Assembly (NCBI GenBank): GCA_002304345.1
Contig: NEUU01000001.1
Coordinates: forward strand, 434,001 to 498,000
Source of the DNA: Verrucomicrobia bacterium Tous-C9LFEB
GTDB taxonomy: Bacteria > Verrucomicrobiota > Verrucomicrobiia > Methylacidiphilales > UBA1321
Direction of reading: 5' to 3'
DNA length: 64,000 nt
Below the pieces are notes generated by a model that was not told the origin of the DNA, made no database searches, and saw only the letters and a program-made list of their open reading frames with translations. Below, piece by piece: positions 1-64,000 of this stretch; positions within the stretch are counted from its first letter, which is position 1; every line of letters starts with the position of its first letter. Position numbers and translations under genes: made by a program.

Positions 1-1
1 C

Positions 2-415
2 ACGCTCGAACTCCAACCCGATTTGCCACCCGTACTCTGCTACGTCGGTGAATTCAACCAGGTGATCCTGAACCTGATCATCAATGGCGCCCACGCCATC
101 GGCGACGTGGTCAAGGATACCGGGGCCAAAGGTTCCATCACCGTTTCAACCCGACGCGATGGCGATTACGTCGAAGTGCGGGTCAGCGACACCGGCGCGG
201 GCATTCCGGAAGCCATCCGCCCCCATGTCTTCGAACCCTTCTTTACCACCAAGGAAGTGGGCCGTGGCACCGGGCAGGGGCTCTCCGTCGCGTACAACAG
301 CATCGTGCAACAACACGGCGGCTCGATTCATTTCGTCAGCGAGGTCGGCCGCGGCACCATGTTCGTCGTGCGACTGCCGATCAATCAGCCGTCCGCTAAA
401 GTTCACTACAATTGA
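2..415 (+). CDS. Sensor histidine kinase, C-terminal part (5' end outside window)
   Basis: Only the last 137 codons are present; the frame is open from base 2. The fragment is a HATPase_c (GHKL) ATP-binding domain: an N-box (NLIINGAHAIGD), a G1 box (VSDTGAGIP), an F-box (VFEPFFTTK) and a G2 box (GTGQGLSVA), ending in the usual GTMFVVRLPI strand. GTGQGL in place of GTGLGL is a common variant. The family autophosphorylates a histidine and passes the phosphate to a response regulator. The sensor and dimerisation domains are off the window, so the signal cannot be stated. The next gene is convergent, so no partner regulator lies downstream here. Confidence 0.93.
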   Translation, partial: TLELQPDLPPVLCYVGEFNQVILNLIINGAHAIGDVVKDTGAKGSITVSTRRDGDYVEVRVSDTGAGIPEAIRPHVFEPFFTTKEVGRGTGQGLSVAYNSIVQQHGGSIHFVSEVGRGTMFVVRLPINQPSAKVHYN

Positions 416-465
416 CCGGGTAGTCGCTCGGCGAGGGGCCTTTACACTCTGCATTTTATACCCAT

Positions 466-2211
466 TCAGCAGCGCCGAGATAGATATTCACCCGATGGAC
501 TTTTTTGCTTCAGCGCCTTAAGCTGACCGTTCTCCATGACGAATTCGTTCGTCCTGTCCGCGAAGTGTTGGACTCGGAATTCAAGCCCCCGATAGGGAAG
601 TAACTTCTCTTCGGGTTGTCCGGGGAATGCTTTATACAGGAAACCATCTTCTTTTAGTACGATCTGAAAATTGAAGCCTGTTGGTGTTTCGTAGGTTCCG
701 ACAAGTTGCTTCAGAATCTGCGATTCAAGTATCTCGGGTTTGCGGACGAAGGTCACTTCAGCTTGGTCTAGCGACATGGCTACTTTATCAATTTCACCTT
801 GAGGGTTCGTCAGGAAGTTTGTAGACCACTTGCCGTAACGTTCGTCATCAGCCGTATCAAAACGGTCGTAGTGAAAATGACTCAGCGGAAATTTGAGCTT
901 CCGAAAGTTGAATTCCAGTTGGCCGTCCGTGAGTCCAATTTTGAGAATGCCGTAGGCCGGATCCTCGTACTCACCCACGTAGTCGGACAGAGCATGCGAG
1001 GGCTTGGTCTTCGGCACGCATTCCGCACCGGCTTTCGAACGAGCTTCCTTACCTGCTCGCTTCGCTTTTTCGGTCATATCAAGAATACGATCGCTCCAAG
1101 GCGTTTCACTCAATCCGAGCAAGCGCTCGGAAATATTGTACGTGATGACATCCCGCAGTCCGGCGCAATGGTCGCCGATCACGAATACAATCGCTCCCAT
1201 TTTTTCCTGCGGCAGGTAGGAGACTTGAGAATGGAAACCATTAATGTTTCCACCGTGAAACGTGAATGGATGTCCGCGATAGGATGACTGCCAGCGACCC
1301 ATTCCATAGGCAGCATTGAGATTCTCCCACCACCCTCGCGTCTCACCAAACACGTTCGGCATGGCGATGGATGGGGCGAGCGTGGCTTTAAGAGCACTTG
1401 GAGGTAGAACCTGTTTGCCCTCGTATGTACCGTCGTTCATCAATGCGATAAGCCAGTGAGACAGTTCTTGAATGTTGGAAATGATCGCCCCCGCAGGAGC
1501 TACGCCGTCTTGCTTCTCATAATAGGGAATTTCATGAAGCTCTGTCGTTTCCTGCTTTTCGCTGAACGGCACCGCGTAGTCCGCTTTTTTAAGCATGTCT
1601 TCGATCGTGAAGACGGAGTTGCGCATATCCAGCGGCGTGAGAATTCGCGCGCGCACGAACTCCTCCCAAGTCATCCCCGTTTGCAATTCGAAGATGTGTC
1701 CGACAGCAGCGTACATCAGATTATTGTAGAGGAATATCTGCCGTAGTGGTGCTGTCGGCTCCAAGTACTTCACCCGATCAAAAAGCTCCTTCGGAGTAAA
1801 GTCGGACTCATACCAAATCATGTCATGGCGAGTGATGCCCGTCCGGTGCGCGAGCATATCCCGCAACGTGACCGTATTGTTTAATTCCTGCGTGTGGAAT
1901 TGGATCGCCGGGATAGCATCCCGGATCGGTTTATCCCACGTCAGCTTTCCTTCTTCCACCAGCATTCCCGCCGCCACGGCAGTGAAGAGTTTGGTATTAG
2001 AGGCGATAGGGAAAAGCGTGTCTTGCGTGATGGGCAGCTTCTTCTCGTAATCCCGGTAGCCGTATCCTTTTATGAAGACAAGCTTGTCGTCCGCAACGAT
2101 TCCCACACCGACGCCGGGTGCATTCCAATCCGTGAGCAGCTTTTCCATGTATGAGTCGAAGCCTTGGAGCTTTGTGCTGATCTCACTGAGCAGTTCTTTT
2201 GCTGAGTTCAT
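466..2211 (-). CDS. Serine hydrolase, beta-lactamase/PBP4-like family, with C-terminal DUF3471-like region
   Basis: This 581-residue protein belongs to the class C beta-lactamase-like fold. The SxxK motif is SNTK (nucleophile about Ser71), a YNN triad lies in LYNNLMYAAVG, and HGG stands in the position of the third motif (KTG/HTG). Family members act as D-amino peptidases, esterases or uncharacterised peptidases, and the substrate here is unknown. About 200 residues after the catalytic domain look like DUF3471-type beta-sandwich repeats. There is no signal peptide, so it is probably cytoplasmic. The gene and its upstream region read visibly less GC rich than the neighbouring mannosidase gene, which could reflect acquisition. 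It is convergent with the kinase fragment on its left. Confidence 0.88.
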   Translation of the reverse strand: MNSAKELLSEISTKLQGFDSYMEKLLTDWNAPGVGVGIVADDKLVFIKGYGYRDYEKKLPITQDTLFPIASNTKLFTAVAAGMLVEEGKLTWDKPIRDAIPAIQFHTQELNNTVTLRDMLAHRTGITRHDMIWYESDFTPKELFDRVKYLEPTAPLRQIFLYNNLMYAAVGHIFELQTGMTWEEFVRARILTPLDMRNSVFTIEDMLKKADYAVPFSEKQETTELHEIPYYEKQDGVAPAGAIISNIQELSHWLIALMNDGTYEGKQVLPPSALKATLAPSIAMPNVFGETRGWWENLNAAYGMGRWQSSYRGHPFTFHGGNINGFHSQVSYLPQEKMGAIVFVIGDHCAGLRDVITYNISERLLGLSETPWSDRILDMTEKAKRAGKEARSKAGAECVPKTKPSHALSDYVGEYEDPAYGILKIGLTDGQLEFNFRKLKFPLSHFHYDRFDTADDERYGKWSTNFLTNPQGEIDKVAMSLDQAEVTFVRKPEILESQILKQLVGTYETPTGFNFQIVLKEDGFLYKAFPGQPEEKLLPYRGLEFRVQHFADRTNEFVMENGQLKALKQKSPSGEYLSRRC

Positions 2212-2435
2212 TGATTGGCTTTACTACTATAGATTATGGACTTTATGTGATTAGTTTGTCACTTACGTAGGTTTGGAACCAAACTTCTATTAAATCATCA
2301 CGGTAATAGACGAGCTCAAGTTTCACCAGAACGCTCAACTCTTCTTATTACTTCAGTAACAATTTCGCACAATATTTGTTATATAAAATAGTGAAGAGTA
2401 TTGCGGCCTAGGTCATTACCTATCGAATTGGAGCG

Positions 2436-2468
2436 GTTCTGGTGGATATGGGTTGAATCCACCAGAAC
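2436..2468 (-). terminator. Stem-loop downstream of the GH38 gene
   Basis: A perfect 12-base inverted repeat (GTTCTGGTGGAT / ATCCACCAGAAC) encloses a 9-base loop. It begins about 20 bases past the stop codon of the minus-strand mannosidase gene. No clear U-tract follows on that strand, so it may be a terminator that works without one or an mRNA 3'-end stabiliser. The rest of 2212-2488 is AT-rich and contains one short inverted repeat (2271-2284, GTTTGG-AA-CCAAAC) upstream of the serine hydrolase gene. Confidence 0.5.
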
Positions 2469-2488
2469 GCGAACGATCTTCTTTGCGC

Positions 2489-5400
2489 TTAGCTTTTCGC
2501 GATCTTCAAACTGATGATCTCGTGCGGTCGATACTCGAAGCGACCACGGCTGACCTTCTTGTCGAGTGGCTCACCAAGCAGGTCAACGGCGGTAGCCGTC
2601 CAACCCGTGGTGAGTTTGACCTTGGCTTCGCCGCGACGTCCGCCGATTTCGTGCAGACGCAGAATCCACGCGCCATTGCGGCCGGTCGGTTGCGCCCACG
2701 ACGGCAGCAACGAATCCCCTCCCTCGAGTCCTTCATAGGCAGTCTGGAGGTCTTTGCCGTGATAGACGACCGGCTCGGTAAAGAGCGCGTCGGCCAATGC
2801 GGCGGGTTGCGCTTCGCGTGGCGCGGTGGTGTCGTAGCGACCGATGGCAAGGCTGATCACGTGCTGGCCGATGTCGGCATAACGCGATGCGGGCTTGAGC
2901 CGCGTCAAAACCTCGGGCCGCACAAAGTGGTGGGCGTCGAATCCGGTAATGCGCGGGCTGCGGACCAGGCTGAGGCCGACATTGCCGGAGCGGACCGTGG
3001 CACCGTATTTGGACTGCGTGACGAGGAACAGGCCGTCGCGTTCGCCTTCGTCGAAGACGGCGAGATAGCGGCTGAATGGAACTTCCCACATGGCTTCGGC
3101 TTGGCGACCGCTCGGCAATTGGGGCCGGAGGAGGCTGCCGAACGGACCGCCGAAGCGGGCGTTGGTGGCGGCGTAACGGGTCGGGAAATGCATCTTCAAC
3201 AAGGTCTCGGGTTCGTTCCAGTCGAGTTTGACCTCGATTTTCACGAGCGAGATTCCGGACTCGAGGCTGAAGCTCACCGTAGCGTGACTTTGCTTGCCGA
3301 TGGCGCGGCTCACGATGACGCTGGCGCGATGAGCACCTTCCTGACGCACTTCGATCTGCGCTGGTGTGGCGCAGAGTTCGCCCAGCGACAGGGATTGACG
3401 ATCGATGTCCCACGCGTCGAAATTGGCGGGATGTTCGGGATAGGTGACGAGCAGGCCGAGCGATTCCTCAATGGCGAGATCGTGACCACCGACGCGGAGT
3501 TTCGAAATCGCACCAGTCTTGTCGACGGTGAGATCGACCAGTCCGTTGGACAGGCTCTGACCCGTGACCGAGACTGGCAGCAGGGGTTCTTTAATCACGG
3601 CCTCTTCGGCCGCAATGCCCGCGAGGGGCGGGAGTTGGACGAAGCTGGCTTTGCGTTGGCCGGGAAGTTTCATCCAGCGGCGAACCGGTTGCGGCAGCGG
3701 GTTGAAGAGATGCAAGGTCCCCTTCCCCTTGCCTTTTTCGAGCGCGGTTTGCGCGGCGGCGAATTGTTCTTTTTCCAGTCGTTCCAATTCCGGCAACGCC
3801 TCGGCGTAAACTTCCGGAATGGAACTACCGGGAATGTAATCATGGAATTGCGCGAAGACCATGCGCTTCCACGCTTCCGTCGGCGAGGAACCAACGCCGG
3901 TCGCGCTGGCAACGGCTTCGCGGACCTGCAAGGCGCGTTCCAAGGCGCGGAACCGAGCCTTGAGATTGCCGTGGCTGGTGAACGTGCCGCGATGATATTC
4001 CAAGTAACATTCGCCCTGATGCACCGGCAGGCGATCCTTGATTTTTCCCAGTCGGTCGAAGAACGCTTCGGGATGATCCCACGCCATCGACGGCATGCCC
4101 GGCAATGAGCCGAGACGCTTCGCGCGCTCGATCATCTCATCGGTCGTGCCGCCACCGCCATCGCCGTAACCGGTCGGCAACAGATATTCCGGATGCACGT
4201 CGGCTTGTTGATGACCGTAGAGACCACCCTTGATGTCGACGAGTTGCATCTGCGTGACGTAACCGACGTCCTGACTCACATGCGAGACGACTTCGGACCC
4301 ATCCGAACCGCGCCAGACAAAGCTGCTGTGCGGGAATCGATTGATTGCGTTCCACGTCATCTTCGTGGTGAAGAAATACTCCACGCCGGTCAACTTCATG
4401 AGCTGCGGCAAACAGGCCGAATAACCGAATACATCCGGCAGCCACGTCAGTTTGGATGCCTTGCCGGTGATGGCCTTGAAGCCATCCTGCCCCAGTGTGA
4501 AGCTGCGCGCCAGCGCTTCGCCGCACGCGATGAGCGTATCGGACTCGACGTACATCGCGCCCGTGGCCTGCCATTGCTTGCGCCGGATGCGATCGCGAAT
4601 GGTGCGATAAAGTTTGGGCGAGCGGCGTTCGACCGCCTCGTAGCTGGCCGGTTGACTATACGCGAACTTAAATTCCGGATACTGCGCCATCAGGTAATTC
4701 ATCGTCGCGAAGACGTGCACCGCCTTCAGTTCGCCGATGTATTCCGGCCAGAGCCAGACGAGATCGATATGCGCGTGGCCCGTCAGGACGCAACGCTGGA
4801 AGGTCTTATCCTGATGCAACTCGGCGTAAGCGGCCTTCAATTTCGCACTCAGCGCGCGCGGACCATCCACGTCGAACGCGTCGATCGCTTCATCCAGCAG
4901 TCGCAGCAAGCGGCGATAAAAGGGCGATGCTTTTTCCACCGGCGCTTGCAAACCGAAACCATTCAGGTTCGGCGACAACATCGGATTCTCCCGCGTGCGC
5001 TCATCGATCATGACGTCATGCAGACATTTCAGATCATGATAGGCGCGCCAGGCGTCCTCATCGCGATGACACACATACGCACCGTGAAAAAGACTGCCGT
5101 AGGGGCTCAACCCCGTCGCTTCCGGATGCCAGATCGCGCTCTGCACGCAATTCGATTCGATCCAACCCTCGCGCACGCCCGTGGGCAGCACGCAGTGACG
5201 ATGCGCCACATCGAAGCCGAAGTACGGCACGCCATTGAGATAGAGCGTCGCTTCGGCCTGATCGCGCCAGTTGAAATACAACGGCTGCGCGGACGTCGAC
5301 TTCGGGAATTCCACCCGGCACCAGCGCTGATCGAAGAGCTTGCCCCAGCCGGAACCAGTCCCGACGGAAAAACGTTTAAGCTTCTGCGCCTGAGAAAGCG

Positions 5401-5536
5401 GCAGGGGGCGCGGCGTGGCTTCGGTCGCTTCGACGCGGAGCGGGCGGACATCGGTCCAGATGGAATCGCCGAGCCGCTTGACGATGGCTTGCACGCGATT
5501 GGGTATCAATGATGGGAGATGATGGGTGGGTAGCAT
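2489..5536 (-). CDS. Alpha-mannosidase, glycoside hydrolase family 38
   Basis: The 1015-residue protein has the GH38 signature: a zinc-binding HAHID at residues 254-258 and WLPDVFGYS, whose Asp (about 368) is the expected catalytic nucleophile. A middle alpha-helical domain and a C-terminal beta-rich half follow, matching the length of bacterial and eukaryotic class II alpha-mannosidases (about 1000 residues). The family cleaves alpha-mannosyl linkages with retention and needs a divalent metal. No signal peptide is seen at the chosen start (MLPTHHLPSL), so the enzyme is probably cytoplasmic and acts on imported manno-oligosaccharides or glycans. It stands alone in its orientation. A second, shorter GH38 lies at 58360-60942. 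Confidence 0.95.
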   Translation of the reverse strand: MLPTHHLPSLIPNRVQAIVKRLGDSIWTDVRPLRVEATEATPRPLPLSQAQKLKRFSVGTGSGWGKLFDQRWCRVEFPKSTSAQPLYFNWRDQAEATLYLNGVPYFGFDVAHRHCVLPTGVREGWIESNCVQSAIWHPEATGLSPYGSLFHGAYVCHRDEDAWRAYHDLKCLHDVMIDERTRENPMLSPNLNGFGLQAPVEKASPFYRRLLRLLDEAIDAFDVDGPRALSAKLKAAYAELHQDKTFQRCVLTGHAHIDLVWLWPEYIGELKAVHVFATMNYLMAQYPEFKFAYSQPASYEAVERRSPKLYRTIRDRIRRKQWQATGAMYVESDTLIACGEALARSFTLGQDGFKAITGKASKLTWLPDVFGYSACLPQLMKLTGVEYFFTTKMTWNAINRFPHSSFVWRGSDGSEVVSHVSQDVGYVTQMQLVDIKGGLYGHQQADVHPEYLLPTGYGDGGGGTTDEMIERAKRLGSLPGMPSMAWDHPEAFFDRLGKIKDRLPVHQGECYLEYHRGTFTSHGNLKARFRALERALQVREAVASATGVGSSPTEAWKRMVFAQFHDYIPGSSIPEVYAEALPELERLEKEQFAAAQTALEKGKGKGTLHLFNPLPQPVRRWMKLPGQRKASFVQLPPLAGIAAEEAVIKEPLLPVSVTGQSLSNGLVDLTVDKTGAISKLRVGGHDLAIEESLGLLVTYPEHPANFDAWDIDRQSLSLGELCATPAQIEVRQEGAHRASVIVSRAIGKQSHATVSFSLESGISLVKIEVKLDWNEPETLLKMHFPTRYAATNARFGGPFGSLLRPQLPSGRQAEAMWEVPFSRYLAVFDEGERDGLFLVTQSKYGATVRSGNVGLSLVRSPRITGFDAHHFVRPEVLTRLKPASRYADIGQHVISLAIGRYDTTAPREAQPAALADALFTEPVVYHGKDLQTAYEGLEGGDSLLPSWAQPTGRNGAWILRLHEIGGRRGEAKVKLTTGWTATAVDLLGEPLDKKVSRGRFEYRPHEIISLKIAKS

Positions 5537-5872
5537 AGAATGATTTTGCGATTAGGTAGGCTTAATGACTCCCCACCAAAAAAGCGGATTCTCCACCTTT
5601 TGTCGAGTGACTACTGATTATCCCTCCACCCGCGAAAATATCGCACACGTAGCTCACCTAGCCCACGCAAGCCTAACGTCCGGGCCGTTTTCGCAGTAGA
5701 ATCCACCTCATGCCCGAACTCTCGCCGTCCTGCAACCTCGCTGGAGCCACCCGGACAAGAAAGAACCACTGTAGACGTTGGGAGACGTTCGGAGTTCGAT
5801 CGCAAATTTTATTCTCCAGTTCGTTTAAGTGGACAGTTACCACGCGAATTGCAATGAAGAGTTATTTCATCT
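5537..5872. other. Intergenic region, no gene recognised
   Basis: This stretch separates the divergent mannosidase and ferredoxin oxidoreductase genes and should hold the mannosidase promoter. Short open frames exist but show no recognisable protein features. No tRNA or insertion sequence was seen. Confidence 0.5.
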
Positions 5873-5880
5873 TGGTTCCC

Positions 5881-5909
5881 TTGACCCCTCCGCAAAATAC
5901 CGCTACCGT
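5881..5909 (+). promoter_or_regulatory. Possible sigma70-type promoter for the indolepyruvate oxidoreductase gene
   Basis: TTGACC (5 of 6 consensus bases) is followed after exactly 17 bases by TACCGT (3 of 6). Transcription would start near 5916, placing the stem-loop at 5926-5960 at the 5' end of a roughly 95-base leader. The -10 match is weak. Confidence 0.3.
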
Positions 5910-5925
5910 GGTCGGGATTTGGCAA

Positions 5926-5960
5926 GGCGACGATCACCGGGAACCAGTGATGTCGTCGCC
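5926..5960 (+). promoter_or_regulatory. Stem-loop in the leader of the indolepyruvate oxidoreductase gene
   Basis: GGCGACGATCAC (5926-5937) pairs with GTGATGTCGTCGCC (5947-5960) through 12 base pairs interrupted by a two-base bulge. The loop is 9 bases. The loop bases GGGAACCA (5939-5946) are perfectly complementary to TGGTTCCC at 5873-5880, so an alternative or long-range pairing is possible if transcription starts further upstream. I do not recognise a known riboswitch class. Confidence 0.45.
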
Positions 5961-6010
5961 ACAAACCCACCGGGGCGCTCACGCGTACTGGGAACTGGAG
6001 AACACGGCAC

Positions 6011-9000
6011 ATGAAGGTTGATCCGCGATTTCTCAAAGAGGAAGGCTACGAAGTTTTTCTAGGGAACGAACTTTTGGTGAAAGGTCTGCTCGAGACCGAG
6101 GGCGGCACGCACCTCTGGACCGGCTATCCCGGCTCTCCCGTCGCCGGATTTTTCGACTGCATCGAATCGATCCAGGAGATTCCCCGCCAATACGGCATTC
6201 AGGCCACGATGGCCAATAACGAAGCCCTTTCCGTCGCGATGCTCAACGGCTCGCAGATGAGCGGCATGCGTTCCATCGCGGTCATGAAAAGCGTCGGCCT
6301 GCATGTGGCGGCGGACGCCCTCGCGCTCGGCAATCTCGGCGGCGCGCATCCCGAGGGTGGCGTGGTCGTGGTCAGCGGGGATGATCCGTGGAGCAGTTCC
6401 ACCCAGGTCCCGGCCGATTCGCGCTATCTTTTCAAGCATCTCTACATGCCGATTCTGGAGCCGAGCACGAATCAGGAAATCAAGGATTGGATCGATCTCG
6501 GCTTCAAGCTCTCTCGCGAGTCCGAGCTCTACCTCGGCTACCTCGTCACCACCCATCAGGCCGACGGCGGTGGTTCCGTGCAGGCACGGCGCAATCATTT
6601 TCCCCGCGTCAACACGCACAACAAATTCTCCATCGACACGACCAAGGTCGATTTCGAAAACAAGGTCCTGCTACCGCCGCGTACGTGGCGCAAGGAACAG
6701 GACTTCGAACGCCGCTACCAGCTTCTCTGGCAGAGTGCGGAAAAATACGGTGTCAACCGTACCGTCCTCCCGGCCCACCCCCTGCCCGCCGGAAAGAAAT
6801 ATCCCGTCGGCTTCGTCACCTCCGCCCTCGCCGCCTCCTATCTGGAGCACGCGCTCGGCGAACTCGATCTCAACGATCAAGTGCCCGTGCTCAAGCTCGG
6901 CGTCACCTTCCCGCTGAATCCGAAATGGATTTCCGATTTCGCGGCACAGGTGGAAATACTCGTGGTGGTGGAAGAACGCCGAGGTTTTCTCGAAGAACAG
7001 ATCGCCGTCATTCTCGCCCAGCTTCACAATCACACGCCGCTCTATGGCAAACAATTTCCGTTCGGCCTGAAGGGTTTCCCCGACACGCTCGGGATGAATC
7101 CCTCCATCGTGCTCAGCCTGATCACGCCGCTGCTGCAAAAGCTCGCGGGGCCCACATTGCCGGTCGATGCGAAGCGGCTACAATCCGAGCTCGATCTCAT
7201 CGCGCAAACCGCCAGCTACGAGATCAATCTCGCCCCGCGCACGCCCACCTTCTGCCCCGGCTGCCCGCACCGCGATTCTGCCAGCGTGCTCATTGAGGTG
7301 AAGAAGTCATTCATGGACCCCGCCTACATGCAACGCAAGCATCGGCGCGAACCGGTCGACCTCGTATTTCACGGCGACACCGGCTGCTACACCATGCTCA
7401 TGTTCGAGCCGACGAAGGACCTCATGCACAACTACAGTGGCATGGGCTTGGGCGGCGGCACCGGCCTCGGCATCGATCCGTTCATCACGAACAAGCAAGT
7501 CGTCTTCATGGGCGACTCCACCTTTTTCCACAGCGGCCAGATCGCCATTTCGAATTCCGTCAAAAACGGGCAGGACATCACCTACATCATTCTCGACAAC
7601 AAGACCACCGCGATGACCGGCCACCAGCCCACACCCGGGCTGGAACTCGACATCATGGGCAACCCCACGTTCGTCCAAAGCCTCGACAAGATCATCGAGG
7701 CAATGGTGGAACAGCAGCAGGTCGACGTCATCCGTACCAATCCCGAGCAGCGCGACCAGTACCGCTCGCTCCTCGAGGAAACCATCCTGCGCAACGGCGT
7801 CAAAGTCATCGTGGCGGACAAGGAATGTGGCATCACATTCCACCGCCGCCGCAATCGCGCGGAACGGGCCGAGGCGAAAAAGAATGGCTTCGTCCGCACC
7901 AAGAGCTACATCAACATCAACACCGATGTCTGCGAGAATTGCCTCGAATGCACTCGCGCGACCGGTTGTCCCGGACTTACTTTTGTCGACACCAATTTCG
8001 GCCGCAAGGTGCAAACCGATCTATCGTGGTGCGTCACCGACACCGCCTGCACCAAGATCCACGCCTGCCCGTCCTTTGAGGAAATCACCGTCGTCCGCTC
8101 GCAGAAACCGCTCTCGCGACTGGAAGATCTCCAGCAAACCGAATGGCCCGAGCCCAAACCGCGCCCTCGCCATGACCGCTGGCACATCTACATGGCCGGT
8201 GTCGGCGGCATGGGCATCGCCGTCTCCGCCGCCACGCTCGTCCGCGCCGGGCATCGCGAAGGGTACGACGTCATCATGTGCGACAAGAACGGCCTCGCCA
8301 TTCGCAACGGCGGCGTCTACTCGCAGATTACTTTCCTCAAGCGAGGCGAAGCGGAACGCGTCTCGCCGCTCATTCCCTACGGCAAGGCCGACCTCATCCT
8401 GGGCATCGATATTCTCGAGGCCGCGCGTGGTCTCGATCCCGCGGGGAACCAACGCGTGGGCAGTCCGGCCCGCACGGCGGCGATCATCAACAAGGCCAAG
8501 ACCCCGACCATTCTCACGCTCCTCGGCAAGGACGACTTCTGCGTCGATTCCATCGAGGCCGATATCCGCAAGTATACCGACTCGAAACATTATTTCAGCG
8601 CCGACATTTCCGAAGTCTCCGAGCGTGTCTTCGGCTCCAAGATTTACGCGAATATCATCATGCTCGGCGTCGCGTATCAACTCGGCCAACTCCCCTTCTC
8701 CCTCGCCAGTCTCGAGTACGGCATTCAGGAAACCATGGGCAGTGCCTCGGCGGAAAACTGGCAGGCGTTCAAACTCGGCCGCAAGATCGTCCTCGACGCC
8801 AACAAGACGACCGCCAAGCCCGACACCTATCACAGTGTTGTGGCCGAAAAATCGGACATCCTCCGCCGCAGCGGTCGCCACGGCGAACAGCTCGCGCGCG
8901 ATTACTGGGGCATCGTTTCGCACGCGATGAACGAGCTTCGCCTCGACGACCTGGAGCAGCAACGCCTGCTCGCCGAACGGATTTACGAGTTGATCCAGTA

Positions 9001-9592
9001 CGATGGCCACGTCCTCGCCCGCGATTATGTGGATCGCCTCATTCGCCTGCACCACAAGGACAGCGCGGAGTTCGGCTATGCCGCCACGCAGGCCGCGCTC
9101 TGGAATCTGCACCGCGTCATGGCCATCAAGGACGAGATCTACGTCGCCCATCTTTTGACGAGCGAGGAAAAATACGCCCGCGATCGGGAACGCTACAACA
9201 TCGATCCCGAGCTCGGCGATAAGGTGGTCTACCGTCACCTCAACCGCCCCGAATTCATTCTCGGCGCGTGGAAGCTCCGCTTTCATATCCGGTCACAACC
9301 GTGGATGTTACGCCTCATGCGCCGCGGCAAAATTCTCCGCAAACTTCTTCCCCTCTGGCATCGCGAGGAAAAGCAATTCCGCGACTGGTATCTCCACGCC
9401 GCCGAACAATTCTCCATCGACGATCCCGCCGACTACCCGCAGTGGCTCACCCTCCTTCGCCTCCCCGAGGAAGCGCGCGGCTACCGCGAAGTCCGCTACC
9501 CCAAGATGCGCGACTGCCGCCAGCGCGGCGATGCGATTCTGACGGCAATTACCGGGACCGCATCCACCAGTCTTCACGTGGCCAACCGCTGA
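6011..9592 (+). CDS. Indolepyruvate ferredoxin oxidoreductase, single-chain (alpha, Fe-S and gamma parts fused, DUF6537-like tail)
   Basis: The 1193-residue enzyme should oxidatively decarboxylate aryl-pyruvates (or other 2-oxoacids) to acyl-CoA using thiamine diphosphate, with ferredoxin as electron acceptor. The N-terminal third is the pyrimidine-binding domain (GYPGSPVAG). The central part carries the TPP-binding region: a CPGCPHR motif, GDTGCYTM and the GDSTFFHSG...DNKTTAMTG stretch. Ferredoxin-like Cys clusters follow from about residue 640 (CENCLECTRATGCPG, then CVTDTACTKIHACPS). The gamma domain starts at about 720 (AGVGGMGI) and the last 350 residues resemble DUF6537. GGAG lies about 11 bases before the ATG. 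A serine hydrolase gene follows after 30 bases. The substrate assignment rests on family resemblance only. Confidence 0.93.
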   Translation: MKVDPRFLKEEGYEVFLGNELLVKGLLETEGGTHLWTGYPGSPVAGFFDCIESIQEIPRQYGIQATMANNEALSVAMLNGSQMSGMRSIAVMKSVGLHVAADALALGNLGGAHPEGGVVVVSGDDPWSSSTQVPADSRYLFKHLYMPILEPSTNQEIKDWIDLGFKLSRESELYLGYLVTTHQADGGGSVQARRNHFPRVNTHNKFSIDTTKVDFENKVLLPPRTWRKEQDFERRYQLLWQSAEKYGVNRTVLPAHPLPAGKKYPVGFVTSALAASYLEHALGELDLNDQVPVLKLGVTFPLNPKWISDFAAQVEILVVVEERRGFLEEQIAVILAQLHNHTPLYGKQFPFGLKGFPDTLGMNPSIVLSLITPLLQKLAGPTLPVDAKRLQSELDLIAQTASYEINLAPRTPTFCPGCPHRDSASVLIEVKKSFMDPAYMQRKHRREPVDLVFHGDTGCYTMLMFEPTKDLMHNYSGMGLGGGTGLGIDPFITNKQVVFMGDSTFFHSGQIAISNSVKNGQDITYIILDNKTTAMTGHQPTPGLELDIMGNPTFVQSLDKIIEAMVEQQQVDVIRTNPEQRDQYRSLLEETILRNGVKVIVADKECGITFHRRRNRAERAEAKKNGFVRTKSYININTDVCENCLECTRATGCPGLTFVDTNFGRKVQTDLSWCVTDTACTKIHACPSFEEITVVRSQKPLSRLEDLQQTEWPEPKPRPRHDRWHIYMAGVGGMGIAVSAATLVRAGHREGYDVIMCDKNGLAIRNGGVYSQITFLKRGEAERVSPLIPYGKADLILGIDILEAARGLDPAGNQRVGSPARTAAIINKAKTPTILTLLGKDDFCVDSIEADIRKYTDSKHYFSADISEVSERVFGSKIYANIIMLGVAYQLGQLPFSLASLEYGIQETMGSASAENWQAFKLGRKIVLDANKTTAKPDTYHSVVAEKSDILRRSGRHGEQLARDYWGIVSHAMNELRLDDLEQQRLLAERIYELIQYDGHVLARDYVDRLIRLHHKDSAEFGYAATQAALWNLHRVMAIKDEIYVAHLLTSEEKYARDRERYNIDPELGDKVVYRHLNRPEFILGAWKLRFHIRSQPWMLRLMRRGKILRKLLPLWHREEKQFRDWYLHAAEQFSIDDPADYPQWLTLLRLPEEARGYREVRYPKMRDCRQRGDAILTAITGTASTSLHVANR

Positions 9593-9622
9593 GCGTCGAT
9601 TCGGCCTTGCCGAGGATTTGCC

Positions 9623-10720
9623 ATGCCCTACTTCGCTACCGATCTCGATGCGATTCGCCAGAAGCATGACGTCCCCGGTCTGCAAGCCCTGTTATTCACC
9701 ACCGATGGCGTGGTGGAAACCGCCGTGGCGGGCGTCCGAAAAGCCGGCTATCCGGCGCTCGTCACCGAACACGATCACTGGCATATCGGTTCCAATACGA
9801 AAGCCATGACCGCGCTTCTGGTCGGCTCCTTTGTTGCAGAGGGAAAATTGAATTGGGACAGCCCGGTCTCCTCCTTCTTTCCAGAATGGAAGAAGCGGTT
9901 TCATTCCTACTGCAAGAAACTCACTCTCAGCCAGCTTCTCTCCCATCGCTCCGGACTCATTCGCGATCTACGCGGCGAACAACACCTCACTTACCGCACG
10001 AACTTTCCAAGCGATCCTGCTTGGGAACAGTCGTCCGCCAAGTCTCCGGACCCGCTCATCCAGCAACGCTATGCCGTCGCGGAGTTACTCCTGACCAATC
10101 CACCGGGCCAGAAAAGCCACGACTATTCCTACTCCAATACCAACTACATTCTGGCGGCGGCTGTGCTGGAAAAAATCACCGACACCTCGTGGGAATCTTT
10201 GATCCGGGAGCGCGTCTTCGCTCCGCTTCACATTACCACCGCGGGTTTTGGCGGCAGCGGTACAGCCGGTCAACTCGACCAACCGTGGGGACATAAGGAA
10301 TCGGGCCTTCCGGTTTCCGTCAATGGACCCAAAGCCGATAATCCGCCGGTCATGGGACCGGCAGGAACCGTCCATCTTTCCGCCGAAGATTGGGCTAAAT
10401 TTCTCGTTGATCAATTGCGTGGTGCCAACGGTATGAGGAGTCTTCTCCCGGCCGAAATTTATGCCGCGATGCAATCTCCGCAACCCGACAAAACAGCCGA
10501 GTACGGTTATGGCTGGATCATCACCGAACGAAGCTGGGCGGGAGGAAAGACGCTCACCCATGCCGGAACGAACACGTTGAATTATTCCGTCTGCTGGCTC
10601 GCCCCGATCCGGCAGTTCGGTGTTCTGGCCTGCGCAAATCAAGGGAGCGAGAAAGCGGCCAAGGCCTGCGACGAAGCCGTCGGCCTCCTCATCAAACGGC
10701 ATCTGCCCATCAAAGCGTGA
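9623..10720 (+). CDS. Serine hydrolase, beta-lactamase-related family
   Basis: The 365-residue protein has SNTK as its SxxK motif (Ser57, Lys60), YSN within SYSNTNY, and HAGTN at the position of the third motif. Members include class C beta-lactamases, D-aminopeptidases and esterases. Nothing in the sequence fixes the substrate. No signal peptide is visible, so a cytoplasmic enzyme is likely. GAGG precedes the ATG by 8 bases. The gene starts 30 bases after the ferredoxin oxidoreductase stop on the same strand, so the two may be co-transcribed. It differs from the serine hydrolase at 466-2211 in lacking the DUF3471-like tail. Confidence 0.88.
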   Translation: MPYFATDLDAIRQKHDVPGLQALLFTTDGVVETAVAGVRKAGYPALVTEHDHWHIGSNTKAMTALLVGSFVAEGKLNWDSPVSSFFPEWKKRFHSYCKKLTLSQLLSHRSGLIRDLRGEQHLTYRTNFPSDPAWEQSSAKSPDPLIQQRYAVAELLLTNPPGQKSHDYSYSNTNYILAAAVLEKITDTSWESLIRERVFAPLHITTAGFGGSGTAGQLDQPWGHKESGLPVSVNGPKADNPPVMGPAGTVHLSAEDWAKFLVDQLRGANGMRSLLPAEIYAAMQSPQPDKTAEYGYGWIITERSWAGGKTLTHAGTNTLNYSVCWLAPIRQFGVLACANQGSEKAAKACDEAVGLLIKRHLPIKA

Positions 10721-10730
10721 CTACTCAAGT

Positions 10731-10964
10731 CTACTCGAAATCTTTCGGCGAAAGCGACGTTGCCGCGCGAGCGCCCAGAATCTTCGCCTGCGCGACCACG
10801 CGCGCCGAAGTGGTGTCAAAGCGATAGCCGTGACAATTCGGACAGGTATTAGCCTTCTTGAGCACAATCGATTCGCAGCCCTCGCAGACTTTGTATCCGG
10901 AGGGGCTGGCGATGATTTTTGCGGCGCGTTGGGCCCGCTCTTCCATTTCTGGGGATTCCGACAT
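10731..10964 (-). CDS. Small zinc-ribbon protein (77 aa)
   Basis: The protein has two Cys pairs, CEGC (about residues 27-30) and CPNC (about 41-44), spaced as in a zinc ribbon. An acidic N-terminus precedes them and a short Ala-rich tail ending KDFE follows. This suggests a structural zinc site used in nucleic-acid or protein contacts, but no specific function can be given. It lies 41 bases downstream of nagZ on the same strand and ends 10 bases from the convergent serine hydrolase gene, so it probably shares the nagZ transcript. The longer reading in another frame over the same bases has no such motif. Confidence 0.75.
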   Translation of the reverse strand: MSESPEMEERAQRAAKIIASPSGYKVCEGCESIVLKKANTCPNCHGYRFDTTSARVVAQAKILGARAATSLSPKDFE

Positions 10965-11005
10965 GACGCAAATGAGCTACCTTGCTTTGGCCAACGGTGC
11001 AATCC

Positions 11006-12121
11006 CTAAAATAGCTCCACTGGCGAACGCTTGCCATCATCCGTCGAGCGTTGCGCGGCGGCTTCCCTCCCGAGAGTGTCGATGCGCAGGCGCATGACCT
11101 GATCATCCAGAGCCTTAAATTTGGTCAGCGAAAACTCGTCCGGCGGCACTAATCTTTTCTGCAACGCATGGACCCGCTCGCGCGCAGGATCGGTCACGGC
11201 GGAGGGCAGCTCGGAAAGCACCTTGGCCGCTTCGCGAATCAATTCCGTCCGATGGCAAAGCAGCATCAGATCGTTGCCCGCCTCCAGAGCTCTGCGCACC
11301 GACGTGGCGAAATCGCAATAGTTGATCATGGCGCCCATGTCGAGGTCATCGGTCATGACGCAGCCCTGATACCCCCACTCGTTGCGCAGGAGGTCAGTAA
11401 TGACCCGCTTTGAAAGCGATGCGGGCGGCAGGCTGTCGTCGAGATCCGGATAGACCGCATGCCCCATCATCATCGTGTCGAGTTGCGGCAGCAAGGCCCG
11501 AAACGGCAGCCACTCGGTCTTCTCCAGTTCGGCCCGGGTGCGATTGATTCGCGGTAACTCGTGGTGCGGATCAACCCCCGCTGCGGAATAACCGGGAAAA
11601 TGCTTGCCGCAGCTCAGGACGCCTTCGGCCCGCATGGCGTCATTGAAGGCGCGCACGTTGGGAATCGCTTCCTCCGGGGTGCGGCCATAGGTGCGGTTCT
11701 TCAGCGAATTGTCCGCTTCGTCATCGAAGGAAATATCGAGCACGGGACAGAGGTCCAGATTGAAACCGAAGTGACGCAGGAGCTGGCCCGTGAGTGCCCC
11801 ATGCCGTGCGATCAGGGAGAGATCGCCCTTGTCGCGGAGTTGCTTCGCGCTGGGCGGTTCGGACCCGATTTCCTTGAGACGGGAGACGCGGCCGCCTTCC
11901 TGGTCGATCGTGACAATCGGCTCATGGTGAACCAGAGAACGCAGGTCGTCGATCAGCTTGCGGAGCTGCTCCGGCGACTTGATGTTGCGGCCAAAAAGGA
12001 TGAAACCGCCGGGTTGGCTCTCGCGAATGGAGGCCGCCGTGACCGAATCCAGTTCGGTGCCGGGCACGCCTTGAATGACAAAGATTCCGCCAGAGGAAAG
12101 TTCAGACATGATGCCCGCCAT
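11006..12121 (-). CDS. nagZ: Beta-N-acetylhexosaminidase, GH3 family
   Basis: This 371-residue GH3 enzyme has the NagZ hallmarks. TIDQEGGRVSRL is near residue 95. KHFPGYSAAGVDPHHELP supplies the catalytic His-containing loop. VMTDDLDMGAM carries the Asp nucleophile. NagZ removes GlcNAc from muropeptides during peptidoglycan recycling and is normally cytoplasmic; no signal peptide is seen here. KHFPGY replaces the usual KHFPGHG, but the following DPHH loop is kept. Translation could begin at 12121 (MAGIMSEL) or at the internal ATG at 12109 (MSEL); neither has a clear ribosome site. A zinc-ribbon gene follows. Confidence 0.9.
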   Translation of the reverse strand: MAGIMSELSSGGIFVIQGVPGTELDSVTAASIRESQPGGFILFGRNIKSPEQLRKLIDDLRSLVHHEPIVTIDQEGGRVSRLKEIGSEPPSAKQLRDKGDLSLIARHGALTGQLLRHFGFNLDLCPVLDISFDDEADNSLKNRTYGRTPEEAIPNVRAFNDAMRAEGVLSCGKHFPGYSAAGVDPHHELPRINRTRAELEKTEWLPFRALLPQLDTMMMGHAVYPDLDDSLPPASLSKRVITDLLRNEWGYQGCVMTDDLDMGAMINYCDFATSVRRALEAGNDLMLLCHRTELIREAAKVLSELPSAVTDPARERVHALQKRLVPPDEFSLTKFKALDDQVMRLRIDTLGREAAAQRSTDDGKRSPVELF

Positions 12122-12241
12122 TGTTCATTTCCATGGGCGTCTTGCCAATGGTAAAAATCGACCCACACCGCCTCTCACGCGAGTTTCTCAACAACCTGCT
12201 AGAGCTTTTACAGCGATTGCGGTATTGTCTTCGCAAGATTC

Positions 12242-13636
12242 ATGCGCTCCCTTTCCGCTTATCAACGGCTTTCGTGGCTGCCCGCCGCAGTTGCGCTCTT
12301 GTGCGCCTTGATGAGCCCGCCCCTCGCCCTCGCGGAGGAGAAGCCGGAGCAACTCCGCAGCGACAACGGCCAGATCATCGTCGAATCGCCCGATGTGCAA
12401 TTGACCTCGGCCGTGCTCGCCACCGCCACGGATACGCGCAAGCGACTGGCCCCCCTCCTCGGACTCCCTCCCACCGGGACGAGTTATTTCTACGTCCGGG
12501 TCCTTCCCGCAGAACCCGGCAAGGAATGGCCCCAACCCTATCTCGCCGCCATGCTTCGCGGCGATCAGCTCGATTTCTCCATCGTGCTGAGGGTGCCCGG
12601 CCCTCGTGTCACCGAGGAGTTCGCGCGTTGCGTCACGCTGGCCTGTCTCTACGAGAAAATCATTTCCAATAACACCTCCTTTCGCGAAGGTGACAGCCTC
12701 CCCGCGCTTCCGCTCTGGTTGAGCGAGGGAATGCTTCAGGTTTTGCTCGCGGGAGAAAATCGGGATTGGGAACGCGTCGTCAGTCGCGCGAAGAAAAATC
12801 ACAAGGCCCCCACCTTGGAAACCGTTCTCCACTGGAATGAGCTCAGCGCGGATTCCATCGAGCGAATGTGGCAACAAGCGTTCAGCTACTATCTCGTCTC
12901 TTCTCTGACCCGCTCCGGTTCTCCGCGAGAAGCCTTTCAACAGTGGTTGCTGACCGCCGATTCTGACCCAACGAAAGCCTACACCATGCCCCCCTCGCTG
13001 ATGGGGGATGAGTTCGCGTGGCGTGCGCAACTCGAGCGCTCCATCGACCGCAGTCGCGATCTCATCTACAGCTGGGAAGTCTCCGCCGATGAACTGGACA
13101 AGGCGATGAGCATCACCCTGCCCGCCTCCGGCAAGAAGGAGGAGATCACCACCACGATCGACGCGCTTAAGTCGTACAAGGGGCATCCAGAGCTCGTGGA
13201 AACGGTGAAGGACAAAGTCACCCAACTGACCGAACTGCAGGCCCGTTCGAATATCTTCTGGCAACCCACCCTTGGCTATTACAACGCCGCTCTCATGTCG
13301 CTGATCAACATGCGCCCGCCGCCCAAAACGACCAGCCAAGCCCGCTCTCGCGGGACAAAAGATTTTGGCGTCGACACCATTCCGGCCAAGGCGGATTACA
13401 CGGATCTGATCACCTTGGCCCACCAAGCCCGCGCCAGCAACGAGAAACAGCACGAATTGCTCAGTGATTATCTCAACTGGGTGGTCGTCACCAAAGCCGC
13501 CGGCGAACAAGGCTCCACCTTTGCATCGTATTACGAACTCCACCGGAAGCTCGAAGACTTCCGTCCCGGTCCCAAGAACACGCTCGGACACAACGTGCTC
13601 AAAATCGAGCGCGCGTCCTCCGCTACAACAAGATGA
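12242..13636 (+). CDS. Exported protein, peptidase MA-like without the HExxH motif
   Basis: This 464-residue protein begins with a signal peptide (MRSLSAYQRLSWLPAAVA..., probable cut after LALA). LPLWLSEGMLQ near residue 155 resembles the LPxWLxEG(L/M)A motif of gluzincin-like peptidase MA domains. About 30 residues earlier, where those enzymes have HExxH, the sequence reads TEEFARCVTLAC, so the zinc-binding histidines are absent. It is therefore probably a non-catalytic relative that acts in the periplasm or at the envelope. The last half is helical with no recognised domain. Its last 14 bases overlap the end of the convergent phosphoesterase gene. The family assignment is inference from these motifs. 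Confidence 0.75.
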   Translation: MRSLSAYQRLSWLPAAVALLCALMSPPLALAEEKPEQLRSDNGQIIVESPDVQLTSAVLATATDTRKRLAPLLGLPPTGTSYFYVRVLPAEPGKEWPQPYLAAMLRGDQLDFSIVLRVPGPRVTEEFARCVTLACLYEKIISNNTSFREGDSLPALPLWLSEGMLQVLLAGENRDWERVVSRAKKNHKAPTLETVLHWNELSADSIERMWQQAFSYYLVSSLTRSGSPREAFQQWLLTADSDPTKAYTMPPSLMGDEFAWRAQLERSIDRSRDLIYSWEVSADELDKAMSITLPASGKKEEITTTIDALKSYKGHPELVETVKDKVTQLTELQARSNIFWQPTLGYYNAALMSLINMRPPPKTTSQARSRGTKDFGVDTIPAKADYTDLITLAHQARASNEKQHELLSDYLNWVVVTKAAGEQGSTFASYYELHRKLEDFRPGPKNTLGHNVLKIERASSATTR

Positions 13637-14081
13637 TCTCGGCCTGAAACGGCTGTCCCGCCGTGGATGTGAGCATCCCCACGCTGGCCGGGGCTCCCTT
13701 GTTCGCCTTGCCCGCCGAGCCCGGATTAAAAAAATGAACCGCGCCCTCCATCACGTTGCACTGCCGGTGCGTGTGACCAAACAGCAGCCAGTTCGTTCCC
13801 GGCGGAATGCGCGCGGGTTGGATGTGCACCAGATGAAAACTTTCCCCGCACCGCTCCAGCTGCCGAGTGTACGGATAGTTGAGCGTGAAGTCGTTGTTGC
13901 CGAGCACCACTTCCAATTTTGGAGAGATCGCGCGCAGCTCATCCAGAATCGATTCCTTGCAGATATCGCCAAGGTGCCAGATCTCGTTCACGCCCTTGAA
14001 ATGATCGGCAATGGACGGCTCCCAACGGTTGTGTGTGTCCGCAATAACGCCAATGCGGTAGGACTCCAAATTCTTCTCCAT
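13623..14081 (-). CDS. Metallophosphoesterase, YfcE/MJ0936 family
   Basis: The 152-residue protein shows every metal-binding motif of the small calcineurin-like phosphodiesterases in order: GVIADTHNR, HLGDIC, VLGNND, HIQ and FGHTHR. The length is typical (150-185). Such enzymes hydrolyse phosphodiesters with two metal ions, and physiological substrates are mostly unknown. It overlaps the 3' end of the preceding plus-strand gene by 14 bases. Its start is 17 bases from the start of the divergent small basic peptide gene. Confidence 0.92.
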   Translation of the reverse strand: MEKNLESYRIGVIADTHNRWEPSIADHFKGVNEIWHLGDICKESILDELRAISPKLEVVLGNNDFTLNYPYTRQLERCGESFHLVHIQPARIPPGTNWLLFGHTHRQCNVMEGAVHFFNPGSAGKANKGAPASVGMLTSTAGQPFQAEIILL

Positions 14082-14098
14082 AACGTTACAAGCTTGAC

Positions 14099-14224
14099 AT
14101 GGGTCGCCAATCTCGCAACAAAAACAGTATGGGTAAACAATACAACCGTGTCCAAAAACGTCGTCGTCGTGAATCGTATCTCAAGCGCAAGAAGGAAACC
14201 AAGAAGACTGTCGCCAAGGTTTAA
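14099..14224 (+). CDS. Small, very basic peptide (41 aa)
   Basis: This short frame starts with ATG at 14099 and ends with TAA at 14224. It encodes 41 residues, of which about 18 are Lys or Arg, including the core QKRRRRESYLKRKKE. A second ATG at 14129 would give a 31-residue form beginning MGKQYNRVQK. The composition suggests binding to RNA or the ribosome, as in small ribosomal accessory peptides. I recall similar short peptides in other Verrucomicrobiota genomes but cannot confirm it here. It lies 26 bases upstream of the NYN ribonuclease gene on the same strand, so the two may form an RNA-related unit. Confidence 0.65.
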   Translation: MGRQSRNKNSMGKQYNRVQKRRRRESYLKRKKETKKTVAKV

Positions 14225-14250
14225 CCTTTTTTCTCGATGGAATCGATGCC

Positions 14251-14706
14251 ATGCCCGCGCCACGCCATTATCTGCTGGTCGATGGGCATAGCGTCATTTA
14301 CGCCTGGCCGGAGTTGAGACAACTTCATCAAACCAGACCGGCCCAGGCGCGACTTCAACTGGTCTCCCTCCTGCAACAACTGCAGGATAGTTCCGACTGG
14401 CGCGTCACGGTGGTCTTCGATGGAAGATTCGGCACCACGCCCGTTCGTCGGCAGGGGGACCTCGTTGAAGCCTACTCCACCGCCGACGAAACCGCAGATA
14501 GCATTATTGAACGGCTCACCAGCAGTTCCGGCAAAGCTGAACAAATTCTCGTTATTACTGCTGATACCGCCGAACGCCACACCGTGGAATCATTTGGAGC
14601 GGAGTGCGCCTCGCCAGAATGGCTCGAATGCGAATTGGAATCGCAAAGCCTTTCACTGCAACAATCCCTGCAGCAGGTCCATCGCCAAGCGAAGTGGTCG
14701 CAATAA
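14251..14706 (+). CDS. NYN domain ribonuclease, YacP/Rae1-like
   Basis: The 151-residue protein matches the YacP-type NYN (PIN-like) fold. The N-terminal LLVDGHSVIYAWPEL supplies the first acidic residue of the metal site. VTVVFDGR follows, then ADETADSIIERL and ILVITADTAERHTVESFGA with further Asp/Glu residues. Rae1, the characterised Bacillus member, is a ribosome-associated endoribonuclease that cleaves mRNA in the A site. A similar RNA-processing role is plausible but inferred. A gene for a 41-residue basic peptide lies just upstream. Confidence 0.88.
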   Translation: MPAPRHYLLVDGHSVIYAWPELRQLHQTRPAQARLQLVSLLQQLQDSSDWRVTVVFDGRFGTTPVRRQGDLVEAYSTADETADSIIERLTSSSGKAEQILVITADTAERHTVESFGAECASPEWLECELESQSLSLQQSLQQVHRQAKWSQ

Positions 14707-14772
14707 ATTATTTTAATAGCATCCGCTACTTTCGTTTTACTTTTTTAATTAAGCTTATTATTATAAAGATGA

Positions 14773-14800
14773 TTGACAGGTGATTTAGAATTAATCTAAC
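14773..14800 (+). promoter_or_regulatory. Probable sigma70-type promoter
   Basis: A consensus TTGACA (14773-14778) is followed after 16 bases by TCTAAC (4 of 6 consensus bases) within a markedly AT-rich 137-base gap. It lies about 45 bases upstream of the coiled-coil gene, whose GGAG ribosome site (14834-14837) is well placed before the ATG at 14844. Confidence 0.55.
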
Positions 14801-14843
14801 TTCGCTAAGTCGTTATAAATCAAGATAAATACTGGAGTTTCTA

Positions 14844-15605
14844 ATGTCTGGTGCTTTAAAAGCATTACTCGGAATCGCAGCGGCAGGAGCAATTGTTTCA
14901 GCCGCATTCGCTTTCCTAATTGTTGGTAAAAAGAATGATATCGCGGCAGAACGCGATACCGTTAAGAACAAGCTTCAAACCAAGGAGACTCAACTTAAAA
15001 AGTTTGAGACTGATTTGAAGGCCAAGGAATCGGCTCTCACTGAAAAGGAGTCGCAGCTTAGCGCGGCGACCACCAAGGCTGAGACCCTGCAATCAAGCCT
15101 CGCCTCAGCCGAGAAGAAAGCCTCGGACCTTGATTCGAGCGTGAAAGACGCGAAGGCCAAGGTAGTCGATGCGGAAGCGAAAGTACAAAAGATCAATGCC
15201 GCTCTCGGCGGTGAAGATCCGGCAACAATCAAAGCCCGCGCCCTTAAAGCTCAGGAAGAGCTGAATGCCGTACGCTCCGAACAACGCATTTTGCAGGATC
15301 AATTACAGTCGGCCAATGCCGAAGTGCAACGTGTCACTCTGCAACTGCGCAACGTCGGCACGGGCGTCCTGCCCCCTGGTATCACAGGCAAAATCGAAAC
15401 GGTTAACAAGACGTGGAATTTTGTCGTCCTGAATGTGGGAGACAAAGACAACGTTGTCCGCAATGGCGTTCTCATTGTGTACCGTGGCAATGAATACATC
15501 GGCAAGGTCAAGGTGGTCTCCACCGAAGCTCACACCGCAGTCGCTGATATTTTGCCGGAATGGTCAAAAGGGGATATTCAAGCTGGTGACGATGTGCTAA
15601 ACTGA
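14844..15605 (+). CDS. Membrane-anchored coiled-coil protein with a small C-terminal beta domain
   Basis: This 253-residue protein has one transmembrane segment at about residues 7-27, with the bulk of the protein outside the cytoplasm. A long heptad-like coiled coil rich in Lys, Glu and Ala runs from about 30 to 165. The C-terminal 80 residues (GITGKIETVNKTWNFVVL...GKVKVVSTEAHTAVADI) resemble the beta-barrel half of MreC-like proteins, where NxxxxFVVLNVG and a V-G-x-V pattern recur. A role as an envelope spacer or scaffold is plausible but unproven. A lipoprotein gene follows 8 bases downstream, and the two probably form one transcript from the promoter at 14773. Confidence 0.8.
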   Translation: MSGALKALLGIAAAGAIVSAAFAFLIVGKKNDIAAERDTVKNKLQTKETQLKKFETDLKAKESALTEKESQLSAATTKAETLQSSLASAEKKASDLDSSVKDAKAKVVDAEAKVQKINAALGGEDPATIKARALKAQEELNAVRSEQRILQDQLQSANAEVQRVTLQLRNVGTGVLPPGITGKIETVNKTWNFVVLNVGDKDNVVRNGVLIVYRGNEYIGKVKVVSTEAHTAVADILPEWSKGDIQAGDDVLN

Positions 15606-15613
15606 TCGTCGTT

Positions 15614-15787
15614 ATGCGTTTTCTATTCTTATTGTCCTTGATTGCTGTTTTGATTTCGGGCTGTGCGTCTTCGGAAAAGCAGGCCGATGGCACGGCGTCT
15701 GATGCGCGTCCCGTCTCCACGATTCCGTGGAATCGCCCCCAAAGTTGGGAAGGCGGCGGGGCTCTCGGCGGCGCGATGGGAAAATAG
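15614..15787 (+). CDS. Small lipoprotein (57 aa)
   Basis: The frame runs from ATG at 15614 to TAG at 15787. The first 16 residues are a hydrophobic signal sequence ending in the lipobox LISGC (lipidated Cys17). About 20 polar residues follow, then a Trp/Gly-rich tail containing IPWNRPQSWEGGG and ending GGAMGK. The lipobox supports outer- or inner-membrane anchoring. The tail looks like a conserved short motif, possibly a partner-binding segment. It follows the coiled-coil membrane protein gene by 8 bases and precedes a bidirectional hairpin. Confidence 0.8.
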   Translation: MRFLFLLSLIAVLISGCASSEKQADGTASDARPVSTIPWNRPQSWEGGGALGGAMGK

Positions 15788-15804
15788 AGTTAGCCTCTTC
15801 TGCA

Positions 15805-15830
15805 GGACGCTTTGCCAGTGCGAAGCGTCC
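15805..15830 (+). terminator. Bidirectional terminator-like hairpin
   Basis: GGACGCTTTGC (15805-15815) and GCGAAGCGTCC (15820-15830) form an 11-pair stem with one G-U pair and a 4-base loop. It sits exactly between two convergent genes, the lipoprotein gene (+) and trmL (-). The following T-run on the plus strand is short. Confidence 0.6.
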
Positions 15831-15843
15831 GTTTCCAAAATCT

Positions 15844-16317
15844 TCAGGCTATCCGGCTTGAATTAAGCTGCCGTAATCCCTCGTAAACCGTGGCTGCGAC
15901 GGCCGTTGCCAAATTCAAACTCCGCGACTGCGGGTTTGCAATCGGCAGAGTCAGGCAATGCGCTTCATTCGCAGCGAGTAACGGCTCTGGCAATCCCTTC
16001 GTTTCGCGTCCGAAAACAAGGAAATCCCCTTCTCGAAAAGTGGCCTCCCAGAGAGTGCGCGTCGTTTTGGTCGTGAGATACCAAAAGCGTCCTTCAGGAT
16101 ATTCTGCACGCAAGGCCTCGAATGACGGCCACGCTCGCCACACGCATTGTTGCCAGTAATCCATCCCCGCGCGTTTCAACGTCCGATCACTCAGCTCAAA
16201 TCCTAACGGCTCGATCAGATGCAGCTCGCAACGAGTCGCCGCACAGAGGCGCGCAATTGTTCCAGTATTGGGCGGAATTTCGGGCTCCACCAACACCACT
16301 CGCAGCGGCGCCTTCAT
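15844..16317 (-). CDS. trmL: tRNA (cytidine/uridine-34-2'-O)-methyltransferase TrmL
   Basis: The 157-residue SPOUT methyltransferase has EPEIPPNTGTIARLCAAT at the N-terminus, the SAM-binding segments FGRETKGLPEPLL and LPIANPQSRSLNLATA, and a terminal VYEGLRQ. TrmL methylates the wobble ribose of tRNA-Leu isoacceptors; SAM binds in a trefoil knot. The start chosen (MKAPLRVVLV) makes a 4-base ATGA overlap with the truA stop codon, which suggests translational coupling. A longer reading to 16398 would run into truA and adds residues with no family match. It is the last gene of a six-gene minus-strand operon. Confidence 0.95.
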   Translation of the reverse strand: MKAPLRVVLVEPEIPPNTGTIARLCAATRCELHLIEPLGFELSDRTLKRAGMDYWQQCVWRAWPSFEALRAEYPEGRFWYLTTKTTRTLWEATFREGDFLVFGRETKGLPEPLLAANEAHCLTLPIANPQSRSLNLATAVAATVYEGLRQLNSSRIA

Positions 16318-17117
16318 GAGCCCATTTTCGGATAGTAAACTTTGGCCAGATACAAGCCGCAGGCGGGAGCGGAGGCCGGTGCGGCACTCCGACTGCAAGC
16401 GTCGCGCGCTTCCTTGAATTGCTGCACTGTGATTTTCCCCTGCCCCACTTTGACCAATCCGCCAACAATGTTGCGGACCATGCGATAGAGAAATCCATCG
16501 GCGGTGATTGCGACATGAATCATGGAATCTCGCTTGGTCAGGGTCAGCTTCTTGACGGTGCGCACCGTGGTTTCGCGTTCGTAGCCGGGATTACTGGTGA
16601 ACGAGGCGAAGTCGTGTTTTCCGACGAGCAACTTGGCCGCGCGACGCATGGCCGCCAGATCGAGCGGTCGTGGCAGATGCCAGCAACGGTCAATGAGAAA
16701 GGCGCTCCCCACCGGCTCATTCAAAATGTGGTAATGATACGTTTTTCCCTGTGCATCGAAACGCGCGTGAAATTCAGGCGGCACCAATCGCGCACGTCGA
16801 ATTCGTATCGTGAACGGCAGATTGGCATTCATCGCGCGCGTGAGCACCGCCGCATTGTGCAGTCGCGGAGCTTGGAAAGAAACGGGCTGTCCCAACGCAT
16901 GGACGCCCGTATCGGTTCGCCCGGAAGCCTGCGCGCTGATGGGGCGTTTCCACAGTTTTGCCAAAACCTTCTCAATGGTTTCCTGCACGGTCACCTTGCC
17001 CGGCTGTTGCTGCCAGCCGCTGTAAGGCGTGCCGAGATATTCAACGATCAGGAGATGCCCCTGCAGTCCCTCGAACGATTTGGTATGACCTGGTTTGCCC
17101 CGGGAAGACTTGCTCAT
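16314..17117 (-). CDS. truA: tRNA pseudouridine synthase A
   Basis: This 267-residue enzyme converts U38-40 of the tRNA anticodon arm to pseudouridine. The catalytic motif GRTDTGVHA contains the conserved Asp. VEYLGTPYSGWQQQP and YHYHI are other TruA landmarks. The start at 17117 (MSKSSRGKPG) lies 4 bases after the ruvX stop. The open frame extends 46 codons further upstream but overlaps ruvX and lacks family similarity. The 3' end overlaps trmL by 4 bases. Confidence 0.95.
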   Translation of the reverse strand: MSKSSRGKPGHTKSFEGLQGHLLIVEYLGTPYSGWQQQPGKVTVQETIEKVLAKLWKRPISAQASGRTDTGVHALGQPVSFQAPRLHNAAVLTRAMNANLPFTIRIRRARLVPPEFHARFDAQGKTYHYHILNEPVGSAFLIDRCWHLPRPLDLAAMRRAAKLLVGKHDFASFTSNPGYERETTVRTVKKLTLTKRDSMIHVAITADGFLYRMVRNIVGGLVKVGQGKITVQQFKEARDACSRSAAPASAPACGLYLAKVYYPKMGS

Positions 17118-17121
17118 GCGA

Positions 17122-17577
17122 TCACTCCGCAGGATCGGATTCTTCGGGAAGTCCGGGGAGATCGAGCGGCATGGAATCCAGATACGACTGCAGCAAAACC
17201 GCCGCACTGACACTGTCCACGAGCTCGCGTTGCTGCCGTGTGTTGCGACCGGCATCGTGCAATTGGCGGCTCGCCTGCACGGTGGTCAGCCGTTCATCGA
17301 GCGGCTTGATCGGCACGGTGACTCCCGCTGCCTTGAGTTTTTCCACGAAATCCCGGACCAATTGCGCGGAGGGGCCATACGAACCGTCCATATTACGCGG
17401 CAAACCAATCACGATGAGCGTGATGTTCTCACGTTTGATCCAGTCATTGATGATCCCTTTGATCTTCGGGAAAGCCTGATTCGGAATGTAGGGCTGGGGC
17501 GACGCAAGCGTACGCGTCGCATCGCTCAGGGCGACACCGATGCGCTTGGTACCGTAATCGAGAGCGAGAATTTTCAT
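17122..17577 (-). CDS. ruvX: Putative pre-16S rRNA nuclease RuvX/YqgF
   Basis: The 151-residue protein has the RNase H-like core of YqgF. LALDYGTKRIGVALSD opens with the first catalytic Asp, IVIGLPRNMDGSYG follows, then PLDERLTT, and a late Asp in ELVDSVSAA. YqgF proteins trim the 5' end of pre-16S rRNA and have been linked to Holliday-junction resolution. It sits 6 bases after trpA and 4 bases before truA. Confidence 0.95.
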   Translation of the reverse strand: MKILALDYGTKRIGVALSDATRTLASPQPYIPNQAFPKIKGIINDWIKRENITLIVIGLPRNMDGSYGPSAQLVRDFVEKLKAAGVTVPIKPLDERLTTVQASRQLHDAGRNTRQQRELVDSVSAAVLLQSYLDSMPLDLPGLPEESDPAE

Positions 17578-17583
17578 AACAAT

Positions 17584-18381
17584 TTAGGCCGAGTGAATCG
17601 CTTTTGCCAGCGGGCGGGCGAAGGCTTCCAGTTTGGCGGGGAGCTCAGGCGATTTGCCGTATTCGGCGATCAAATTGACGAGCGCACTACCGATGACTAC
17701 GCCATCCGCCAGGTGAGCGACCGTCGCGGCCTGCTCGGGAGTTGAGACCCCAAAGCCCACGCAGATGGGCAACGCCGCATGTTTGCGAATGAGATCCACC
17801 TGCCCCTGAATGGTTGTCGAGACACTCGTCTGCATACCCGTGACGCCTTCCCGCGAGACATAATAGATAAATCCGGAGCTGATTCCGGCAATCGAAACAA
17901 CGCGACTCTCGGGAGTCGTGGGCGCGATTAACGTAATGCGTTTGAGTCCGTCGCGAGTGAAAAAGTCGGCTTTCGTTTCTTCCGGCGGTAAGTCGAGAAT
18001 CAAGACCCCGTCGACGCCAGCGGTCGCGGCTTCCGCCTTGAACTTATCCAGCCCGAAGTGGAACAGAGGATTCAGGTAGGTGAAAAGCACGATCGGAATT
18101 TGAGACGTCAGCCGGATCTTTTTCACTGCGGAGAAAATACCCGCGAGCGTCGTACCTGATTCGAGCGCGCGTTGGGCGGCCAGTTGATTCACCACGCCAT
18201 CCGCCACCGGGTCGGAGAACGGCACGCCGAGTTCGATAATATCCACTCCGGCTTTTTCCAAGGCCAGCACGAGGCCGGGGGTCTGATCCAGATGCGGATC
18301 ACCCGCCGTGATGTAGGCGACAAACGCCTTCTGTTTCTTCAGCTTCAACTCCGCAAAGGTGCGGTCAATACGGTTATCCAT
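17584..18381 (-). CDS. trpA: Tryptophan synthase alpha chain
   Basis: The 265-residue TIM-barrel enzyme cleaves indole-3-glycerol phosphate to indole and glyceraldehyde-3-phosphate. The catalytic Glu lies in IIELGVPFSDPVADG and the catalytic Asp in AYITAGDP. A phosphate-binding GFGVST segment is present near the C-terminus. The partner TrpB is not in the window. trpA here is embedded among coaX, ruvX and truA rather than in a trp operon, an arrangement that uncouples it from obvious tryptophan-specific control. It begins 3 bases after the coaX stop. Confidence 0.96.
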   Translation of the reverse strand: MDNRIDRTFAELKLKKQKAFVAYITAGDPHLDQTPGLVLALEKAGVDIIELGVPFSDPVADGVVNQLAAQRALESGTTLAGIFSAVKKIRLTSQIPIVLFTYLNPLFHFGLDKFKAEAATAGVDGVLILDLPPEETKADFFTRDGLKRITLIAPTTPESRVVSIAGISSGFIYYVSREGVTGMQTSVSTTIQGQVDLIRKHAALPICVGFGVSTPEQAATVAHLADGVVIGSALVNLIAEYGKSPELPAKLEAFARPLAKAIHSA

Positions 18382-18384
18382 GGC

Positions 18385-19164
18385 TTATTCCTGCAAAAAT
18401 CCCGAAAGACCGATGATGCGCAGACCTTCCAGAGTGAGTAAAGGATTTACCGATACGATTTCCGGCATCCCCTTCGCAATAATCTCGGCCTGTCCGCCTG
18501 TAGCCACCACGCGCATCCGGCCCAGAACGCCCATCTCGCGCTTGATCGCGAGCAGAATTTCCCGGACGAGGCCGCGATAGCCGATCACCGCACCGATTTG
18601 CATCGCCTCGACCGTATTGCGGCCAATCGCGCGTCGTGGTTCTTTTACTTGAACCCGCGGCAAAAGGGCGGTGCGCTCATGGAGATAATCGGTCATCGCA
18701 TTGAGTCCCGGCGCAATCACCCCACCGCAGTACGCGCCATGATGATCCACCACGTCAAACGTCACTGCCGTACCGAAATCAACTACGACCACAGGCCAAC
18801 CGAATAGTTGTCGCCCCGCCGCCGCATTGGCGAGACGGTCCGCTCCGATCTGGGCGCGTTTCATGTAAGTGATCGGGACACCAATATTGGCCGTACCGTG
18901 CACATTGCCCAAATCCTTGCCGTAGACCTTTTGCGCCAGCTTCGTGCGCTTGGGCACCACGCTGCCCAGCACGAGTTTGTGCTTGGGGTAAAGGCACTTC
19001 AATTCCCGCAGAAAAGTCGTGGTGACATTGCGCGTAGGCAGCCGGTGCAAGGTTCCCAGCTTGCCGCGTTTGACGATCGCATATTTGGCGTAGGAGTTAC
19101 TGATGTCCATGACCAGAAAAGGATCATGGGACGTGGTGAGAGCAGGAGACGTGGAGCGAGACAT
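18385..19164 (-). CDS. coaX: Type III pantothenate kinase
   Basis: This 259-residue ASKHA-fold kinase phosphorylates pantothenate in the first step of CoA synthesis. The second phosphate loop and the substrate motif are standard (VVDFGTAVTFDVV and GADRLANAAAG), and GGVIAPGL and ATGGQAEII follow. The first phosphate loop, normally DxGNT, reads DISNSYAKYA with Ser instead of Gly. The first 16 residues are unlikely to be structured, so an internal start is possible. It lies 6 bases after the CPXCG protein gene and 3 before trpA. Confidence 0.93.
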   Translation of the reverse strand: MSRSTSPALTTSHDPFLVMDISNSYAKYAIVKRGKLGTLHRLPTRNVTTTFLRELKCLYPKHKLVLGSVVPKRTKLAQKVYGKDLGNVHGTANIGVPITYMKRAQIGADRLANAAAGRQLFGWPVVVVDFGTAVTFDVVDHHGAYCGGVIAPGLNAMTDYLHERTALLPRVQVKEPRRAIGRNTVEAMQIGAVIGYRGLVREILLAIKREMGVLGRMRVVATGGQAEIIAKGMPEIVSVNPLLTLEGLRIIGLSGFLQE

Positions 19165-19170
19165 AAAAAA

Positions 19171-19350
19171 TCAAGCGCGGCTGACTTGGACGTCGTCGAC
19201 CTGACCGGGCGTGCAGGTCACCAGTAACTGGATGGGACGACAGCAAACCGTACAATCCTCAATGGTGGAGTGATCACCCTCCGAGGTATCGACGGTGCTC
19301 GTGTAGACCGCACCGCAATAGGGACATTCGATTTCAACTTCTTGAATCAT
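19171..19350 (-). CDS. Small CPXCG-motif cysteine-rich protein (59 aa)
   Basis: The frame starts with ATG at 19350 (MIQEVEIECPYCG) and ends with TGA at 19171. A first Cys pair, CPYC, is followed by VYTSTVDTSEGDHSTIED, then CTVCCRPI and a single TC. This matches the short Cys_rich_CPXG family of putative zinc-binding proteins of unknown function. It is the first gene of the operon with coaX, trpA, ruvX, truA and trmL, separated from coaX by 6 bases. Confidence 0.85.
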   Translation of the reverse strand: MIQEVEIECPYCGAVYTSTVDTSEGDHSTIEDCTVCCRPIQLLVTCTPGQVDDVQVSRA

Positions 19351-19398
19351 TACAGTGGCTGGTTTTATGCTATCTTACGGAGAAACCGAATTAATTCC

Positions 19399-20001
19399 AT
19401 GATGAAAATTGTCCCAAACCTTTTCTTGCTCGGGCTACTGGCACTTCCCGTTTCCATGCACGCCGATGAAGTCGAGGCCATTCGCAACGTCTTTACGACC
19501 TTTCAAAGCAGTCTATTAGCCGGAGATACCGTTAAAGCAGCGGATACCCTTGCTCCGTCCGTGACCACTTACTACGACAAGCTCAAACCCCTCGCCGCCA
19601 GCAATTCCACCCTTCCCGCAACCACGCCTCCCGTGGACCGTCTTGTTGTCGAAGTTCTCCGGCAACGCGCGGGACCTCAAGCCAGCAAACAAAGCCTCGC
19701 AGAAATGACCGCAGAAGGATTGCGTCAAGGCTGGATCAAGCTGGACGGACTGCAGGATGTTCAGATCGGCGCTGTATCGGTCACGGGTAACACCGCCACG
19801 GCAGGCCTGATCATCAAGCAAGAGCCGACCAGTTGGGGCATTCCTTTCCTGAAGACCGCAGCGGGTTGGAAGATGGATCCCCTCGCCTTTTACAAGATGG
19901 GCGATTTTCTACTCAAAGCGGAAACGGCCCGCAACGGGTTCGACGAGCAAAAGACGATCCACGACATCGTCGCTTCCCTGCCCGCGAAGAAAAAAATCTA
20001 G
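19399..20001 (+). CDS. Exported protein of unknown function (200 aa)
   Basis: MMKIVPNLFLLGLLALPVS and the following residues, cut after MHA, form a signal peptide, which supports the start at 19399. The open frame extends further upstream but over the promoter region of the divergent CPXCG gene. The mature part (DEVEAIRNVFTTFQSSLLAGD...) is helical and then has beta-like segments (VQIGAVSVTGNTATAGLIIKQ), a pattern seen in NTF2/SnoaL-like or DUF4440-like folds. That resemblance is weak and I do not assign a family. It ends 4 bases from the convergent SulP gene. Confidence 0.75.
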   Translation: MMKIVPNLFLLGLLALPVSMHADEVEAIRNVFTTFQSSLLAGDTVKAADTLAPSVTTYYDKLKPLAASNSTLPATTPPVDRLVVEVLRQRAGPQASKQSLAEMTAEGLRQGWIKLDGLQDVQIGAVSVTGNTATAGLIIKQEPTSWGIPFLKTAAGWKMDPLAFYKMGDFLLKAETARNGFDEQKTIHDIVASLPAKKKI

Positions 20002-20005
20002 GTAA

Positions 20006-21844
20006 TCAGCTCGATGTCGGAGCAACCGTCGACGGTTTCTTGTCGTAGAAAATACGCACCCCGGCGTGCTGATGGCCGATGAGTTCGGCAGCGCGGCGCA
20101 GCGCGTTGCGCGTGGAAAGATTGGGATTACCGCGCGACACGCGAAAGATGTTGTCCTTGCCGAGAATCTCGAGAAGTCCCGAATTGCGCAGCACCCGGTA
20201 GACGTCGCGCTCCGCACCGCTGATAAGCAAATGCCGGTCGGTCTCGCGCAGGTATTTAACCAACTCCGCCAAGGCCATCACGCTCGTCGCATCCAAATGA
20301 CGGGCATTTTTCAGGCGTAAAATAATCACCTTCAAATTCGTGTCTGCGCAGACGCGACGAATTTGATCGCGAAAAAGATCCGCCGCGCCGAAGAATAATT
20401 CGCCTTCGACGTGAATAATGGAAATCTGCGGATCATTGCGGGAGGAGCCTTCCCCCAACTCAGTTAATTGTCCCGAGTCGTTGAAGGAATATTCCGCCAG
20501 ATGTGGCATGCTGGCCTTGCGCAGGAAAAGCACAATCGAAAGTCCTACGCCGAGGAAAATGGCGAAATCCAACGGCACCAACAGCGCCGCGAAGAAGGTC
20601 GTGAGCAACACCGCCGCATCCGATTTGGTCGCACCCAGCGCGAACTTAATGGTCTGAAGATCGATCAACCCAAACGCCGTGATAATGACCACCACCGCCA
20701 AAGCAGCTTGCGGGACATACTGAACCAAATACCCGATCGTCGGGGCCGCCACGGCACAAAGCGCTCCGCTGATAATGGCTGCCATGGGAGTCATCGCCCC
20801 ACTGGACCAATTCAATGACGAACGCGAGGGGGAACCTGAAGCGGGCATGCCGGAGAAAAAACCACTGGCGATATTGGCCGTGCCAAGCGCGAACATCTCC
20901 TGGTTTACGTCCACCGTCTCCCCCGTTCGATTGGCCAGAGTCTTGGCCATGAAGGTATTTTCCAACGCAGCCAGAAAGGCCAGTGCCGCCGCACCACCCG
21001 CTAACTGATGGAACCACGTCAGATTAAGCTCCGGAGGTGTCACATGCCACGATCCAAAAGGAATCGGTTGGACCATCTCTACATTGCCGAGATTCGACAA
21101 CGCCACGGCCTGCCCCACCACCGCGCAAATCACGAGCGTCACCGCTACGTGCGGCAGCTTCGGGAATCGCCGCATGATGTAGAAATAGACCAGTGCAGAG
21201 ATCCCCGCCAAGCCCAGTGTCCACCAGTCGGTTTGACCGATCTTGCGAATGGTCGCCTTCAAGATACTGTAAAACGTGCTGGTATCGGAAAGCGAATCGG
21301 TCACGCCGAAGCCAAGGGTGTGATGAAGCTGATTCACCACGATCAGCAGCGCCGCGGCCGTGATATAGCCGATGATGACGCTACGAGACACATACTGCGT
21401 TAGTGTGGCGATTTTCATGAACGCGCCCACAATGAGGAATAAGCCCACCATGCAAACCAGTAAGCTCATGCTGGCCAGATTATTGACCATGTCGTTGCTG
21501 CCGAGATAAACGCTCAACACCATGATCGCCGTGGCATTACTCGGGCCCACCATGGTCAATCTCGAGCTGGCAAAAAAAGCGGCCACGATTGGCGCCACCG
21601 CGGCGCAGTAGACCCCGTATTGGACCGGCAATCCCGCGATCATGGAATAGGCCATGGCTTGTGGGAAAGCGAGGAGGGCGACATTAATGCCGGCCCGCAA
21701 ATCGGCCTGCGCTTTGATGCGGTTATAGCCCTTCAGATTCTGGCGGAGCGGGAAAAGGGCTACCGGAGATTGCGCCCGTAGATTTTTAACGGTCGCGATG
21801 AACTTCTGTCCAAATGATAACCCGGAATGGGACGCTTCAGCCAT
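20006..21844 (-). CDS. SulP (SLC26)-family anion transporter with STAS domain
   Basis: The 612-residue integral membrane protein has the SulP signature near the start (AGINVALLAFPQAMAYSMIAG) and QYGVYCAAVAPIVAAFF in the next helix. A series of hydrophobic segments runs to about residue 440, and a cytoplasmic STAS domain ends the protein (ISIIHVEGELFFGAA...HLDATSVMALAELV). The family exchanges sulfate, bicarbonate, C4-dicarboxylates or other anions; the substrate is not evident. The ATG at 21844 (MAEASHSG) is preferred. A TTG eight codons upstream (21868) is an alternative with a slightly better ribosome site. Confidence 0.93.
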   Translation of the reverse strand: MAEASHSGLSFGQKFIATVKNLRAQSPVALFPLRQNLKGYNRIKAQADLRAGINVALLAFPQAMAYSMIAGLPVQYGVYCAAVAPIVAAFFASSRLTMVGPSNATAIMVLSVYLGSNDMVNNLASMSLLVCMVGLFLIVGAFMKIATLTQYVSRSVIIGYITAAALLIVVNQLHHTLGFGVTDSLSDTSTFYSILKATIRKIGQTDWWTLGLAGISALVYFYIMRRFPKLPHVAVTLVICAVVGQAVALSNLGNVEMVQPIPFGSWHVTPPELNLTWFHQLAGGAAALAFLAALENTFMAKTLANRTGETVDVNQEMFALGTANIASGFFSGMPASGSPSRSSLNWSSGAMTPMAAIISGALCAVAAPTIGYLVQYVPQAALAVVVIITAFGLIDLQTIKFALGATKSDAAVLLTTFFAALLVPLDFAIFLGVGLSIVLFLRKASMPHLAEYSFNDSGQLTELGEGSSRNDPQISIIHVEGELFFGAADLFRDQIRRVCADTNLKVIILRLKNARHLDATSVMALAELVKYLRETDRHLLISGAERDVYRVLRNSGLLEILGKDNIFRVSRGNPNLSTRNALRRAAELIGHQHAGVRIFYDKKPSTVAPTSS

Positions 21845-21978
21845 GATGAATCGCAAAGAAGACGGCAACGTCTCTTTACGTCATAAAAGCTACAAGATCC
21901 TGCCACCATTGGAAAGAATTTCCCGCCCGGCCGCATCTGCGGCTTGTCAGCGCCCCGACAAACGATAGCGTTAGGCCT

Positions 21979-22752
21979 ATGTTGGCAAAACGTGTCATTC
22001 CCTGTCTCGACGTTCACGCGGGCCAAGTCACCCGCGGCTTGCAGTTCGGCCGCGCGGAGGCTTCCGGTCTGCGCAACGTCGGAGATCCCGTCGAACTCGC
22101 CCTGCGTTACAACGAACAAGGCGCGGATGAAATGGTTTTCTTTGACATCACAGCCAGTGCCGAAGGCCGCAAGTCCATGGTCGATGTCATCGAACGCACC
22201 GCGGACCAATGCTTCATGCCCCTCACGGTTGGTGGCGGACTTCGCACGGTCGAGGACATCCGCATCATGCTGCGCGCGGGAGCGGACAAGGTCAGTCTGA
22301 ATTCCTCTGCCCTCGCTACCCCCGATCTCATTCGGGCCGGAGCCGAAGCGTTCGGAAGCCAATGCATCGTGGTCTCGATTGATGCCAAGCGCACCGCCCC
22401 CAATCACTGGACCGTCTTCACCCATGGCGGTCGTAAAGCCACCGAATGGGAAGCCCGCGACTGGGCGCAGAAAGCAGTGGAGCTCGGTGCCGGAGAAATC
22501 GTCCTGAATAGCATCGATTCCGACGGCATGAAGGGCGGCTACGATAATGACATTAACCGCGCCATCAGTGAACTCGTTCCTGTTCCACTCGTCGCCAGCG
22601 GCGGCGCGGGGAAACTCGAACACTTTGCCGATGCCGTGGAAATTGGACACGCCGACGCCGTTCTGGCCGCCAGCGTTTTCCACTTTGGCACCTTCACGAT
22701 CAGCCAGGTGAAAGAATATCTCTCGGAACGCGGTATTTGCGTGCGACGCTAG
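21979..22752 (+). CDS. hisF: Imidazole glycerol phosphate synthase cyclase subunit
   Basis: The 257-residue half-barrel protein joins ammonia from HisH to PRFAR, giving imidazole glycerol phosphate and AICAR. Asp11 of [12 protein letters not shown] and Asp130 in VSIDAKR are the catalytic pair. Phosphate-binding loops (VGGGLRT, ASGGAGK) are intact. hisH and the rest of the pathway are not adjacent, so the gene is solitary here, divergent from the SulP gene. Confidence 0.96.
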
Positions 22753-22764
22753 CAACTCGCATCG

Positions 22765-24468
22765 CTAAGGTATCACCGCATAGCCGTCCACAATAGGAAG
22801 CTCCTGATTCTGCCAGAGAATCTTGGTCACACCGGCGGGAACCTTGATACTCAACGGGCATTCTTTTTGTAGATAGGGATCCAATTTTGGATGCGTCAAC
22901 GCGAACTCGGTCCCTTCGGCACTTTCCTTGATTTTTTCCCATCGGGTATTGGCCCTTAACCAACGCCAGATAAAAAGCTGCCCTTGGGTCGCATACCACG
23001 CTTCCGGCTTCTTTTCGTACCGGGAAAGCAACGCCTCAAAGTAATCCCAGTCTTTGGGTGGTTTGATCTCGTAGGTGTGGCCCCAGAAGTAAAAAACGCC
23101 CCCTTCTTGCGTGTGGGCGGCTTGCCATGAGGCATCCAGCTTTTCAAACGACTGTAGAAAATGGCCATTCGTTGAAAGGGTGAGTGGCTCGGCATACCCA
23201 TTGATGGTCTCCTCTCGAGCAGCGGCGGTGCGGGCGCTCCAATAGCCCGCGCTTCGTGCGCCGCGCAGGACGTAATCTCCCTCGATATCGTAGGCAGGCA
23301 CATAATCGAATGGGTAGGCGAATGAGATCACGGGATGTCCCAATGACTGCTCCAGACTGAGGCGCAACTGCAGGCATTCGTCTTTCCACTGTTGCGGTGA
23401 GATCAACCACCCTCTCGGATGATTTACGGAATGAGAGGCAATTTCCATTCCGAGTTTTTCCATCTCGCCGAGATACTTTTTGCGGACCGGGCTAAATTCG
23501 TTCACGAAAAATGTCCCCTTGTAGCCGTGCTGATTCAAGATCTTGGAGCATTGCATATCCGATTCGACACCATCATCCCAACTCGTCACTACGGCGACTT
23601 TCTTTCCATTGGGTAGTATCGGCAGTATAGGAAGTTCGGCAATCGGCTGAGCCCCCTTCATTATCAATACTCCACGCACCGTTTGATTTTCATCCCGTGC
23701 CGCCATGCCATTTCCCTCGAGTTTAAGGGAAATTTTCGGACTGTAGGGCGTAATGTATTGCAGAATCATGCCGTTTATCTTCACACCCGCATCCCATGAT
23801 AAAGCGCGGGGAGATTCTGAAGTGAAAATTGAGATCTGCCTGGAGAGAGGCGCTTTCACTACGCCCCCTTTATCTCCAGTCACAACCAGAGAACCCGACG
23901 CATTTTTCGGATCTTCAAATTGAGGAATCAACTTCCAGTTGCCGGCAGACAATCCCGCAGGCAATCGTATTTCGTTCGTACCGGAAAATTCCAAATCGAG
24001 CAAAATGGGATCGCGACTGCCCTCGGGGGTTTTGCTCTCACGAAATTGGATTTGCACAATGGGCCGCATAGGTTGCTGGACCATCCTGCTCGGACGAACT
24101 TTGAGAGCACTCACCGGCGCACTGGAGTAGAACCACAGGTGGAGGGAGGAGGCGACCAAAGTCTGATCAATCTCGTTGAGATCAATGGCTGGTTTGTGGC
24201 CTGACTCAAAGTTGATCAGTTGACGTTGCGAATCTCCTGCGAGTGGAGAAAAGGTGACGGTGACCTCCCACCATCCGGGAGCAAGAGGCGCGCTCCAATT
24301 CCACGCATAGCGGCTTTCAAGAGGTGTCATGACGGGAAAGCCTACGGCTTTGCGCCCGTCTGATGTCGTGGTTAGGGTTCCGCCGGTAGCCTGCTCGGCC
24401 GTGAGAATCATTTCTGAATAAGCAGTGAACGGTAGGATAATGAGCAGGGCAAAGAATAAATGCTTCAT
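22765..24468 (-). CDS. Secreted polysaccharide deacetylase (NodB homology domain, CE4)
   Basis: This 567-residue protein has a signal peptide (MKHLFFALLIILPFTAYS). About 270 residues of beta-rich sequence with no clear family follow. A NodB-type domain comes next: SWDDGVESDM gives the Asp pair, SHSVNHPRGW the metal-binding H-x3-H, and FAYPFD the third motif. CE4 enzymes remove N- or O-acetyl groups from chitin, peptidoglycan or xylan. A C-terminal region of about 90 residues (IKVPAGVTKILWQ...) may be a small beta domain. It follows the pseudopilin gene by 67 bases, and both are divergent from the LacI-type regulator, so they are likely controlled with it. Confidence 0.88.
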   Translation of the reverse strand: MKHLFFALLIILPFTAYSEMILTAEQATGGTLTTTSDGRKAVGFPVMTPLESRYAWNWSAPLAPGWWEVTVTFSPLAGDSQRQLINFESGHKPAIDLNEIDQTLVASSLHLWFYSSAPVSALKVRPSRMVQQPMRPIVQIQFRESKTPEGSRDPILLDLEFSGTNEIRLPAGLSAGNWKLIPQFEDPKNASGSLVVTGDKGGVVKAPLSRQISIFTSESPRALSWDAGVKINGMILQYITPYSPKISLKLEGNGMAARDENQTVRGVLIMKGAQPIAELPILPILPNGKKVAVVTSWDDGVESDMQCSKILNQHGYKGTFFVNEFSPVRKKYLGEMEKLGMEIASHSVNHPRGWLISPQQWKDECLQLRLSLEQSLGHPVISFAYPFDYVPAYDIEGDYVLRGARSAGYWSARTAAAREETINGYAEPLTLSTNGHFLQSFEKLDASWQAAHTQEGGVFYFWGHTYEIKPPKDWDYFEALLSRYEKKPEAWYATQGQLFIWRWLRANTRWEKIKESAEGTEFALTHPKLDPYLQKECPLSIKVPAGVTKILWQNQELPIVDGYAVIP

Positions 24469-24535
24469 GACTTTTCGCGTAATAGGAGTGCCGGAACAAC
24501 TGAAGTTAAGCTTGGATCGAGAAAGCGCTCCAAAC

Positions 24536-25219
24536 TTATTGGGTTCCGCTAAAGGACAATGCGACGGGACATGTTGTCAGTGTCTCCACATGACCATCGG
24601 CAAAAAGATAGTTACTCGGCCCCTCTGGGCCGTTGGCCGGGTTCCCATCTGTACGATGATTGGCCGCTGGTCCGGTCGGATTCGGCGGGAATGGTCCGGT
24701 GCCAATGATGGCCGAATTATTTCCCCCAACGCCCTTGTAACTCAGATAGGACAATTCCGCGAGAAGCACCTTCGAGGAAGGGTTATTGACCTGAAAATAA
24801 GTGAGCCCCAATTCCGCATCGGTCCAGGGAGCAATTGTCACGTTGATACCATAACATCCGTAGGCCCCCACCGTACCCGATCGTATCAGAGAAGCGGGAG
24901 TCAGCGGGCAATGCACTACCGGCATGGAATAGCCGATGGGATTCTTCGTGATATCCGAGACAAGATACGGAGAGAGCTTGGTGACCCAGCGAGCGCTTCC
25001 ATTGAGCCCATTGCTCGGAAAACGCTGCTCGTGCTCATTCCGATAGAAGGAGAAGGCTAGCGATAATTGCTGCAGATTATTGACGCATGCCGTCTTCTTT
25101 AAGTTTGCCATGCTGAGACGGATTGCGGGTACGGCCATGCCCGCCAATATTAAAACGATGGTCACCACGACCAGTAGTTCGACCAAAGAAAATCCGGCAG
25201 CCGAGGACCTCTTTCTCAT
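24536..25219 (-). CDS. Type II secretion pseudopilin-like protein with DGHVE tail
   Basis: The 227-residue protein starts with a short basic leader, then GFSLVELLVVVTIVLILAG, the type IV prepilin cleavage and methylation motif (cut before Phe, Glu at +5). The C-terminal NHRTDG...LFADGHVE is the H-x-DG signature of the large planctomycete-verrucomicrobial pseudopilin family. Here an insertion places 19 residues, instead of nine, between His and DG. Such proteins are exported, processed by a prepilin peptidase and perhaps assembled on a pseudopilus. Only the frame from 25219 is plausible; the longer open frame runs antisense through the regulator gene. Confidence 0.88.
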   Translation of the reverse strand: MRKRSSAAGFSLVELLVVVTIVLILAGMAVPAIRLSMANLKKTACVNNLQQLSLAFSFYRNEHEQRFPSNGLNGSARWVTKLSPYLVSDITKNPIGYSMPVVHCPLTPASLIRSGTVGAYGCYGINVTIAPWTDAELGLTYFQVNNPSSKVLLAELSYLSYKGVGGNNSAIIGTGPFPPNPTGPAANHRTDGNPANGPEGPSNYLFADGHVETLTTCPVALSFSGTQ

Positions 25220-25241
25220 CAGTCCACTTTTAAGCGAAGGC

Positions 25242-25255
25242 TTGCATCGGAGCAA
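25242..25255. promoter_or_regulatory. Candidate LacI-family operator
   Basis: TTGCATCGGAGCAA is a 14-base imperfect palindrome centred on CG with matching TTGC/GCAA arms, the usual layout of LacI-family operators. It lies in the 54-base gap between the divergent pseudopilin and LacI-type regulator genes, where it could control both. Confidence 0.4.
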
Positions 25256-25273
25256 TACCGAGATTACGCTCAC

Positions 25274-26470
25274 ATGAGCATGCGTGTCACCCTCAAGCAA
25301 GTGGCCTTGGCCGCCAAGGTGCATCATACGACAGTCTCTCGGGCGTTGCGGGGTCATCACTCCATACCAAAGGAGACTCAGGATCGCGTTCGGCAAATTG
25401 CCGCCAAACTCGGCTATCGACCTGATGCCATGCTTTCCTCCCTTATAGCTTATCGACAGCAAATCCATCGCCCCAAGTATAATGCCACCCTCGCCTGGGT
25501 GACGAATCACCCGACGCGTGAAGGATGGAAGGAACAGGGCAAGATCGCTCCTCCCTATCAAGGTGCCGTCTCGGCGATTTACCGTGACGCCGCAGAAGAA
25601 CGCGCGAATGAGCTGGGTTATAAACTCGAGACCTTTTGGATGCGGGAACCCAATCTGAATCCGAAGCGGCTCTCGAGCATTCTCCATGCGCGGAACATCA
25701 ACGGGCTTCTTCTGGCTCCCCAACCCCGGGCCCGCAGCCACACTCATCTGGAATGGGACCGGTTCTCCGTGGTGGGACTGGGCTTTTCCCTCTACTACCC
25801 CGCTTTCAATATCGTCGGAAATAATCATTTCCACTCCATGGTAACGATCATGCGCGAGTTGAAAGGACGCGGCTACCGTCGCATCGGACTCTGCCTCTTC
25901 TTTGATGTGGACGAACGAGTGGATAATAATTACCGCGCCGTCTATCAATTCCGCACCCAGAGTCTCCCTCCCTCCGAGCGCATTCCGTATTTCTGGTCCC
26001 GCAACATCACCCAATCGGTCGGCAAGGCCTTTGACGCCTGGTTCAAGCGCTTCCAGCCCGATGCCATCATCTCGTGCAATTGGGAGGTCCATCTCTGGCT
26101 CCTGAACCGCGGCATCAAGGTTCCCGAAGATGTCGGATTGGTCCTCACTTCCACGGCACACCCACGAGCGATCTGCTCCGGCATTTACGATCATCCAGAT
26201 CGCGTGGGGCGCATGGCCGTGGATCACTTGGTCGGTATGATCCAACGTGAAGAACGGGGCATTCCCGAACTGCCCTGCCGCCTTGAAGTCGAAGGAAGCT
26301 GGTGCGAAGGCCAAACAGTACGCCCGCGACTGTGGCATGAAGGCAAATCCACGGTGGAGTGGAGTAATCGACAGCAGGCGCTGCGCGATCTCCCCATCCC
26401 CTCCTCCGCCAAGTTCGAACCACATCTCCCCAATGTGAAACAATGGCTGGCGGGATTGCCGCCTCGATAA
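25274..26470 (+). CDS. LacI-family transcriptional regulator
   Basis: The 398-residue protein has an N-terminal HTH (VTLKQVALAAKVHHTTVSRA, the LacI family motif) with a GYRPDAML hinge. The effector domain is a periplasmic-binding-protein-like fold (NGLLLAPQ, FSVVGLGFS, DVGLVLTSTAHP). Such proteins bind sugars and repress nearby catabolic genes. The divergent pseudopilin-deacetylase genes and the downstream genes (PEP-CTERM protein, lyase, transporter, GH30) are the natural targets. The start is the first of two nearby ATG codons (25274 and 25280). The protein is somewhat longer than the typical 330-350 residues, mostly at the C-terminus. Confidence 0.93.
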   Translation: MSMRVTLKQVALAAKVHHTTVSRALRGHHSIPKETQDRVRQIAAKLGYRPDAMLSSLIAYRQQIHRPKYNATLAWVTNHPTREGWKEQGKIAPPYQGAVSAIYRDAAEERANELGYKLETFWMREPNLNPKRLSSILHARNINGLLLAPQPRARSHTHLEWDRFSVVGLGFSLYYPAFNIVGNNHFHSMVTIMRELKGRGYRRIGLCLFFDVDERVDNNYRAVYQFRTQSLPPSERIPYFWSRNITQSVGKAFDAWFKRFQPDAIISCNWEVHLWLLNRGIKVPEDVGLVLTSTAHPRAICSGIYDHPDRVGRMAVDHLVGMIQREERGIPELPCRLEVEGSWCEGQTVRPRLWHEGKSTVEWSNRQQALRDLPIPSSAKFEPHLPNVKQWLAGLPPR

Positions 26471-26571
26471 GTCATATAAAGCGTTCCATAGCATTGAAAA
26501 CACCCTCTACGCACAAGTGAGCACGCCAAACCTATTGTCGCTTAATGGCCACGACTTACAATGGCGACCAT

Positions 26572-27447
26572 ATGAAAACTCATGTACGACTCTGCTCGCT
26601 GCTCTGTTTCCTCATTGGTGCCACGTCCCCGCTTCTCGCGCAGACTTACATTGATACTTTTGACGATGGAAGTCGCTCCGATGGCAATCCTTCCAGTTGG
26701 GTCACAACGACCGCCTCCAATCTCACCGTTGTCTATGATAGCGGCCTCAATTCCTACGCGCTTTCCGCCTCCGGTGGCAATGGTCTTTACTACGGAACCA
26801 CTTTACCGACCGCCTTCAGTCTGAGCACTACGAGTGTTCTGACTCTCTCCCTTGATTTCCGGTTGACGGGGCTACAACAATTCCGAATTGGTCTCTGCAA
26901 TAACGCGGGCAGCGCATTGCCGGCCACGGATAGCGCCAGCTTGGGAACAAGCGCGTACCAGGCCATCTACCTGGATATCGGCGCCGATTCCTATACAGCG
27001 CCGACCCAGATCAAATATCAGGTGAATGGAGATGGCGGGCTCAACGGCAATTTATTCTTCGGAACAGATCGCATTTTCGGCAGCACCCTGACCACCTCGG
27101 GCACACTGGGAACAACGGTTCATAACTTGAAAATGACCGTGCAATTGTCCAGTTCGACGACGGCCTTAATGAACCTGTATCTAGATAGCGTTCTGGTCGA
27201 CACGCAAACCCTTTCCACCACAACCCTGCAATCATTGATCGGGGCCAATGGCGTCACTTCGCTTATGGTCCTCATTCCCGGACAGACGGGAGCCTCGGGC
27301 GATGTGCTGCTCGATAATATCAGCATCACAGTTCCCGAGCCCAGCGTCGCGCTCTTGCTCGTCAGTTCGTGCGTCTTTCTGGTTCTCGGTCGGTCTCGGC
27401 GTTTTTTACTCAGTAAGCCTTCCGAGTGTACCGTTTCAATGTCATAA
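26572..27447 (+). CDS. PEP-CTERM-sorted secreted protein, LamG-like
   Basis: This 291-residue protein has a signal peptide (MKTHVRLCSLLCFLIGATS) and a beta-sandwich-like middle with DTFDDGSRSDG and a jelly-roll-like strand order. The C-terminal sorting signal consists of VPEP, a hydrophobic stretch and the basic cluster GRSRR. Unusually, 14 more residues (FLLSKPSECTVSMS) follow the basic cluster, where such proteins normally end. In the exosortase system the tail is removed at the membrane and the protein is anchored or released. A role in binding carbohydrate or surface matrix is inferred from the locus. The heparinase gene starts 33 bases later. Confidence 0.83.
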   Translation: MKTHVRLCSLLCFLIGATSPLLAQTYIDTFDDGSRSDGNPSSWVTTTASNLTVVYDSGLNSYALSASGGNGLYYGTTLPTAFSLSTTSVLTLSLDFRLTGLQQFRIGLCNNAGSALPATDSASLGTSAYQAIYLDIGADSYTAPTQIKYQVNGDGGLNGNLFFGTDRIFGSTLTTSGTLGTTVHNLKMTVQLSSSTTALMNLYLDSVLVDTQTLSTTTLQSLIGANGVTSLMVLIPGQTGASGDVLLDNISITVPEPSVALLLVSSCVFLVLGRSRRFLLSKPSECTVSMS

Positions 27448-27479
27448 TCCTGGTCAGCAAGAAAATTCCGGTTTTGCAC

Positions 27480-29645
27480 ATGATCCCTCTCACTCATCGA
27501 GTCGGTATACAGGCGCTGCTCCTTCCCTTGGTCTGGTCATGCCTGACTTTATCGGCTCGTCCTTTGGCCGCAGCCGCCCCGGAACAGGAGTCCAATCCGT
27601 CGGCCGCCGCGGCCGTTTTCGATGCGTTGGATCTGACGCGTCCTGAACTCGCTGCTGTCGCGGCGGCTTGGAAGAAGAAGGATCTGGCTGCGAGTGAAAA
27701 AGAATTCGCCGCTTATCTGCGGCGGCGAACCTCCGTTCAATGGGGCAAAGCCACCGACGGAAGTCCGGCTTCGGCGATCTCGCCCGAACGCCAAAAACGG
27801 GCGGATGACGCCGCAGAGGGTCGCGTACAGGGAGGCTTGGTCCCGCTCGTTTACGCCTTCCCGGAGGGAAAAATCGACTGGCACTTCAACGCGACCGAGA
27901 AGGTTCCCGGTCAAACCCTGAATTACGAATGGCAATGGCAGCTCAATCGAATGTCTTTTTGGCCCGACCTGGCGGCGGCCTACCGTGTGACCGGGGACGA
28001 GAAATACGCCCGCGCTTTCTCCCAGCAATTACGCTCATGGATCGCGCAATGCCCGGTCCCGGATCATATCGACAATGTGCCGCGTTCGTCCTGGCGGACC
28101 ATTGAAGCAGGTATTCGCACGGCCTGGATGTGGCCGGAAGCTTTTTTCGGTTTTCTCAAATCCCCGTCGATGAGTGACGCCGATCTGGTCGCGTTCGCCG
28201 GGACCTATCTTGATCACGCCCGTTTTTTACGCACGCACAATACCCGGTTGAATTATCTGACCATGGAGATGAACGGACTCTACACCGCAGGTACGATTTT
28301 TCCGGAATTCAAGGAAGCGACAGAGTGGAGAACTTACGCCGCAACCCGTCTCGCGGAAGAAACTCAAAATCAATTTCTGCGGGATGGTGGTCAGAAGGAA
28401 CTCTCCACCGGATACCAAAACATCTCGCTCATCAACCTGCTGCGCATCGTCAACGTCGCACGCTGGAACCAACGTGAATCCGAATTGTCCGCCGGTTACT
28501 TGGCCTCCTTGGAAAAAGCCTATGAATGGCAGATGAATCTCATGACCCCGGATCGCTGCCTGCCCAAGATCAATGACTCCTGGCTATGGCCTGCGTCGAC
28601 CATCTTTGGAATGGCCTGCACTTACTTCCCCGACCGCGCCGAATTCCAATGGTTTCGCAGCGGCGAGAAGGAAGGCAAGGCACCCGCGCAGACTTCTCTT
28701 TTTCTCAATCGATCGGGACTTGCCGTCATGCGCTCAGGCTGGGAGCAGGATGCCAATTACCTGCTCTTTCGCATGGGTCCACTCGGCATGGGCCATCAAC
28801 ATCAGGATGGGCTTGGCGTGATTCTCTGGGCCTATGGCCGGGAAATGCTTTTCAACGGTGGCGGCGGCAGTTACGAAAAAAGCAAGTGGCGGGAATGGGC
28901 CGTCTCAACCTATAGCCACAACTGTCTCATCATCGATGGCTTGGCTCAGTCCCGGAAATCCAACTGGGGAGATCCCTATCACGACCCCAACATGGTGAGT
29001 CAGGGGCCGATCGATGCGCACTGGAAGAGCACACCCACTTTTGATTTCGCCTCAGGCCTCTACGATCAAGGATACGGCAAAGAACAGGCTCGCCCCGCCA
29101 CCCAGCAGCGGGATGTACTCTATCTCAAGCCGGATCTCTACATTGTCGCGGATCGAATCCGGCCATTGGATGCGCTCTCGCATCGCTATCAGGCACGCTG
29201 GCAGCTTTTGACCACCCAGACCAAAATCGATCCGGTGACGCATCTCCTCGTCACAGGAGATCCAGACAAAGCAAACCTTGTGGTCGTACCACTTCTGACG
29301 GATAAACTGGAAGTCACCTCAGCTTCCGCACAGGAAGAGCCCGAGATTCTCGGCTGGAACATCCGCAAGGATTTGAAACCGCAAAATGTCCCCGCGACAA
29401 CCCTGCTACACACCCGCTCGGGTACAGGACCCCAAACACTACTGACGCTGTTCATCCCCTTGCGCGCCGGTCAACCCAACCCCGTCACGAAGGTCACCAC
29501 CGGAACCGACGGCTATTCGGCCACCGTCACTTTCGCGGACAAACGCAGCCTCTGGATCTCGTGCGCCGGAGAACGTGGTATTGCAGTCCGAGAAACCCTG
29601 CCCGACGGAAACACCGGACGCGTGGTGGCAAAAGAAACACCCTGA
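27480..29645 (+). CDS. Secreted heparinase II/III-family polysaccharide lyase
   Basis: This 721-residue protein carries a signal peptide (MIPLTHRVGIQALLLPLVWS). The N-terminal alpha-helical toroid region includes NRMSFWPDLAAAYRVTGDEKYA and WRTIEAGIRTAWMWP. The C-terminal beta domain has the heparinase core GMGHQHQDGLGVILWAYG, GGGGSYEKS and the TYSHNCLIIDG motif that holds catalytic Tyr/His residues. Family members cut uronate-containing polysaccharides by beta-elimination (heparin, alginate, other uronans). Which one is not evident. The ATG at 27480 is chosen because the upstream extension overlaps the PEP-CTERM gene and lacks a signal sequence. Confidence 0.88.
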   Translation: MIPLTHRVGIQALLLPLVWSCLTLSARPLAAAAPEQESNPSAAAAVFDALDLTRPELAAVAAAWKKKDLAASEKEFAAYLRRRTSVQWGKATDGSPASAISPERQKRADDAAEGRVQGGLVPLVYAFPEGKIDWHFNATEKVPGQTLNYEWQWQLNRMSFWPDLAAAYRVTGDEKYARAFSQQLRSWIAQCPVPDHIDNVPRSSWRTIEAGIRTAWMWPEAFFGFLKSPSMSDADLVAFAGTYLDHARFLRTHNTRLNYLTMEMNGLYTAGTIFPEFKEATEWRTYAATRLAEETQNQFLRDGGQKELSTGYQNISLINLLRIVNVARWNQRESELSAGYLASLEKAYEWQMNLMTPDRCLPKINDSWLWPASTIFGMACTYFPDRAEFQWFRSGEKEGKAPAQTSLFLNRSGLAVMRSGWEQDANYLLFRMGPLGMGHQHQDGLGVILWAYGREMLFNGGGGSYEKSKWREWAVSTYSHNCLIIDGLAQSRKSNWGDPYHDPNMVSQGPIDAHWKSTPTFDFASGLYDQGYGKEQARPATQQRDVLYLKPDLYIVADRIRPLDALSHRYQARWQLLTTQTKIDPVTHLLVTGDPDKANLVVVPLLTDKLEVTSASAQEEPEILGWNIRKDLKPQNVPATTLLHTRSGTGPQTLLTLFIPLRAGQPNPVTKVTTGTDGYSATVTFADKRSLWISCAGERGIAVRETLPDGNTGRVVAKETP

Positions 29646-29652
29646 CATTCTT

Positions 29653-30360
29653 ATGCGAAAAATATCTCTGTTTTATCCCGGTAAGATGATTCACTCCGGT
29701 CTACGCATCACCTTAGTCGTGAGCATGGCAGCGCTGATCACGCTCGCCAATGGATACGCGACGAATGAAGTCCTGAACCCCGGCTTTGAATCTGGAAAAG
29801 TCGAATGGTATTTATTCGTACCGCCCGAATCTCAAGAAAAGTCGTGCCAGTACAATCTCTCGAATCGGGAATCGCACTCAGGAAAAACATGCGCGGAAAT
29901 CAGTTCCGAAGACTTCGCCCGCTTCGGCCTTTCCTACAAGCGCCGTCTTTTTGTGAATTCCGGAGAGCGCTACCGCATCATCGCGTGGATTAAAGCCGAC
30001 TCGGGCGCTGCCGTTAAAAATTCGACGCAAGGTTTTCTCATCCGGTTTGTCCTGACGCAAGGCAAAGCCGATGCGCCTAAAAGCCCCGCCATCTTTATCG
30101 GACTCAATGGTAACGTCACCATTGAATCCCTCATCGATGGAACCAAATTAAGGGGCCTTGCGGCACCACTACCCACGGAATGGACCAAAGTCGAAGCCGT
30201 CGTGGAAATACCCGTAGTTAAAGAAGGCGTCGATGGCATGCAGATGAGCCTGTGCGGACAGAATACGCGGGGAACCCTTTGGATTGATGACGTCTCAATC
30301 GAAAAAGTCAGCGAAAGCACCCCACTGAGTCCCGTTGGAGACAATTTTTTGCGCCCCTAA
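29653..30360 (+). CDS. Secreted carbohydrate-binding-module-like protein (CBM4/9 type)
   Basis: The 235-residue protein has a hydrophobic N-terminal segment (LRITLVVSMAALITLANG, residues about 18-35) as a signal peptide. The mature part begins ATNEVLNPGFESGKVEWYL, which resembles the start of CBM4/9-like jelly-rolls (LxNPGFExGxxxW). It ends with GTLWIDDVSIEK, the usual DDVxL strand of that fold. No catalytic domain is present, so a binding role on the target polysaccharide is likely. The start at 29653 is 7 bases after the heparinase stop; 29686, just before the hydrophobic segment, is an alternative. Confidence 0.78.
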   Translation: MRKISLFYPGKMIHSGLRITLVVSMAALITLANGYATNEVLNPGFESGKVEWYLFVPPESQEKSCQYNLSNRESHSGKTCAEISSEDFARFGLSYKRRLFVNSGERYRIIAWIKADSGAAVKNSTQGFLIRFVLTQGKADAPKSPAIFIGLNGNVTIESLIDGTKLRGLAAPLPTEWTKVEAVVEIPVVKEGVDGMQMSLCGQNTRGTLWIDDVSIEKVSESTPLSPVGDNFLRP

Positions 30361-30405
30361 AATTCACTTACTTCCCCGAAACAGGATTTTTCGGGACGAC
30401 CTAAA

Positions 30406-31800
30406 ATGATCACTCCAGACCACATCAAGCCGCAGTCACTCGAACTGAACTCCCGAGATCAATCGAAGCGATGGACGGTGGGAACCCTCACCTATACAAC
30501 GGGCGGTCTCGTTATTCTTTTTTTGTGGTTGCTCTGGGGTGATTTTGCCTGGGCCATGAGGGATCGCTCCGTTCCCTCCATTCTTCAGATTCTGTTCAAA
30601 AAGTATGACGCCTCCGATACCGTAGCCGGATTGCTCCTTGGATCTCTTCCCGCTGCCATCGCCATGATGATTAGTCCCATCATCAGCTATAAATCCGATC
30701 GGCATCGCGGACGTTGGGGCCGACGCATTCCCTTTTTGCTGATTCCCACACCGATTGCGTTTCTCTCCATGATTGGCTTGGCCTTCAGTCCCCAGATCGG
30801 GAGCTATCTGGATAAGCTGCTTGGCGCCTCCTCTCCGGGACAAAACATCTCGATTCTATTTATCCTCGGACTCTTCTGGACCTTGTTCGAATTCGCCTGC
30901 ATCGTCGCCAACTCTGTCTTCGGTGGGTTGGTAAACGACGTTGTGCCGCAAGCCGTGATTGGACGCTTCTACGGTTTGTTTCGCGCGTTTAGTCTGATCG
31001 CCGGAATCATCTTCAATTTCTGGCTGTTCGGTCACGCCGAGACTCACTATTTCTGGATCTTTATCGCCATCGGCCTTCTCTACGGCGTGGGATTTTCCAG
31101 TATGTGCCTCAAAGTGAAGGAAGGCGAATACCCTCCCCCACCGCGAGAAGAAGAGGCGTCTTCCGTTCATTGGCTGGTCTCCGTCAAAACCTACTTCAAG
31201 GACTGTTTCGGCAATTCCTATTATCGCTGGTATTTCGTCGCCATGACCCTTCTGGCCATCGCGACAGCGCCCGTCAATCTCTACAGCGTCTTCTACGCCA
31301 AGAGCATTGATATGAGCATGGCCACTTATGGGAAATGCCTCGCGGTCACGTACGTTGTTTCTTTAGTCCTCGCTTATCCCTTGGGCGTCATGGCCGATCG
31401 GTTTCATCCCTTGCGCGTCAGCATTGGCGCCCTCTTTCTGTATGCACTGGCGGTCCTTTGGGGTGGTTGGTATGCCACCACACCTCTCGCTTTTGGCATT
31501 GCCTTGATTGCTCATGGAGTTCTCTCGGGGACCTGCTTCACTGCCGCCGCTTCCATTGGTCAAAGACTGTTGCCGAGAGAGCGGTTTGCGGAGCTGGGGT
31601 CTGCTGGAGGTATTATCGGCGGGACTGCATCCATGGTGCTGGCGCCAACGTTGGGCGTACTCCTTGATTTTTCGCATCACAACTATCGCTATACTTTTTA
31701 CGCAAGTTTCTTCCTGACCCTCCTTGCGCTGCTTCACCTGCTGATTCTCCATCGCAAGTTTATGGCATTGGGCGGGGTCAAAAATTACGTCGCACCCTGA
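30406..31800 (+). CDS. MFS sugar transporter (GPH/SLC45-like)
   Basis: This 464-residue integral membrane protein has twelve hydrophobic segments. The intracellular loop after TM2-3 reads YKSDRHRGRWGRRIP, the DxxxxxxGRRxP signature shared by GPH cation symporters and SLC45-type sucrose transporters. YPLGVMADR is the second-half repeat. Such carriers import oligosaccharides or glycosides with a proton or cation. Between the secreted lyase and CBM genes and the cytoplasmic GH30 enzyme, import of released sugars is the natural role, though the substrate is not shown. Confidence 0.9.
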   Translation: MITPDHIKPQSLELNSRDQSKRWTVGTLTYTTGGLVILFLWLLWGDFAWAMRDRSVPSILQILFKKYDASDTVAGLLLGSLPAAIAMMISPIISYKSDRHRGRWGRRIPFLLIPTPIAFLSMIGLAFSPQIGSYLDKLLGASSPGQNISILFILGLFWTLFEFACIVANSVFGGLVNDVVPQAVIGRFYGLFRAFSLIAGIIFNFWLFGHAETHYFWIFIAIGLLYGVGFSSMCLKVKEGEYPPPPREEEASSVHWLVSVKTYFKDCFGNSYYRWYFVAMTLLAIATAPVNLYSVFYAKSIDMSMATYGKCLAVTYVVSLVLAYPLGVMADRFHPLRVSIGALFLYALAVLWGGWYATTPLAFGIALIAHGVLSGTCFTAAASIGQRLLPRERFAELGSAGGIIGGTASMVLAPTLGVLLDFSHHNYRYTFYASFFLTLLALLHLLILHRKFMALGGVKNYVAP

Positions 31801-31820
31801 GCTTCTTTCCCAGTGTACCT

Positions 31821-33182
31821 ATGAATACGAATCCAGAAAATCTGCACGCCGAAATTTATCTCACCAGCCGGGATACCCAATCCCGATTGGCTCATGTCGG
31901 GTCTGTGGCGATGGCACCCATCCCAAACGATGATCTGGAAAAAGAATCCATCTACATCGATCCCAATATCACCTATCAGGAACTCGAAGGCTTTGGCGGC
32001 GCCTTTACCGAATCTGCCGCCGTCACATTACAAAAAATGCCGGAGGCAAAACAACAGGAGATCCTCCGCGCTTACTTCGATCCTGAACAGGGCCTGGGCT
32101 ACACCCTCTGCCGAACGCATATCAACAGTTGCGATTTTTCCCTCGGAAACTATGCCTATTGCGAAAAAGAAAATGATTTCAAATTAAAATCTTTTTCTAT
32201 CGATCGCGATCGTCAAGCCCTGCTGCCAATGATTCATCAGGCTCAAAAAATTTCGCGTAATGGATTCAAACTATTCGCCTCGCCATGGAGTCCGCCCGCC
32301 TGGATGAAAACCAATGGCAAGATGAATAACGGCGGCAAGTTGAAGCCCGACTGCCGGGAGGCGTGGGGACGATATTATGCCCGCTATATCCGGGAGTATG
32401 CAAAAGAAGGCGTTCCTATCTGGGGGCTCACAGTTCAAAACGAACCCATGGCAAATCAAACATGGGATTCCTGCCTGTACACATCCCAAGAAGAAGCCGA
32501 ATTCATCCGGGATTACCTCGGGCCCATCTTGGAAGGCGAAGGATTGGGTCACATTAAAATCATTATTAACGACCACAATCGAGACAGGATGTTTGAGCGA
32601 GCCAAACTCATTTTCGACGATCCGAAAGCATCCCAATATATCTGGGGCACCGGATTTCATTGGTATGGTGCCGATCAATTCGAAAACGTCCAACGCGTCC
32701 ATGACGCGTGGCCGGACAAAAAATTGCTTTTCACCGAAGGATGTCAAGAGGGTGGTCCCCATATCGGTTCCTGGATGACCGGTGAGCGTTACGCCCGATC
32801 GATGATCCAAGACCTCAATCACTGGACCGTAGGATGGGTCGACTGGAATATGATTCTCGATGAAAAAGGCGGACCGAATCATGTGGGCAATTACTGTAGC
32901 GCCCCCATTCTCGCCGATACCACGACGCATGAGATTCACTATCAAAGCTCCTATTACTACATCGGACACTTCTCCCGCTTCATCAAACCCGGCGCCAAGA
33001 GAATTCTCGCAACCAGCACCAAAGACGAACTGGAAGTCACCGCATTCCTGAATCCCGAGGGCTGCAAGGCCGTCGTGGTTCTTAATCGCAGCGAACGCCC
33101 CATCCCTTTTATCCTCAAATCCGAAAAACGAGGAGCGCCCCTCACCTTACCTGCCCGCTCTATCCTCACCTCCCTCCTTTAA
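31821..33182 (+). CDS. Glycoside hydrolase family 30 (glucosylceramidase-like), cytoplasmic
   Basis: The 453-residue (beta/alpha)8 enzyme is recognised by the GFGGAFTES start, SPWSPPAWMKTNG, the acid/base motif TVQNEPMANQTWDSC (Glu208) and the nucleophile in LFTEGCQEGG (Glu306). A small beta domain ends the protein. GH30 enzymes hydrolyse beta-1,6-glucans, glucuronoxylan, beta-glucosyl ceramide and related bonds. There is no signal peptide, so it should work in the cytoplasm on imported oligosaccharides. It lies 20 bases after the transporter gene and is the last gene of the rightward operon. Confidence 0.94.
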   Translation: MNTNPENLHAEIYLTSRDTQSRLAHVGSVAMAPIPNDDLEKESIYIDPNITYQELEGFGGAFTESAAVTLQKMPEAKQQEILRAYFDPEQGLGYTLCRTHINSCDFSLGNYAYCEKENDFKLKSFSIDRDRQALLPMIHQAQKISRNGFKLFASPWSPPAWMKTNGKMNNGGKLKPDCREAWGRYYARYIREYAKEGVPIWGLTVQNEPMANQTWDSCLYTSQEEAEFIRDYLGPILEGEGLGHIKIIINDHNRDRMFERAKLIFDDPKASQYIWGTGFHWYGADQFENVQRVHDAWPDKKLLFTEGCQEGGPHIGSWMTGERYARSMIQDLNHWTVGWVDWNMILDEKGGPNHVGNYCSAPILADTTTHEIHYQSSYYYIGHFSRFIKPGAKRILATSTKDELEVTAFLNPEGCKAVVVLNRSERPIPFILKSEKRGAPLTLPARSILTSLL

Positions 33183-33225
33183 TTCCTTGGAAAAGAATCT
33201 TTTGCGGATTTAAGACATTGCCAAA

Positions 33226-33245
33226 TTTCCTTGCCGCCAAGGAAA
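33226..33245 (+). terminator. Short hairpin after the GH30 gene
   Basis: TTTCCTTG (33226-33233) and CAAGGAAA (33238-33245) form an 8-pair stem with loop CCGC, 44 bases past the stop codon. There is no long U-tract after it on the plus strand, so it is a weak terminator candidate for the locus. Confidence 0.35.
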
Positions 33246-33335
33246 GTCCCCGAGTAATATCACGCTAGTGAAGTGACGATAAAGGTTGAGTGCGTCGACG
33301 TTCTCCAAGCCCGCAAATCGTTGACTACCAGTTCA

Positions 33336-33422
33336 GGACGAGTGGCAGAGTGGTTGAATGCGGCTGACTTGAAATCAGCTTTACCCTCACGGGTAACGTG
33401 GGTTCGAATCCTACCTCGTCCG
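33336..33422 (+). tRNA. tRNA-Ser (anticodon UGA)
   Basis: The acceptor arm GGACGAG (33336-33342) pairs with CTCGTCC (33415-33421), followed by discriminator G. The D-loop is typical of tRNA-Ser. The anticodon stem GCTGA / TCAGC encloses loop CTTGAAA, giving anticodon TGA. A long variable arm (CCC-TCAC-GGG) and a T-arm GTGGG-TTCGAAT-CCTAC complete the 87-base class II cloverleaf. CCA is not encoded. A TTTTT tract directly follows. Confidence 0.95.
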
Positions 33423-33648
33423 CTTTTTGCGCACTTAGACGGGGTACGTCACGGCGCGTCAAACGATGACTATTCCCTTGTGTATCAGCGGGTTTTATTA
33501 AGTTGCCCCCTTACTACCGTGACAGGTAGCGAAACGTTTTGACTCGTTTCGACAGGGCTTTGTGTCAATTTTAGTGTCACTGCTTCCGCACCTAACCAAG
33601 GAAGGCGAGGCACGGCTTCATAGGTATGGATGTCGCTTCGCTACTCGC
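33423..33648 (+). other. Region after tRNA-Ser, possible integration scar
   Basis: No intact gene is present. The stretch contains GTGTCAATTTTAGTGTCAC (33561-33579), two GTGTCA half-sites six bases apart, in an otherwise gene-free area. That resembles sequence I recall before tyrosine recombinase genes inserted next to tRNAs. No recombinase coding is seen, and only the frame ATG GAT GTC... of nine codons occurs after it. The area ends at the stop codon of the giant adhesin gene. This is a weak suggestion of a lost or exchanged element. Confidence 0.25.
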
Positions 33649-36600
33649 CTATTGACCATAGCTCGATCCATAGGCGATCACGGAGAGAATAGAAGGCCGT
33701 TTCCCGGAATAGCTCATCTTTCCATGGTCCGCCACATTCCGTGTGTTTTGGGCCGTCAGGTCAATCTCCCATTGATTATAGCGATGCAGGAAGTCGTACT
33801 GGGCAATGAACTGCTGGAATATCGAGAAGTCAATGACAACCGGAATTGCTGGTGTGGGAGTCATCGGCTCGAGCGGGAGATTCTGCCATTGGAAGAATGG
33901 ATACCCATTGTTCTTGGCCAGATTGCCAACGATCTCAATTCCCCAGATGCCCGTACCGGGAGTGAAGTCCCATCCCGCATTCACGAAGATCGTCTTATCC
34001 CGCATATATGCCGTCGGCTGTCCGGTGATTCCAACAGCGGAACCAAGACCGACGCCGATCGTCGTGCCGGACGCTTGGAAGTCAAAGAAGCTGCCCGTGA
34101 CGATCCCGGAGTTGTAACCGGCAAAACCACCAGCGGCAGTGATCGCAGTTACGCGTCCGGTACTGTAAGCATGCGTAATGGAACCTTCATTATAGCCGAC
34201 TAGCCCGCCCACATTGGAAGTCCCGTTGACGGCTCCAGTGCTATAGGCTTCGGACACGACACTCGCCGAATCATTATATCCGAGTAGACCGCCCACCACA
34301 TCTCCACCCGTTACAGCTCCGGTGCTGGCGACTTGATAGAGAATGCCGCCATAATTCTCACCAATCAGACCACCTACGTCATAGGCACCATTCACCGCGC
34401 CCGAGGCCGTGGAATAATTCACCGTACCGCCACCATTGGCCCCAATAAGGCCACCCGTAGCGTAGCTGGTGCCGGTGACCGAGCCCGTAGCGGCACTCAT
34501 GGAAATTGTGCCCATGTTCAAGCCGACCAAACCACCGACCGCACCCTCACCGCTCACAGCGCCCGTTGCAATTGATCCGCTGATGGTTCCCGAATCGTTC
34601 AGACCGACCAAACCGCCAATCAACGCGGAACTCGGACGACCAGTCACCGCGCCACTGGCGGTGGAATTAATGATGGCGCTATAGGAAGCACCACCCACCA
34701 AGCCACCTACGAGATAGAAACCGGTGACGGTGCCCGATGAAGAGCTTGTGATAATGAAAGCCTCCAGCGTGGTGCCAACCAAACCGCCAACCATGCCTTC
34801 GCCCGAGACAGCACCCGTATTGCCGCTGGCGATAATAGCGCTATTCGTTCCGGCAGCTCCGACGAGACCACCAATGGCCGTGTTGCCCGACCTGATACCC
34901 AACACGTTGGCCGTGTTCAAAGAACTAATCAGCGTACTATTCTCCAAATCCCCGATAAGACCGCCGATGCCACTTTCGCCTCGAACAACGGCATTATTCG
35001 CTACCGCAAGGATTGTACTATTAGTCGCCACACCGACAATGCCGCCGACTACGTAAACGCCACTGACCGTTCGAGTATTGAGGACATCGCTGACCGTGCT
35101 ATCAATCAATACACCAACGATGCCGCCGATGTTTTCGCTGTATCCAGAGTCACCCCTGACACGACCACTGTTGGTACTGGAAAGGATATAGCTGCCATTG
35201 ATGCTTTGCCCCGCGATACCACCAACATTCGCCAATCCGACGATGCGTCCGCTATTTACGACGCCGCTGAGGGTGCTGCCACTGTTTCTACCGGCAATGC
35301 CCCCCGTATTCTGGTCACCCGTGATCGTGCCTTCGTTCGTACTCGACACAATCGTAGAATTGAAGTTAAGCGCGGCGACACCCGCCACAATGGCAGAGCC
35401 TGTAACGGCACCCCGATTCAGAGAGTCGATAATGGTACTGTTCACGTTGGCCCCGACAATACCGCCGGTATAGGTGGCCCCCATGACAGCGCCGGAGTTC
35501 ACGACTCCGCTGACGGTACTGTAATGATTATACCCAACGACGCCACCAATCACCTGTGCGCCGGAGACCGTTCCACGATTTGTACTGTCCAATATGTAAC
35601 CACTGTTTGTGCTTAAACCCGCGATGCCGCCAATGTATTGACTGCCTGAAATCGTACCCGTGTTGAGCACTCCACTGATCGTACTGGCTTGGTTCACGCC
35701 AACGATACCACCCGCGTAATCACCCGACACGGTAATCTCGCCTGAGTTCGTGCTGTTCGCGATGAACCCACCGTTAGTATTGAAGCCCGCAACGCCGCCG
35801 ATATAAGTATCGCCACTGACACTGCCCGTGTTCCGACTGGCAAGCACCGAACCGCCCTCGTTCTGTCCGGCGATGCCACCCACGAGGCTGGTCGTGGTCA
35901 GAATATCCGCACTATTTCTGCTGTCGGTGACCGTACTGAAATAATTCAGTCCAACGACGCCACCCAGAATCGAACCACCCGTGATCGTGCCATGGTTGGT
36001 GCTGGAGGCGATCGTACCGCTGTTCGTATTCACGCCCGCGATGCCGCCGATATTGATCGCACCGCTAACCGTGCCGCGATTGACACCACGGACAATGGAC
36101 CCGCCATCATTGGCCCCCACGATGCCACCCGTGTTGGTGTCGCCATTTACGGTGCCGCGATTCTGATTGTCGCTGACCAAGCCTGAGTTATGACCCGCAA
36201 TGCCGCCTGTATTCACTATGCCGCTGACGGTACTGCGATTCGTACTGTTGGTCACCGTTCCCGAATAGTTATAGCCTACGATACCGCCGGTATCCTCTAT
36301 GCCTGAGACGTCTCCCCGGTTGGTATTATTTTCAATCCATCCGCCGTCGTTGAATCCTGCAATGCCGCCCGAGTAGGTACTCCCCATCACCGCTCCCTTA
36401 TTAACGATGCCACTCATCGTTCCGGCGTAAATGGACCCGACACCACCACCGACATTCGATGTGCCATTCACAATCCCCGAATTGGTACTGTCGCTGAACC
36501 ACGAAATATCAGAGATCGAACCGATCAAGCCACCCACAGCGTCATCACCCGTCACCGCGCCAGTGTTGACCAAGCCACTCATCGTTCCGGCGGCAACCTC

Positions 36601-39600
36601 ACCAATCACCCCACCAACAAAAAGGGTGCCGAAGATCGTGCCACTATTGGTCGCATTTGTGACCACGCCTTCGTTATGGCCCGCAATACCACCCACCGCA
36701 ATGTAGCCGTTGATCAGGCCACTATTGAAGACGTCGCTCAGGGTACCCGAATTGTAACCGACAATGCCGCCTGTGATAACGGGTGAGAAGCCAGAGCCGG
36801 AAATCATACCGCTGTTCGTACTGTTGAGAATCGTCCCGGTGAGACTATTCGTTCCGGCGATGCCTCCGACATAAAGCGATCCCGTCACCGCGCCAACATT
36901 CACCGCGCCGCTGATGGTGCCATTGTTGATTCCAGCGATACCACCAATTCTACCCGCACCCATGACGATACCGCTATTCGTGCTACGGAGAATTTCACCC
37001 GCATTACTGCCTGCGATGCCACCGATCTGGCTACTGCCGGTGACTGTACCTTCGTTCACACTGCGCCGGATCACGCCCAAATTATTTCCCGCGATACCGC
37101 CCGCATAGGTATTGCCCTTAATGGCAGCGCTATTTGTGCTGAAAAGAATCTTGCCGCTGGCACTGTTGGTTCCAGCGATGCCACCGACATAAGTGGCACC
37201 TGTAACAAGGCCGATATTCACGCTCGAGGTAATCGTATCGTTATTGGAACCGGCAATACCACCAATGGAATAACTACCTGTGACCGTTCCCGAATTGGTA
37301 CTGCCATTGATCACAGCGAGATTACGTCCGACGATGCCACCAACTTCCGTGATTCCCAAAATGGTGCCGGCGTTGCTGCTGTTCGCAATCAATCCATTAG
37401 CCCCTTGTGAACCGCCCGCAATGCCGCCCACATAAGTCGAGCCGCTAATGGTGACGGTATTGAGAACGCTGGAGATACTGCCGTAGTTGCGACCGGAAAT
37501 GCCGCCGACATAAATAGTGCCAGCGACCAGACCCGAGTTCGTGCTGTTGGTCACAGATCCGTCCGTTTGGGACGCGCCCGCAATACCACCCGCGTAGGTT
37601 GTGCCCGTCACGCTGCCGGTATTGATGACCGCGGTGACCAATCCGTTATTGTCACCGATGATACCACCGATGTAACTGGAGCCGGTCACGGTACCGGAAT
37701 TTGTACTGGAATCAATCACTCCACTGCCCTGCGCACCAACCAAACCACCCACATAGCGATTGCCGGAAATCGCGCCCGTATTGGCACTGAAGAGGAGTGT
37801 GCTGCCGTCACTATTCCCAACAATACCACCGACGTAATTGCGTCCGCTCACCGTGCCTGTGTTGAGGCTGGAGCTGATCGTGCCGCTGCCGTTGTAGCCA
37901 GCAATGCCGCCCGTATTATCATTGCCGGTTACCCGGCCTGAATTCGTACTCCCTAAGATCGAAGCAAACAATTGGTAGCCCACGAGACCACCGGTATTAC
38001 TTTGGCCGACGACTCTGGAGATATTGGAGCTACCGCTCACGGTGGTGCCGAAATAAGAGCTGCCCACCAAGCCACCGACATTGGCACCACCATCCACGCG
38101 AGCCTTGTTGACGCTATTGATAATCATCGAGGTCAGCGTGGCGTTGCCGCTTACGCCATTCGCGTAACCAACCAGACCGCCGGTATTCAGTCCGGAACCA
38201 AAGATACGCTCCGAATTGGTGCTGCCAAAGAACAGGGTTGCAAAGGCATATCCGGCCAGGCCGCCGACATTATCCACACCGCTCACGGTGGCTGTATTCC
38301 GGCTATTCGTGATCGTGGAAATATACGCGTAGCCCACGATACCGCCCGTATTGGAAGCCGTGCCGACAACCAAACCACTGTTGCTACTATTCAAGATCCG
38401 GCTCTGCCACGTCTCGCCTACAATACCTCCCGTGTTCCCGGCCCCGGTCACCGCACCTGAATTATAGCCACTTGAGATCGTCGTCACACCCGCAAAACCA
38501 GCGATACCGCCGGCTTGGCTGGCACCGGAAATGACTCCGCTGTTGGTGGAGAAAACCACCGTGGAAGCAGTCAAAGTACCTGCAATGCCACCGACGCCTG
38601 TCGCACCCGAGATCGAGCCAGAATTGGTGCTACGGCTGATGAGCACTTCCGCACCTTGACCAACCACGCCACCCACAAAAGAGGACCCAGTGACGGTTCC
38701 AAGATTGGCGCTGACACTGATCGCGCTCTGATACGCATTGCCGATGAGACCTCCGACATAGTTACCTGTGGCGATCACTGTTCCAAAATTCCTGCTGGCA
38801 GTAACCGTACCCTGCAAATCCTGACCAATCAAACCACCCACGTAGTCGGCGCCGCTGACGGTGCCGGTGTTGATCACACCGCTGAGCGTGCTCGGATCAT
38901 TGTAACCGACGATGCCACCCACATTGGCATTACCCGTCACCGAACCAGAATTGCTGCTGTCCAAGATCGTACCGTTTTCATTGTACCCAATGAGCCCGCC
39001 CGTGTAATCCACACCGATGACCGCGCCCGAGTTGTAGCTGTTCGTAATGGTAAGACCGGTGGCGAAACCAACCAACCCACCGATCTGATAACCGTTGGTG
39101 GTGAGGATCGTCGCGCTATTGGAAAAATTAGAAATCACCGCCCCATTGGAAGCATAGCCGACCGCGCCACCCACGTCGGCGTTTCCGCTAACCGTACCAG
39201 TGAAGTGCGAAGCATTGTTGATCGAGCCGCCCTGCATGCGCCCGATGAATCCACCGACATTTATGTTCCCATCGACAGCGCCCGAAGTCGCCACATTGTA
39301 GACCATGGAATTCGTTGCGGTACCGATCAGTCCGCCCGTCGCACCACCCCTACCTGTCACGGCAACAGCGGTCGACAAGGCGCTAATCGTAACGGTATCG
39401 GCGTATCCAATCAACCCGCCCGCATCTCCCCCCGTGCTCTTCACGATTCCCGCCACACCGACACCGCCATTCAATATGGTACCAAACCCCTTACCAATAG
39501 CCCCACCGATATTCGAGATTCCGTTCACGTCGACATTCACAGTGAGGGAGCTGTAACTGCCCGTCGTATCGTAACCAGTCACACCACCCACTGAATCGCC

Positions 39601-42600
39601 GCCACTCATCGTGGCGGTGATGCTTCCCCCAACAATATTGCCGTTCGTGCTCGTACCGATCGCGCCACCCACGTTGTTACTGCCCGTTATCGTCGCCGTG
39701 ACGTTGACGCCACTGAATGAGCCGCCCGTGTTTGCGCCTGCGAGACCACCGATGTAATCGGTACCAATCACATATCCGCTGAAGGAGGAACCGTTGATGA
39801 AAACGGACGTTGCGGATCCAATGAGACCGCCCACATAATTAGCGCCCGAAACTGTGCCCGTCGCGTAGACACCAGCCAACGTCCCCGTACCTGCACCCAC
39901 AATGCCACCAACGTAATTGCCCGTGGCCGAGACCGTCGCGCTGGCGGAAGAACCACCAAATTGTCCGCCATCGTTGTATCCAACCAGACCGCCCACATTG
40001 TCCGCACCACTCACCGTGCCGGTGAAGTAGCCGCCGCCAATATAGCCGCCCGTATTATATCCAATTAATCCACCCACATAGCTGCCCGATCCTGATACAG
40101 TTCCAGAGGCGGCATTACTGCCCAGCGTGATACTGCCGTTATAAGAACCAATCAAACCGCCTATGTACGAGGTGCCCGTTACCGTTCCGGTAAAGACATT
40201 GCTATTGATCGAACCGCTCGTGGCGTACCCAGCAAGACCGCCGACATTTTGCACGCCGGAAATCGTTCCAGAAACCGTGTTGGCGTTGATGTTGCCATTG
40301 TCCGAATAGCCGATGATACCCCCAATATAGTCCCCGCCCGCAACCGTCACGCTGGACGTATTATTGCTCACCGAGGAATTGGTTCCCGTGCCCACCAGAC
40401 CACCCACATAGGTTGTTCCGAAAATGGATCCACTGACGCTATTCGCCGAAATGGAACCAAGCGATGCTCCCGCGATTCCACCCACATGAGTCGCTCCCGT
40501 CACTGTGACAACGGCCAGATTATTGTAAATACCACCACCATTTTGCAGACCGGCAAAGCCACCCACATTGTTACTACCCGAAACCGTTACCGTGAGGACG
40601 TTATTGACCAGATTGCTGCTTGAATCCATGGAGCCAGCGAGAGCGCCCACAAAATCATTTCCGGAAACCGTCGCGGTGACGTTCGAGTACTGAAGGGTCG
40701 TCCCAGCCAAATAGCCAACGGCACCTGCAACCAAGTCCGTTCCCACCACCGTCCCGGTATAGGTATTTTGCGCAACGCTTGAATTCGTCGCCGCACCCAC
40801 CATACCGCCAGCCTGCGTCCCCGTCGCTGTCACCGAGACCGTAGCCGTCGTCAGATAAATGCTTGCACCTACAGCTGCCCCCACCATGCCACCAACCGCG
40901 TTCACGCCGGAGACAGAACCGGTAACTCCCGAGTTCGTGATGGTTCCGCTATTCAAATACCCAATCAATCCGCCGACATACGTGTCGCCGCTCACCGCGC
41001 CAGTGTTGAGCACATTCGATACGAGTGAGCTGTCGTTCCAGCCAACGATACCACCGGTGTAGCTGCCAGTGCCAATCACTTTGTCGCTATTGGAGCTGTT
41101 TGTAATAAAGCCCGAATTTTTCGCCGCGATACCGGCAACATAATCGGTGCCGCTGATCGTCCCCGTGTTAGCGACCCCATCGATTGTTCCGACGTTGGTT
41201 CCGGTAACGCCACCGACGTAGTAAATGCCACTGACTTGCCCCGCATTGCGGCTGCCCCCAGTGATCATGCCCGTGCTATTATTCCAACCCACCAAACCGC
41301 CGGTGAAACTGCCAGTACCATTCACCGCCGCATAATTGCTGCTATTGGTCACCATGTTGTCATTGCGACCGATCAAGCCTCCCGTATTGAACGAACCTGT
41401 CGTGGTGACAATGCCGCTCGTTGTATTGACACTGTCAATGATTGTCCCGGAGTTCCGGCCGACCAAGCCGCCGATATTATTTCCACCCGTGGCCGTCACA
41501 GCGGCGTAATTGACCGCATTGGAAAGCGTGCTGTTATTGATACCCACCAAGCCGCCGACATTCACGGAATCTGTGGTAGTGACCGTGCTGCTAATGGAAT
41601 TCACCAAGCCGCTGATCGTGCCCGCATTGAACCCGATCAAACCGCCTATGGCCAGTCCACCCGTGGCGACGACCGCGGCATAATTCGCACTGTTGCTCAC
41701 CGTGCCGGAGTTGGTCCCGACCAAACCACCCACATAGCTGGCCCCGATACCCGTTACCGTAGCGCCGGCACTATTTGTGCCACTCACAATAAAGCCAGTG
41801 TTATTACCGACGAGACCGCCAATCATCTGACCGCCCGTGCTGGTAACTGTTCCCGTATTGAGACCACCGCTGAGCGTGCCCCGGTTGTAGCCGACCAAGC
41901 CACCGGCATTCGACTGACCCGCGCCGATCTGTACCGCGCCGCTATTAGCGACGTTGATCACCGAAGAAAGCGAATCGCTCCCGCCCGCGACACCGCCGAC
42001 ATTACTGCCCGTCGCGAGGACTGTGGCGCTGTTGGTGCTTGCGGTCACGATGCCCACATTGGCGCTCAGTCCCGCAATGCCACCGACATTCGTGAATCCA
42101 CTGACGGTGCCCGTATTGACGGTGCCACTGATCGTGCTGCGGTAATTATATCCAACGATGCCGCCCACTTGATTTCCGGTTCCGGAGATTATGCCGCTGT
42201 TGGTGCTGTTCGCGACGACGCTATCGTATGCCGCGAGACCGACGATACCACCAACCATGGTTCCCCCGGTGACCACCGCCAGATTGGACGCAATCTGAAT
42301 ACTGGATGTATTGGAATACCCGGCGATGCCGCCCACGTATATGGAGCCCGTAACCATCGAACCGCTGGCAGCGGTCACATGACTGATCGTACTCGATCCG
42401 GCATAACCCACGATACCACCAGCGAAGCTTCCCGTCGCCTTAACCGCGCCCGTGTTGGTCGCGTTCGAGAGGGCCGTCGCATTCATTCCACCAATAATAC
42501 CGCCCGCCGAGTTATTACTATCGACGGCCCCAGTGTTCGCGACAAACGAAACGGTGGAGAGCCAGCTATTCCCGATAATTCCACCCGCATAAGCGGCAAA

Positions 42601-45600
42601 CGCATCCAGAAGGGCCAAGATATGCCCCGAGTTGGTGCTCTGGGTGATAACGCCTTGATGATCGTATCCGACGATACCACCTACATTACCCCATCCGCTC
42701 ACGGTCGAATTATTCACAGCGCCGGAAACAGTGCCCGCTTCTCCATAACCAACGATGCCTCCAATATCGGTCAAGTAACCACTGACGACGCCACTATTCG
42801 TCACGTTCGTCACGGTGCCACCGTCATTGCGTCCAGCGATACCGCCCACCTGGCTCATTCCCGACACCGCGCTATTATTGGAACTGCTGCGGATCGCGCC
42901 TCCATAGTTGGCACCCACGAGACCGCCGAGATTCTGTCCACCGCTTGAGGTAATGATCGCGTAGTTGGAGCCGTTCGTCACCGTGCCGGTGTTGTGCCCG
43001 ACCAAGCCGCCGACGTCTGTCGAATAGGTGGTCGTGACCGTACCACTGACAGAATTAATGCTGCCGCTGATCGTACCGTCGTTCCAACCAGCCACGCCGC
43101 CAATGTAATTCTGGGACGTCGCGGTCAAGGCGCCGTTATTGACGCTATTCACAATCGTGCTGGCGGTCGCATTGTAACCGGCGATGCCGCCGACATAACT
43201 GCCCGTCGCGAGGATGGTGCCACTGTTGCTGCTGCCGGTGATCACTCCCGTCTGAGTGTTCACGCCTGCGATGCCCCCCACATAATGACCGCCGGTGACG
43301 CTACCAGCATTGAAGCTATTGCTCACCGTGCCAAAATTCCGCCCCGTAATGCCGCCGGTATTGGTTCCACCTGTCGCAGTCACCGCCGCGTAATTGGTGC
43401 TGCCGAATATCAAATCTCCCGCTGTATAGGACTGACCATTCCGACCAACCAAACCACCAACATCGTTCGATCCGGTCGTCGTCACAGTCGCGCTTGCCGC
43501 ATTGACGCTGGCAATGATCGATCCGCCTTCGCCGAGACCGACCAAGCCACCGATCAGATCACCACCCGTGGCCGTGACAGCAGCGTAGTTCGTGCTGTTG
43601 GTCAGCGTGTAGGCATTATCACCAATCAAACCACCCACCTGATATGTATTCGTCGTCGTGACTGTACCCGTAACGGCATTGGAGCTTCCCTTTACCGTCC
43701 CGATATTAACACCAACCAGACCGCCAATGTTACTACCATTCTGAGCCGTCAACGCACCCGCGTTCGAACTGTCGAGCACGTAACCAAAGTTCGCTCCCAC
43801 CAATCCACCGACCATGAAAGAATCCGCGATAACGAGATTACCACTGATGGAATTAATGCTGGCGGAAAGCGTGCCGTCGTTCTGGCCGACCAAACCACCG
43901 ATGTAAGAAGCCCCCGCCGAGACACTCAGCGTGCCGTTGTTGACACTATTTAGTACCGACCCGCTACCCGCGTTGTGTCCGACAACTCCGCCGATATAGC
44001 TGCTACCGTTAGCCGTGACTCCGCCTGCGTTGGAACTATTGGAGACAGTGCCGTAGTTATATCCAGCCACGCCTGCAACCCTACTAGAGGCAGTGGCGAT
44101 AACCGCGCCGACATTCACACTATTACGGATCACGCCAGCAGTATCGTTATACCCGACAAGACCACCAAAATTAGAATTCTGGTTGGCGAGGATCGTGCCC
44201 GCGTTGGAGCTCGACGATACCAGCCCGCTATTGGAACCGACGATGCCGCCGAAATTCATAGCACCGGTCGCACCGCTGATCGTGGCAATGTTATAGCTTC
44301 CTGTAATGGTTCCCGTGTTGCCACCCGCGATGCCACCAACGCGCGTACTCCCCGTCACCGATCCACCGGTGTTGGCGACGTTGCTAATCCAACTACTATC
44401 TGCAGTGCCCACAAGAGCCCCGACTAAATCGGAACCAACGATGGTTGCATTGGCGAGAGTGAGGTTCGACACGGTGGAGTTCAGAATCGCCCCGAATAAA
44501 CCGATGCGATCCTCCGAGGGGCGGTTAATGTAAAGTCCGCTAATTGAGTACGTGCCGCCGTTGAATGTGCCCGTGAAAGCACCTGAGACGGTACCGATCG
44601 GAACAAATCCCAAGCCGCCATTCCAGTTTACGGTACTGCTCGCATTGATATTCCCGCCGAGAATATACGAGAACGTGAGGGGCGAATAGGCGACACCTTG
44701 CAGTCCGTATACATCCATCAATACGAAAGGATCACCGACAGCGCCGGTACCACCCGCAGCGCGGAGAAATTGCGCATTGGCCCCGTTGACGCTGAAATGA
44801 GTGAGGGCGGTAAATCCCGGCAAGCTTCCGCTGTTCTGTGCCCAGCGACCTTGGGCGAGCGCGAAGCTATTCACATAAAGAGCCCCCGTCGCGAAAATCG
44901 AAGTTCCCACAGCATTGGAATTCGTGGCGCTCAAAATCAAGCCGCCGTTCGTCGCGGTAATCGTGCCGTCCAGCGTGATGGTGTGTCCCGCCGAAAGCGT
45001 GAGCGTGGTCGCCGCCGACCAATCGAGCGCGGCAGCCGCTTGCAGCGTTAACGTTTCCGTCAGTCCATCGAGAGAGTCCGCTGTCGTGATGGTGAGATTA
45101 CTCAAGGCCAGTTGGGCGTTGACCCAGCCATCATTGAAAACATTGAAGGTGCCACCCGGAGCAGTATTGGCCCCAGCCTGAATGATTACCGAACCCGGAT
45201 CGATGAGGAGCGAGCCGAAAGCACCCTGATCCGCGCTCAAATCGACATGGCCGGAAATCGCCACGTCGCGATAACCGCTCAACTCCACAAATCCCCCATC
45301 GCCACCAAGTTGGCCGCCGCGCGCCGAACCTGTTCCGTTGAAGATCAGCGAGTTGGTCGCGATGATCGCTGCCATACCGCCAGAGCCATTCCCTTCGCCG
45401 TCGACGTCAAATGAGGAACCCACAGCGAACTCGATGTCCTGCGCCTTGACGCTGATGTCGCCACCCTTGCCGTTCGACTTCTTCGCGACAAGACTGCCCG
45501 TATTGAGGATTTTTCCACCACTCGCTGCGAGAATGATCTTTCCGCCCACGTTCGCCACGCCTGTCGCGCGAATGGTTCCGCCGTTATTAATCGCCAACGC

Positions 45601-46332
45601 GTACGCATTTCCTCCCGCCGCTTTCAGCTCTACCTGCGCCGCGCGAATCGCCCCCATGTTATTGACCGCACCATTCGAACCCGCCGAAATAAAGAGCCGT
45701 TCGTCACCCTGCTGCTGCAGCCAGACATCGTGACCGCCAGCCAGTCCGATCGTGCCATTGGGCGCGGTGATGGTTCCTTCGTTGGACACCTGCGAGGCGA
45801 TCATGATCACGTTTCCACCAATGGCCGTGATATTGCCCTTGTTGACGATCGAGGCATTGGAATCGCCCACGAAATGGAGATTCCCACCTCCCATGAACTG
45901 GTTGTTGTCGATGTCGAGAGTGGAAGCCACAAAACCGCCCGTGTTGATCGTCGCTCCTGCGCCGATCAAAATACCGTTGGCATTGATCAGGAAGACCTGA
46001 CCGTTGGACTGCAAGGAACCGTAGATCGCCGAGAGATTGCCGCCCGTCACGCGATTCAGCACCGCGCTGCTCGCGTCGGGTTGCAGGAACTTGGTCAATT
46101 CACCCAGACCAATCGAGAAGCCTTGCCAGTTGATGATCGCGCGCGAACTATTCTGCGTGACAGTCACCGTGCTGCCAGCCGTGTTGATACTCGCACTGCC
46201 ACCCACGACTTCGCCGCCCGTCGGGTTGGCCAGAGCCAGCGAAGGCGCTAAATGCCACGATAAAAAAAGAACGAACAGAATGGCATTGCCCAGTCGTCTG
46301 CAATTAGCTGCATGTCTTTTCTTTACCGGCAT
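33649..46332 (-). CDS. Giant two-partner-secretion-type adhesin with about 130 GLUG-like repeats
   Basis: The encoded protein has 4227 residues. A long signal peptide (about residues 1-36, ending SLALA) precedes a filamentous-haemagglutinin N-terminal secretion domain. Key strings there are NPTGGEVVGGSA, INWQGFSIGLGEL, FLINANGILIG and VSNEGTITAPNG, covering about 40-300. A further FHA-like region leads at about 600 into consecutive VGGIVGxNxGTIxxSxNxGxVxG repeats of about 27 residues. The end (GWDFTPGTGIWGI...YPFFQWQ) is the usual terminal cap, then about 95 non-repeat residues. No beta-barrel, LPxTG or PEP-CTERM anchor is present, and no TpsB transporter gene lies in the window. The start at 46332 is supported by the ribosome site GGGGGAA. 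Such proteins mediate adhesion or contact. Confidence 0.93.
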   Translation of the reverse strand: MPVKKRHAANCRRLGNAILFVLFLSWHLAPSLALANPTGGEVVGGSASINTAGSTVTVTQNSSRAIINWQGFSIGLGELTKFLQPDASSAVLNRVTGGNLSAIYGSLQSNGQVFLINANGILIGAGATINTGGFVASTLDIDNNQFMGGGNLHFVGDSNASIVNKGNITAIGGNVIMIASQVSNEGTITAPNGTIGLAGGHDVWLQQQGDERLFISAGSNGAVNNMGAIRAAQVELKAAGGNAYALAINNGGTIRATGVANVGGKIILAASGGKILNTGSLVAKKSNGKGGDISVKAQDIEFAVGSSFDVDGEGNGSGGMAAIIATNSLIFNGTGSARGGQLGGDGGFVELSGYRDVAISGHVDLSADQGAFGSLLIDPGSVIIQAGANTAPGGTFNVFNDGWVNAQLALSNLTITTADSLDGLTETLTLQAAAALDWSAATTLTLSAGHTITLDGTITATNGGLILSATNSNAVGTSIFATGALYVNSFALAQGRWAQNSGSLPGFTALTHFSVNGANAQFLRAAGGTGAVGDPFVLMDVYGLQGVAYSPLTFSYILGGNINASSTVNWNGGLGFVPIGTVSGAFTGTFNGGTYSISGLYINRPSEDRIGLFGAILNSTVSNLTLANATIVGSDLVGALVGTADSSWISNVANTGGSVTGSTRVGGIAGGNTGTITGSYNIATISGATGAMNFGGIVGSNSGLVSSSSNAGTILANQNSNFGGLVGYNDTAGVIRNSVNVGAVIATASSRVAGVAGYNYGTVSNSSNAGGVTANGSSYIGGVVGHNAGSGSVLNSVNNGTLSVSAGASYIGGLVGQNDGTLSASINSISGNLVIADSFMVGGLVGANFGYVLDSSNAGALTAQNGSNIGGLVGVNIGTVKGSSNAVTGTVTTTNTYQVGGLIGDNAYTLTNSTNYAAVTATGGDLIGGLVGLGEGGSIIASVNAASATVTTTGSNDVGGLVGRNGQSYTAGDLIFGSTNYAAVTATGGTNTGGITGRNFGTVSNSFNAGSVTGGHYVGGIAGVNTQTGVITGSSNSGTILATGSYVGGIAGYNATASTIVNSVNNGALTATSQNYIGGVAGWNDGTISGSINSVSGTVTTTYSTDVGGLVGHNTGTVTNGSNYAIITSSGGQNLGGLVGANYGGAIRSSSNNSAVSGMSQVGGIAGRNDGGTVTNVTNSGVVSGYLTDIGGIVGYGEAGTVSGAVNNSTVSGWGNVGGIVGYDHQGVITQSTNSGHILALLDAFAAYAGGIIGNSWLSTVSFVANTGAVDSNNSAGGIIGGMNATALSNATNTGAVKATGSFAGGIVGYAGSSTISHVTAASGSMVTGSIYVGGIAGYSNTSSIQIASNLAVVTGGTMVGGIVGLAAYDSVVANSTNSGIISGTGNQVGGIVGYNYRSTISGTVNTGTVSGFTNVGGIAGLSANVGIVTASTNSATVLATGSNVGGVAGGSDSLSSVINVANSGAVQIGAGQSNAGGLVGYNRGTLSGGLNTGTVTSTGGQMIGGLVGNNTGFIVSGTNSAGATVTGIGASYVGGLVGTNSGTVSNSANYAAVVATGGLAIGGLIGFNAGTISGLVNSISSTVTTTDSVNVGGLVGINNSTLSNAVNYAAVTATGGNNIGGLVGRNSGTIIDSVNTTSGIVTTTGSFNTGGLIGRNDNMVTNSSNYAAVNGTGSFTGGLVGWNNSTGMITGGSRNAGQVSGIYYVGGVTGTNVGTIDGVANTGTISGTDYVAGIAAKNSGFITNSSNSDKVIGTGSYTGGIVGWNDSSLVSNVLNTGAVSGDTYVGGLIGYLNSGTITNSGVTGSVSGVNAVGGMVGAAVGASIYLTTATVSVTATGTQAGGMVGAATNSSVAQNTYTGTVVGTDLVAGAVGYLAGTTLQYSNVTATVSGNDFVGALAGSMDSSSNLVNNVLTVTVSGSNNVGGFAGLQNGGGIYNNLAVVTVTGATHVGGIAGASLGSISANSVSGSIFGTTYVGGLVGTGTNSSVSNNTSSVTVAGGDYIGGIIGYSDNGNINANTVSGTISGVQNVGGLAGYATSGSINSNVFTGTVTGTSYIGGLIGSYNGSITLGSNAASGTVSGSGSYVGGLIGYNTGGYIGGGYFTGTVSGADNVGGLVGYNDGGQFGGSSASATVSATGNYVGGIVGAGTGTLAGVYATGTVSGANYVGGLIGSATSVFINGSSFSGYVIGTDYIGGLAGANTGGSFSGVNVTATITGSNNVGGAIGTSTNGNIVGGSITATMSGGDSVGGVTGYDTTGSYSSLTVNVDVNGISNIGGAIGKGFGTILNGGVGVAGIVKSTGGDAGGLIGYADTVTISALSTAVAVTGRGGATGGLIGTATNSMVYNVATSGAVDGNINVGGFIGRMQGGSINNASHFTGTVSGNADVGGAVGYASNGAVISNFSNSATILTTNGYQIGGLVGFATGLTITNSYNSGAVIGVDYTGGLIGYNENGTILDSSNSGSVTGNANVGGIVGYNDPSTLSGVINTGTVSGADYVGGLIGQDLQGTVTASRNFGTVIATGNYVGGLIGNAYQSAISVSANLGTVTGSSFVGGVVGQGAEVLISRSTNSGSISGATGVGGIAGTLTASTVVFSTNSGVISGASQAGGIAGFAGVTTISSGYNSGAVTGAGNTGGIVGETWQSRILNSSNSGLVVGTASNTGGIVGYAYISTITNSRNTATVSGVDNVGGLAGYAFATLFFGSTNSERIFGSGLNTGGLVGYANGVSGNATLTSMIINSVNKARVDGGANVGGLVGSSYFGTTVSGSSNISRVVGQSNTGGLVGYQLFASILGSTNSGRVTGNDNTGGIAGYNGSGTISSSLNTGTVSGRNYVGGIVGNSDGSTLLFSANTGAISGNRYVGGLVGAQGSGVIDSSTNSGTVTGSSYIGGIIGDNNGLVTAVINTGSVTGTTYAGGIAGASQTDGSVTNSTNSGLVAGTIYVGGISGRNYGSISSVLNTVTISGSTYVGGIAGGSQGANGLIANSSNAGTILGITEVGGIVGRNLAVINGSTNSGTVTGSYSIGGIAGSNNDTITSSVNIGLVTGATYVGGIAGTNSASGKILFSTNSAAIKGNTYAGGIAGNNLGVIRRSVNEGTVTGSSQIGGIAGSNAGEILRSTNSGIVMGAGRIGGIAGINNGTISGAVNVGAVTGSLYVGGIAGTNSLTGTILNSTNSGMISGSGFSPVITGGIVGYNSGTLSDVFNSGLINGYIAVGGIAGHNEGVVTNATNSGTIFGTLFVGGVIGEVAAGTMSGLVNTGAVTGDDAVGGLIGSISDISWFSDSTNSGIVNGTSNVGGGVGSIYAGTMSGIVNKGAVMGSTYSGGIAGFNDGGWIENNTNRGDVSGIEDTGGIVGYNYSGTVTNSTNRSTVSGIVNTGGIAGHNSGLVSDNQNRGTVNGDTNTGGIVGANDGGSIVRGVNRGTVSGAINIGGIAGVNTNSGTIASSTNHGTITGGSILGGVVGLNYFSTVTDSRNSADILTTTSLVGGIAGQNEGGSVLASRNTGSVSGDTYIGGVAGFNTNGGFIANSTNSGEITVSGDYAGGIVGVNQASTISGVLNTGTISGSQYIGGIAGLSTNSGYILDSTNRGTVSGAQVIGGVVGYNHYSTVSGVVNSGAVMGATYTGGIVGANVNSTIIDSLNRGAVTGSAIVAGVAALNFNSTIVSSTNEGTITGDQNTGGIAGRNSGSTLSGVVNSGRIVGLANVGGIAGQSINGSYILSSTNSGRVRGDSGYSENIGGIVGVLIDSTVSDVLNTRTVSGVYVVGGIVGVATNSTILAVANNAVVRGESGIGGLIGDLENSTLISSLNTANVLGIRSGNTAIGGLVGAAGTNSAIIASGNTGAVSGEGMVGGLVGTTLEAFIITSSSSGTVTGFYLVGGLVGGASYSAIINSTASGAVTGRPSSALIGGLVGLNDSGTISGSIATGAVSGEGAVGGLVGLNMGTISMSAATGSVTGTSYATGGLIGANGGGTVNYSTASGAVNGAYDVGGLIGENYGGILYQVASTGAVTGGDVVGGLLGYNDSASVVSEAYSTGAVNGTSNVGGLVGYNEGSITHAYSTGRVTAITAAGGFAGYNSGIVTGSFFDFQASGTTIGVGLGSAVGITGQPTAYMRDKTIFVNAGWDFTPGTGIWGIEIVGNLAKNNGYPFFQWQNLPLEPMTPTPAIPVVIDFSIFQQFIAQYDFLHRYNQWEIDLTAQNTRNVADHGKMSYSGKRPSILSVIAYGSSYGQ
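34060..44520 (-). repeat. Coding tandem repeat array (GLUG-type units)
   Basis: Roughly 10.5 kb of the adhesin gene consists of imperfect repeats of about 27 codons. The estimate of about 130 units comes from length divided by period. The protein pattern is strong (VGGLVG, STNSGTVTG, GIAG), while the DNA copies differ at many synonymous positions, so the array is old or under protein-level selection rather than freshly duplicated. Long open frames appear on the opposite strand as a by-product. Confidence 0.9.
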
Positions 46333-46601
46333 GGTTCCCCCTGTTTTTGATTCCAATCTTTGTAGGCGTGAATAGCCTTTCTCGCGGCTTCAAATCAACC
46401 CAATCCTGAACGGACGCAAATTAGAGAAAACCATACGTAAATACAAGCCACTCAAAACGAATGGCTTACAATATAAGAATGCCTCACTTAAAATCCCCAT
46501 TAATGAAGCGTAGCTAATTATTAAAAATCGCAAACTAATGAGCGACAGGCAATTAATCGCACTCGAATTGGAAAGGAAATCACCCCCTCAGGAGCAAGTT
46601 T
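46333..46601 (-). promoter_or_regulatory. Upstream region of the adhesin gene
   Basis: This AT-rich stretch should hold the adhesin promoter. A GGGGGAA ribosome site is at 46337-46345 on the minus strand. An inverted repeat AAGCCA / TGGCTT (46445-46450 and 46462-46467, 11-base spacer) could be a regulator site. No coding frame with family features is seen. Confidence 0.4.
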
Positions 46602-46814
46602 TCAAGAGTGAGGCCAATCAATAATAGCGCCCTGCCGAATCAACGTCTGGCGCAAGGCATCGCAAGGGACGTCACGATAAGCGACGTCATTTTGTACGCC
46701 CCATTGGGAGGCCGCCCCAGCCGCTTCGCCCATCGCATAACAGGGAGCCATCACCCGCAGAATTCCGAGTACATCCCGCTCGACGCTGATAGAAAATGGT
46801 TTCTGACAATTCTT
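46602..46814 (-). pseudogene. Remnant of an FAD-dependent oxidoreductase (C-terminal fragment)
   Basis: On the minus strand, an open stretch of 70 codons ends in TGA at 46602. The readable protein (VLGILRVMAPCYAMGEAAGAA... and later DALRQTLIRQGAII) is the C-terminal end of the FAD_oxidored-type flavoproteins common in Planctomycetes and Verrucomicrobiota, where RVxxPCxAMGxAAG sits near the FAD and a LRxxLxxQGA helix closes the chain. An in-frame TAA lies just upstream (46815-46817) and the remaining several hundred residues are missing, so the gene is truncated. It lies between the divergent adhesin and VIT/vWA genes. Confidence 0.8.
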
Positions 46815-46873
46815 TTACAATTTTTTACCCAGACTCTGACACACTCACCCGCGCTTGATGGCATCGTGACGGG

Positions 46874-49180
46874 GTGAAAAATAAAGCACTCCTCTACGTG
46901 TTGGCATCCTTCATGGCGACCTTGGGATCGCTATGCGCGGATGGATTCATCGCGGTCACGCACCCCGTTTCAGTCCCAGCAGGGCACTTTTCCTTTGCGC
47001 CGCTGGAGGTGAGTTATCACCATGTAAGCGTCACAATCGATGGTCAGATCAGCACCACAACAGTGGAAGAGGAATTCTACAATCCCAATACCCAGCAACT
47101 TGAAGGCACTTATCTCTTTCCGGTGCCAAAGTCAGCGCAGATCGATAAATTCTCCATGGAGATTGGAGGCAAATCAGTGTCGGCGGAACTATTGCCGGCA
47201 GACAAGGCACGCACCATCTACGAGGATATTGTTCGGCGCAAACGCGATCCCGCGCTTCTCGAATACGCGGATCGCAGTGTGTTCAAGGTTCGTATTTTCC
47301 CCATCGAAGGCCGCAGCCGTAAACATGTCAAAATCACCTATACCGAAGTACTGAAATCTGATTCTGGTTTGGTCAGCTATCTCTATCCACTCAATACCGA
47401 AAAGTTTTCTTCTGCGATCATTCCCGACGTAAGCGTTACCGTGCAGATCAACTCGAAGCAACCTCTTGCTTCGATCTACTCGCCCTCGCATGACGTACAG
47501 ATCAAGCGCACCGATGCCAAATCAGCGCTTATTCGGTTCGAAGCGAAGAACGTACGTCCAGATAGTGATTTTCAACTCTTCTTTGCCCCGCTGAAAAAGG
47601 AAGTGGCGATTGATCTCCTCACTTATCGAACCGAGGACGGAGACGGTTACTTTCTCCTACTCGCCTCACCGGGCATCGATACGAAAACCAAGGCCATGCC
47701 GAAAGATGTCACCTTTGTACTCGACACCTCGGGTTCCATGGCATCTGACAACAAGCTCGTTCAGGCCAAGAAAGCCCTGCAATTCTGTCTCGCCAATCTG
47801 AATGAGAACGACCGGTTTGAGATCGTCCGGTTTTCGAGTGAAAGCGAGATGTTCTTTGGCAAGTTGACCCCTGCCACGGACAAGGCCGTGGCGGCAGCTC
47901 AAAAATTTGTAGCGAGTCTCACTCCTAACGGCGGCACAGCCATCGACGAGGCCCTGCGTCAATCCGTCGCTCTACGCTCCCCAAAAAGCGAGCGTCCATA
48001 CGTGATTGTCTTCATGACAGACGGACAACCTACCGTTGGAGAGAATCGAATAGAAAAAATCGCGCTCAATGCGGACAAGGCATTAGCTGACGGCACGCGT
48101 ATCTTCTGCTTCGGTCTCGGCACCGATGTGAATGCGCACCTGCTGGATCGGATCGCAGAACGTAGCCGCGCGGTCAGTGATTACGTACTGCCCGAGGAGG
48201 ATATTGAAATCAAAGTATCCAGCTTCTTCGGCAAGATCCGCGAACCTGTCTTGGCCAATATTAAACTCACATTTCCTGACGACATTCGTGTCAGCAAAAC
48301 GTATCCGCAGGCCTTGCCCGATCTGTTCAAGGGACAGCAACTGATACTTTGTGGCCGCTACCGTGGTGAGGGCTCCGGCAATTGCATGATCGAAGGAACC
48401 ACCAACGGTGTGACTCAGAAATTCGCCATGCCAGTCACCTTCCCCAAGAAGAACACAGAACAGTCTTTCGTGGCTCGACTCTGGGCGTCACGTCGGGTTG
48501 CCTACCTTCTAGATGAGATTCGGCTGAACGGAGAGAATGACGAACTCAAAAACGAAGCCACTGCGCTTGCTCGTGAATTTGGATTGATCACGCCCTACAC
48601 GGCATTCCTGATCCTCGAGGATGAACAGCGCCGGAATGTAGCTAGCGATAATCAGATCATGCGCGAACTGGGCAAAGATCGACTGGCCCAGACCAAGGCT
48701 CGCGATGCCTACAGCTCATTTAAATCCAGCACAAGCGGCGATGATGCTGTCAGCGTGGCGCGCTCGCAGAATGCCATGAAACAATCTACTCAGGTGGATT
48801 CGGCCATGGCGGTGAGTAATGCCGAGGCGTATCGCACACTGAATGTTCCTGCGACGGTCGCCGGGAGCTCTCGTACGCGTGGAGCCCCTGCGGAATCAGC
48901 GGCTTCCCGACTTGTACAATACACGCAGCAGACGCGCTATGTAGCCCAACGGGCCTTCTACCAGAACGGCACCCAATGGATCGACAGCAATGTCTCGCGT
49001 CAAAACTACGCCAGGAATGTGCGACTTAAATTCGGATCGCAGGAATACTTCGATTTCGTATCCAGTCATCCCGAAGCCCGACCTTATCTGGCCCTCGGTC
49101 AGAACGTCAAAGTTGCATTGAACGATACCGTCTACGACATCTACGACGACGCCTCTGATTCCACCCCTCGCACCAACTAA
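46874..49180 (+). CDS. VIT and von Willebrand factor A domain protein (inter-alpha-trypsin inhibitor heavy chain-like)
   Basis: The 768-residue protein starts at a GTG, supported by the signal peptide MKNKALLYVLASFMATLGS that follows it. The VIT domain spans about residues 35-170 (VTIDGQISTTTVEEEFYNPN, LEGTYLFPVPKSA, IYEDIVRRKRDPALLEY). A vWA domain follows with an intact MIDAS motif DTSGS at residue 284 and a later MTDGQPTVGE. Family members bind matrix or proteins through the metal site. A roughly 200-residue tail with no recognised domain ends the protein. It is followed 16 bases later by a second vWA gene with a similar start (MKNK), and both are near a sensor kinase pair. Confidence 0.9.
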   Translation: MKNKALLYVLASFMATLGSLCADGFIAVTHPVSVPAGHFSFAPLEVSYHHVSVTIDGQISTTTVEEEFYNPNTQQLEGTYLFPVPKSAQIDKFSMEIGGKSVSAELLPADKARTIYEDIVRRKRDPALLEYADRSVFKVRIFPIEGRSRKHVKITYTEVLKSDSGLVSYLYPLNTEKFSSAIIPDVSVTVQINSKQPLASIYSPSHDVQIKRTDAKSALIRFEAKNVRPDSDFQLFFAPLKKEVAIDLLTYRTEDGDGYFLLLASPGIDTKTKAMPKDVTFVLDTSGSMASDNKLVQAKKALQFCLANLNENDRFEIVRFSSESEMFFGKLTPATDKAVAAAQKFVASLTPNGGTAIDEALRQSVALRSPKSERPYVIVFMTDGQPTVGENRIEKIALNADKALADGTRIFCFGLGTDVNAHLLDRIAERSRAVSDYVLPEEDIEIKVSSFFGKIREPVLANIKLTFPDDIRVSKTYPQALPDLFKGQQLILCGRYRGEGSGNCMIEGTTNGVTQKFAMPVTFPKKNTEQSFVARLWASRRVAYLLDEIRLNGENDELKNEATALAREFGLITPYTAFLILEDEQRRNVASDNQIMRELGKDRLAQTKARDAYSSFKSSTSGDDAVSVARSQNAMKQSTQVDSAMAVSNAEAYRTLNVPATVAGSSRTRGAPAESAASRLVQYTQQTRYVAQRAFYQNGTQWIDSNVSRQNYARNVRLKFGSQEYFDFVSSHPEARPYLALGQNVKVALNDTVYDIYDDASDSTPRTN

Positions 49181-49196
49181 ACCACACCCTACCCCC

Positions 49197-50396
49197 ATGA
49201 AAAACAAAACAAACCTGCTGCTCCTCTCTACCGTGGCAATGGCCCTCATCGGCTGGGGCATGCATCACGCCAAGCAATCGTCCTCTACCTTAACGGAATA
49301 CTGCACACTTGATACGGCGGTTAAAAGTGAAGTGGCCGCTACAGCTCCGCAGATTGAAGTCTGCTTTGTACTCGATACCACTGGTTCCATGCATGCCTTG
49401 ATCGAAGGCGCCAAACAGAAGATCTGGAGCCTCGCCAACGAAATGGTCAAAGCGAAACCCACACCGCAACTCAAGGTTGGGCTGGTGGCCTACCGAGATA
49501 AAAACGATGCGTATGTCACTCAGTCATTCCCGCTGACCGCCGATCTTGATGCGGTTTATGCCCAGTTACAAAAATTCACTGCCGATGGGGGTGGCGATAC
49601 GCCGGAGTCAGTGAATGAAGCGCTTGCGGATGCCGTGCACAAGATGGCTTGGAATTCGGATCGGCATACACTCAAGATCATCTTTCTGGTCGGCGATGCG
49701 CCGCCGCACATGGATTATGCCAACGGTCCAAAATTCCCTAATATCTGCGCGGAGGCCGTGAAGCAGGACATCATCATCAACACCATTCAATGCGGCGATA
49801 TCAAGGAAACGGCAAGTTTCTGGACACGTATCGCGCAGTTGTCGGAAGGTCATTACGCGTCGATCGCCCAAAGTGGCAACGTTGCCGTGATCGCGGCGCC
49901 ACAGGACAAGGAACTTGCCGAACTCAATAAGGAAATCGGTCAGACCCTTGTTGCCTACGGCACGCCCGAACAACAGCGGGAGGTGAAGGCTAAGCAGGAG
50001 GTTTCCGAAAGATCCTTTGCGTCGGTGGCGACAGCTCCGGCGGCAGCAGATCGCCTGCTCTACAATTCCACCACTCGAAAAACGGTGCAGGGCGGCAATG
50101 ATCTGGTGGAAGACTACGGCAAAGATGCAACGTTGGTCGGCAATATTGGTAAAGAGAAGTTGCCGGAGCCGTTACAAAAGATGAATACCACAGAGCTGGA
50201 AGGCCATCTCAAGACACAACAGGCCAAGCGTGCAGCATTACAAACACGCATTGACCAGGTTAGCCGTGAACGCGCGGCTTTTCTCGAAGAAGAACACAAA
50301 AAACTGGCGGCGCGCGATGGGAATAAAGATTCGTTCGACGACGAAGTGGCTCGCATTCTACGCGTGGAAGCGGCCAAAAAAGGGCTCACGTATTGA
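49197..50396 (+). CDS. Exported von Willebrand factor A domain protein
   Basis: This 399-residue protein has a signal-like N-terminus (MKNKTNLLLLSTVAMALIG). A vWA domain starts with FVLDTTGSMHALIEGAK, an intact DxTGS MIDAS, followed by KVGLVAYRDKNDAYV and FLVGDAPPHMDY. The C-terminal 130 residues are rich in charged residues and look coiled coil (LKTQQAKRAALQTRIDQVSRERAAFLEEEHKK). It lacks the VIT domain of the upstream gene. Translation of the two genes is probably coupled by the short 16-base gap. The bidirectional hairpin at 50413 ends the unit. Confidence 0.9.
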   Translation: MKNKTNLLLLSTVAMALIGWGMHHAKQSSSTLTEYCTLDTAVKSEVAATAPQIEVCFVLDTTGSMHALIEGAKQKIWSLANEMVKAKPTPQLKVGLVAYRDKNDAYVTQSFPLTADLDAVYAQLQKFTADGGGDTPESVNEALADAVHKMAWNSDRHTLKIIFLVGDAPPHMDYANGPKFPNICAEAVKQDIIINTIQCGDIKETASFWTRIAQLSEGHYASIAQSGNVAVIAAPQDKELAELNKEIGQTLVAYGTPEQQREVKAKQEVSERSFASVATAPAAADRLLYNSTTRKTVQGGNDLVEDYGKDATLVGNIGKEKLPEPLQKMNTTELEGHLKTQQAKRAALQTRIDQVSRERAAFLEEEHKKLAARDGNKDSFDDEVARILRVEAAKKGLTY

Positions 50397-50412
50397 GAGG
50401 AAATAGGTGAGG

Positions 50413-50445
50413 GAAACGGTCCGGTCCATATGACCGGGCCGTTTC
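50413..50445 (+). terminator. Bidirectional terminator hairpin between convergent genes
   Basis: GAAACGGTCCGGTC (50413-50426) and GACCGGGCCGTTTC (50432-50445) form a 14-pair stem with one G-U pair and a 5-base loop CATAT. It lies between the end of the vWA gene (+) and the response regulator gene (-); its last base is the first base of the regulator stop codon. A short T-rich run follows on the plus strand. Confidence 0.8.
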
Positions 50446-51131
50446 TAGGTTTTAGCCCAACGATAGCCCACGGCATGTACTGTGGCGATTTGCTTGGGAT
50501 CGGCACCGATGTCTGCGAGCTTCTTACGCAATTGCACGATGGCTTGATCGAGAGTCCGGGTCGTCCCGTAGTATTCGTATCCCCAAACGTCATTCAGCAA
50601 GCGATCGCGCGACAGCACCTCATTGGGATGACGGGCAAAAAGCTGAAAAAGTTTGAGCTCCTTCGCAGAAAGAGGAACCACTTGAGTCCCTTTTTTGAGT
50701 TCGAACGTGCGTGAATCGATGAGGCAATCACCGAGTTTATCATCCGCAGCCGGGGCGCTTTCGTTCCGATCACGACGTAGTAGCGCATGTACTCTCGCTG
50801 TGAATTCGCGCAGACCGAATGGTTTGGTAACGTAATCATCCGCTCCGAGTTCCAGCCCGATCACCTTGTCCATTTCCTGGCTCTTGGCGGTGAGCATCAA
50901 AATTAATCCCACATAACCTTGTGCACGCAGCTGCTTACAGACGTCATAGCCACTCAGTTTCGGCAACATCACATCCAGCACAATCAAGCGCGGCTGATGT
51001 TGCGTTACCGCTGACAGCGCCTGATCTCCTCGCGCGCACGATTCCACTTCGAAACCTTCACTGGTCAGCAATTCGATCAGGCCAAAGCGAATATTCGCGT
51101 CATCTTCCACAACCAGAATCTTTATCTTCAT
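50445..51131 (-). CDS. Response regulator, OmpR/PhoB family
   Basis: The 228-residue protein begins MKIKILVVEDDANIRFG. The phospho-acceptor is Asp53 (LIVLDVMLPK), and the conserved Thr/Lys appear in MLTAKS and YVTKPFG. A winged-helix DNA-binding domain (LSAKELKLFQLFARHPNEVLS, TLDQAIVQLRKKL) follows. The start at 51131 overlaps the kinase stop by 4 bases (ATGA), so the two are translationally coupled and form a two-component pair. The genes it controls are unknown. The adjacent vWA genes and the adhesin are possible targets by position only. Confidence 0.95.
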   Translation of the reverse strand: MKIKILVVEDDANIRFGLIELLTSEGFEVESCARGDQALSAVTQHQPRLIVLDVMLPKLSGYDVCKQLRAQGYVGLILMLTAKSQEMDKVIGLELGADDYVTKPFGLREFTARVHALLRRDRNESAPAADDKLGDCLIDSRTFELKKGTQVVPLSAKELKLFQLFARHPNEVLSRDRLLNDVWGYEYYGTTRTLDQAIVQLRKKLADIGADPKQIATVHAVGYRWAKT

Positions 51132-53083
51132 GTAATCTCCGGCTGGGGAGCTAGTGGAACTGACAGAGTAAAGCAACTCCCCCCACCTTCACGCAGGTGA
51201 TACCGAATCTCGCCACCATGTTGATGCGCGAGACGCTGGGCCAGAGTCAGTCCTAATCCTGAACCCGGAATGCCGCTGGCGAGGGAGTCTTCCAAGCGTT
51301 GGAATGGTTCAAAAATCCGCTTCACTTGCGACGGTTCAATCCCCTGACCGCGATCCATTACGTCGACGCAGCCACGCATTCCGGTGGAAGATTCCTCACG
51401 CCGCACGCGAATGAGGATGTCATTGTCACCGTATTTTTCGGCGTTCGATAGCAGATTGAGCAAAATCTGAGCGAGTGAGTCGCGATGGCCTTGCAAAGGA
51501 AGCGCTTCGACCATCACTTCGAGCTGGAACGCAATTCCATTCGCTTCGTAGTGCGGGCGGCATGTTTCGGTCACCTCGCGCACAATCTCCACCAGCTCAC
51601 AGGGCAGCGGTTTCCCCGGAGAAATACCGCGCTCCATCCGCGCGAAATCGAGCACGTTGTTAATCAGCCGCGTCAGGCGCGCCGCTTCCGCCGTGATAAT
51701 ACGCAGATAGGACCGTTGTTTTTCAGGATCAAGGGAACGATTTTCCGCCAACAGATCGGCAAACATTCGGATCGAGGTTAAGGGGGTTTTAAGTTCATGA
51801 GAGACGTTACTGACAAAGTCGGTCTTCTGCTGCGCCAGCTGTGTTTGCCGCCGCACATCAAGAACAATTAAGTATCCTCCCAGAACCATCGCAATGATCA
51901 GCACGAGAACGATCAACCCCAGCATCCACTGAAGCGTCTGTGCGGAATGGCTCATCCGTTGCGAGTCCAGCCAGTACAGCGCTACCTCCCAATGAGGCAG
52001 CGCTTCCCCGATTTCAGTTGAGACGAAGGGACGCTTCCAGTCCGCTTTGAATCCGGCGTGCGAAAGTGCCACCGGTTGTCCCGAGTCGTTGAGAATCACG
52101 AGGCAGTAGTCCGTACTCGAGGATCGTGAGTAGCTGTTCCGGGCATTCCCTACAGAAACCAACGCTGGTTTAAGATAATCGATCAGCTTGGCTTGGTTCA
52201 ACTGCGCGCCAAAGATCAACGTGGGACTGGAAGCCGGGCGATACCACACCAATAATCGCAATTTATTATTGAGAAATCGCGCCAGCGTACCGCTGGTTTG
52301 CGATGCTGTAACGCGGCGAAAATCGGACTCCTCCGGCAATACCTGCGACAAAATCTCTGGTTCCGAGGCGGCGTTCTGTTGTGGAGAAACCCGGCGGGAC
52401 ACTTTGCTGTAAATCGATTGTGACTTGTTCGCGAAATCGGCCGAATTATCCCTGGCTTCCGAGCTGGAGGTCGCGACATTCTGGCTGGAATCAGCGACGG
52501 GCGTAGAGGGCATCGATGTCATTTTTGCGGCTGGCACGGGCGCTGAGATTTCCTGGGCTACCTGTTGATTATTCCTCTCCTTGCCCAGTTGCTGTAGCTG
52601 GTCGGGTTGTAATGTGTAACCGATCGATTTGGAGGGAGATTGATTCGCCACACTGGCGTTGAAGGAATACACAGCCACATTCTCGCGGTTGCTCAGAAAG
52701 CGATCGTTTTCATCCCGAAATTGGCGGGCGCGAATACCTTGGGAGGCACGTGGAGAATAAATCGTCCCGTCGCGATCCACAGCAAAACCGATCTCTGCCA
52801 AGGGCCAGCGCTCACTCAGACGATTATTAAAATCCTCCGCTAGCGCTTGGGGTGCCGTACCTTCTTCCAGCCACTTTTGAGTGATCTGTTCGAACTCCTG
52901 CCGCGCGCCATCAATCTGCTGTTGGATTGTTTGCGCCACCGAATCCGTAATCGACTGACTAATGACGGCTTGCTGATGCTCCAGGATCACTTGTTGATCG
53001 CGCACGGAATGTACAGCCAACCAAGCCAAGACCAAGCTCGGCAAAACAATGGCAGCCAGAAAGATCCAGACAAGACGACGCAT
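51128..53083 (-). CDS. Sensor histidine kinase with periplasmic sensor domain
   Basis: The 651-residue protein has one N-terminal transmembrane segment (MRRLVWIFLAAIVLPSLVLAWLA) and a roughly 370-residue extracytoplasmic region of low-complexity and beta-type sequence. A second transmembrane segment near 400 (LGLIVLVLIIAMVLGGYLIVL) precedes HisKA (SHELKTPLTSIRMF, phospho-His) and HATPase (LLNLLSNAEKYGDND, DRGQGIEPSQ, GSGLGLTLA). It lies upstream of, and overlaps by 4 bases, the response regulator gene. The start at 53083 is chosen because the extension to 53143 adds no membrane segment. The signal sensed is not evident. Confidence 0.93.
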   Translation of the reverse strand: MRRLVWIFLAAIVLPSLVLAWLAVHSVRDQQVILEHQQAVISQSITDSVAQTIQQQIDGARQEFEQITQKWLEEGTAPQALAEDFNNRLSERWPLAEIGFAVDRDGTIYSPRASQGIRARQFRDENDRFLSNRENVAVYSFNASVANQSPSKSIGYTLQPDQLQQLGKERNNQQVAQEISAPVPAAKMTSMPSTPVADSSQNVATSSSEARDNSADFANKSQSIYSKVSRRVSPQQNAASEPEILSQVLPEESDFRRVTASQTSGTLARFLNNKLRLLVWYRPASSPTLIFGAQLNQAKLIDYLKPALVSVGNARNSYSRSSSTDYCLVILNDSGQPVALSHAGFKADWKRPFVSTEIGEALPHWEVALYWLDSQRMSHSAQTLQWMLGLIVLVLIIAMVLGGYLIVLDVRRQTQLAQQKTDFVSNVSHELKTPLTSIRMFADLLAENRSLDPEKQRSYLRIITAEAARLTRLINNVLDFARMERGISPGKPLPCELVEIVREVTETCRPHYEANGIAFQLEVMVEALPLQGHRDSLAQILLNLLSNAEKYGDNDILIRVRREESSTGMRGCVDVMDRGQGIEPSQVKRIFEPFQRLEDSLASGIPGSGLGLTLAQRLAHQHGGEIRYHLREGGGSCFTLSVPLAPQPEIT

Positions 53084-53273
53084 AGAGTCCAAACGGGCAA
53101 CAGTGAGCTTGCGGCAGTCACCCTGTCCCTGCAAGCGTAACAAAATGCCGCCCGCTAATTGTCAGAACCATGTAAAATCGTCTACCCTCACGTCAATCGT
53201 TATCGCCCCGTTGCCTTTCAAACGAGACGAGGGAGACCGGCTCCAACAAAACAATTTGAGGGCATCGTGCGAT

Positions 53274-54209
53274 CTAATTCTTCGGTCGCGAAATCCGGAC
53301 GGTGACGACATGCGAACCTCGACGGCCGGGCTCCACCCAATGAAGTCCCGCATGATGTTCTGGGGCATTTGATGGCCCCATCCATGGTTCCACACAATAG
53401 AAAGAGCCATCGAGCGCGGGACACCATGTCACGAAGGCAAACTCGGGATGGGGCACGGATTGCAATCCATGGCTCAAGATAATCTCGACAGCGTCTCTCT
53501 CTGACTCCGCCCGCAAACGGGCTTCATTGGAGCGAAGTCCGTAATGAATGACCGCATTCGCGAGTTGGAGATTATCGAGCGATTCCTCGGTGCGAAAAGG
53601 CGTCAGTGAAAGCAACTTTCCCTGTGTCTTCAGATTAACCACGCAAGCTTTGGCAGCATCGATCCGCACTCGGTGCGCCACTATCCCCGCTCCCTCTATG
53701 AGAGGCATCCGAAAGTAAAAGTGATGGCCGGCACTCCATGGAATGGAACGACTCCCCTGGTTCTCAAGGATGAATTCACACGTGAGTTGATCGCTCGCAA
53801 ATCGATAAGCGACCGAAAAGAGATAATCAAAAGGATAGGATTGATGCGCCGACTCATCGGGACAAAAGGTCGCGACGAAACCGGAATCGTTGACCTGAGT
53901 CAATGCAAAGCGTCCCTGTTTGGCAAGTCCATGCATGGGCATCGGTCGACGCATCCTATCAGGATCGATCCATTGCAAAACCTCGCCACCGACAAAACAT
54001 CGGGCCGGGAAGGGAAACAGAATGGGATTTCCTCCATACGCCTCCGCGATCTGCCCCGAGTCGGTCAAATCCTCCGGCCAATACAACCTCTCGCGTCCCG
54101 CCCATCGCCAACGCATGAGCCGAGCGCCGAGTTCGGGCACCGCTTCAAAAGTGGATTCCCCCACAGTCCAGCGCAGAGCCTTCGCACCGAGATAATCAAA
54201 CGTTTCCAA
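53274..54209 (-). CDS. Aldose 1-epimerase-like mutarotase
   Basis: This 311-residue beta-sandwich protein follows the galactose mutarotase / YeaD-like family: GGNPILFPFPAR near the start, PMHGLAKQ (first catalytic His), WSAGHHFYF (second His), and CVEPWMGPSNAP with a catalytic Glu. The family interconverts alpha and beta anomers of free or phosphorylated hexoses. It is the last gene of a five-gene minus-strand operon starting with GH38 at 60942, consistent with processing sugars released there. No signal peptide is seen. Confidence 0.88.
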   Translation of the reverse strand: METFDYLGAKALRWTVGESTFEAVPELGARLMRWRWAGRERLYWPEDLTDSGQIAEAYGGNPILFPFPARCFVGGEVLQWIDPDRMRRPMPMHGLAKQGRFALTQVNDSGFVATFCPDESAHQSYPFDYLFSVAYRFASDQLTCEFILENQGSRSIPWSAGHHFYFRMPLIEGAGIVAHRVRIDAAKACVVNLKTQGKLLSLTPFRTEESLDNLQLANAVIHYGLRSNEARLRAESERDAVEIILSHGLQSVPHPEFAFVTWCPALDGSFYCVEPWMGPSNAPEHHAGLHWVEPGRRGSHVVTVRISRPKN

Positions 54210-54233
54210 TGTCGAAGTCTTTCGTGAGATCGT

Positions 54234-54995
54234 TCAATTTTTAGCCGACTTCAATGAGAGGTCGTCGAAGTCAAAAGCCTTCGCAGGACCGCCAATACCG
54301 ATCACAACAACATTGATCGAAGGGAAGCGGCTCTTGCCCCCAAAGGAATGGATGGGCGCTCCGTTTACCAAAATATCCGAGGCATCGTCCACCTGCCGCA
54401 CGGTGACTTTACCAGAAATCTCCGTAGCGCCGGGTGTCTTTCCCAGATCGGAGATGATGATCTCGTACCACGTTTCCTTTTTCCACGTCGCGGTCTTGAT
54501 ATCCTCGAATGCGATTTTACCCCAACTCTCGCCACTGCGTGAAATGCGAATAAAATTGTCCCCGCCGCCATCGCGCGCGCCGCCATCAAAACGTATCGCC
54601 AGACCGTGCGTCCCGTCATCAAATCCGATCAAGACCTGAATGATGGCGTAACTGTCATTCGGCGCCATGACCCGCAATTTCATCCGAAACTCCCCCGCGC
54701 CTCCCTCCTCCAACACTAACGCCTGATCGGCCGGAATCACACGGCGGTATTGCTCAGCGAGTTCGACGCGCGCACCTTGACCCGAGTAGCCCGCGGCCAA
54801 CTCCACTTTCGCGCTACCCTCCTTGCCATAATGAACACTCCACCCCTCTACAGTCTTGAGATCAGCGTGGTCGGTCGCACCGGAAAAATCCTCCTTGAAT
54901 TCAGTCGCCAGTAACGTCGTTGCCATCTGCCATACCGCGATGGCAGTCGCGCCAAGTAAAAATCGTTGGAGACGAAAGTTCGTTTTAGTTTTCAT
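54234..54995 (-). CDS. Secreted LamG/DUF1080-like protein
   Basis: The 253-residue protein has a signal peptide (MKTKTNFRLQRFLLGATAIAV, cut near LLA). The mature part begins TEFKEDFSGATDHADLKTVEGW and runs through strands of a concanavalin-like jelly-roll (YGKEGSAKVELAAGYSGQGARVEL) to FDFDDLSLKS. This pattern is common for secreted proteins that bind or process polysaccharides in Planctomycetes and Verrucomicrobiota. No catalytic residues are recognised. It lies 24 bases before the mutarotase and 46 after the GH-A gene. Similar secreted jelly-rolls occur at 26572 and 61844, but those carry PEP-CTERM tails and this one does not. Confidence 0.75.
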   Translation of the reverse strand: MKTKTNFRLQRFLLGATAIAVWQMATTLLATEFKEDFSGATDHADLKTVEGWSVHYGKEGSAKVELAAGYSGQGARVELAEQYRRVIPADQALVLEEGGAGEFRMKLRVMAPNDSYAIIQVLIGFDDGTHGLAIRFDGGARDGGGDNFIRISRSGESWGKIAFEDIKTATWKKETWYEIIISDLGKTPGATEISGKVTVRQVDDASDILVNGAPIHSFGGKSRFPSINVVVIGIGGPAKAFDFDDLSLKSAKN

Positions 54996-55041
54996 ATGCG
55001 TTCAGGTGAGGATTGCGTCTATTTGTTTGTTCCTTTCAAAT

Positions 55042-57654
55042 TCATCGAGATGGTTCAGACGTTTTCTGATTTGAAGACGACGACGCCGAGCGCTCTTCCA
55101 ACACCCATTGCCGGAAGGCCGACGGATGTTTCCCCTCCCCGATGCCGGGGGTCAACCCAATCCAGCATTTGCGCCGACGCCCATCATTATCATTGGCAAT
55201 GAGGTTCATGCGGAACACCCGTCCACGCGCAACTCCCGCCGCATCGAGCCAACCCCACGGAATCAATATCTCATAACTCGTGATGCCCTCCTCGCGGCGA
55301 CTGCTGGTCGCGATTTCCTTCTGGGATAACGCCTTCGCATTGGGATAAAGTTGATACGCCGCCGTGTCCGAAGTCGTGCGAAATACCCCCAATTCCAGGC
55401 ATTGTTTGTCGTAGCCCGATTCCGCGCGATTACCCATGTCCCATGCGATTTGGAGGGAATCCTTTTGCCAGAAAAGAGAGTCACCCTCGCTGCTTTCTGT
55501 CGCCACATCATCCGTCACCTTTACGGCCAGATACAACCCCTCGTCCGTCCATCCGGTCCAGACCTCCATGGAGAGATCCTTGGGCCCGTTCCAATCGACT
55601 CCCGGATCGCGAGGATACACCGCGTCGCGATTATCCCGAACATGCGATTTGAGTCCAATCACCTCGTCCAGGCGGCCATCTATTTTTACTTGGGAAAGCT
55701 TAACGACGGGCGCCAGATCATACGAGAAAGTGACAGGATGACGCTTTCCGCTGGACTCCTCCATCAGCTCCAGAGCGATGTCTCCCCGGCCCACCAGCGG
55801 TTCACTGAGGGAGAGGCTTACCACGGAGGAACCGGCAACCAGTCGCCGAGATTGAGCGAGTCCCGGATTGTTCTTCGCAAACAGTTTCACCGAGGTCGGT
55901 CCACCGCTGTTGTTGGCCACATCCATATGCAAGTGGGACGCATCCGAAAGATAGGTTCGCTCAATCAAAAGCGTTTCCTTCGCCCGCAAGGGAGTGGATT
56001 GAATAAATTGCTCGAGACGATCCGCATCACCGCCACGCGTGCGGATAAACAACGGCATCGCGCGAATCGCCGGGTCGCCCGTCACCACGCGACCATAACC
56101 ATCATTGATTTCCAGACCTTCAAAACTCTTCGCGGGCGACGCCAGTTGCACTTCGCCGCCCACCGCCTTGGGCTCACTCAACCACAACATGAAAACGCCA
56201 TCTCCCGTGCGATTGTCCACGAACCGCAAGACTTTCCCGAATTCTCCCAAGGCCAAGCGACGCACGAAACGCACATCATCGAGGAATCGTGCGCAGGTGG
56301 CGTAGACCGCTGCGGCTGGAGTGGGATAGTAATTGTCTGGATCGCCCTGAAACATGCCATAGGTAAAGCCCCCCTCATAGCCGGGAAAAGACATCGAGAA
56401 CCAAAACAACTTTTCCACTTCAGGCACGGACCTCGCCATGCCAATCGCCTGCCCCGCATAGGCGGCCCACAGTTCCGTCGCTGGAGAAGACATCAACTCA
56501 TCCTTGTACAATCCCCATCCAAATTCCGTCGGCCAGACACGGGGCTTGAGCCCATGTGTCTTCATCAGGTCTGCCATGCCGGTCAATCGCCCCACCGTAT
56601 TGATCTTGTCAGGAGATTCCGCCTGTGCGCCACCACCGAGATAACGGGTCGACGCGTATGGATGACCACCCATGATATCGATCGAGGCATGATCCTCCGC
56701 CATCACCTCTCCGGCAAAACGCAGATGCGGAAAATCCTCGCCACTCACATCCAATCCGATGACGGGAAGTTCCGGCGCGACGCTTTTGACCGTCTGATAG
56801 GCCGCCTTCAAAAGTGTCGCGTAAATTCGAAACGGAGGAATGTTTCCACGCAGCCCCCGCGCGCATTCGAGATCGGGCTCGTTCAACACTTCAATCGCCG
56901 CAATGCGACCACGGTAGCGTTCCACCACATCCTTCGTGAACTTCTGAAAATACGGCAGAAATTCCGGCTTGGCCAAATCTTCCAGCGAGCTCCATTTCGC
57001 CCACTTGGGCGGCTTTTCCATCAGGATCACCAAGACAATGCTCACGCCATGCCGGCTCAATAACTCCACTCGCGCATCCAGTTTTTCCCACGAGTACGCA
57101 TTTTCAACGGGCGACAGCCAATTCCAAACCGTCATCTGCCGCTCATATTTAATGCCGATCCGCTGACCGGCTTCCGGATCACGATTGAACATGCTGCCGA
57201 AAAAACTCCCCTTATCCACCTGCCCGTAATTGCGGGGTTTCTCCACCACCGCCAAGGCGCTTTGTCGCTTCGCCAGATCCTTTCCGCTTTCGCTGACCGT
57301 TGCCAGCAAGCTCCAATAGCCGCGAGTCACCGTCGGCAATGTCAATGTCTTCTCCTGCTTTCCCGGTCCCTCAAAGGAAAGACTCCACCGTTCGCGGCGA
57401 GCTTTCTCTCCCGGTGCTTGAATCTCCACCGCGAGTTCAACGGTCCGTTTCGGTTCGGTGCGGTTATTGACCGTCACGCGATATTCCACCACCTCACCGA
57501 CCAAGGCCACGCCAGATGACGCATTGGGCACAAGCGTGATCTCCCAATCGGGACGCGACTCCGCCGTCCAGCCGCTACTTCCCATGAGCCAAACAGCGAT
57601 CCAAATCCCGACCAGCCCAAACCAGCCCCACCTCTTTTGCTTCTGAGTCTTCAT
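55042..57654 (-). CDS. Secreted GH-A-clan glycoside hydrolase with CBM9-like C-terminus
   Basis: The 870-residue protein begins with a signal-like segment (WGWFGLVGIWIAVWLMGSS) and a beta-rich region of about 150 residues. A (beta/alpha)8 domain follows with the acid/base in IEVLNEPD (Glu at about 259) and the nucleophile in WPTEFGWG (about 377), the GH-A layout of families such as GH5, GH39 or GH30. A middle beta domain follows. The last 200 residues (VKIDGRLDEVIG...LYLAVKVTDD...DSLQIAWD) resemble CBM9. The exact GH family is uncertain. The ATG at 57654 overlaps the pseudopilin stop by 4 bases (ATGA). Confidence 0.83.
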   Translation of the reverse strand: MKTQKQKRWGWFGLVGIWIAVWLMGSSGWTAESRPDWEITLVPNASSGVALVGEVVEYRVTVNNRTEPKRTVELAVEIQAPGEKARRERWSLSFEGPGKQEKTLTLPTVTRGYWSLLATVSESGKDLAKRQSALAVVEKPRNYGQVDKGSFFGSMFNRDPEAGQRIGIKYERQMTVWNWLSPVENAYSWEKLDARVELLSRHGVSIVLVILMEKPPKWAKWSSLEDLAKPEFLPYFQKFTKDVVERYRGRIAAIEVLNEPDLECARGLRGNIPPFRIYATLLKAAYQTVKSVAPELPVIGLDVSGEDFPHLRFAGEVMAEDHASIDIMGGHPYASTRYLGGGAQAESPDKINTVGRLTGMADLMKTHGLKPRVWPTEFGWGLYKDELMSSPATELWAAYAGQAIGMARSVPEVEKLFWFSMSFPGYEGGFTYGMFQGDPDNYYPTPAAAVYATCARFLDDVRFVRRLALGEFGKVLRFVDNRTGDGVFMLWLSEPKAVGGEVQLASPAKSFEGLEINDGYGRVVTGDPAIRAMPLFIRTRGGDADRLEQFIQSTPLRAKETLLIERTYLSDASHLHMDVANNSGGPTSVKLFAKNNPGLAQSRRLVAGSSVVSLSLSEPLVGRGDIALELMEESSGKRHPVTFSYDLAPVVKLSQVKIDGRLDEVIGLKSHVRDNRDAVYPRDPGVDWNGPKDLSMEVWTGWTDEGLYLAVKVTDDVATESSEGDSLFWQKDSLQIAWDMGNRAESGYDKQCLELGVFRTTSDTAAYQLYPNAKALSQKEIATSSRREEGITSYEILIPWGWLDAAGVARGRVFRMNLIANDNDGRRRKCWIGLTPGIGEGKHPSAFRQWVLEERSASSSSNQKTSEPSR

Positions 57655-58355
57655 TTTGAAAAATGCGCGTCGTCGTTGAGCACCTTTTGATGCCATCGCG
57701 TGTCGCCATAGGCCGCGAGTTCGACATGACCATCGGCCATGAGCACGTTGGCGAGCGCCCGATGTCTGGCGGCAAAACGCGAATCGCGATTCGCCGTCGC
57801 GATCGGATTATCCAGTCCGTAGATAACCGGATAGTCCGCATCCATCACGAGGGGCCAGTCCGACGGATTGCGAATCTTCATCATCATCCGCGGTTCATCC
57901 TGTTGGCGGTGGGCCGCCGGGTACCACAGCATCGGGTCGAGCATGCCGTACCCCACAATCGTGGGTGGCTTGATCAGCAACGCATAGGCCCCGATTTTCT
58001 TCAGGGGACAAATCAGCGCTTTCGATGACGTCAGGTAAGGTCCGCCATCCGAGTTGGGCGTGAGGGACATTAACGAGTGGTACCACCACAGGGTCGTCGT
58101 GGCATCGTAGGCTTTCGGCAACGCCCCGATGTGTTCGGCCTGATAGGTCGTCATCGCAATGCCAATTTGCCGCAGGCTCGACTGACACTGCGCTCCGAGC
58201 GCCACCTGATAAGCACGCCCCGCCGCAGGCAGCAGCAAGCTCACCAACAAGAGGATGATTCCCGCGACGACGGCCAATTCCGCCAGGGAAAATCCCCGCC
58301 GTCCCTTCGCGGAGCCGGACAAGCGAGAAGTCATGGACTGGAATCGGAACCTCAT
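57651..58355 (-). CDS. Type II secretion pseudopilin-like protein with H-x9-DG tail
   Basis: The 234-residue protein has RRGFSLAELAVVAGIILLLVS, the prepilin cleavage motif (cut before Phe, Glu at +5), after an N-terminal leader of about 22 residues. The C-terminus ends with HRALANVLMADGHVEL, exactly H-x9-DG, the signature of the verrucomicrobial/planctomycete pseudopilin family. The start at 58355 has GTGAG a few bases upstream and lies 4 bases after the GH38 stop; an upstream start at 58379 would overlap GH38. The stop codon overlaps the next ATG (ATGA), so it is translated together with the GH-A enzyme. Confidence 0.9.
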   Translation of the reverse strand: MRFRFQSMTSRLSGSAKGRRGFSLAELAVVAGIILLLVSLLLPAAGRAYQVALGAQCQSSLRQIGIAMTTYQAEHIGALPKAYDATTTLWWYHSLMSLTPNSDGGPYLTSSKALICPLKKIGAYALLIKPPTIVGYGMLDPMLWYPAAHRQQDEPRMMMKIRNPSDWPLVMDADYPVIYGLDNPIATANRDSRFAARHRALANVLMADGHVELAAYGDTRWHQKVLNDDAHFSK

Positions 58356-58359
58356 ATTC

Positions 58360-60942
58360 TCACTTTTGGGTGGAATCAAAAATCAGGGTCTTCACTTCGA
58401 AGGGACGACAAGAGTTGGGTTGATGCCGAGCCTCCTCCAAAATATCGGTTTCGGAAACGGTAAATCCTTCTATTTTCGGTATCGGCATCTGACTTTTTCT
58501 TCCAGCGGCCTCGAACGCGCGCAAGACGAGACTCTCGCCCTCTTCCGCTTTCTTGAAGGCCGTGCTCACCAGCGAACTCTCCGTCAGGTCAAACAGTCCC
58601 GCCCGAGCCGGAAGCGAGCCCTTGTTATTGGTCCCACCCACCGCGGTCACCAGCAACGGACGATTCAGCTCCCACCCACAGCGATACGAGGCGCTCTCGG
58701 CAAGGGAATCGTTCCGGGGCCGAATCGTGTAGACAAACCGGTACTTACCCGCCGGAGGCCGGGCGATGGCTTCCAGCGTGTCATCCTCATGCCGTTTCAC
58801 GACGAACGAATGACTGATGCCGCGAATCATATAGGAACGCAGAAGTTTGCCCTCTAGTTCCCACATCCGGTGATCGCACGCAATGGTCAGACCAGTCGAT
58901 TCGTTTCCCACATCGACCCAATGACGACAGAGCCGCAGCTTGTCGCGCTCGGCCAAGGGAATCTCATCTTCCAATTTACCCTGCGAAACTGGAATCGTCC
59001 CGGGGTAAGTCACCTGTCCATAGGGAACGCCATAACGAACCGTCTCTCCCTGCCCGACATAGGGAAACAATTGCTGGAGCCGCATCCAGCGCGGCCCCTG
59101 CCAGTCGATTTCGTTCTCGAGCTGAATTTCCGGATAGTCGTGATAAAGCGTGATCGTTTGCGTCAGCGGCATGTTGCAGATCGAGCCGGAGAGCTTCAAG
59201 CGACACCAGATCTTGTTATTGTCGAGCGTCTCAACCGAGTCGATCAACGCCGGAAACTCGCGCCCGGAGGGAGTCATGTTCGCGATGTAATTGCCGCCGC
59301 GCTCTTCCACTCCCATCACGCGCATTTTCTCCAGCAGGAGGTGGCCGCTCCGGCGATCTTCCACCGAAACATCTCCCGTCACGCGATCCACCGAGAGCCG
59401 GAAGAAACGATTCTCGTAGGTATCCTGCCCTATATTGCGGCGCGGATCGAGCCAGATCGATTCGCCGGCGGATTTCTTTTCAATCATGCCATCGATATGA
59501 ATCTGGCAGGTCTGCGCCTCGTGAATCGGGTTGTGTCCCGGCATGAGATACCAGGTTCTGTAACCAGCCGCCGGAATCTCGTCCACCGGAAAAGCAATCT
59601 CCATCGCGATGGAAACGCCCTCGTAGCGAATCAAGGGCACATAGGGAACCGTCTCGCCGAGATCATTCACCAGCTTCATGCCGGACTTGAAGGCTTCAAC
59701 ATCGTTGGATCGCGGCGTGCCATAAACCACCGCGCGGCCCGTGGCGATTCCCGCTCGCCGCCACGACATCGAGTTAAAGACCACGATCGGGAACTGGTCT
59801 GGCTTCGGCATCGGCACTTGCGCGGCCAATCGCCAGGCCATCCGGTTGATGATGCGTTCGGCTGCGTAACGGCTGTAGCGCTTGAGCTGAAGCTTGTCGC
59901 GATCGGCTCGCTCGCCGCCCTGCGCGTTCTGATTGTGATCCATCCCATCGAGCAGCGCTTTCCACGCGTCCTCGAGCTCCCGCTGGGGATAATCCTTCCA
60001 TCCTTTGAGCAGGCAAAACGCGGAAAGAAATTCGGCCATTTGCAACGCACTCTCGCACGGCAAATCTTCCGGCCACAGATCGGGCCACGAACTCTCGATA
60101 TTCGGCCATGCGGACGGAATTTCGCCCTTCAAAACGGTGAGCCCCTCGACGCCGGAAACGCTCGCAAAATAATGCGACGGCGTAGAGAAAAGCAGCTTCG
60201 CCTCTTTGTCCTGATTCCATTGGCGGACGTTGAGAATGAGATTCTCGTCCGGCGCGTGAAGGTCGCACCCCCAATGCGTCAGATGCGGATAGGAATCGGT
60301 TTGAAACGACTGACTCAGCGCCTTCTCCGTTCCTCCCGCCAGCATCGCGGCATAATCCTGGTGCCAGTTGCCTTCCAAGGCCATGACCGCATACCCCAAG
60401 GGTGTGTAATAGGAGAGAATCTTCGCGCCATCCAATCCCTGCCAAATAAAGAGTGGCGTCTCCACCGGACCGCCTCGCGACATCACCACGCGCTTGATTC
60501 CCGCCAATTGCGCAATTTGCGGGTACTGCGGCGTATAGCCGGGCAGATCCGCGAAATGCGCCGTTTGCGGATCCTTGTCGAAATGTCGACGCACATACCG
60601 TTTGGCATAGAGCGCATTGCGGGCAAGCGTCTCACCGCCCGGCAAATTCTGATAGATGGCGCTCCAGAGCGGGGCCAGTTCCAGACGACCGGAAGCCGCC
60701 AGACGTTTGATCCGCGCCGTTTCGTGCGGATAACATTCCACATAATGCTGGAGAAAATTGACGGTCTCGATCAGATAGGTGAAATCCTCGTACTGCTCCA
60801 ACAAATCCAGCGCACGGGAGATGATGTAATTGCCGCGCGAAAGACATTCCTCCCGCGTCCCGGCCCAGAACAGATCCAGATGCGAAAAGGGAACGACGTG
60901 TACGACGGAAAGCGTGGTGGGAGTGGTATGGCGATGAGTCAT
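58360..60942 (-). CDS. Alpha-mannosidase-like glycoside hydrolase, GH38 family
   Basis: The 860-residue protein is shorter than the GH38 at 2489 and has different motifs. HLDLFW (His21, Asp23) replaces HxHID, and ADLPGYTPQYPQ supplies Asp132, in the position of the catalytic nucleophile; the classical form has WLPDVFGYS. It therefore belongs to a distant GH38 branch, probably still cleaving alpha-mannosyl or a related linkage. No signal peptide is seen, so a cytoplasmic location is likely. It heads the minus-strand operon with the pseudopilin, GH-A hydrolase, LamG-like protein and mutarotase, and is divergent from the IclR-type regulator. Confidence 0.88.
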   Translation of the reverse strand: MTHRHTTPTTLSVVHVVPFSHLDLFWAGTREECLSRGNYIISRALDLLEQYEDFTYLIETVNFLQHYVECYPHETARIKRLAASGRLELAPLWSAIYQNLPGGETLARNALYAKRYVRRHFDKDPQTAHFADLPGYTPQYPQIAQLAGIKRVVMSRGGPVETPLFIWQGLDGAKILSYYTPLGYAVMALEGNWHQDYAAMLAGGTEKALSQSFQTDSYPHLTHWGCDLHAPDENLILNVRQWNQDKEAKLLFSTPSHYFASVSGVEGLTVLKGEIPSAWPNIESSWPDLWPEDLPCESALQMAEFLSAFCLLKGWKDYPQRELEDAWKALLDGMDHNQNAQGGERADRDKLQLKRYSRYAAERIINRMAWRLAAQVPMPKPDQFPIVVFNSMSWRRAGIATGRAVVYGTPRSNDVEAFKSGMKLVNDLGETVPYVPLIRYEGVSIAMEIAFPVDEIPAAGYRTWYLMPGHNPIHEAQTCQIHIDGMIEKKSAGESIWLDPRRNIGQDTYENRFFRLSVDRVTGDVSVEDRRSGHLLLEKMRVMGVEERGGNYIANMTPSGREFPALIDSVETLDNNKIWCRLKLSGSICNMPLTQTITLYHDYPEIQLENEIDWQGPRWMRLQQLFPYVGQGETVRYGVPYGQVTYPGTIPVSQGKLEDEIPLAERDKLRLCRHWVDVGNESTGLTIACDHRMWELEGKLLRSYMIRGISHSFVVKRHEDDTLEAIARPPAGKYRFVYTIRPRNDSLAESASYRCGWELNRPLLVTAVGGTNNKGSLPARAGLFDLTESSLVSTAFKKAEEGESLVLRAFEAAGRKSQMPIPKIEGFTVSETDILEEARHQPNSCRPFEVKTLIFDSTQK

Positions 60943-61036
60943 AAAAGGAGTCCAGACGAGGAGAAAACCTCAATGAATGTGATGTGATTTTCCACCCGGT
61001 GAGTGAACAAAACAAGTAATAGATTTGACGTATAAG

Positions 61037-61059
61037 CCTAAATTTAGGATCATAGATCC
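61037..61059. promoter_or_regulatory. Palindromes upstream of iclR and the GH38 operon
   Basis: CCTAAATTTAGG (61037-61048) is a perfect 12-base palindrome. It overlaps a second, GGATCATAGATCC (61047-61059), whose arms GGATC/GATCC match. Both lie within 26 bases of the iclR ATG (61063) and in the 120-base gap to the divergent GH38 gene. A weak -35-like TTGACG is at 61025-61030. Autoregulation by the IclR-type protein is a plausible reading. Confidence 0.5.
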
Positions 61060-61062
61060 GCT

Positions 61063-61863
61063 ATGCCGAGCGATTCCTCGATCCAGTCGATTCAACGCGC
61101 CGTGAAAGTGCTTTATGCCGTCGCTGGTGTGGAGGACGGGTGTTCCGTCGCTCAAATCGCGAACAAAACCGGGATGAAACCCAACACGGTTTACAAATTC
61201 ACCCGGACGCTGGAACGCGAACATTTGCTGAGTCGCAAGACCTCGCCTCTCCGTTTTGTTTTGGGTCCCACGGTGCCCGAACTGAAATTGCTCGACGACG
61301 AACGCAAGCTGCTGTCGGTCTCGTCGAAGATTTTGATGCGGACCCACGCGCAGTTTTTGGAAGCGGGTTTCATGCTGCTCGAACTCAACGACACGACCAC
61401 CTATCAGCGGCTCTATGTCGATGGGAACCGGCCCGGAGTGCTCATCCAGCGGCGCGAATACATCGTTCCGCTTTACGAGAAAGCCAGCTCCCTGCTTTTT
61501 CTCGCCTACGCGAATCCCGAGCAGGCGCATAAAATGTACACCGCCCATCCTTTTGAAACCAAGGGCAAGCCGCTCTGGGGCACTCAGGAATGTCTCGATG
61601 AATTCCTGAAAAAGACGCGCGAGCTGGGCTATTGCCAACCCGAGGTCCCGGATTGTGATGGTCCTCATTTTCGTGTTGCCACTCCGGTGTTTTCTCAAGG
61701 GAATGAAGTCGTGGCCGCGATCGGCGGTTGTATCCTGACCAGTTGCCCTCCAGAGGATCGCACCCTCCTCATTCGCCTCTGCGTCGAGGCCGCCAAGGAA
61801 ATTTCGAATCAACTCCGGCAGGCGCTCCCTCAGGAGAAGAAGCTCAAGCCCTTGACCGCTTGA
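61063..61863 (+). CDS. IclR-family transcriptional regulator
   Basis: This 266-residue protein has an N-terminal winged helix (SIQSIQRAVKVLYAV, SVAQIANKTGMKPNTVYKF, LEREHLLSRK) and a C-terminal effector-binding domain with YVDGNRPGVLIQRREYIVP and ISNQLRQAL. The family controls sugar and aromatic acid pathways as activator or repressor. It is divergent from the five-gene GH38 operon, and the palindromes between the two genes fit local control. Its last 20 bases overlap the end of the convergent PEP-CTERM gene. Confidence 0.93.
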   Translation: MPSDSSIQSIQRAVKVLYAVAGVEDGCSVAQIANKTGMKPNTVYKFTRTLEREHLLSRKTSPLRFVLGPTVPELKLLDDERKLLSVSSKILMRTHAQFLEAGFMLLELNDTTTYQRLYVDGNRPGVLIQRREYIVPLYEKASSLLFLAYANPEQAHKMYTAHPFETKGKPLWGTQECLDEFLKKTRELGYCQPEVPDCDGPHFRVATPVFSQGNEVVAAIGGCILTSCPPEDRTLLIRLCVEAAKEISNQLRQALPQEKKLKPLTA

Positions 61864-62614
61864 TCGTACGTGCGCCCAAAACCAGCAGGCAAACGCCCAG
61901 CAGAGCGATCGTGCCCGGCTCCGGCACGGTAACCGTCAAGCTATCGAGTCGAACGGTCGCATCGGCAGCGTTGGAGAGATAAAAGCCAATGCCGGTGATC
62001 GAACTCGACGACAGGTCGCTGGAAAGAACGCTTCCCACCGACATGCTCGACCAAGGCGTGAGGGTGAAGGCCGACCAATCCGACGCTTGCGTGGAAAAAT
62101 TCAAAGTCTGGAGGATGCTTGCCGTCGTGGGGGTTGAAATGGAGGCATACGTCGTTGAATTCGAGAACGTCTGATTCGACACATACCAGTTACCATTGAC
62201 TTGGATTAAGAGCTGAATCACCGGTGCGGTGGACCCGTTCGCCATCGTCCAGGTGATCGTCGAACCCGCAATATCCAGTGCCGAAAAGGTCGTAACAAAG
62301 GCCAGCGTCCCCGTATGGGCCGGAAACGTACCCGTACCGATAAAGCCAAAATACCCAGTGCCATCTGCAGTGGGATTGCCAGTGGCCGAAGAAATCACCG
62401 TCGCATTGATTTGCGTGCTGATATTCGACGCGGTGCTCCCCAAATAACTACTCCATCCGATGGTATTCACCGCTACGCTGCTGCCGGTCGAATTATCAAA
62501 CTGTTCATTATAAATGACTGTGGCGCAAAAGCTTTTGCTTGCGATGATCATGTAAAGAACGACCATCACAACGTATCGTGTGCAACGCTCTATTTGTGAG
62601 ATTCCGGTATTCAT
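61844..62614 (-). CDS. PEP-CTERM-sorted secreted protein
   Basis: The 256-residue protein starts with a signal peptide (RCTRYVVMVVLYMIIASKS, cut before ATVIYNEQFDN). The mature region is a beta-rich LamG-like jelly-roll (NEQFDNSTGSSVAVNTIGW). The C-terminus is the sorting signal VPEPGTIALLGVCLLVLG with the basic tail ARTIKRSRA. Its 3' end overlaps iclR by 20 bases on the opposite strand. The first ATG (62662) adds 16 residues before the signal peptide and is less likely than 62614. Confidence 0.83.
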   Translation of the reverse strand: MNTGISQIERCTRYVVMVVLYMIIASKSFCATVIYNEQFDNSTGSSVAVNTIGWSSYLGSTASNISTQINATVISSATGNPTADGTGYFGFIGTGTFPAHTGTLAFVTTFSALDIAGSTITWTMANGSTAPVIQLLIQVNGNWYVSNQTFSNSTTYASISTPTTASILQTLNFSTQASDWSAFTLTPWSSMSVGSVLSSDLSSSSITGIGFYLSNAADATVRLDSLTVTVPEPGTIALLGVCLLVLGARTIKRSRA

Positions 62615-62742
62615 AGTTTGATTTTTCAGGTGGTTTGAGAGTTGGTGCCGTACGCCATTCATATTTTCAATTTCCAGGCTACATATTACCGTTACGCTCG
62701 GGAGGGCTCAACGGCTAATAATGCTCAGCTGTCAAATAAAAA

Positions 62743-62755
62743 GGATCAATGATCC
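62743..62755. promoter_or_regulatory. GGATC-N3-GATCC palindrome in the PEP-CTERM/SGNH intergenic gap
   Basis: GGATCAATGATCC is a perfect 13-base palindrome (GGATCA / TGATCC around one central base). It matches the GGATC-N3-GATCC pattern at 61047-61059 before iclR and lies in the 260-base gap between two divergent genes, so it may bind the same regulator. Confidence 0.45.
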
Positions 62756-62875
62756 GCCTAATCCATCTCACGGCCATTCAAAACGATTTCCAATGAATCC
62801 CAGATGCTTATTCTATTGCGCAGATAACGCGAAAAACTGAATCTGGATCATTACTAAAGCTTTAATACGTCATCT

Positions 62876-64000
62876 ATGAAACAAGTTCTCCTTCTGGTGG
62901 TCTGTCTGGCCGGATTCCTTTCCGGCTGTCAGCGAAACGAAACGGGTTCCGATATTCGTCACGCCTTTGAAAAAGCTCAGGCTGGTCAGCCGCTGCGTTG
63001 TGTTTTTCTTGGCGGCTCGATTACCCAGGCGGGTGATGGTTGGGTCGGCGATTGGCTGCGCACCCAGTTTCCCAAAAGCAATGTCTCCATCGTCAATTCC
63101 GGCATGAGCGCCACCGGCAGCGCCTTGGGTATCTTTCGCGTCGAGCGCGACGTGATTGCTTATCAACCCGACTTGGTCGCCATCGAATATTGCGTGAACG
63201 ATGGCGGACTCACGGACGAAGAAGCCATTCGCTTCATGGAGACCCTCATTGTTCGCCTCAAACAATTACCCCATCCCCCGGCCATTCTCATTCTCGAAGC
63301 CGCCGCCAAAGGTGGCGTCAATCTCGACCGCCATCGCCGCGTGGCCCGACATTACCAACTCCTCGAAGTCGATTTGCAACAAGCGGTCGAGTCCCGGATC
63401 AAGCAAACCGGCGAACCTTGGGAGACGTATTTCAGCGACAATGTTCATCCGAATCAGACTGGGAATGCCTTATACGCGGAAGCGATCGCGCAAACGTTGA
63501 CTCCGTATGTGCCGAAGGCGGGCACAGGTTCTTTATCCAAAGAGAAATCCACCCTACCTCCGCCCCTGAGTCGCAAACCGCTCCTGCTCGATGGGCGACT
63601 GATTCCGCTGACGAATTTCGCGACGAACTGGAAACGGGAAGGCTCATTGCCGTTTTGGTACGACCGCTTTTTCCTCGGAGCACTCACCACGGATCAACCC
63701 GGCGCCACCCTCAACCTCTCACTGAAAGGATCGATCTTTGGCGTCTACTACGCCATGGATAAAAGCTATGGCACTTTTTTCGCCTCGGTGGATGAAGCCC
63801 TACCCGTGCACATCAGCCCCAACGATCGCGGCGGCTACAGCTATACCTTGCTGGCGCAGGATCTGACACCCGGTGAACATCGCGTGCAGGTGGTGCTTCC
63901 CTCCAAAATGACAGACCCCAAAGTCTCGACTATCAATGGAGCCGTGAAACTGGGTTATCTTCTCGTAGCGGGCGAAAGTCAGTCCTCCTCCGCGATTGCC
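62876..64000 (+). CDS. SGNH/GDSL-type hydrolase lipoprotein (3' end outside window)
   Basis: Translation from ATG 62876 stays open to the window end (375 codons). MKQVLLLVVCLAGFLSGC is a lipoprotein signal with lipobox LSGC (Cys18). VFLGGSIT carries the block I nucleophile (Ser48), AIEYCVNDGG the block III Asn and SDNVHPNQTGN the Asp-x2-His of block V. SGNH hydrolases in such loci are often carbohydrate esterases (acetyl or rhamnogalacturonan type). Residues after about 230 form a further beta-rich domain (LTTDQPGATLNLSLKGSIFGVYY) of unknown role. The palindrome at 62743 lies about 120 bases upstream. Confidence 0.88.
   Translation, partial: MKQVLLLVVCLAGFLSGCQRNETGSDIRHAFEKAQAGQPLRCVFLGGSITQAGDGWVGDWLRTQFPKSNVSIVNSGMSATGSALGIFRVERDVIAYQPDLVAIEYCVNDGGLTDEEAIRFMETLIVRLKQLPHPPAILILEAAAKGGVNLDRHRRVARHYQLLEVDLQQAVESRIKQTGEPWETYFSDNVHPNQTGNALYAEAIAQTLTPYVPKAGTGSLSKEKSTLPPPLSRKPLLLDGRLIPLTNFATNWKREGSLPFWYDRFFLGALTTDQPGATLNLSLKGSIFGVYYAMDKSYGTFFASVDEALPVHISPNDRGGYSYTLLAQDLTPGEHRVQVVLPSKMTDPKVSTINGAVKLGYLLVAGESQSSSAIA

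What the first reader, a model, noticed from the sequence alone, without database searches (positions are those of the whole stretch)
33649..46332. 4227-residue adhesin with about 130 GLUG-like repeats
The gene is 12.7 kb, very large for a bacterial gene. Its secretion domain is FHA-like and its body is almost entirely one repeat type, about 27 residues per unit. Most GLUG proteins known to me carry far fewer units, so the length and composition suggest a long fibre for cell-cell or surface contact.
Basis: partly seen in the sequence, partly recalled or inferred. Interest (0 to 1): 0.6.

Follow-up and report, generated by a model that had tools for sequence, protein, structure and literature searches.

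The report
Giant surface adhesin with GLUG repeats
An uncultured verrucomicrobial bacterium carries a very large gene for a secreted, rod-like surface protein made of about 120 similar coils, one of several such genes in its genome and probably used to stick to surfaces or other cells; it is large but of a known kind.

Summary
Window 33649-46332 (minus strand) is one open frame of 4227 aa with a signal-like N-terminus, a TPS (FHA-type) secretion domain (PF05860, 105.9 bits), a GLUG array at aa 630-4052 and a non-repeat tail. The unit count is slightly lower than stated: 116-121 by a self-made profile, about 124 by length. Collapse or mis-assembly is unlikely; the longest exact repeat is 19 bases. 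AlphaFold2 models the last array stretch as a beta-solenoid resembling the GLUG regions of IgA1 proteases. Size and composition are not unique: the same genome has three other GLUG TPS proteins, and a congener (UBA1321) has a 5616-residue frame with 161 units. In the genus both ends are conserved while unit number varies widely. No TpsB lies beside the gene; the genome has two elsewhere, one adjacent to a GLUG paralogue, so secretion in trans is inferred. A CDI toxin is not supported. Best reading: a two-partner-secreted GLUG-solenoid adhesin rod, roughly 60 nm long, in a Methylacidiphilales relative. It is a new, very large member of a known kind. Ligand, exposure and expression are untested.

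The parts
46228..46332 (-). signal-peptide-like N-terminus, aa 1-35, ending ...LALA|NPTGG
   Evidence: read from the translation; helix aa 3-28 in the AF2 model at low confidence; no signal-peptide program was run
45493..46149 (-). TPS secretion domain PF05860, aa 62-280
   Evidence: 105.9 bits, cut-off 33.5; profile match to solved EtpA, HMW1 and HxuA secretion domains
44446..45492 (-). linker region aa 281-629, conserved among the genus paralogues; includes a roughly 64-residue insert shared only with the C36 paralogue among the ten aligned
   Evidence: alignment A1
34177..44445 (-). array of about 116-124 GLUG units, aa 630-4052, beta-solenoid
   Evidence: AF2 model of the last 560 aa; VIA-align to IgA1 protease GLUG regions
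33652..34176 (-). end cap (WDF..IW...NNGYPFFQWQ) and C-terminal tail, aa 4053-4227; the last ~100 aa modelled at pLDDT under 50
   Evidence: alignment A3; found in 3 of 60 genomes of the order, the three being the genus members
33336..33423 (+). tRNA-Ser(tga), the next feature beyond the 3' end of the gene; no candidate immunity gene between

Best explanation
A TpsA-type exoprotein. Sec exports it, the TPS domain is recognised by a TpsB pore encoded elsewhere in the genome (most likely the one beside the C24 GLUG paralogue), and the chain threads out and folds into a TPS cap followed by one long GLUG beta-solenoid. At the textbook 0.48 nm per coil (recalled), about 124 coils would give a stiff, charge-poor rod of roughly 60 nm that holds the cell to plant debris, mineral or other cells. 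Shown: domains, periodicity, predicted fold, gene family, absence of a local TpsB. Inferred: secretion in trans, surface location, rod length, adhesive role.
For: TPS domain over cut-off and profile match to the adhesins EtpA and HMW1. GLUG over cut-off. AF2 pLDDT mostly 80-98 over the GLUG stretch, with VIA Z 25.0-23.2 to IgA1-protease GLUG regions (7uvk, 6xjb, 7uvl, 6xja, 3n6z). TpsB (PF03865) in the own genome at C14 and C24, with POTRA_2; in 3 of 3 genus genomes a TpsB lies directly by a GLUG TpsA. A published review says that some TpsBs secrete more than one TpsA (PMC5422565, passages). The orthologous C36/L016 pair shows dN/dS 0.164 over its array, so arrays of this family appear to be kept by selection. 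Composition: 20.8% Gly, 163 charged residues (K, R, D, E) in the 3423-aa array, one Cys, in the signal region. A paper on candidate family UBA1321 links it to live and dead plant remains (PMC8706344, passages).
Against: No TpsB is adjacent. The HJP_bin11 orthologue of the sister gene C36 is broken by 10-base and 1-base deletions and two stops in the C36 frame, so such genes may be dispensable or the assembly may err. The exact NPNG and NPNL motifs are absent from this copy, although sister copies read NPNG where this one reads NANG. No ligand-binding domain was found. The N-terminal model is only moderate (mean pLDDT 74.3). Foldseek's own E-values for the GLUG model are weak (best 3.6e-3).
Confidence: 0.72

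Rival explanations
1. A decaying or unexpressed relic of a repeat-gene family that has lost its local TpsB.
For: No adjacent TpsB. The sister orthologue in HJP_bin11 is frameshifted. The gene is not at the same site in UBA1321: the upstream VIT/VWA gene there has no GLUG gene beside it in the 14 kb read.
Against: 12.7 kb without a stop. The C36/L016 pair shows purifying selection in the array (dN/dS 0.164), though that is the sister gene and not this one. The distal half of the array stays colinear with UBA1321.
Confidence: 0.12
2. A contact-dependent inhibition (CdiA-like) stick whose C-terminus is a toxin.
For: TPS domain plus a long rod, as in CdiA (PMC5422565 passages).
Against: No VENN motif and no immunity-like gene between the stop codon and the tRNA-Ser. 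The C-terminus is conserved among paralogues instead of variable. The last 383 aa match only Glug in Pfam.
Confidence: 0.04
3. A secreted structural-layer or biofilm-matrix protein rather than a ligand-specific adhesin.
For: GLUG solenoid of near-uniform, charge-poor coils and no binding domain. Several copies of different length per genome.
Against: The TPS-domain relatives found by profile are adhesins and host-factor binders. Nothing here separates matrix from adhesin.
Confidence: 0.2

Closest known systems
TpsA exoproteins of two-partner secretion (EtpA, HMW1, FHA type)
   Same: TPS secretion domain with profile match to EtpA, HMW1 and HxuA structures; long beta-rich body
   Different: Body is GLUG units, not FHA-type repeats; no TpsB in the same operon; 4227 aa
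GLUG-containing IgA1 proteases (Pfam PF07581 and M26 N-terminal region)
   Same: GLUG repeat; the model aligns to 7uvk, 6xjb and 7uvl, profile hits
   Different: Those carry a protease and, from memory, fewer coils; the Peptidase_M26_N hit here is below its cut-off (23.4 against 27.7 bits)
UBA1321 relative with a 5616-aa frame (L109)
   Same: Same N-terminus (60%), same tail (49%); 49 units colinear at 51% identity
   Different: 164 units against 118 by the same measure; different neighbours
Giant proteins Cag_0614/0616 of Chlorobium chlorochromatii (PMC4053972, passages)
   Same: Very large hemagglutinin/adhesin-like genes, proposed to hold cells together
   Different: 36,805 and 20,646 aa; likened there to RTX-type calcium-binding repeats, not GLUG

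Membership tests
TpsA (two-partner secretion exoprotein) | N-terminal TPS domain PF05860 over the curated cut-off | tested here: met
   105.9 bits against 33.5; missed when the whole protein was scanned
TpsA (two-partner secretion exoprotein) | Sec signal peptide before the TPS domain | tested here: inconclusive
   read by eye; no predictor run
TpsA (two-partner secretion exoprotein) | NPNG/NPNL motifs in the TPS domain (motif names recalled) | tested here: inconclusive
   no exact match in this protein; NANG at the place where sisters have NPNG
TpsA (two-partner secretion exoprotein) | TpsB partner in the genome | tested here: met
   two, at C14 and C24, both with POTRA_2
TpsA (two-partner secretion exoprotein) | TpsB in the same operon (usual, not obligatory) | tested here: not met
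   none near the window gene
GLUG repeat proteins (PF07581) | repeats over the family cut-off | tested here: met
   118.3 bits whole protein against 20.5; 9 stretches in the last 383 aa
CdiA / CDI toxin | VENN-type motif before a variable C-terminal toxin | tested here: not met
   no VENN; C-terminus conserved among paralogues
CdiA / CDI toxin | immunity gene directly downstream | tested here: not met
   only small overlapping frames, then tRNA-Ser
Autotransporter (type Va) | C-terminal beta-barrel | tested here: not met
   the last 383 aa match only Glug in Pfam; the last ~100 aa have pLDDT under 50
Adhesin (function) | binds a surface or cell | not testable with these tools
   no assay available

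The most novel reading that the evidence does not exclude
The genus keeps a set of GLUG rods with the same two ends but graded lengths (about 20 to more than 160 coils), exported by one shared TpsB. Length is tuned by gain and loss of units mainly in the signal-proximal half of the array, while the distal half and the genus-specific tail are held constant, so that the same tip is presented at different distances from the cell.
Probability: 0.2. Interest if true: 0.5.

Novelty: new member of a known kind. Interest (0 to 1): 0.27.

Why it matters
It shows that GLUG arrays reach well over 100 coils on TPS secretion domains in the uncultured genus around UBA1321, and it gives a natural length series (about 20 to 160 coils with the same ends) for asking how rod length is set and whether one TpsB serves many TpsA proteins. 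Otherwise it is an expected kind of surface protein.

Tried and rejected
CDI toxin: no VENN, no immunity gene, conserved tail. Autotransporter: no barrel domain found. Mis-assembly or collapse: longest exact repeat 19 bases in the gene, and 24 bases or fewer shared with the four own-genome paralogue loci examined. Tandem duplication at DNA level: none seen. tRNA-Ser as an island attachment site: neither end of the tRNA (15-25 bases) recurs in the window. Tail in the wider phylum: the window's tail alone matched 1 of 145 genomes, its own; the tail alignment matched 3 of 60 of the order. Colinearity with C24: score 5.2 against a null maximum of 4.6 in 12 permutations, not convincing. Rfam on the window gave one hit, the tRNA. 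NCBIfam gave no hit for the giant protein. The promoter and terminator scan upstream was no better than shuffles. Literature: searches for 'GLUG motif' (2 papers), GLUG + hemagglutinin + repeat (2), giant genes + bacteria + filamentous hemagglutinin (1), IgA1 protease + GLUG (0), Methylacidiphilales + adhesin (0), two-partner secretion + Verrucomicrobi (6) and UBA1321 (2) listed nothing on this protein by title; the library is open-access PMC only, and only listings were read except for the passages cited. The VIA-align list does not exclude other folds.

Full report
Observation. The frame 33649-46332 on the minus strand codes for 4227 aa with no internal stop and no N. A TTG eight codons upstream of the ATG is the mechanical start of the longer frame; the ATG, preceded by AGGGGG, is the likelier start (sequence read, inference). 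GC is 56.2% against 55.6% for the window.

Architecture. The protein has a hydrophobic signal-like N-terminus ending ALA-NPTGG, a TPS domain at aa 62-280, a conserved linker to aa ~629, a GLUG array at aa 630-4052, and an end cap with a tail. The full-length hmmscan reported Glug at 118.3 bits and a sub-threshold Peptidase_M26_N match but missed the TPS domain. The N-terminal piece alone shows TPS at 105.9 bits. In the own-genome GLUG search, 51 matches at E <= 0.001 were listed, 13 of them in this frame, with 150 of 255 candidates scored.

Units. A profile made from 39 of the protein's own 27-residue units found 121 units, 116 of them above 5 bits; 20 shuffled copies gave 0-2 above 5 bits. 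Mean identity between any two units is 0.298, and at lags 1 to 4 it is 0.336-0.348, so neighbours are slightly more alike, as old local duplication would leave. At DNA level the array has decayed: no self-match at E <= 1e-10, longest exact direct repeat 19 bases.

Fold. With seven sequences in the alignment, AF2 models the last 560 aa as a regular solenoid of short strands, pLDDT mostly 80-98 over the first ~400 residues, with the last ~100 residues under 50. Foldseek against PDB gave no match at E <= 0.001. VIA-align of Foldseek's top chains (440 of 441 aligned) puts IgA1 protease GLUG regions near the top (7uvk Z 25.0, rmsd 3.4, 263 aligned; 6xjb Z 23.9; 7uvl Z 23.7; 6xja Z 23.4; 3n6z Z 23.2), level with Vag8 (7akv Z 25.0) and followed by other beta-helices. 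The N-terminal model is weaker (mean pLDDT 74.3), but Foldseek matches EtpA (8vbb E 6.6e-10) and HxuA (4rt6 E 1.8e-5), and less strongly the HMW1 secretion domain (2odl E 4.4e-3), as does the sequence profile. One coil per ~27 residues and 0.48 nm per coil (textbook value, recalled) gives about 60 nm; this is inference.

Family in the genome and genus. The window lies in a 4.28-Mb, 36-contig genome of the same genus as the record titled Candidatus Methylacidiphilaceae bacterium UBA1321 and as HJP_bin11 (G015 and G016 are taken to be the genomes called G002 and G001, because their match places are identical). The genome has five TPS proteins: the window gene, C36 (3307-aa frame, 89 units), C24 (2173, 45 units), C7 (at least 1518, cut by the contig end, 29 units) and C14 (1027, 0 units). 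UBA1321 has a 5616-aa frame with 161 units above 5 bits; HJP_bin11 has frames with 54, 55, 36 (cut by the contig end) and 20 units. In the family, 11 of 12 genomes have a TPS domain. In a draw of 194 genomes of the phylum, 16 have GLUG matches at E <= 0.001. Of 80 named TPS loci fetched with the N-terminus (the best 80 of 140 relatives), 20 hold at least 3 units, and apart from the two genus loci (L016, L017) none exceeds 13; flanks were cut at 10 kb, so these are lower bounds, and the unit profile is tuned to the window protein.

Array evolution. C24 and its HJP_bin11 counterpart share 45 colinear units at 81.5% identity, with 48 and 56 units in all (score 181.8 against a maximum of 29.5 in 12 permutations). 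The window gene and the UBA1321 giant share 49 colinear units at 50.7%, all in the distal half of the window array (unit indices 60-117 against 96-162), while the proximal 60 and 96 units do not align (32.7 against 8.2 in 12 permutations). The C36 gene and its HJP_bin11 orthologue are 92.8% identical over 8050 bases. They differ by two 81-base insertions, each one unit long as aligned, and a 3-base deletion, and the HJP_bin11 copy also has 10-base and 1-base deletions and two stops in the C36 frame. dN/dS over the array is 0.164; the value for the tail is unusable because dS is saturated or misaligned. The broken orthologue is told as evidence against the importance of that gene, or as an assembly fault; I cannot tell which.

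Secretion. Two TpsB genes exist in the genome, none near the window gene. One lies directly after C24, and in UBA1321 and HJP_bin11 too a TpsB lies directly beside a GLUG TpsA carrying the same tail. The window N-terminus is 59% identical to C24 and 44% to C14, so C24's TpsB is the likelier partner. Completeness is 89.67%, so a further TpsB may be missing. A review states that some TpsBs secrete more than one TpsA (PMC5422565, passages seen).

Tail. An alignment of seven tails finds matches in 3 of 60 genomes of the order, the three genus members. The tail's fold and role are unknown. Its conservation between paralogues argues against a CDI toxin.

Surroundings. Upstream, divergently, lie two VWA proteins (the first with a VIT domain) and beyond them a two-component pair; downstream lie tRNA-Ser and then, on the other strand, GH30 and an MFS transporter. 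Several of the nearby genes scanned are glycan-acting enzymes. UBA1321 has the VIT/VWA gene (66% identity) without a GLUG gene beside it in the 14 kb read, and HJP_bin11 has only weak matches to it, so the site is not shared.

Judgement. A real, very large TpsA with a GLUG solenoid: a new member of a known kind, with a genus-level family of variable length. Adhesion is the most likely role but rests on family resemblance.

Noticed in passing
L016:9869-20000 (G016:C23): HJP_bin11 orthologue of the C36 giant gene is broken by 10-base and 1-base deletions and two stops; pseudogene or assembly error.
   Followed up: partly
window 46874-50396: Tandem VIT/VWA and VWA proteins resembling TIGR03788 sortase-target proteins, below the family cut-off (302.7 against 551.65 bits); no search for a sortase was made.
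   Followed up: partly
window 33336-33423: tRNA-Ser(tga) abuts the 3' end of the giant gene, but no repeated tRNA end was found in the window.
   Followed up: yes
L109:1086-17843: The UBA1321 giant gene has a 74-base exact internal repeat, longer than any in the window gene (19 bases), a possible recent unit duplication.
   Followed up: no
G014 (same family, unnamed): 16 TPS-domain matches but only 2 TpsB matches, a strong excess of TpsA.
   Followed up: no
L115:2-12004 (G015:C65): A 4001-aa frame with a weak TPS match (57.8 bits) and no GLUG units; other family genomes have frames of about 3800-4500 aa with similarly weak TPS matches.
   Followed up: no
window 6011-9592: 1193-aa protein with TPP-enzyme C-terminal, POR and DUF6537 domains (indolepyruvate ferredoxin oxidoreductase-like, name from memory).
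   Followed up: no

Follow-up and report, generated by a model that had tools for sequence, protein, structure and literature searches.

The window analysed here is a stretch of 64,000 nucleotides from the genome named G000 (4.28 Mb, 36 contigs), and the locus studied lies towards its right end, where the following features were identified:

53274..54209, minus strand: aldose 1-epimerase-like protein, last in the operon (same order at locus L091)
54234..54995, minus strand: secreted protein of ~250 aa, directly downstream of the enzyme gene and third member of the cassette described below
55042..57654, minus strand: secreted GH-A enzyme of 870 aa with a PslG/GH39-like barrel (Glu259, Glu377) and a C-terminal CBM9-like domain, assigned from profiles and motifs
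57651..57654, minus strand: ATGA stop/start overlap of the pilin and enzyme genes
57651..58355, minus strand: H-x9-DG/DUF1559 pseudopilin of 234 aa (alternative ATG at 58334), with a prepilin cleavage site between RRG and FSLAE
58360..60942, minus strand: GH38 alpha-mannosidase-like enzyme, start of the operon and part of its variable accessory set, 4 nt upstream of the pilin gene (kept in the sister genome, G011:C25)
61063..61863, plus strand: IclR-family regulator, divergent (same order at locus L091)

The original prediction had described a pseudopilin gene overlapping the gene of a secreted GH-A/CBM9 enzyme, and both the coordinates and the identities of the two genes were confirmed. The third conserved gene (54234-54995) and the GH38 gene (58360-60942) are additions to that description. 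A signal peptide was not evident in the GH38 protein, and the IclR-family regulator is the probable controller of the operon.

The N-terminus of the pilin carries a prepilin cleavage site between KGRRG and FSLAELAVV, with Glu at position +5, and the sequence after RRG (FSLAELAVVAGIILLLVSLLLP) enters a hydrophobic helix, predicted by AlphaFold at residues 24-75 with low confidence overall. Near the C-terminus, H-RALANVLMA-DG is an exact H-x9-DG motif (HRALANVLMADG). The protein matched Pfam PF07596 (DUF1559) with 34.8 bits, above the cut-off of 23.3, and the TIGR04294 profile with 17.3 bits, just below the cut-off of 19 despite the exact motif, whereas T2SS pseudopilin profiles gave no match. 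It resembles the H-X9-DG/DUF1559 family (PF07596, TIGR04294) of Planctomycetes and Verrucomicrobia in its prepilin N-terminus, its DUF1559 match and its large number of paralogues, and, at the level of the motif itself, in H-x9-DG. Orthologous pilins showed a dN/dS of ~0.11, similar to that of the enzymes (Nei-Gojobori; approximate, since dS is near 1). Purifying selection acts on the cassette pilin.

The enzyme starts with a Sec-type signal peptide (judged by eye), followed by an N-terminal beta domain. Pfam matches to its TIM barrel were weak (GH42 marginally above the cut-off, GH10 below it), and the CBM9_1 match was clear (6.7e-11). The best solved relative was PslG (GH39), with E = 1.2e-7 over residues 154-423. 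Both share the GH-A barrel and two catalytic glutamates, placed in the cassette enzyme by motif only at NEP (Glu259) and TEFGW (Glu377) and invariant in three aligned copies; unlike PslG, the cassette enzyme has a beta domain at its N-terminus and a CBM9-like domain at its C-terminus. The small secreted protein (54234-54995) had no Pfam match and, from the style of its sequence, is probably a carbohydrate-binding beta-sandwich. AlphaFold models of the pilin and the enzyme, built from three-sequence alignments, were poor (pLDDT 38 and 46, respectively), so that no interface or fold was visible in them.

On the minus strand, the stop codon of the pilin gene (TGA, 57653-57651) and the start codon of the enzyme gene (ATG, 57654-57652) combine into ATGA. 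The original prediction took this overlap to mean that the two proteins are made in fixed proportion, which goes too far, because overlapping stop and start codons can produce coupling at most, and such overlaps are common in this genome. A 4-nt overlap was the commonest spacing in background regions (16 of 207 same-strand gene pairs), and it was therefore rejected as special in itself. The missing Shine-Dalgarno-like sequence at the junction was likewise rejected as a sign of coupling, since just 74 of the 305 background genes carry such a sequence.

One important question is whether the pairing is conserved. With about 80 prepilin genes in the genome, a single pilin-enzyme adjacency would mean little. 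The closest relatives of the cassette pilin were two proteins of G000 (53-55% identical) and three of the sister genome G011 (85, 55 and 42%), after which the next match dropped to 53 bits. All members of this subfamily lie in a cassette (3/3 in G000 and 3/3 in G011), and a seventh pilin-enzyme pair was located in G010. Pilin, enzyme and small secreted protein occur together in all seven clusters, and the nine homologues of the small protein are all in cassettes, with none elsewhere in the gene-called sequence scanned (over 1 Mb). Five copies have the order pilin-enzyme-small protein, each with ATGA at the pilin/enzyme junction, whereas the fourth cassette type (G011:C43, G010:C120) has the order pilin-small protein-enzyme and lacks the overlap. 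Around this constant core the regulators and accessory enzymes differ: IclR, GH38 and epimerase in copy 1 (the window); LacI and GH130 in copy 2 (C31); LacI, a PEP-CTERM protein and a SASA esterase in copy 3 (C1:254 kb); and a LacI-type regulator, heparinase II/III and alpha-L-rhamnosidase in copy 4. Distances across copies were correlated (r = 0.88 for pilin and enzyme, 0.89 for pilin and small protein), which reflects joint inheritance and not binding, because the copies share ancestry. Comparative genomics shows that a single conserved cassette, made up of the pseudopilin, the GH-A/CBM9 enzyme and the small secreted protein, lies within a regulated sugar-utilisation operon. Hence, of the idea that the pseudopilin is dedicated to one enzyme, the specific and conserved pairing stands; exclusiveness does not, the third secreted protein being equally constant.

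The same facts bear on another explanation, namely that the three proteins share an operon for growth on one glycan and never touch. The frequency of the 4-nt overlap in this genome and the broad tie of pilins to sugar-regulated clusters (see below) would suit it. We nevertheless consider it unlikely, given that the same pilin subfamily, enzyme and small protein recur in four cassette types despite different regulators and accessory enzymes, with a fixed order in the close copies.

In order to place the pairing outside the genus, 19 distant homologues of the enzyme (25-33% identical, from several families of the phylum) were examined. In 16 of them an intact prepilin gene adjoined the enzyme gene or lay one small gene away: 12 same-strand adjacent prepilins were detected by script and four more with longer flanks (L136-L139), including L139, where one small secreted gene separates prepilin and enzyme as in copy 4. 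At L106 the upstream prepilin is frameshifted and split over two frames (about 12400-13200), which is either a pseudogene or an assembly error, and at L094 and L095 no prepilin was found beside the enzyme homologue. Prepilin numbers in the genomes of this distant set range from 43 to at least 150, so the control comparison matters: other long genes of the same loci had an adjacent prepilin in 6 of 27 cases (Fisher p = 6e-5 against 16/19, an optimistic value because some of the 19 are close kin, as in G013/G081). The pilin-enzyme pairing exceeds chance. The outcome named in the original prediction as telling against it, no conservation beyond chance, is contradicted by the six subfamily pilins, all in cassettes, and by these 16 distant loci. 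A search of 388 genomes of the phylum found the cassette pilin subfamily only in the window's own genome, and the adjacency beyond the genus therefore involves other H-x9-DG-type prepilins. As judged from gene neighbourhoods, it is the type of arrangement that is conserved there, not the exact pilin of the window.

Prepilins are tied to sugar regulation throughout G000. For 47 of 82, a sugar-sensing LacI/GntR regulator is encoded no more than 6 kb away, against 13.9 expected and a maximum of 46 in 2000 rotations. Among the 25 commonest Pfam families listed for direct prepilin neighbours, GH42, GH113, GH5, CBM9, LacI/GntR regulators and PEP-CTERM recurred; none of these recurred among the 25 commonest families listed for 75 randomly chosen G000 genes. 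The arrangement had been called unusual, a term that does not hold for about 80 such genes lying mostly in sugar-regulated clusters; the pairing in the window is a clear example of something widespread rather than an exception. As separate observations, the sugar-binding LacI/GntR-type regulators (75) are almost equal in number to the prepilins, and PEP-CTERM proteins make up 8 of 45 upstream neighbours of prepilins. The window itself holds a second pseudopilin unit (22765-26470):

22765..24468, minus strand: secreted polysaccharide deacetylase, its gene following that of the second pseudopilin after a 67-nt gap
24536..25219, minus strand: second pseudopilin (PF07963; DUF1559 just below the cut-off; H-x9-DG-like, with a DGH C-terminal motif)
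25274..26470, plus strand: LacI regulator, oriented divergently to the second pseudopilin gene

The regulator link suggests that pseudopilins generally are components of polysaccharide utilisation clusters, each specific for a substrate or a cargo. The joint occurrence of the cassette genes in related genomes suggests, too, that the dozens of pilus-like proteins of these bacteria each belong to a particular sugar-degradation cluster as a dedicated part. The regulator link would also fit a close rival to the reading we favour below, in which a glycan-binding minor pilin on a type IV filament, one for each sugar cluster, captures the polysaccharide cut by the cassette enzymes, and the retracting filament draws it to the cell. 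The C-terminal domains of the pilins vary from cluster to cluster, and between distant cassette types the pilin is better conserved than the enzyme (about 39% against 25%), which need not follow from enzyme recognition. In Verruconatronum alginivorum a PulG-like pseudopilin, one with 67 homologues in the genome, lies in an alginate-utilisation cluster, and a pseudopilin was over-expressed on alginate (PMC13274419). However, no known carbohydrate-binding fold was recognised in the poor AlphaFold model, and a partner protein would explain at least equally well why the pilin stays with a single enzyme subfamily when the remaining enzymes differ. We regard glycan capture as somewhat unlikely.

Machinery that could use an additional pilin is present. 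G000 has a T2SS operon (C3:96-109 kb) encoding GspE, F, G, H-K-like, L-like and D proteins, and also a separate PilB/PilC-like locus and a Tad-like locus. The cassette pilin is encoded outside the gsp operon, which has its own pseudopilins, and would therefore be an extra subunit and not a core one. The reading we favour, tentatively and as somewhat short of an even chance, is that the T2SS/T4P machinery uses it as a minor subunit specific to the cluster, for export or surface placement of the enzyme. We infer by analogy both the machine that uses the pilin and the identity of its partner, be it the enzyme, the small protein or a glycan. A dedicated adaptor or carrier is preferred because of two precedents: the minor pseudopilins that form the T2SS tip are considered critical for binding substrates (PMC6211770), and the minor pilin TcpB binds TcpF, a secreted protein of the same operon (PMC9565799).

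Under this mechanism the enzyme and the small protein would reach the periplasm by Sec, and the pseudopilin, once cleaved by prepilin peptidase, would enter filaments of the T2SS or type IV pilus machinery, probably at their tip, as a minor subunit specific to the cluster. Its variable C-terminal domain would recognise the secreted protein or proteins of the cassette, which would then be taken across the outer membrane or held at it. One core machine with its own GspG-K would be served by about 70 interchangeable adaptors per cell, each switched on together with its own enzymes by the local sugar-sensing regulator. The one-to-one pilin and enzyme subfamilies, the constant core, the ATGA junction kept in 5/5 close copies, the prepilin adjacency in other families and the presence of the machinery argue for such an adaptor, as do the low dN/dS of the pilin, its distance correlation with the enzyme and the pseudopilins of V. 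alginivorum (PMC13274419). On the other side, the fourth cassette type has its small-protein gene between those of pilin and enzyme, so that either could be the direct partner, and many other pilins of the genome adjoin only a regulator or a PEP-CTERM protein. The T2SS of studied bacteria pass many substrates through one tip complex, which also counts against it.

Permanent anchoring of the enzyme or the small protein on a surface filament, instead of export, was considered as well. The small-protein copy at L069:5139-5957 (G000:C31) has a PEP-CTERM-like tail (VPEPGALSLIGLTLLSLPLLRRR), a hint that the cell surface is the destination of one cassette member or more; the tail, however, is another route to that surface, the enzyme has no anchor of its own, and nothing points to its staying on the cell. 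We hold this to be very improbable. The neighbouring paralogue at L069 lacks the tail, so that sorted and free forms of the small protein lie side by side.

Compared with known systems, the cassette pilin is like the T2SS minor pseudopilins (GspH-K; XcpU-X tip complex) in being a prepilin-type protein tied to the export of folded, Sec-translocated enzymes, a putative tie in its case, and differs from them in lying outside the T2SS operon, in belonging to DUF1559 and in being encoded beside its presumed substrate. With TcpB-TcpF of the type IVb pili it shares the grouping of a minor pilin and a secreted partner in one operon, the binding being putative in the cassette; there is only one TcpB-TcpF system, and its secreted partner is no enzyme, whereas here dozens of pilins are spread across sugar clusters. 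Large sets of DUF1559 paralogues are already known, with 68 of the H-X9-DG/DUF1559 family in Planctopirus limnophila (PMC10632474). No function or constant partner is given for the pseudopilins of that study or of V. alginivorum (PMC13274419), whereas here one subfamily is tied to an enzyme/small-protein cassette. Neither a constant pseudopilin-enzyme-small protein cassette nor a genome-wide link to sugar regulators was found in the open-access literature searched.

Genomes of the superphylum each encode tens to hundreds of pseudopilins with no assigned function, and the cassette supplies one such protein with a constant partner and a role that can be tested. It is possible, and put forward with still more reserve than the role of the single pilin, that Verrucomicrobia use a plug-in form of secretion or capture, in which the T2SS/T4P core would be re-tooled for each polysaccharide by an interchangeable, cluster-encoded pseudopilin with its cognate secreted enzyme. 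If true, this would do for Verrucomicrobia what SusC/SusD pairs do for Bacteroidetes.

Two further observations were made. Small operons separate from the gsp operon (L079:13143-18602, L068:1518-5905 and L038:4549-9681) encode a very large GspK-like protein (850-1080 aa) together with several that resemble pseudopilins. Within the window, a very long open frame of 4185 aa on the minus strand (33649-46206) may encode a large surface protein.
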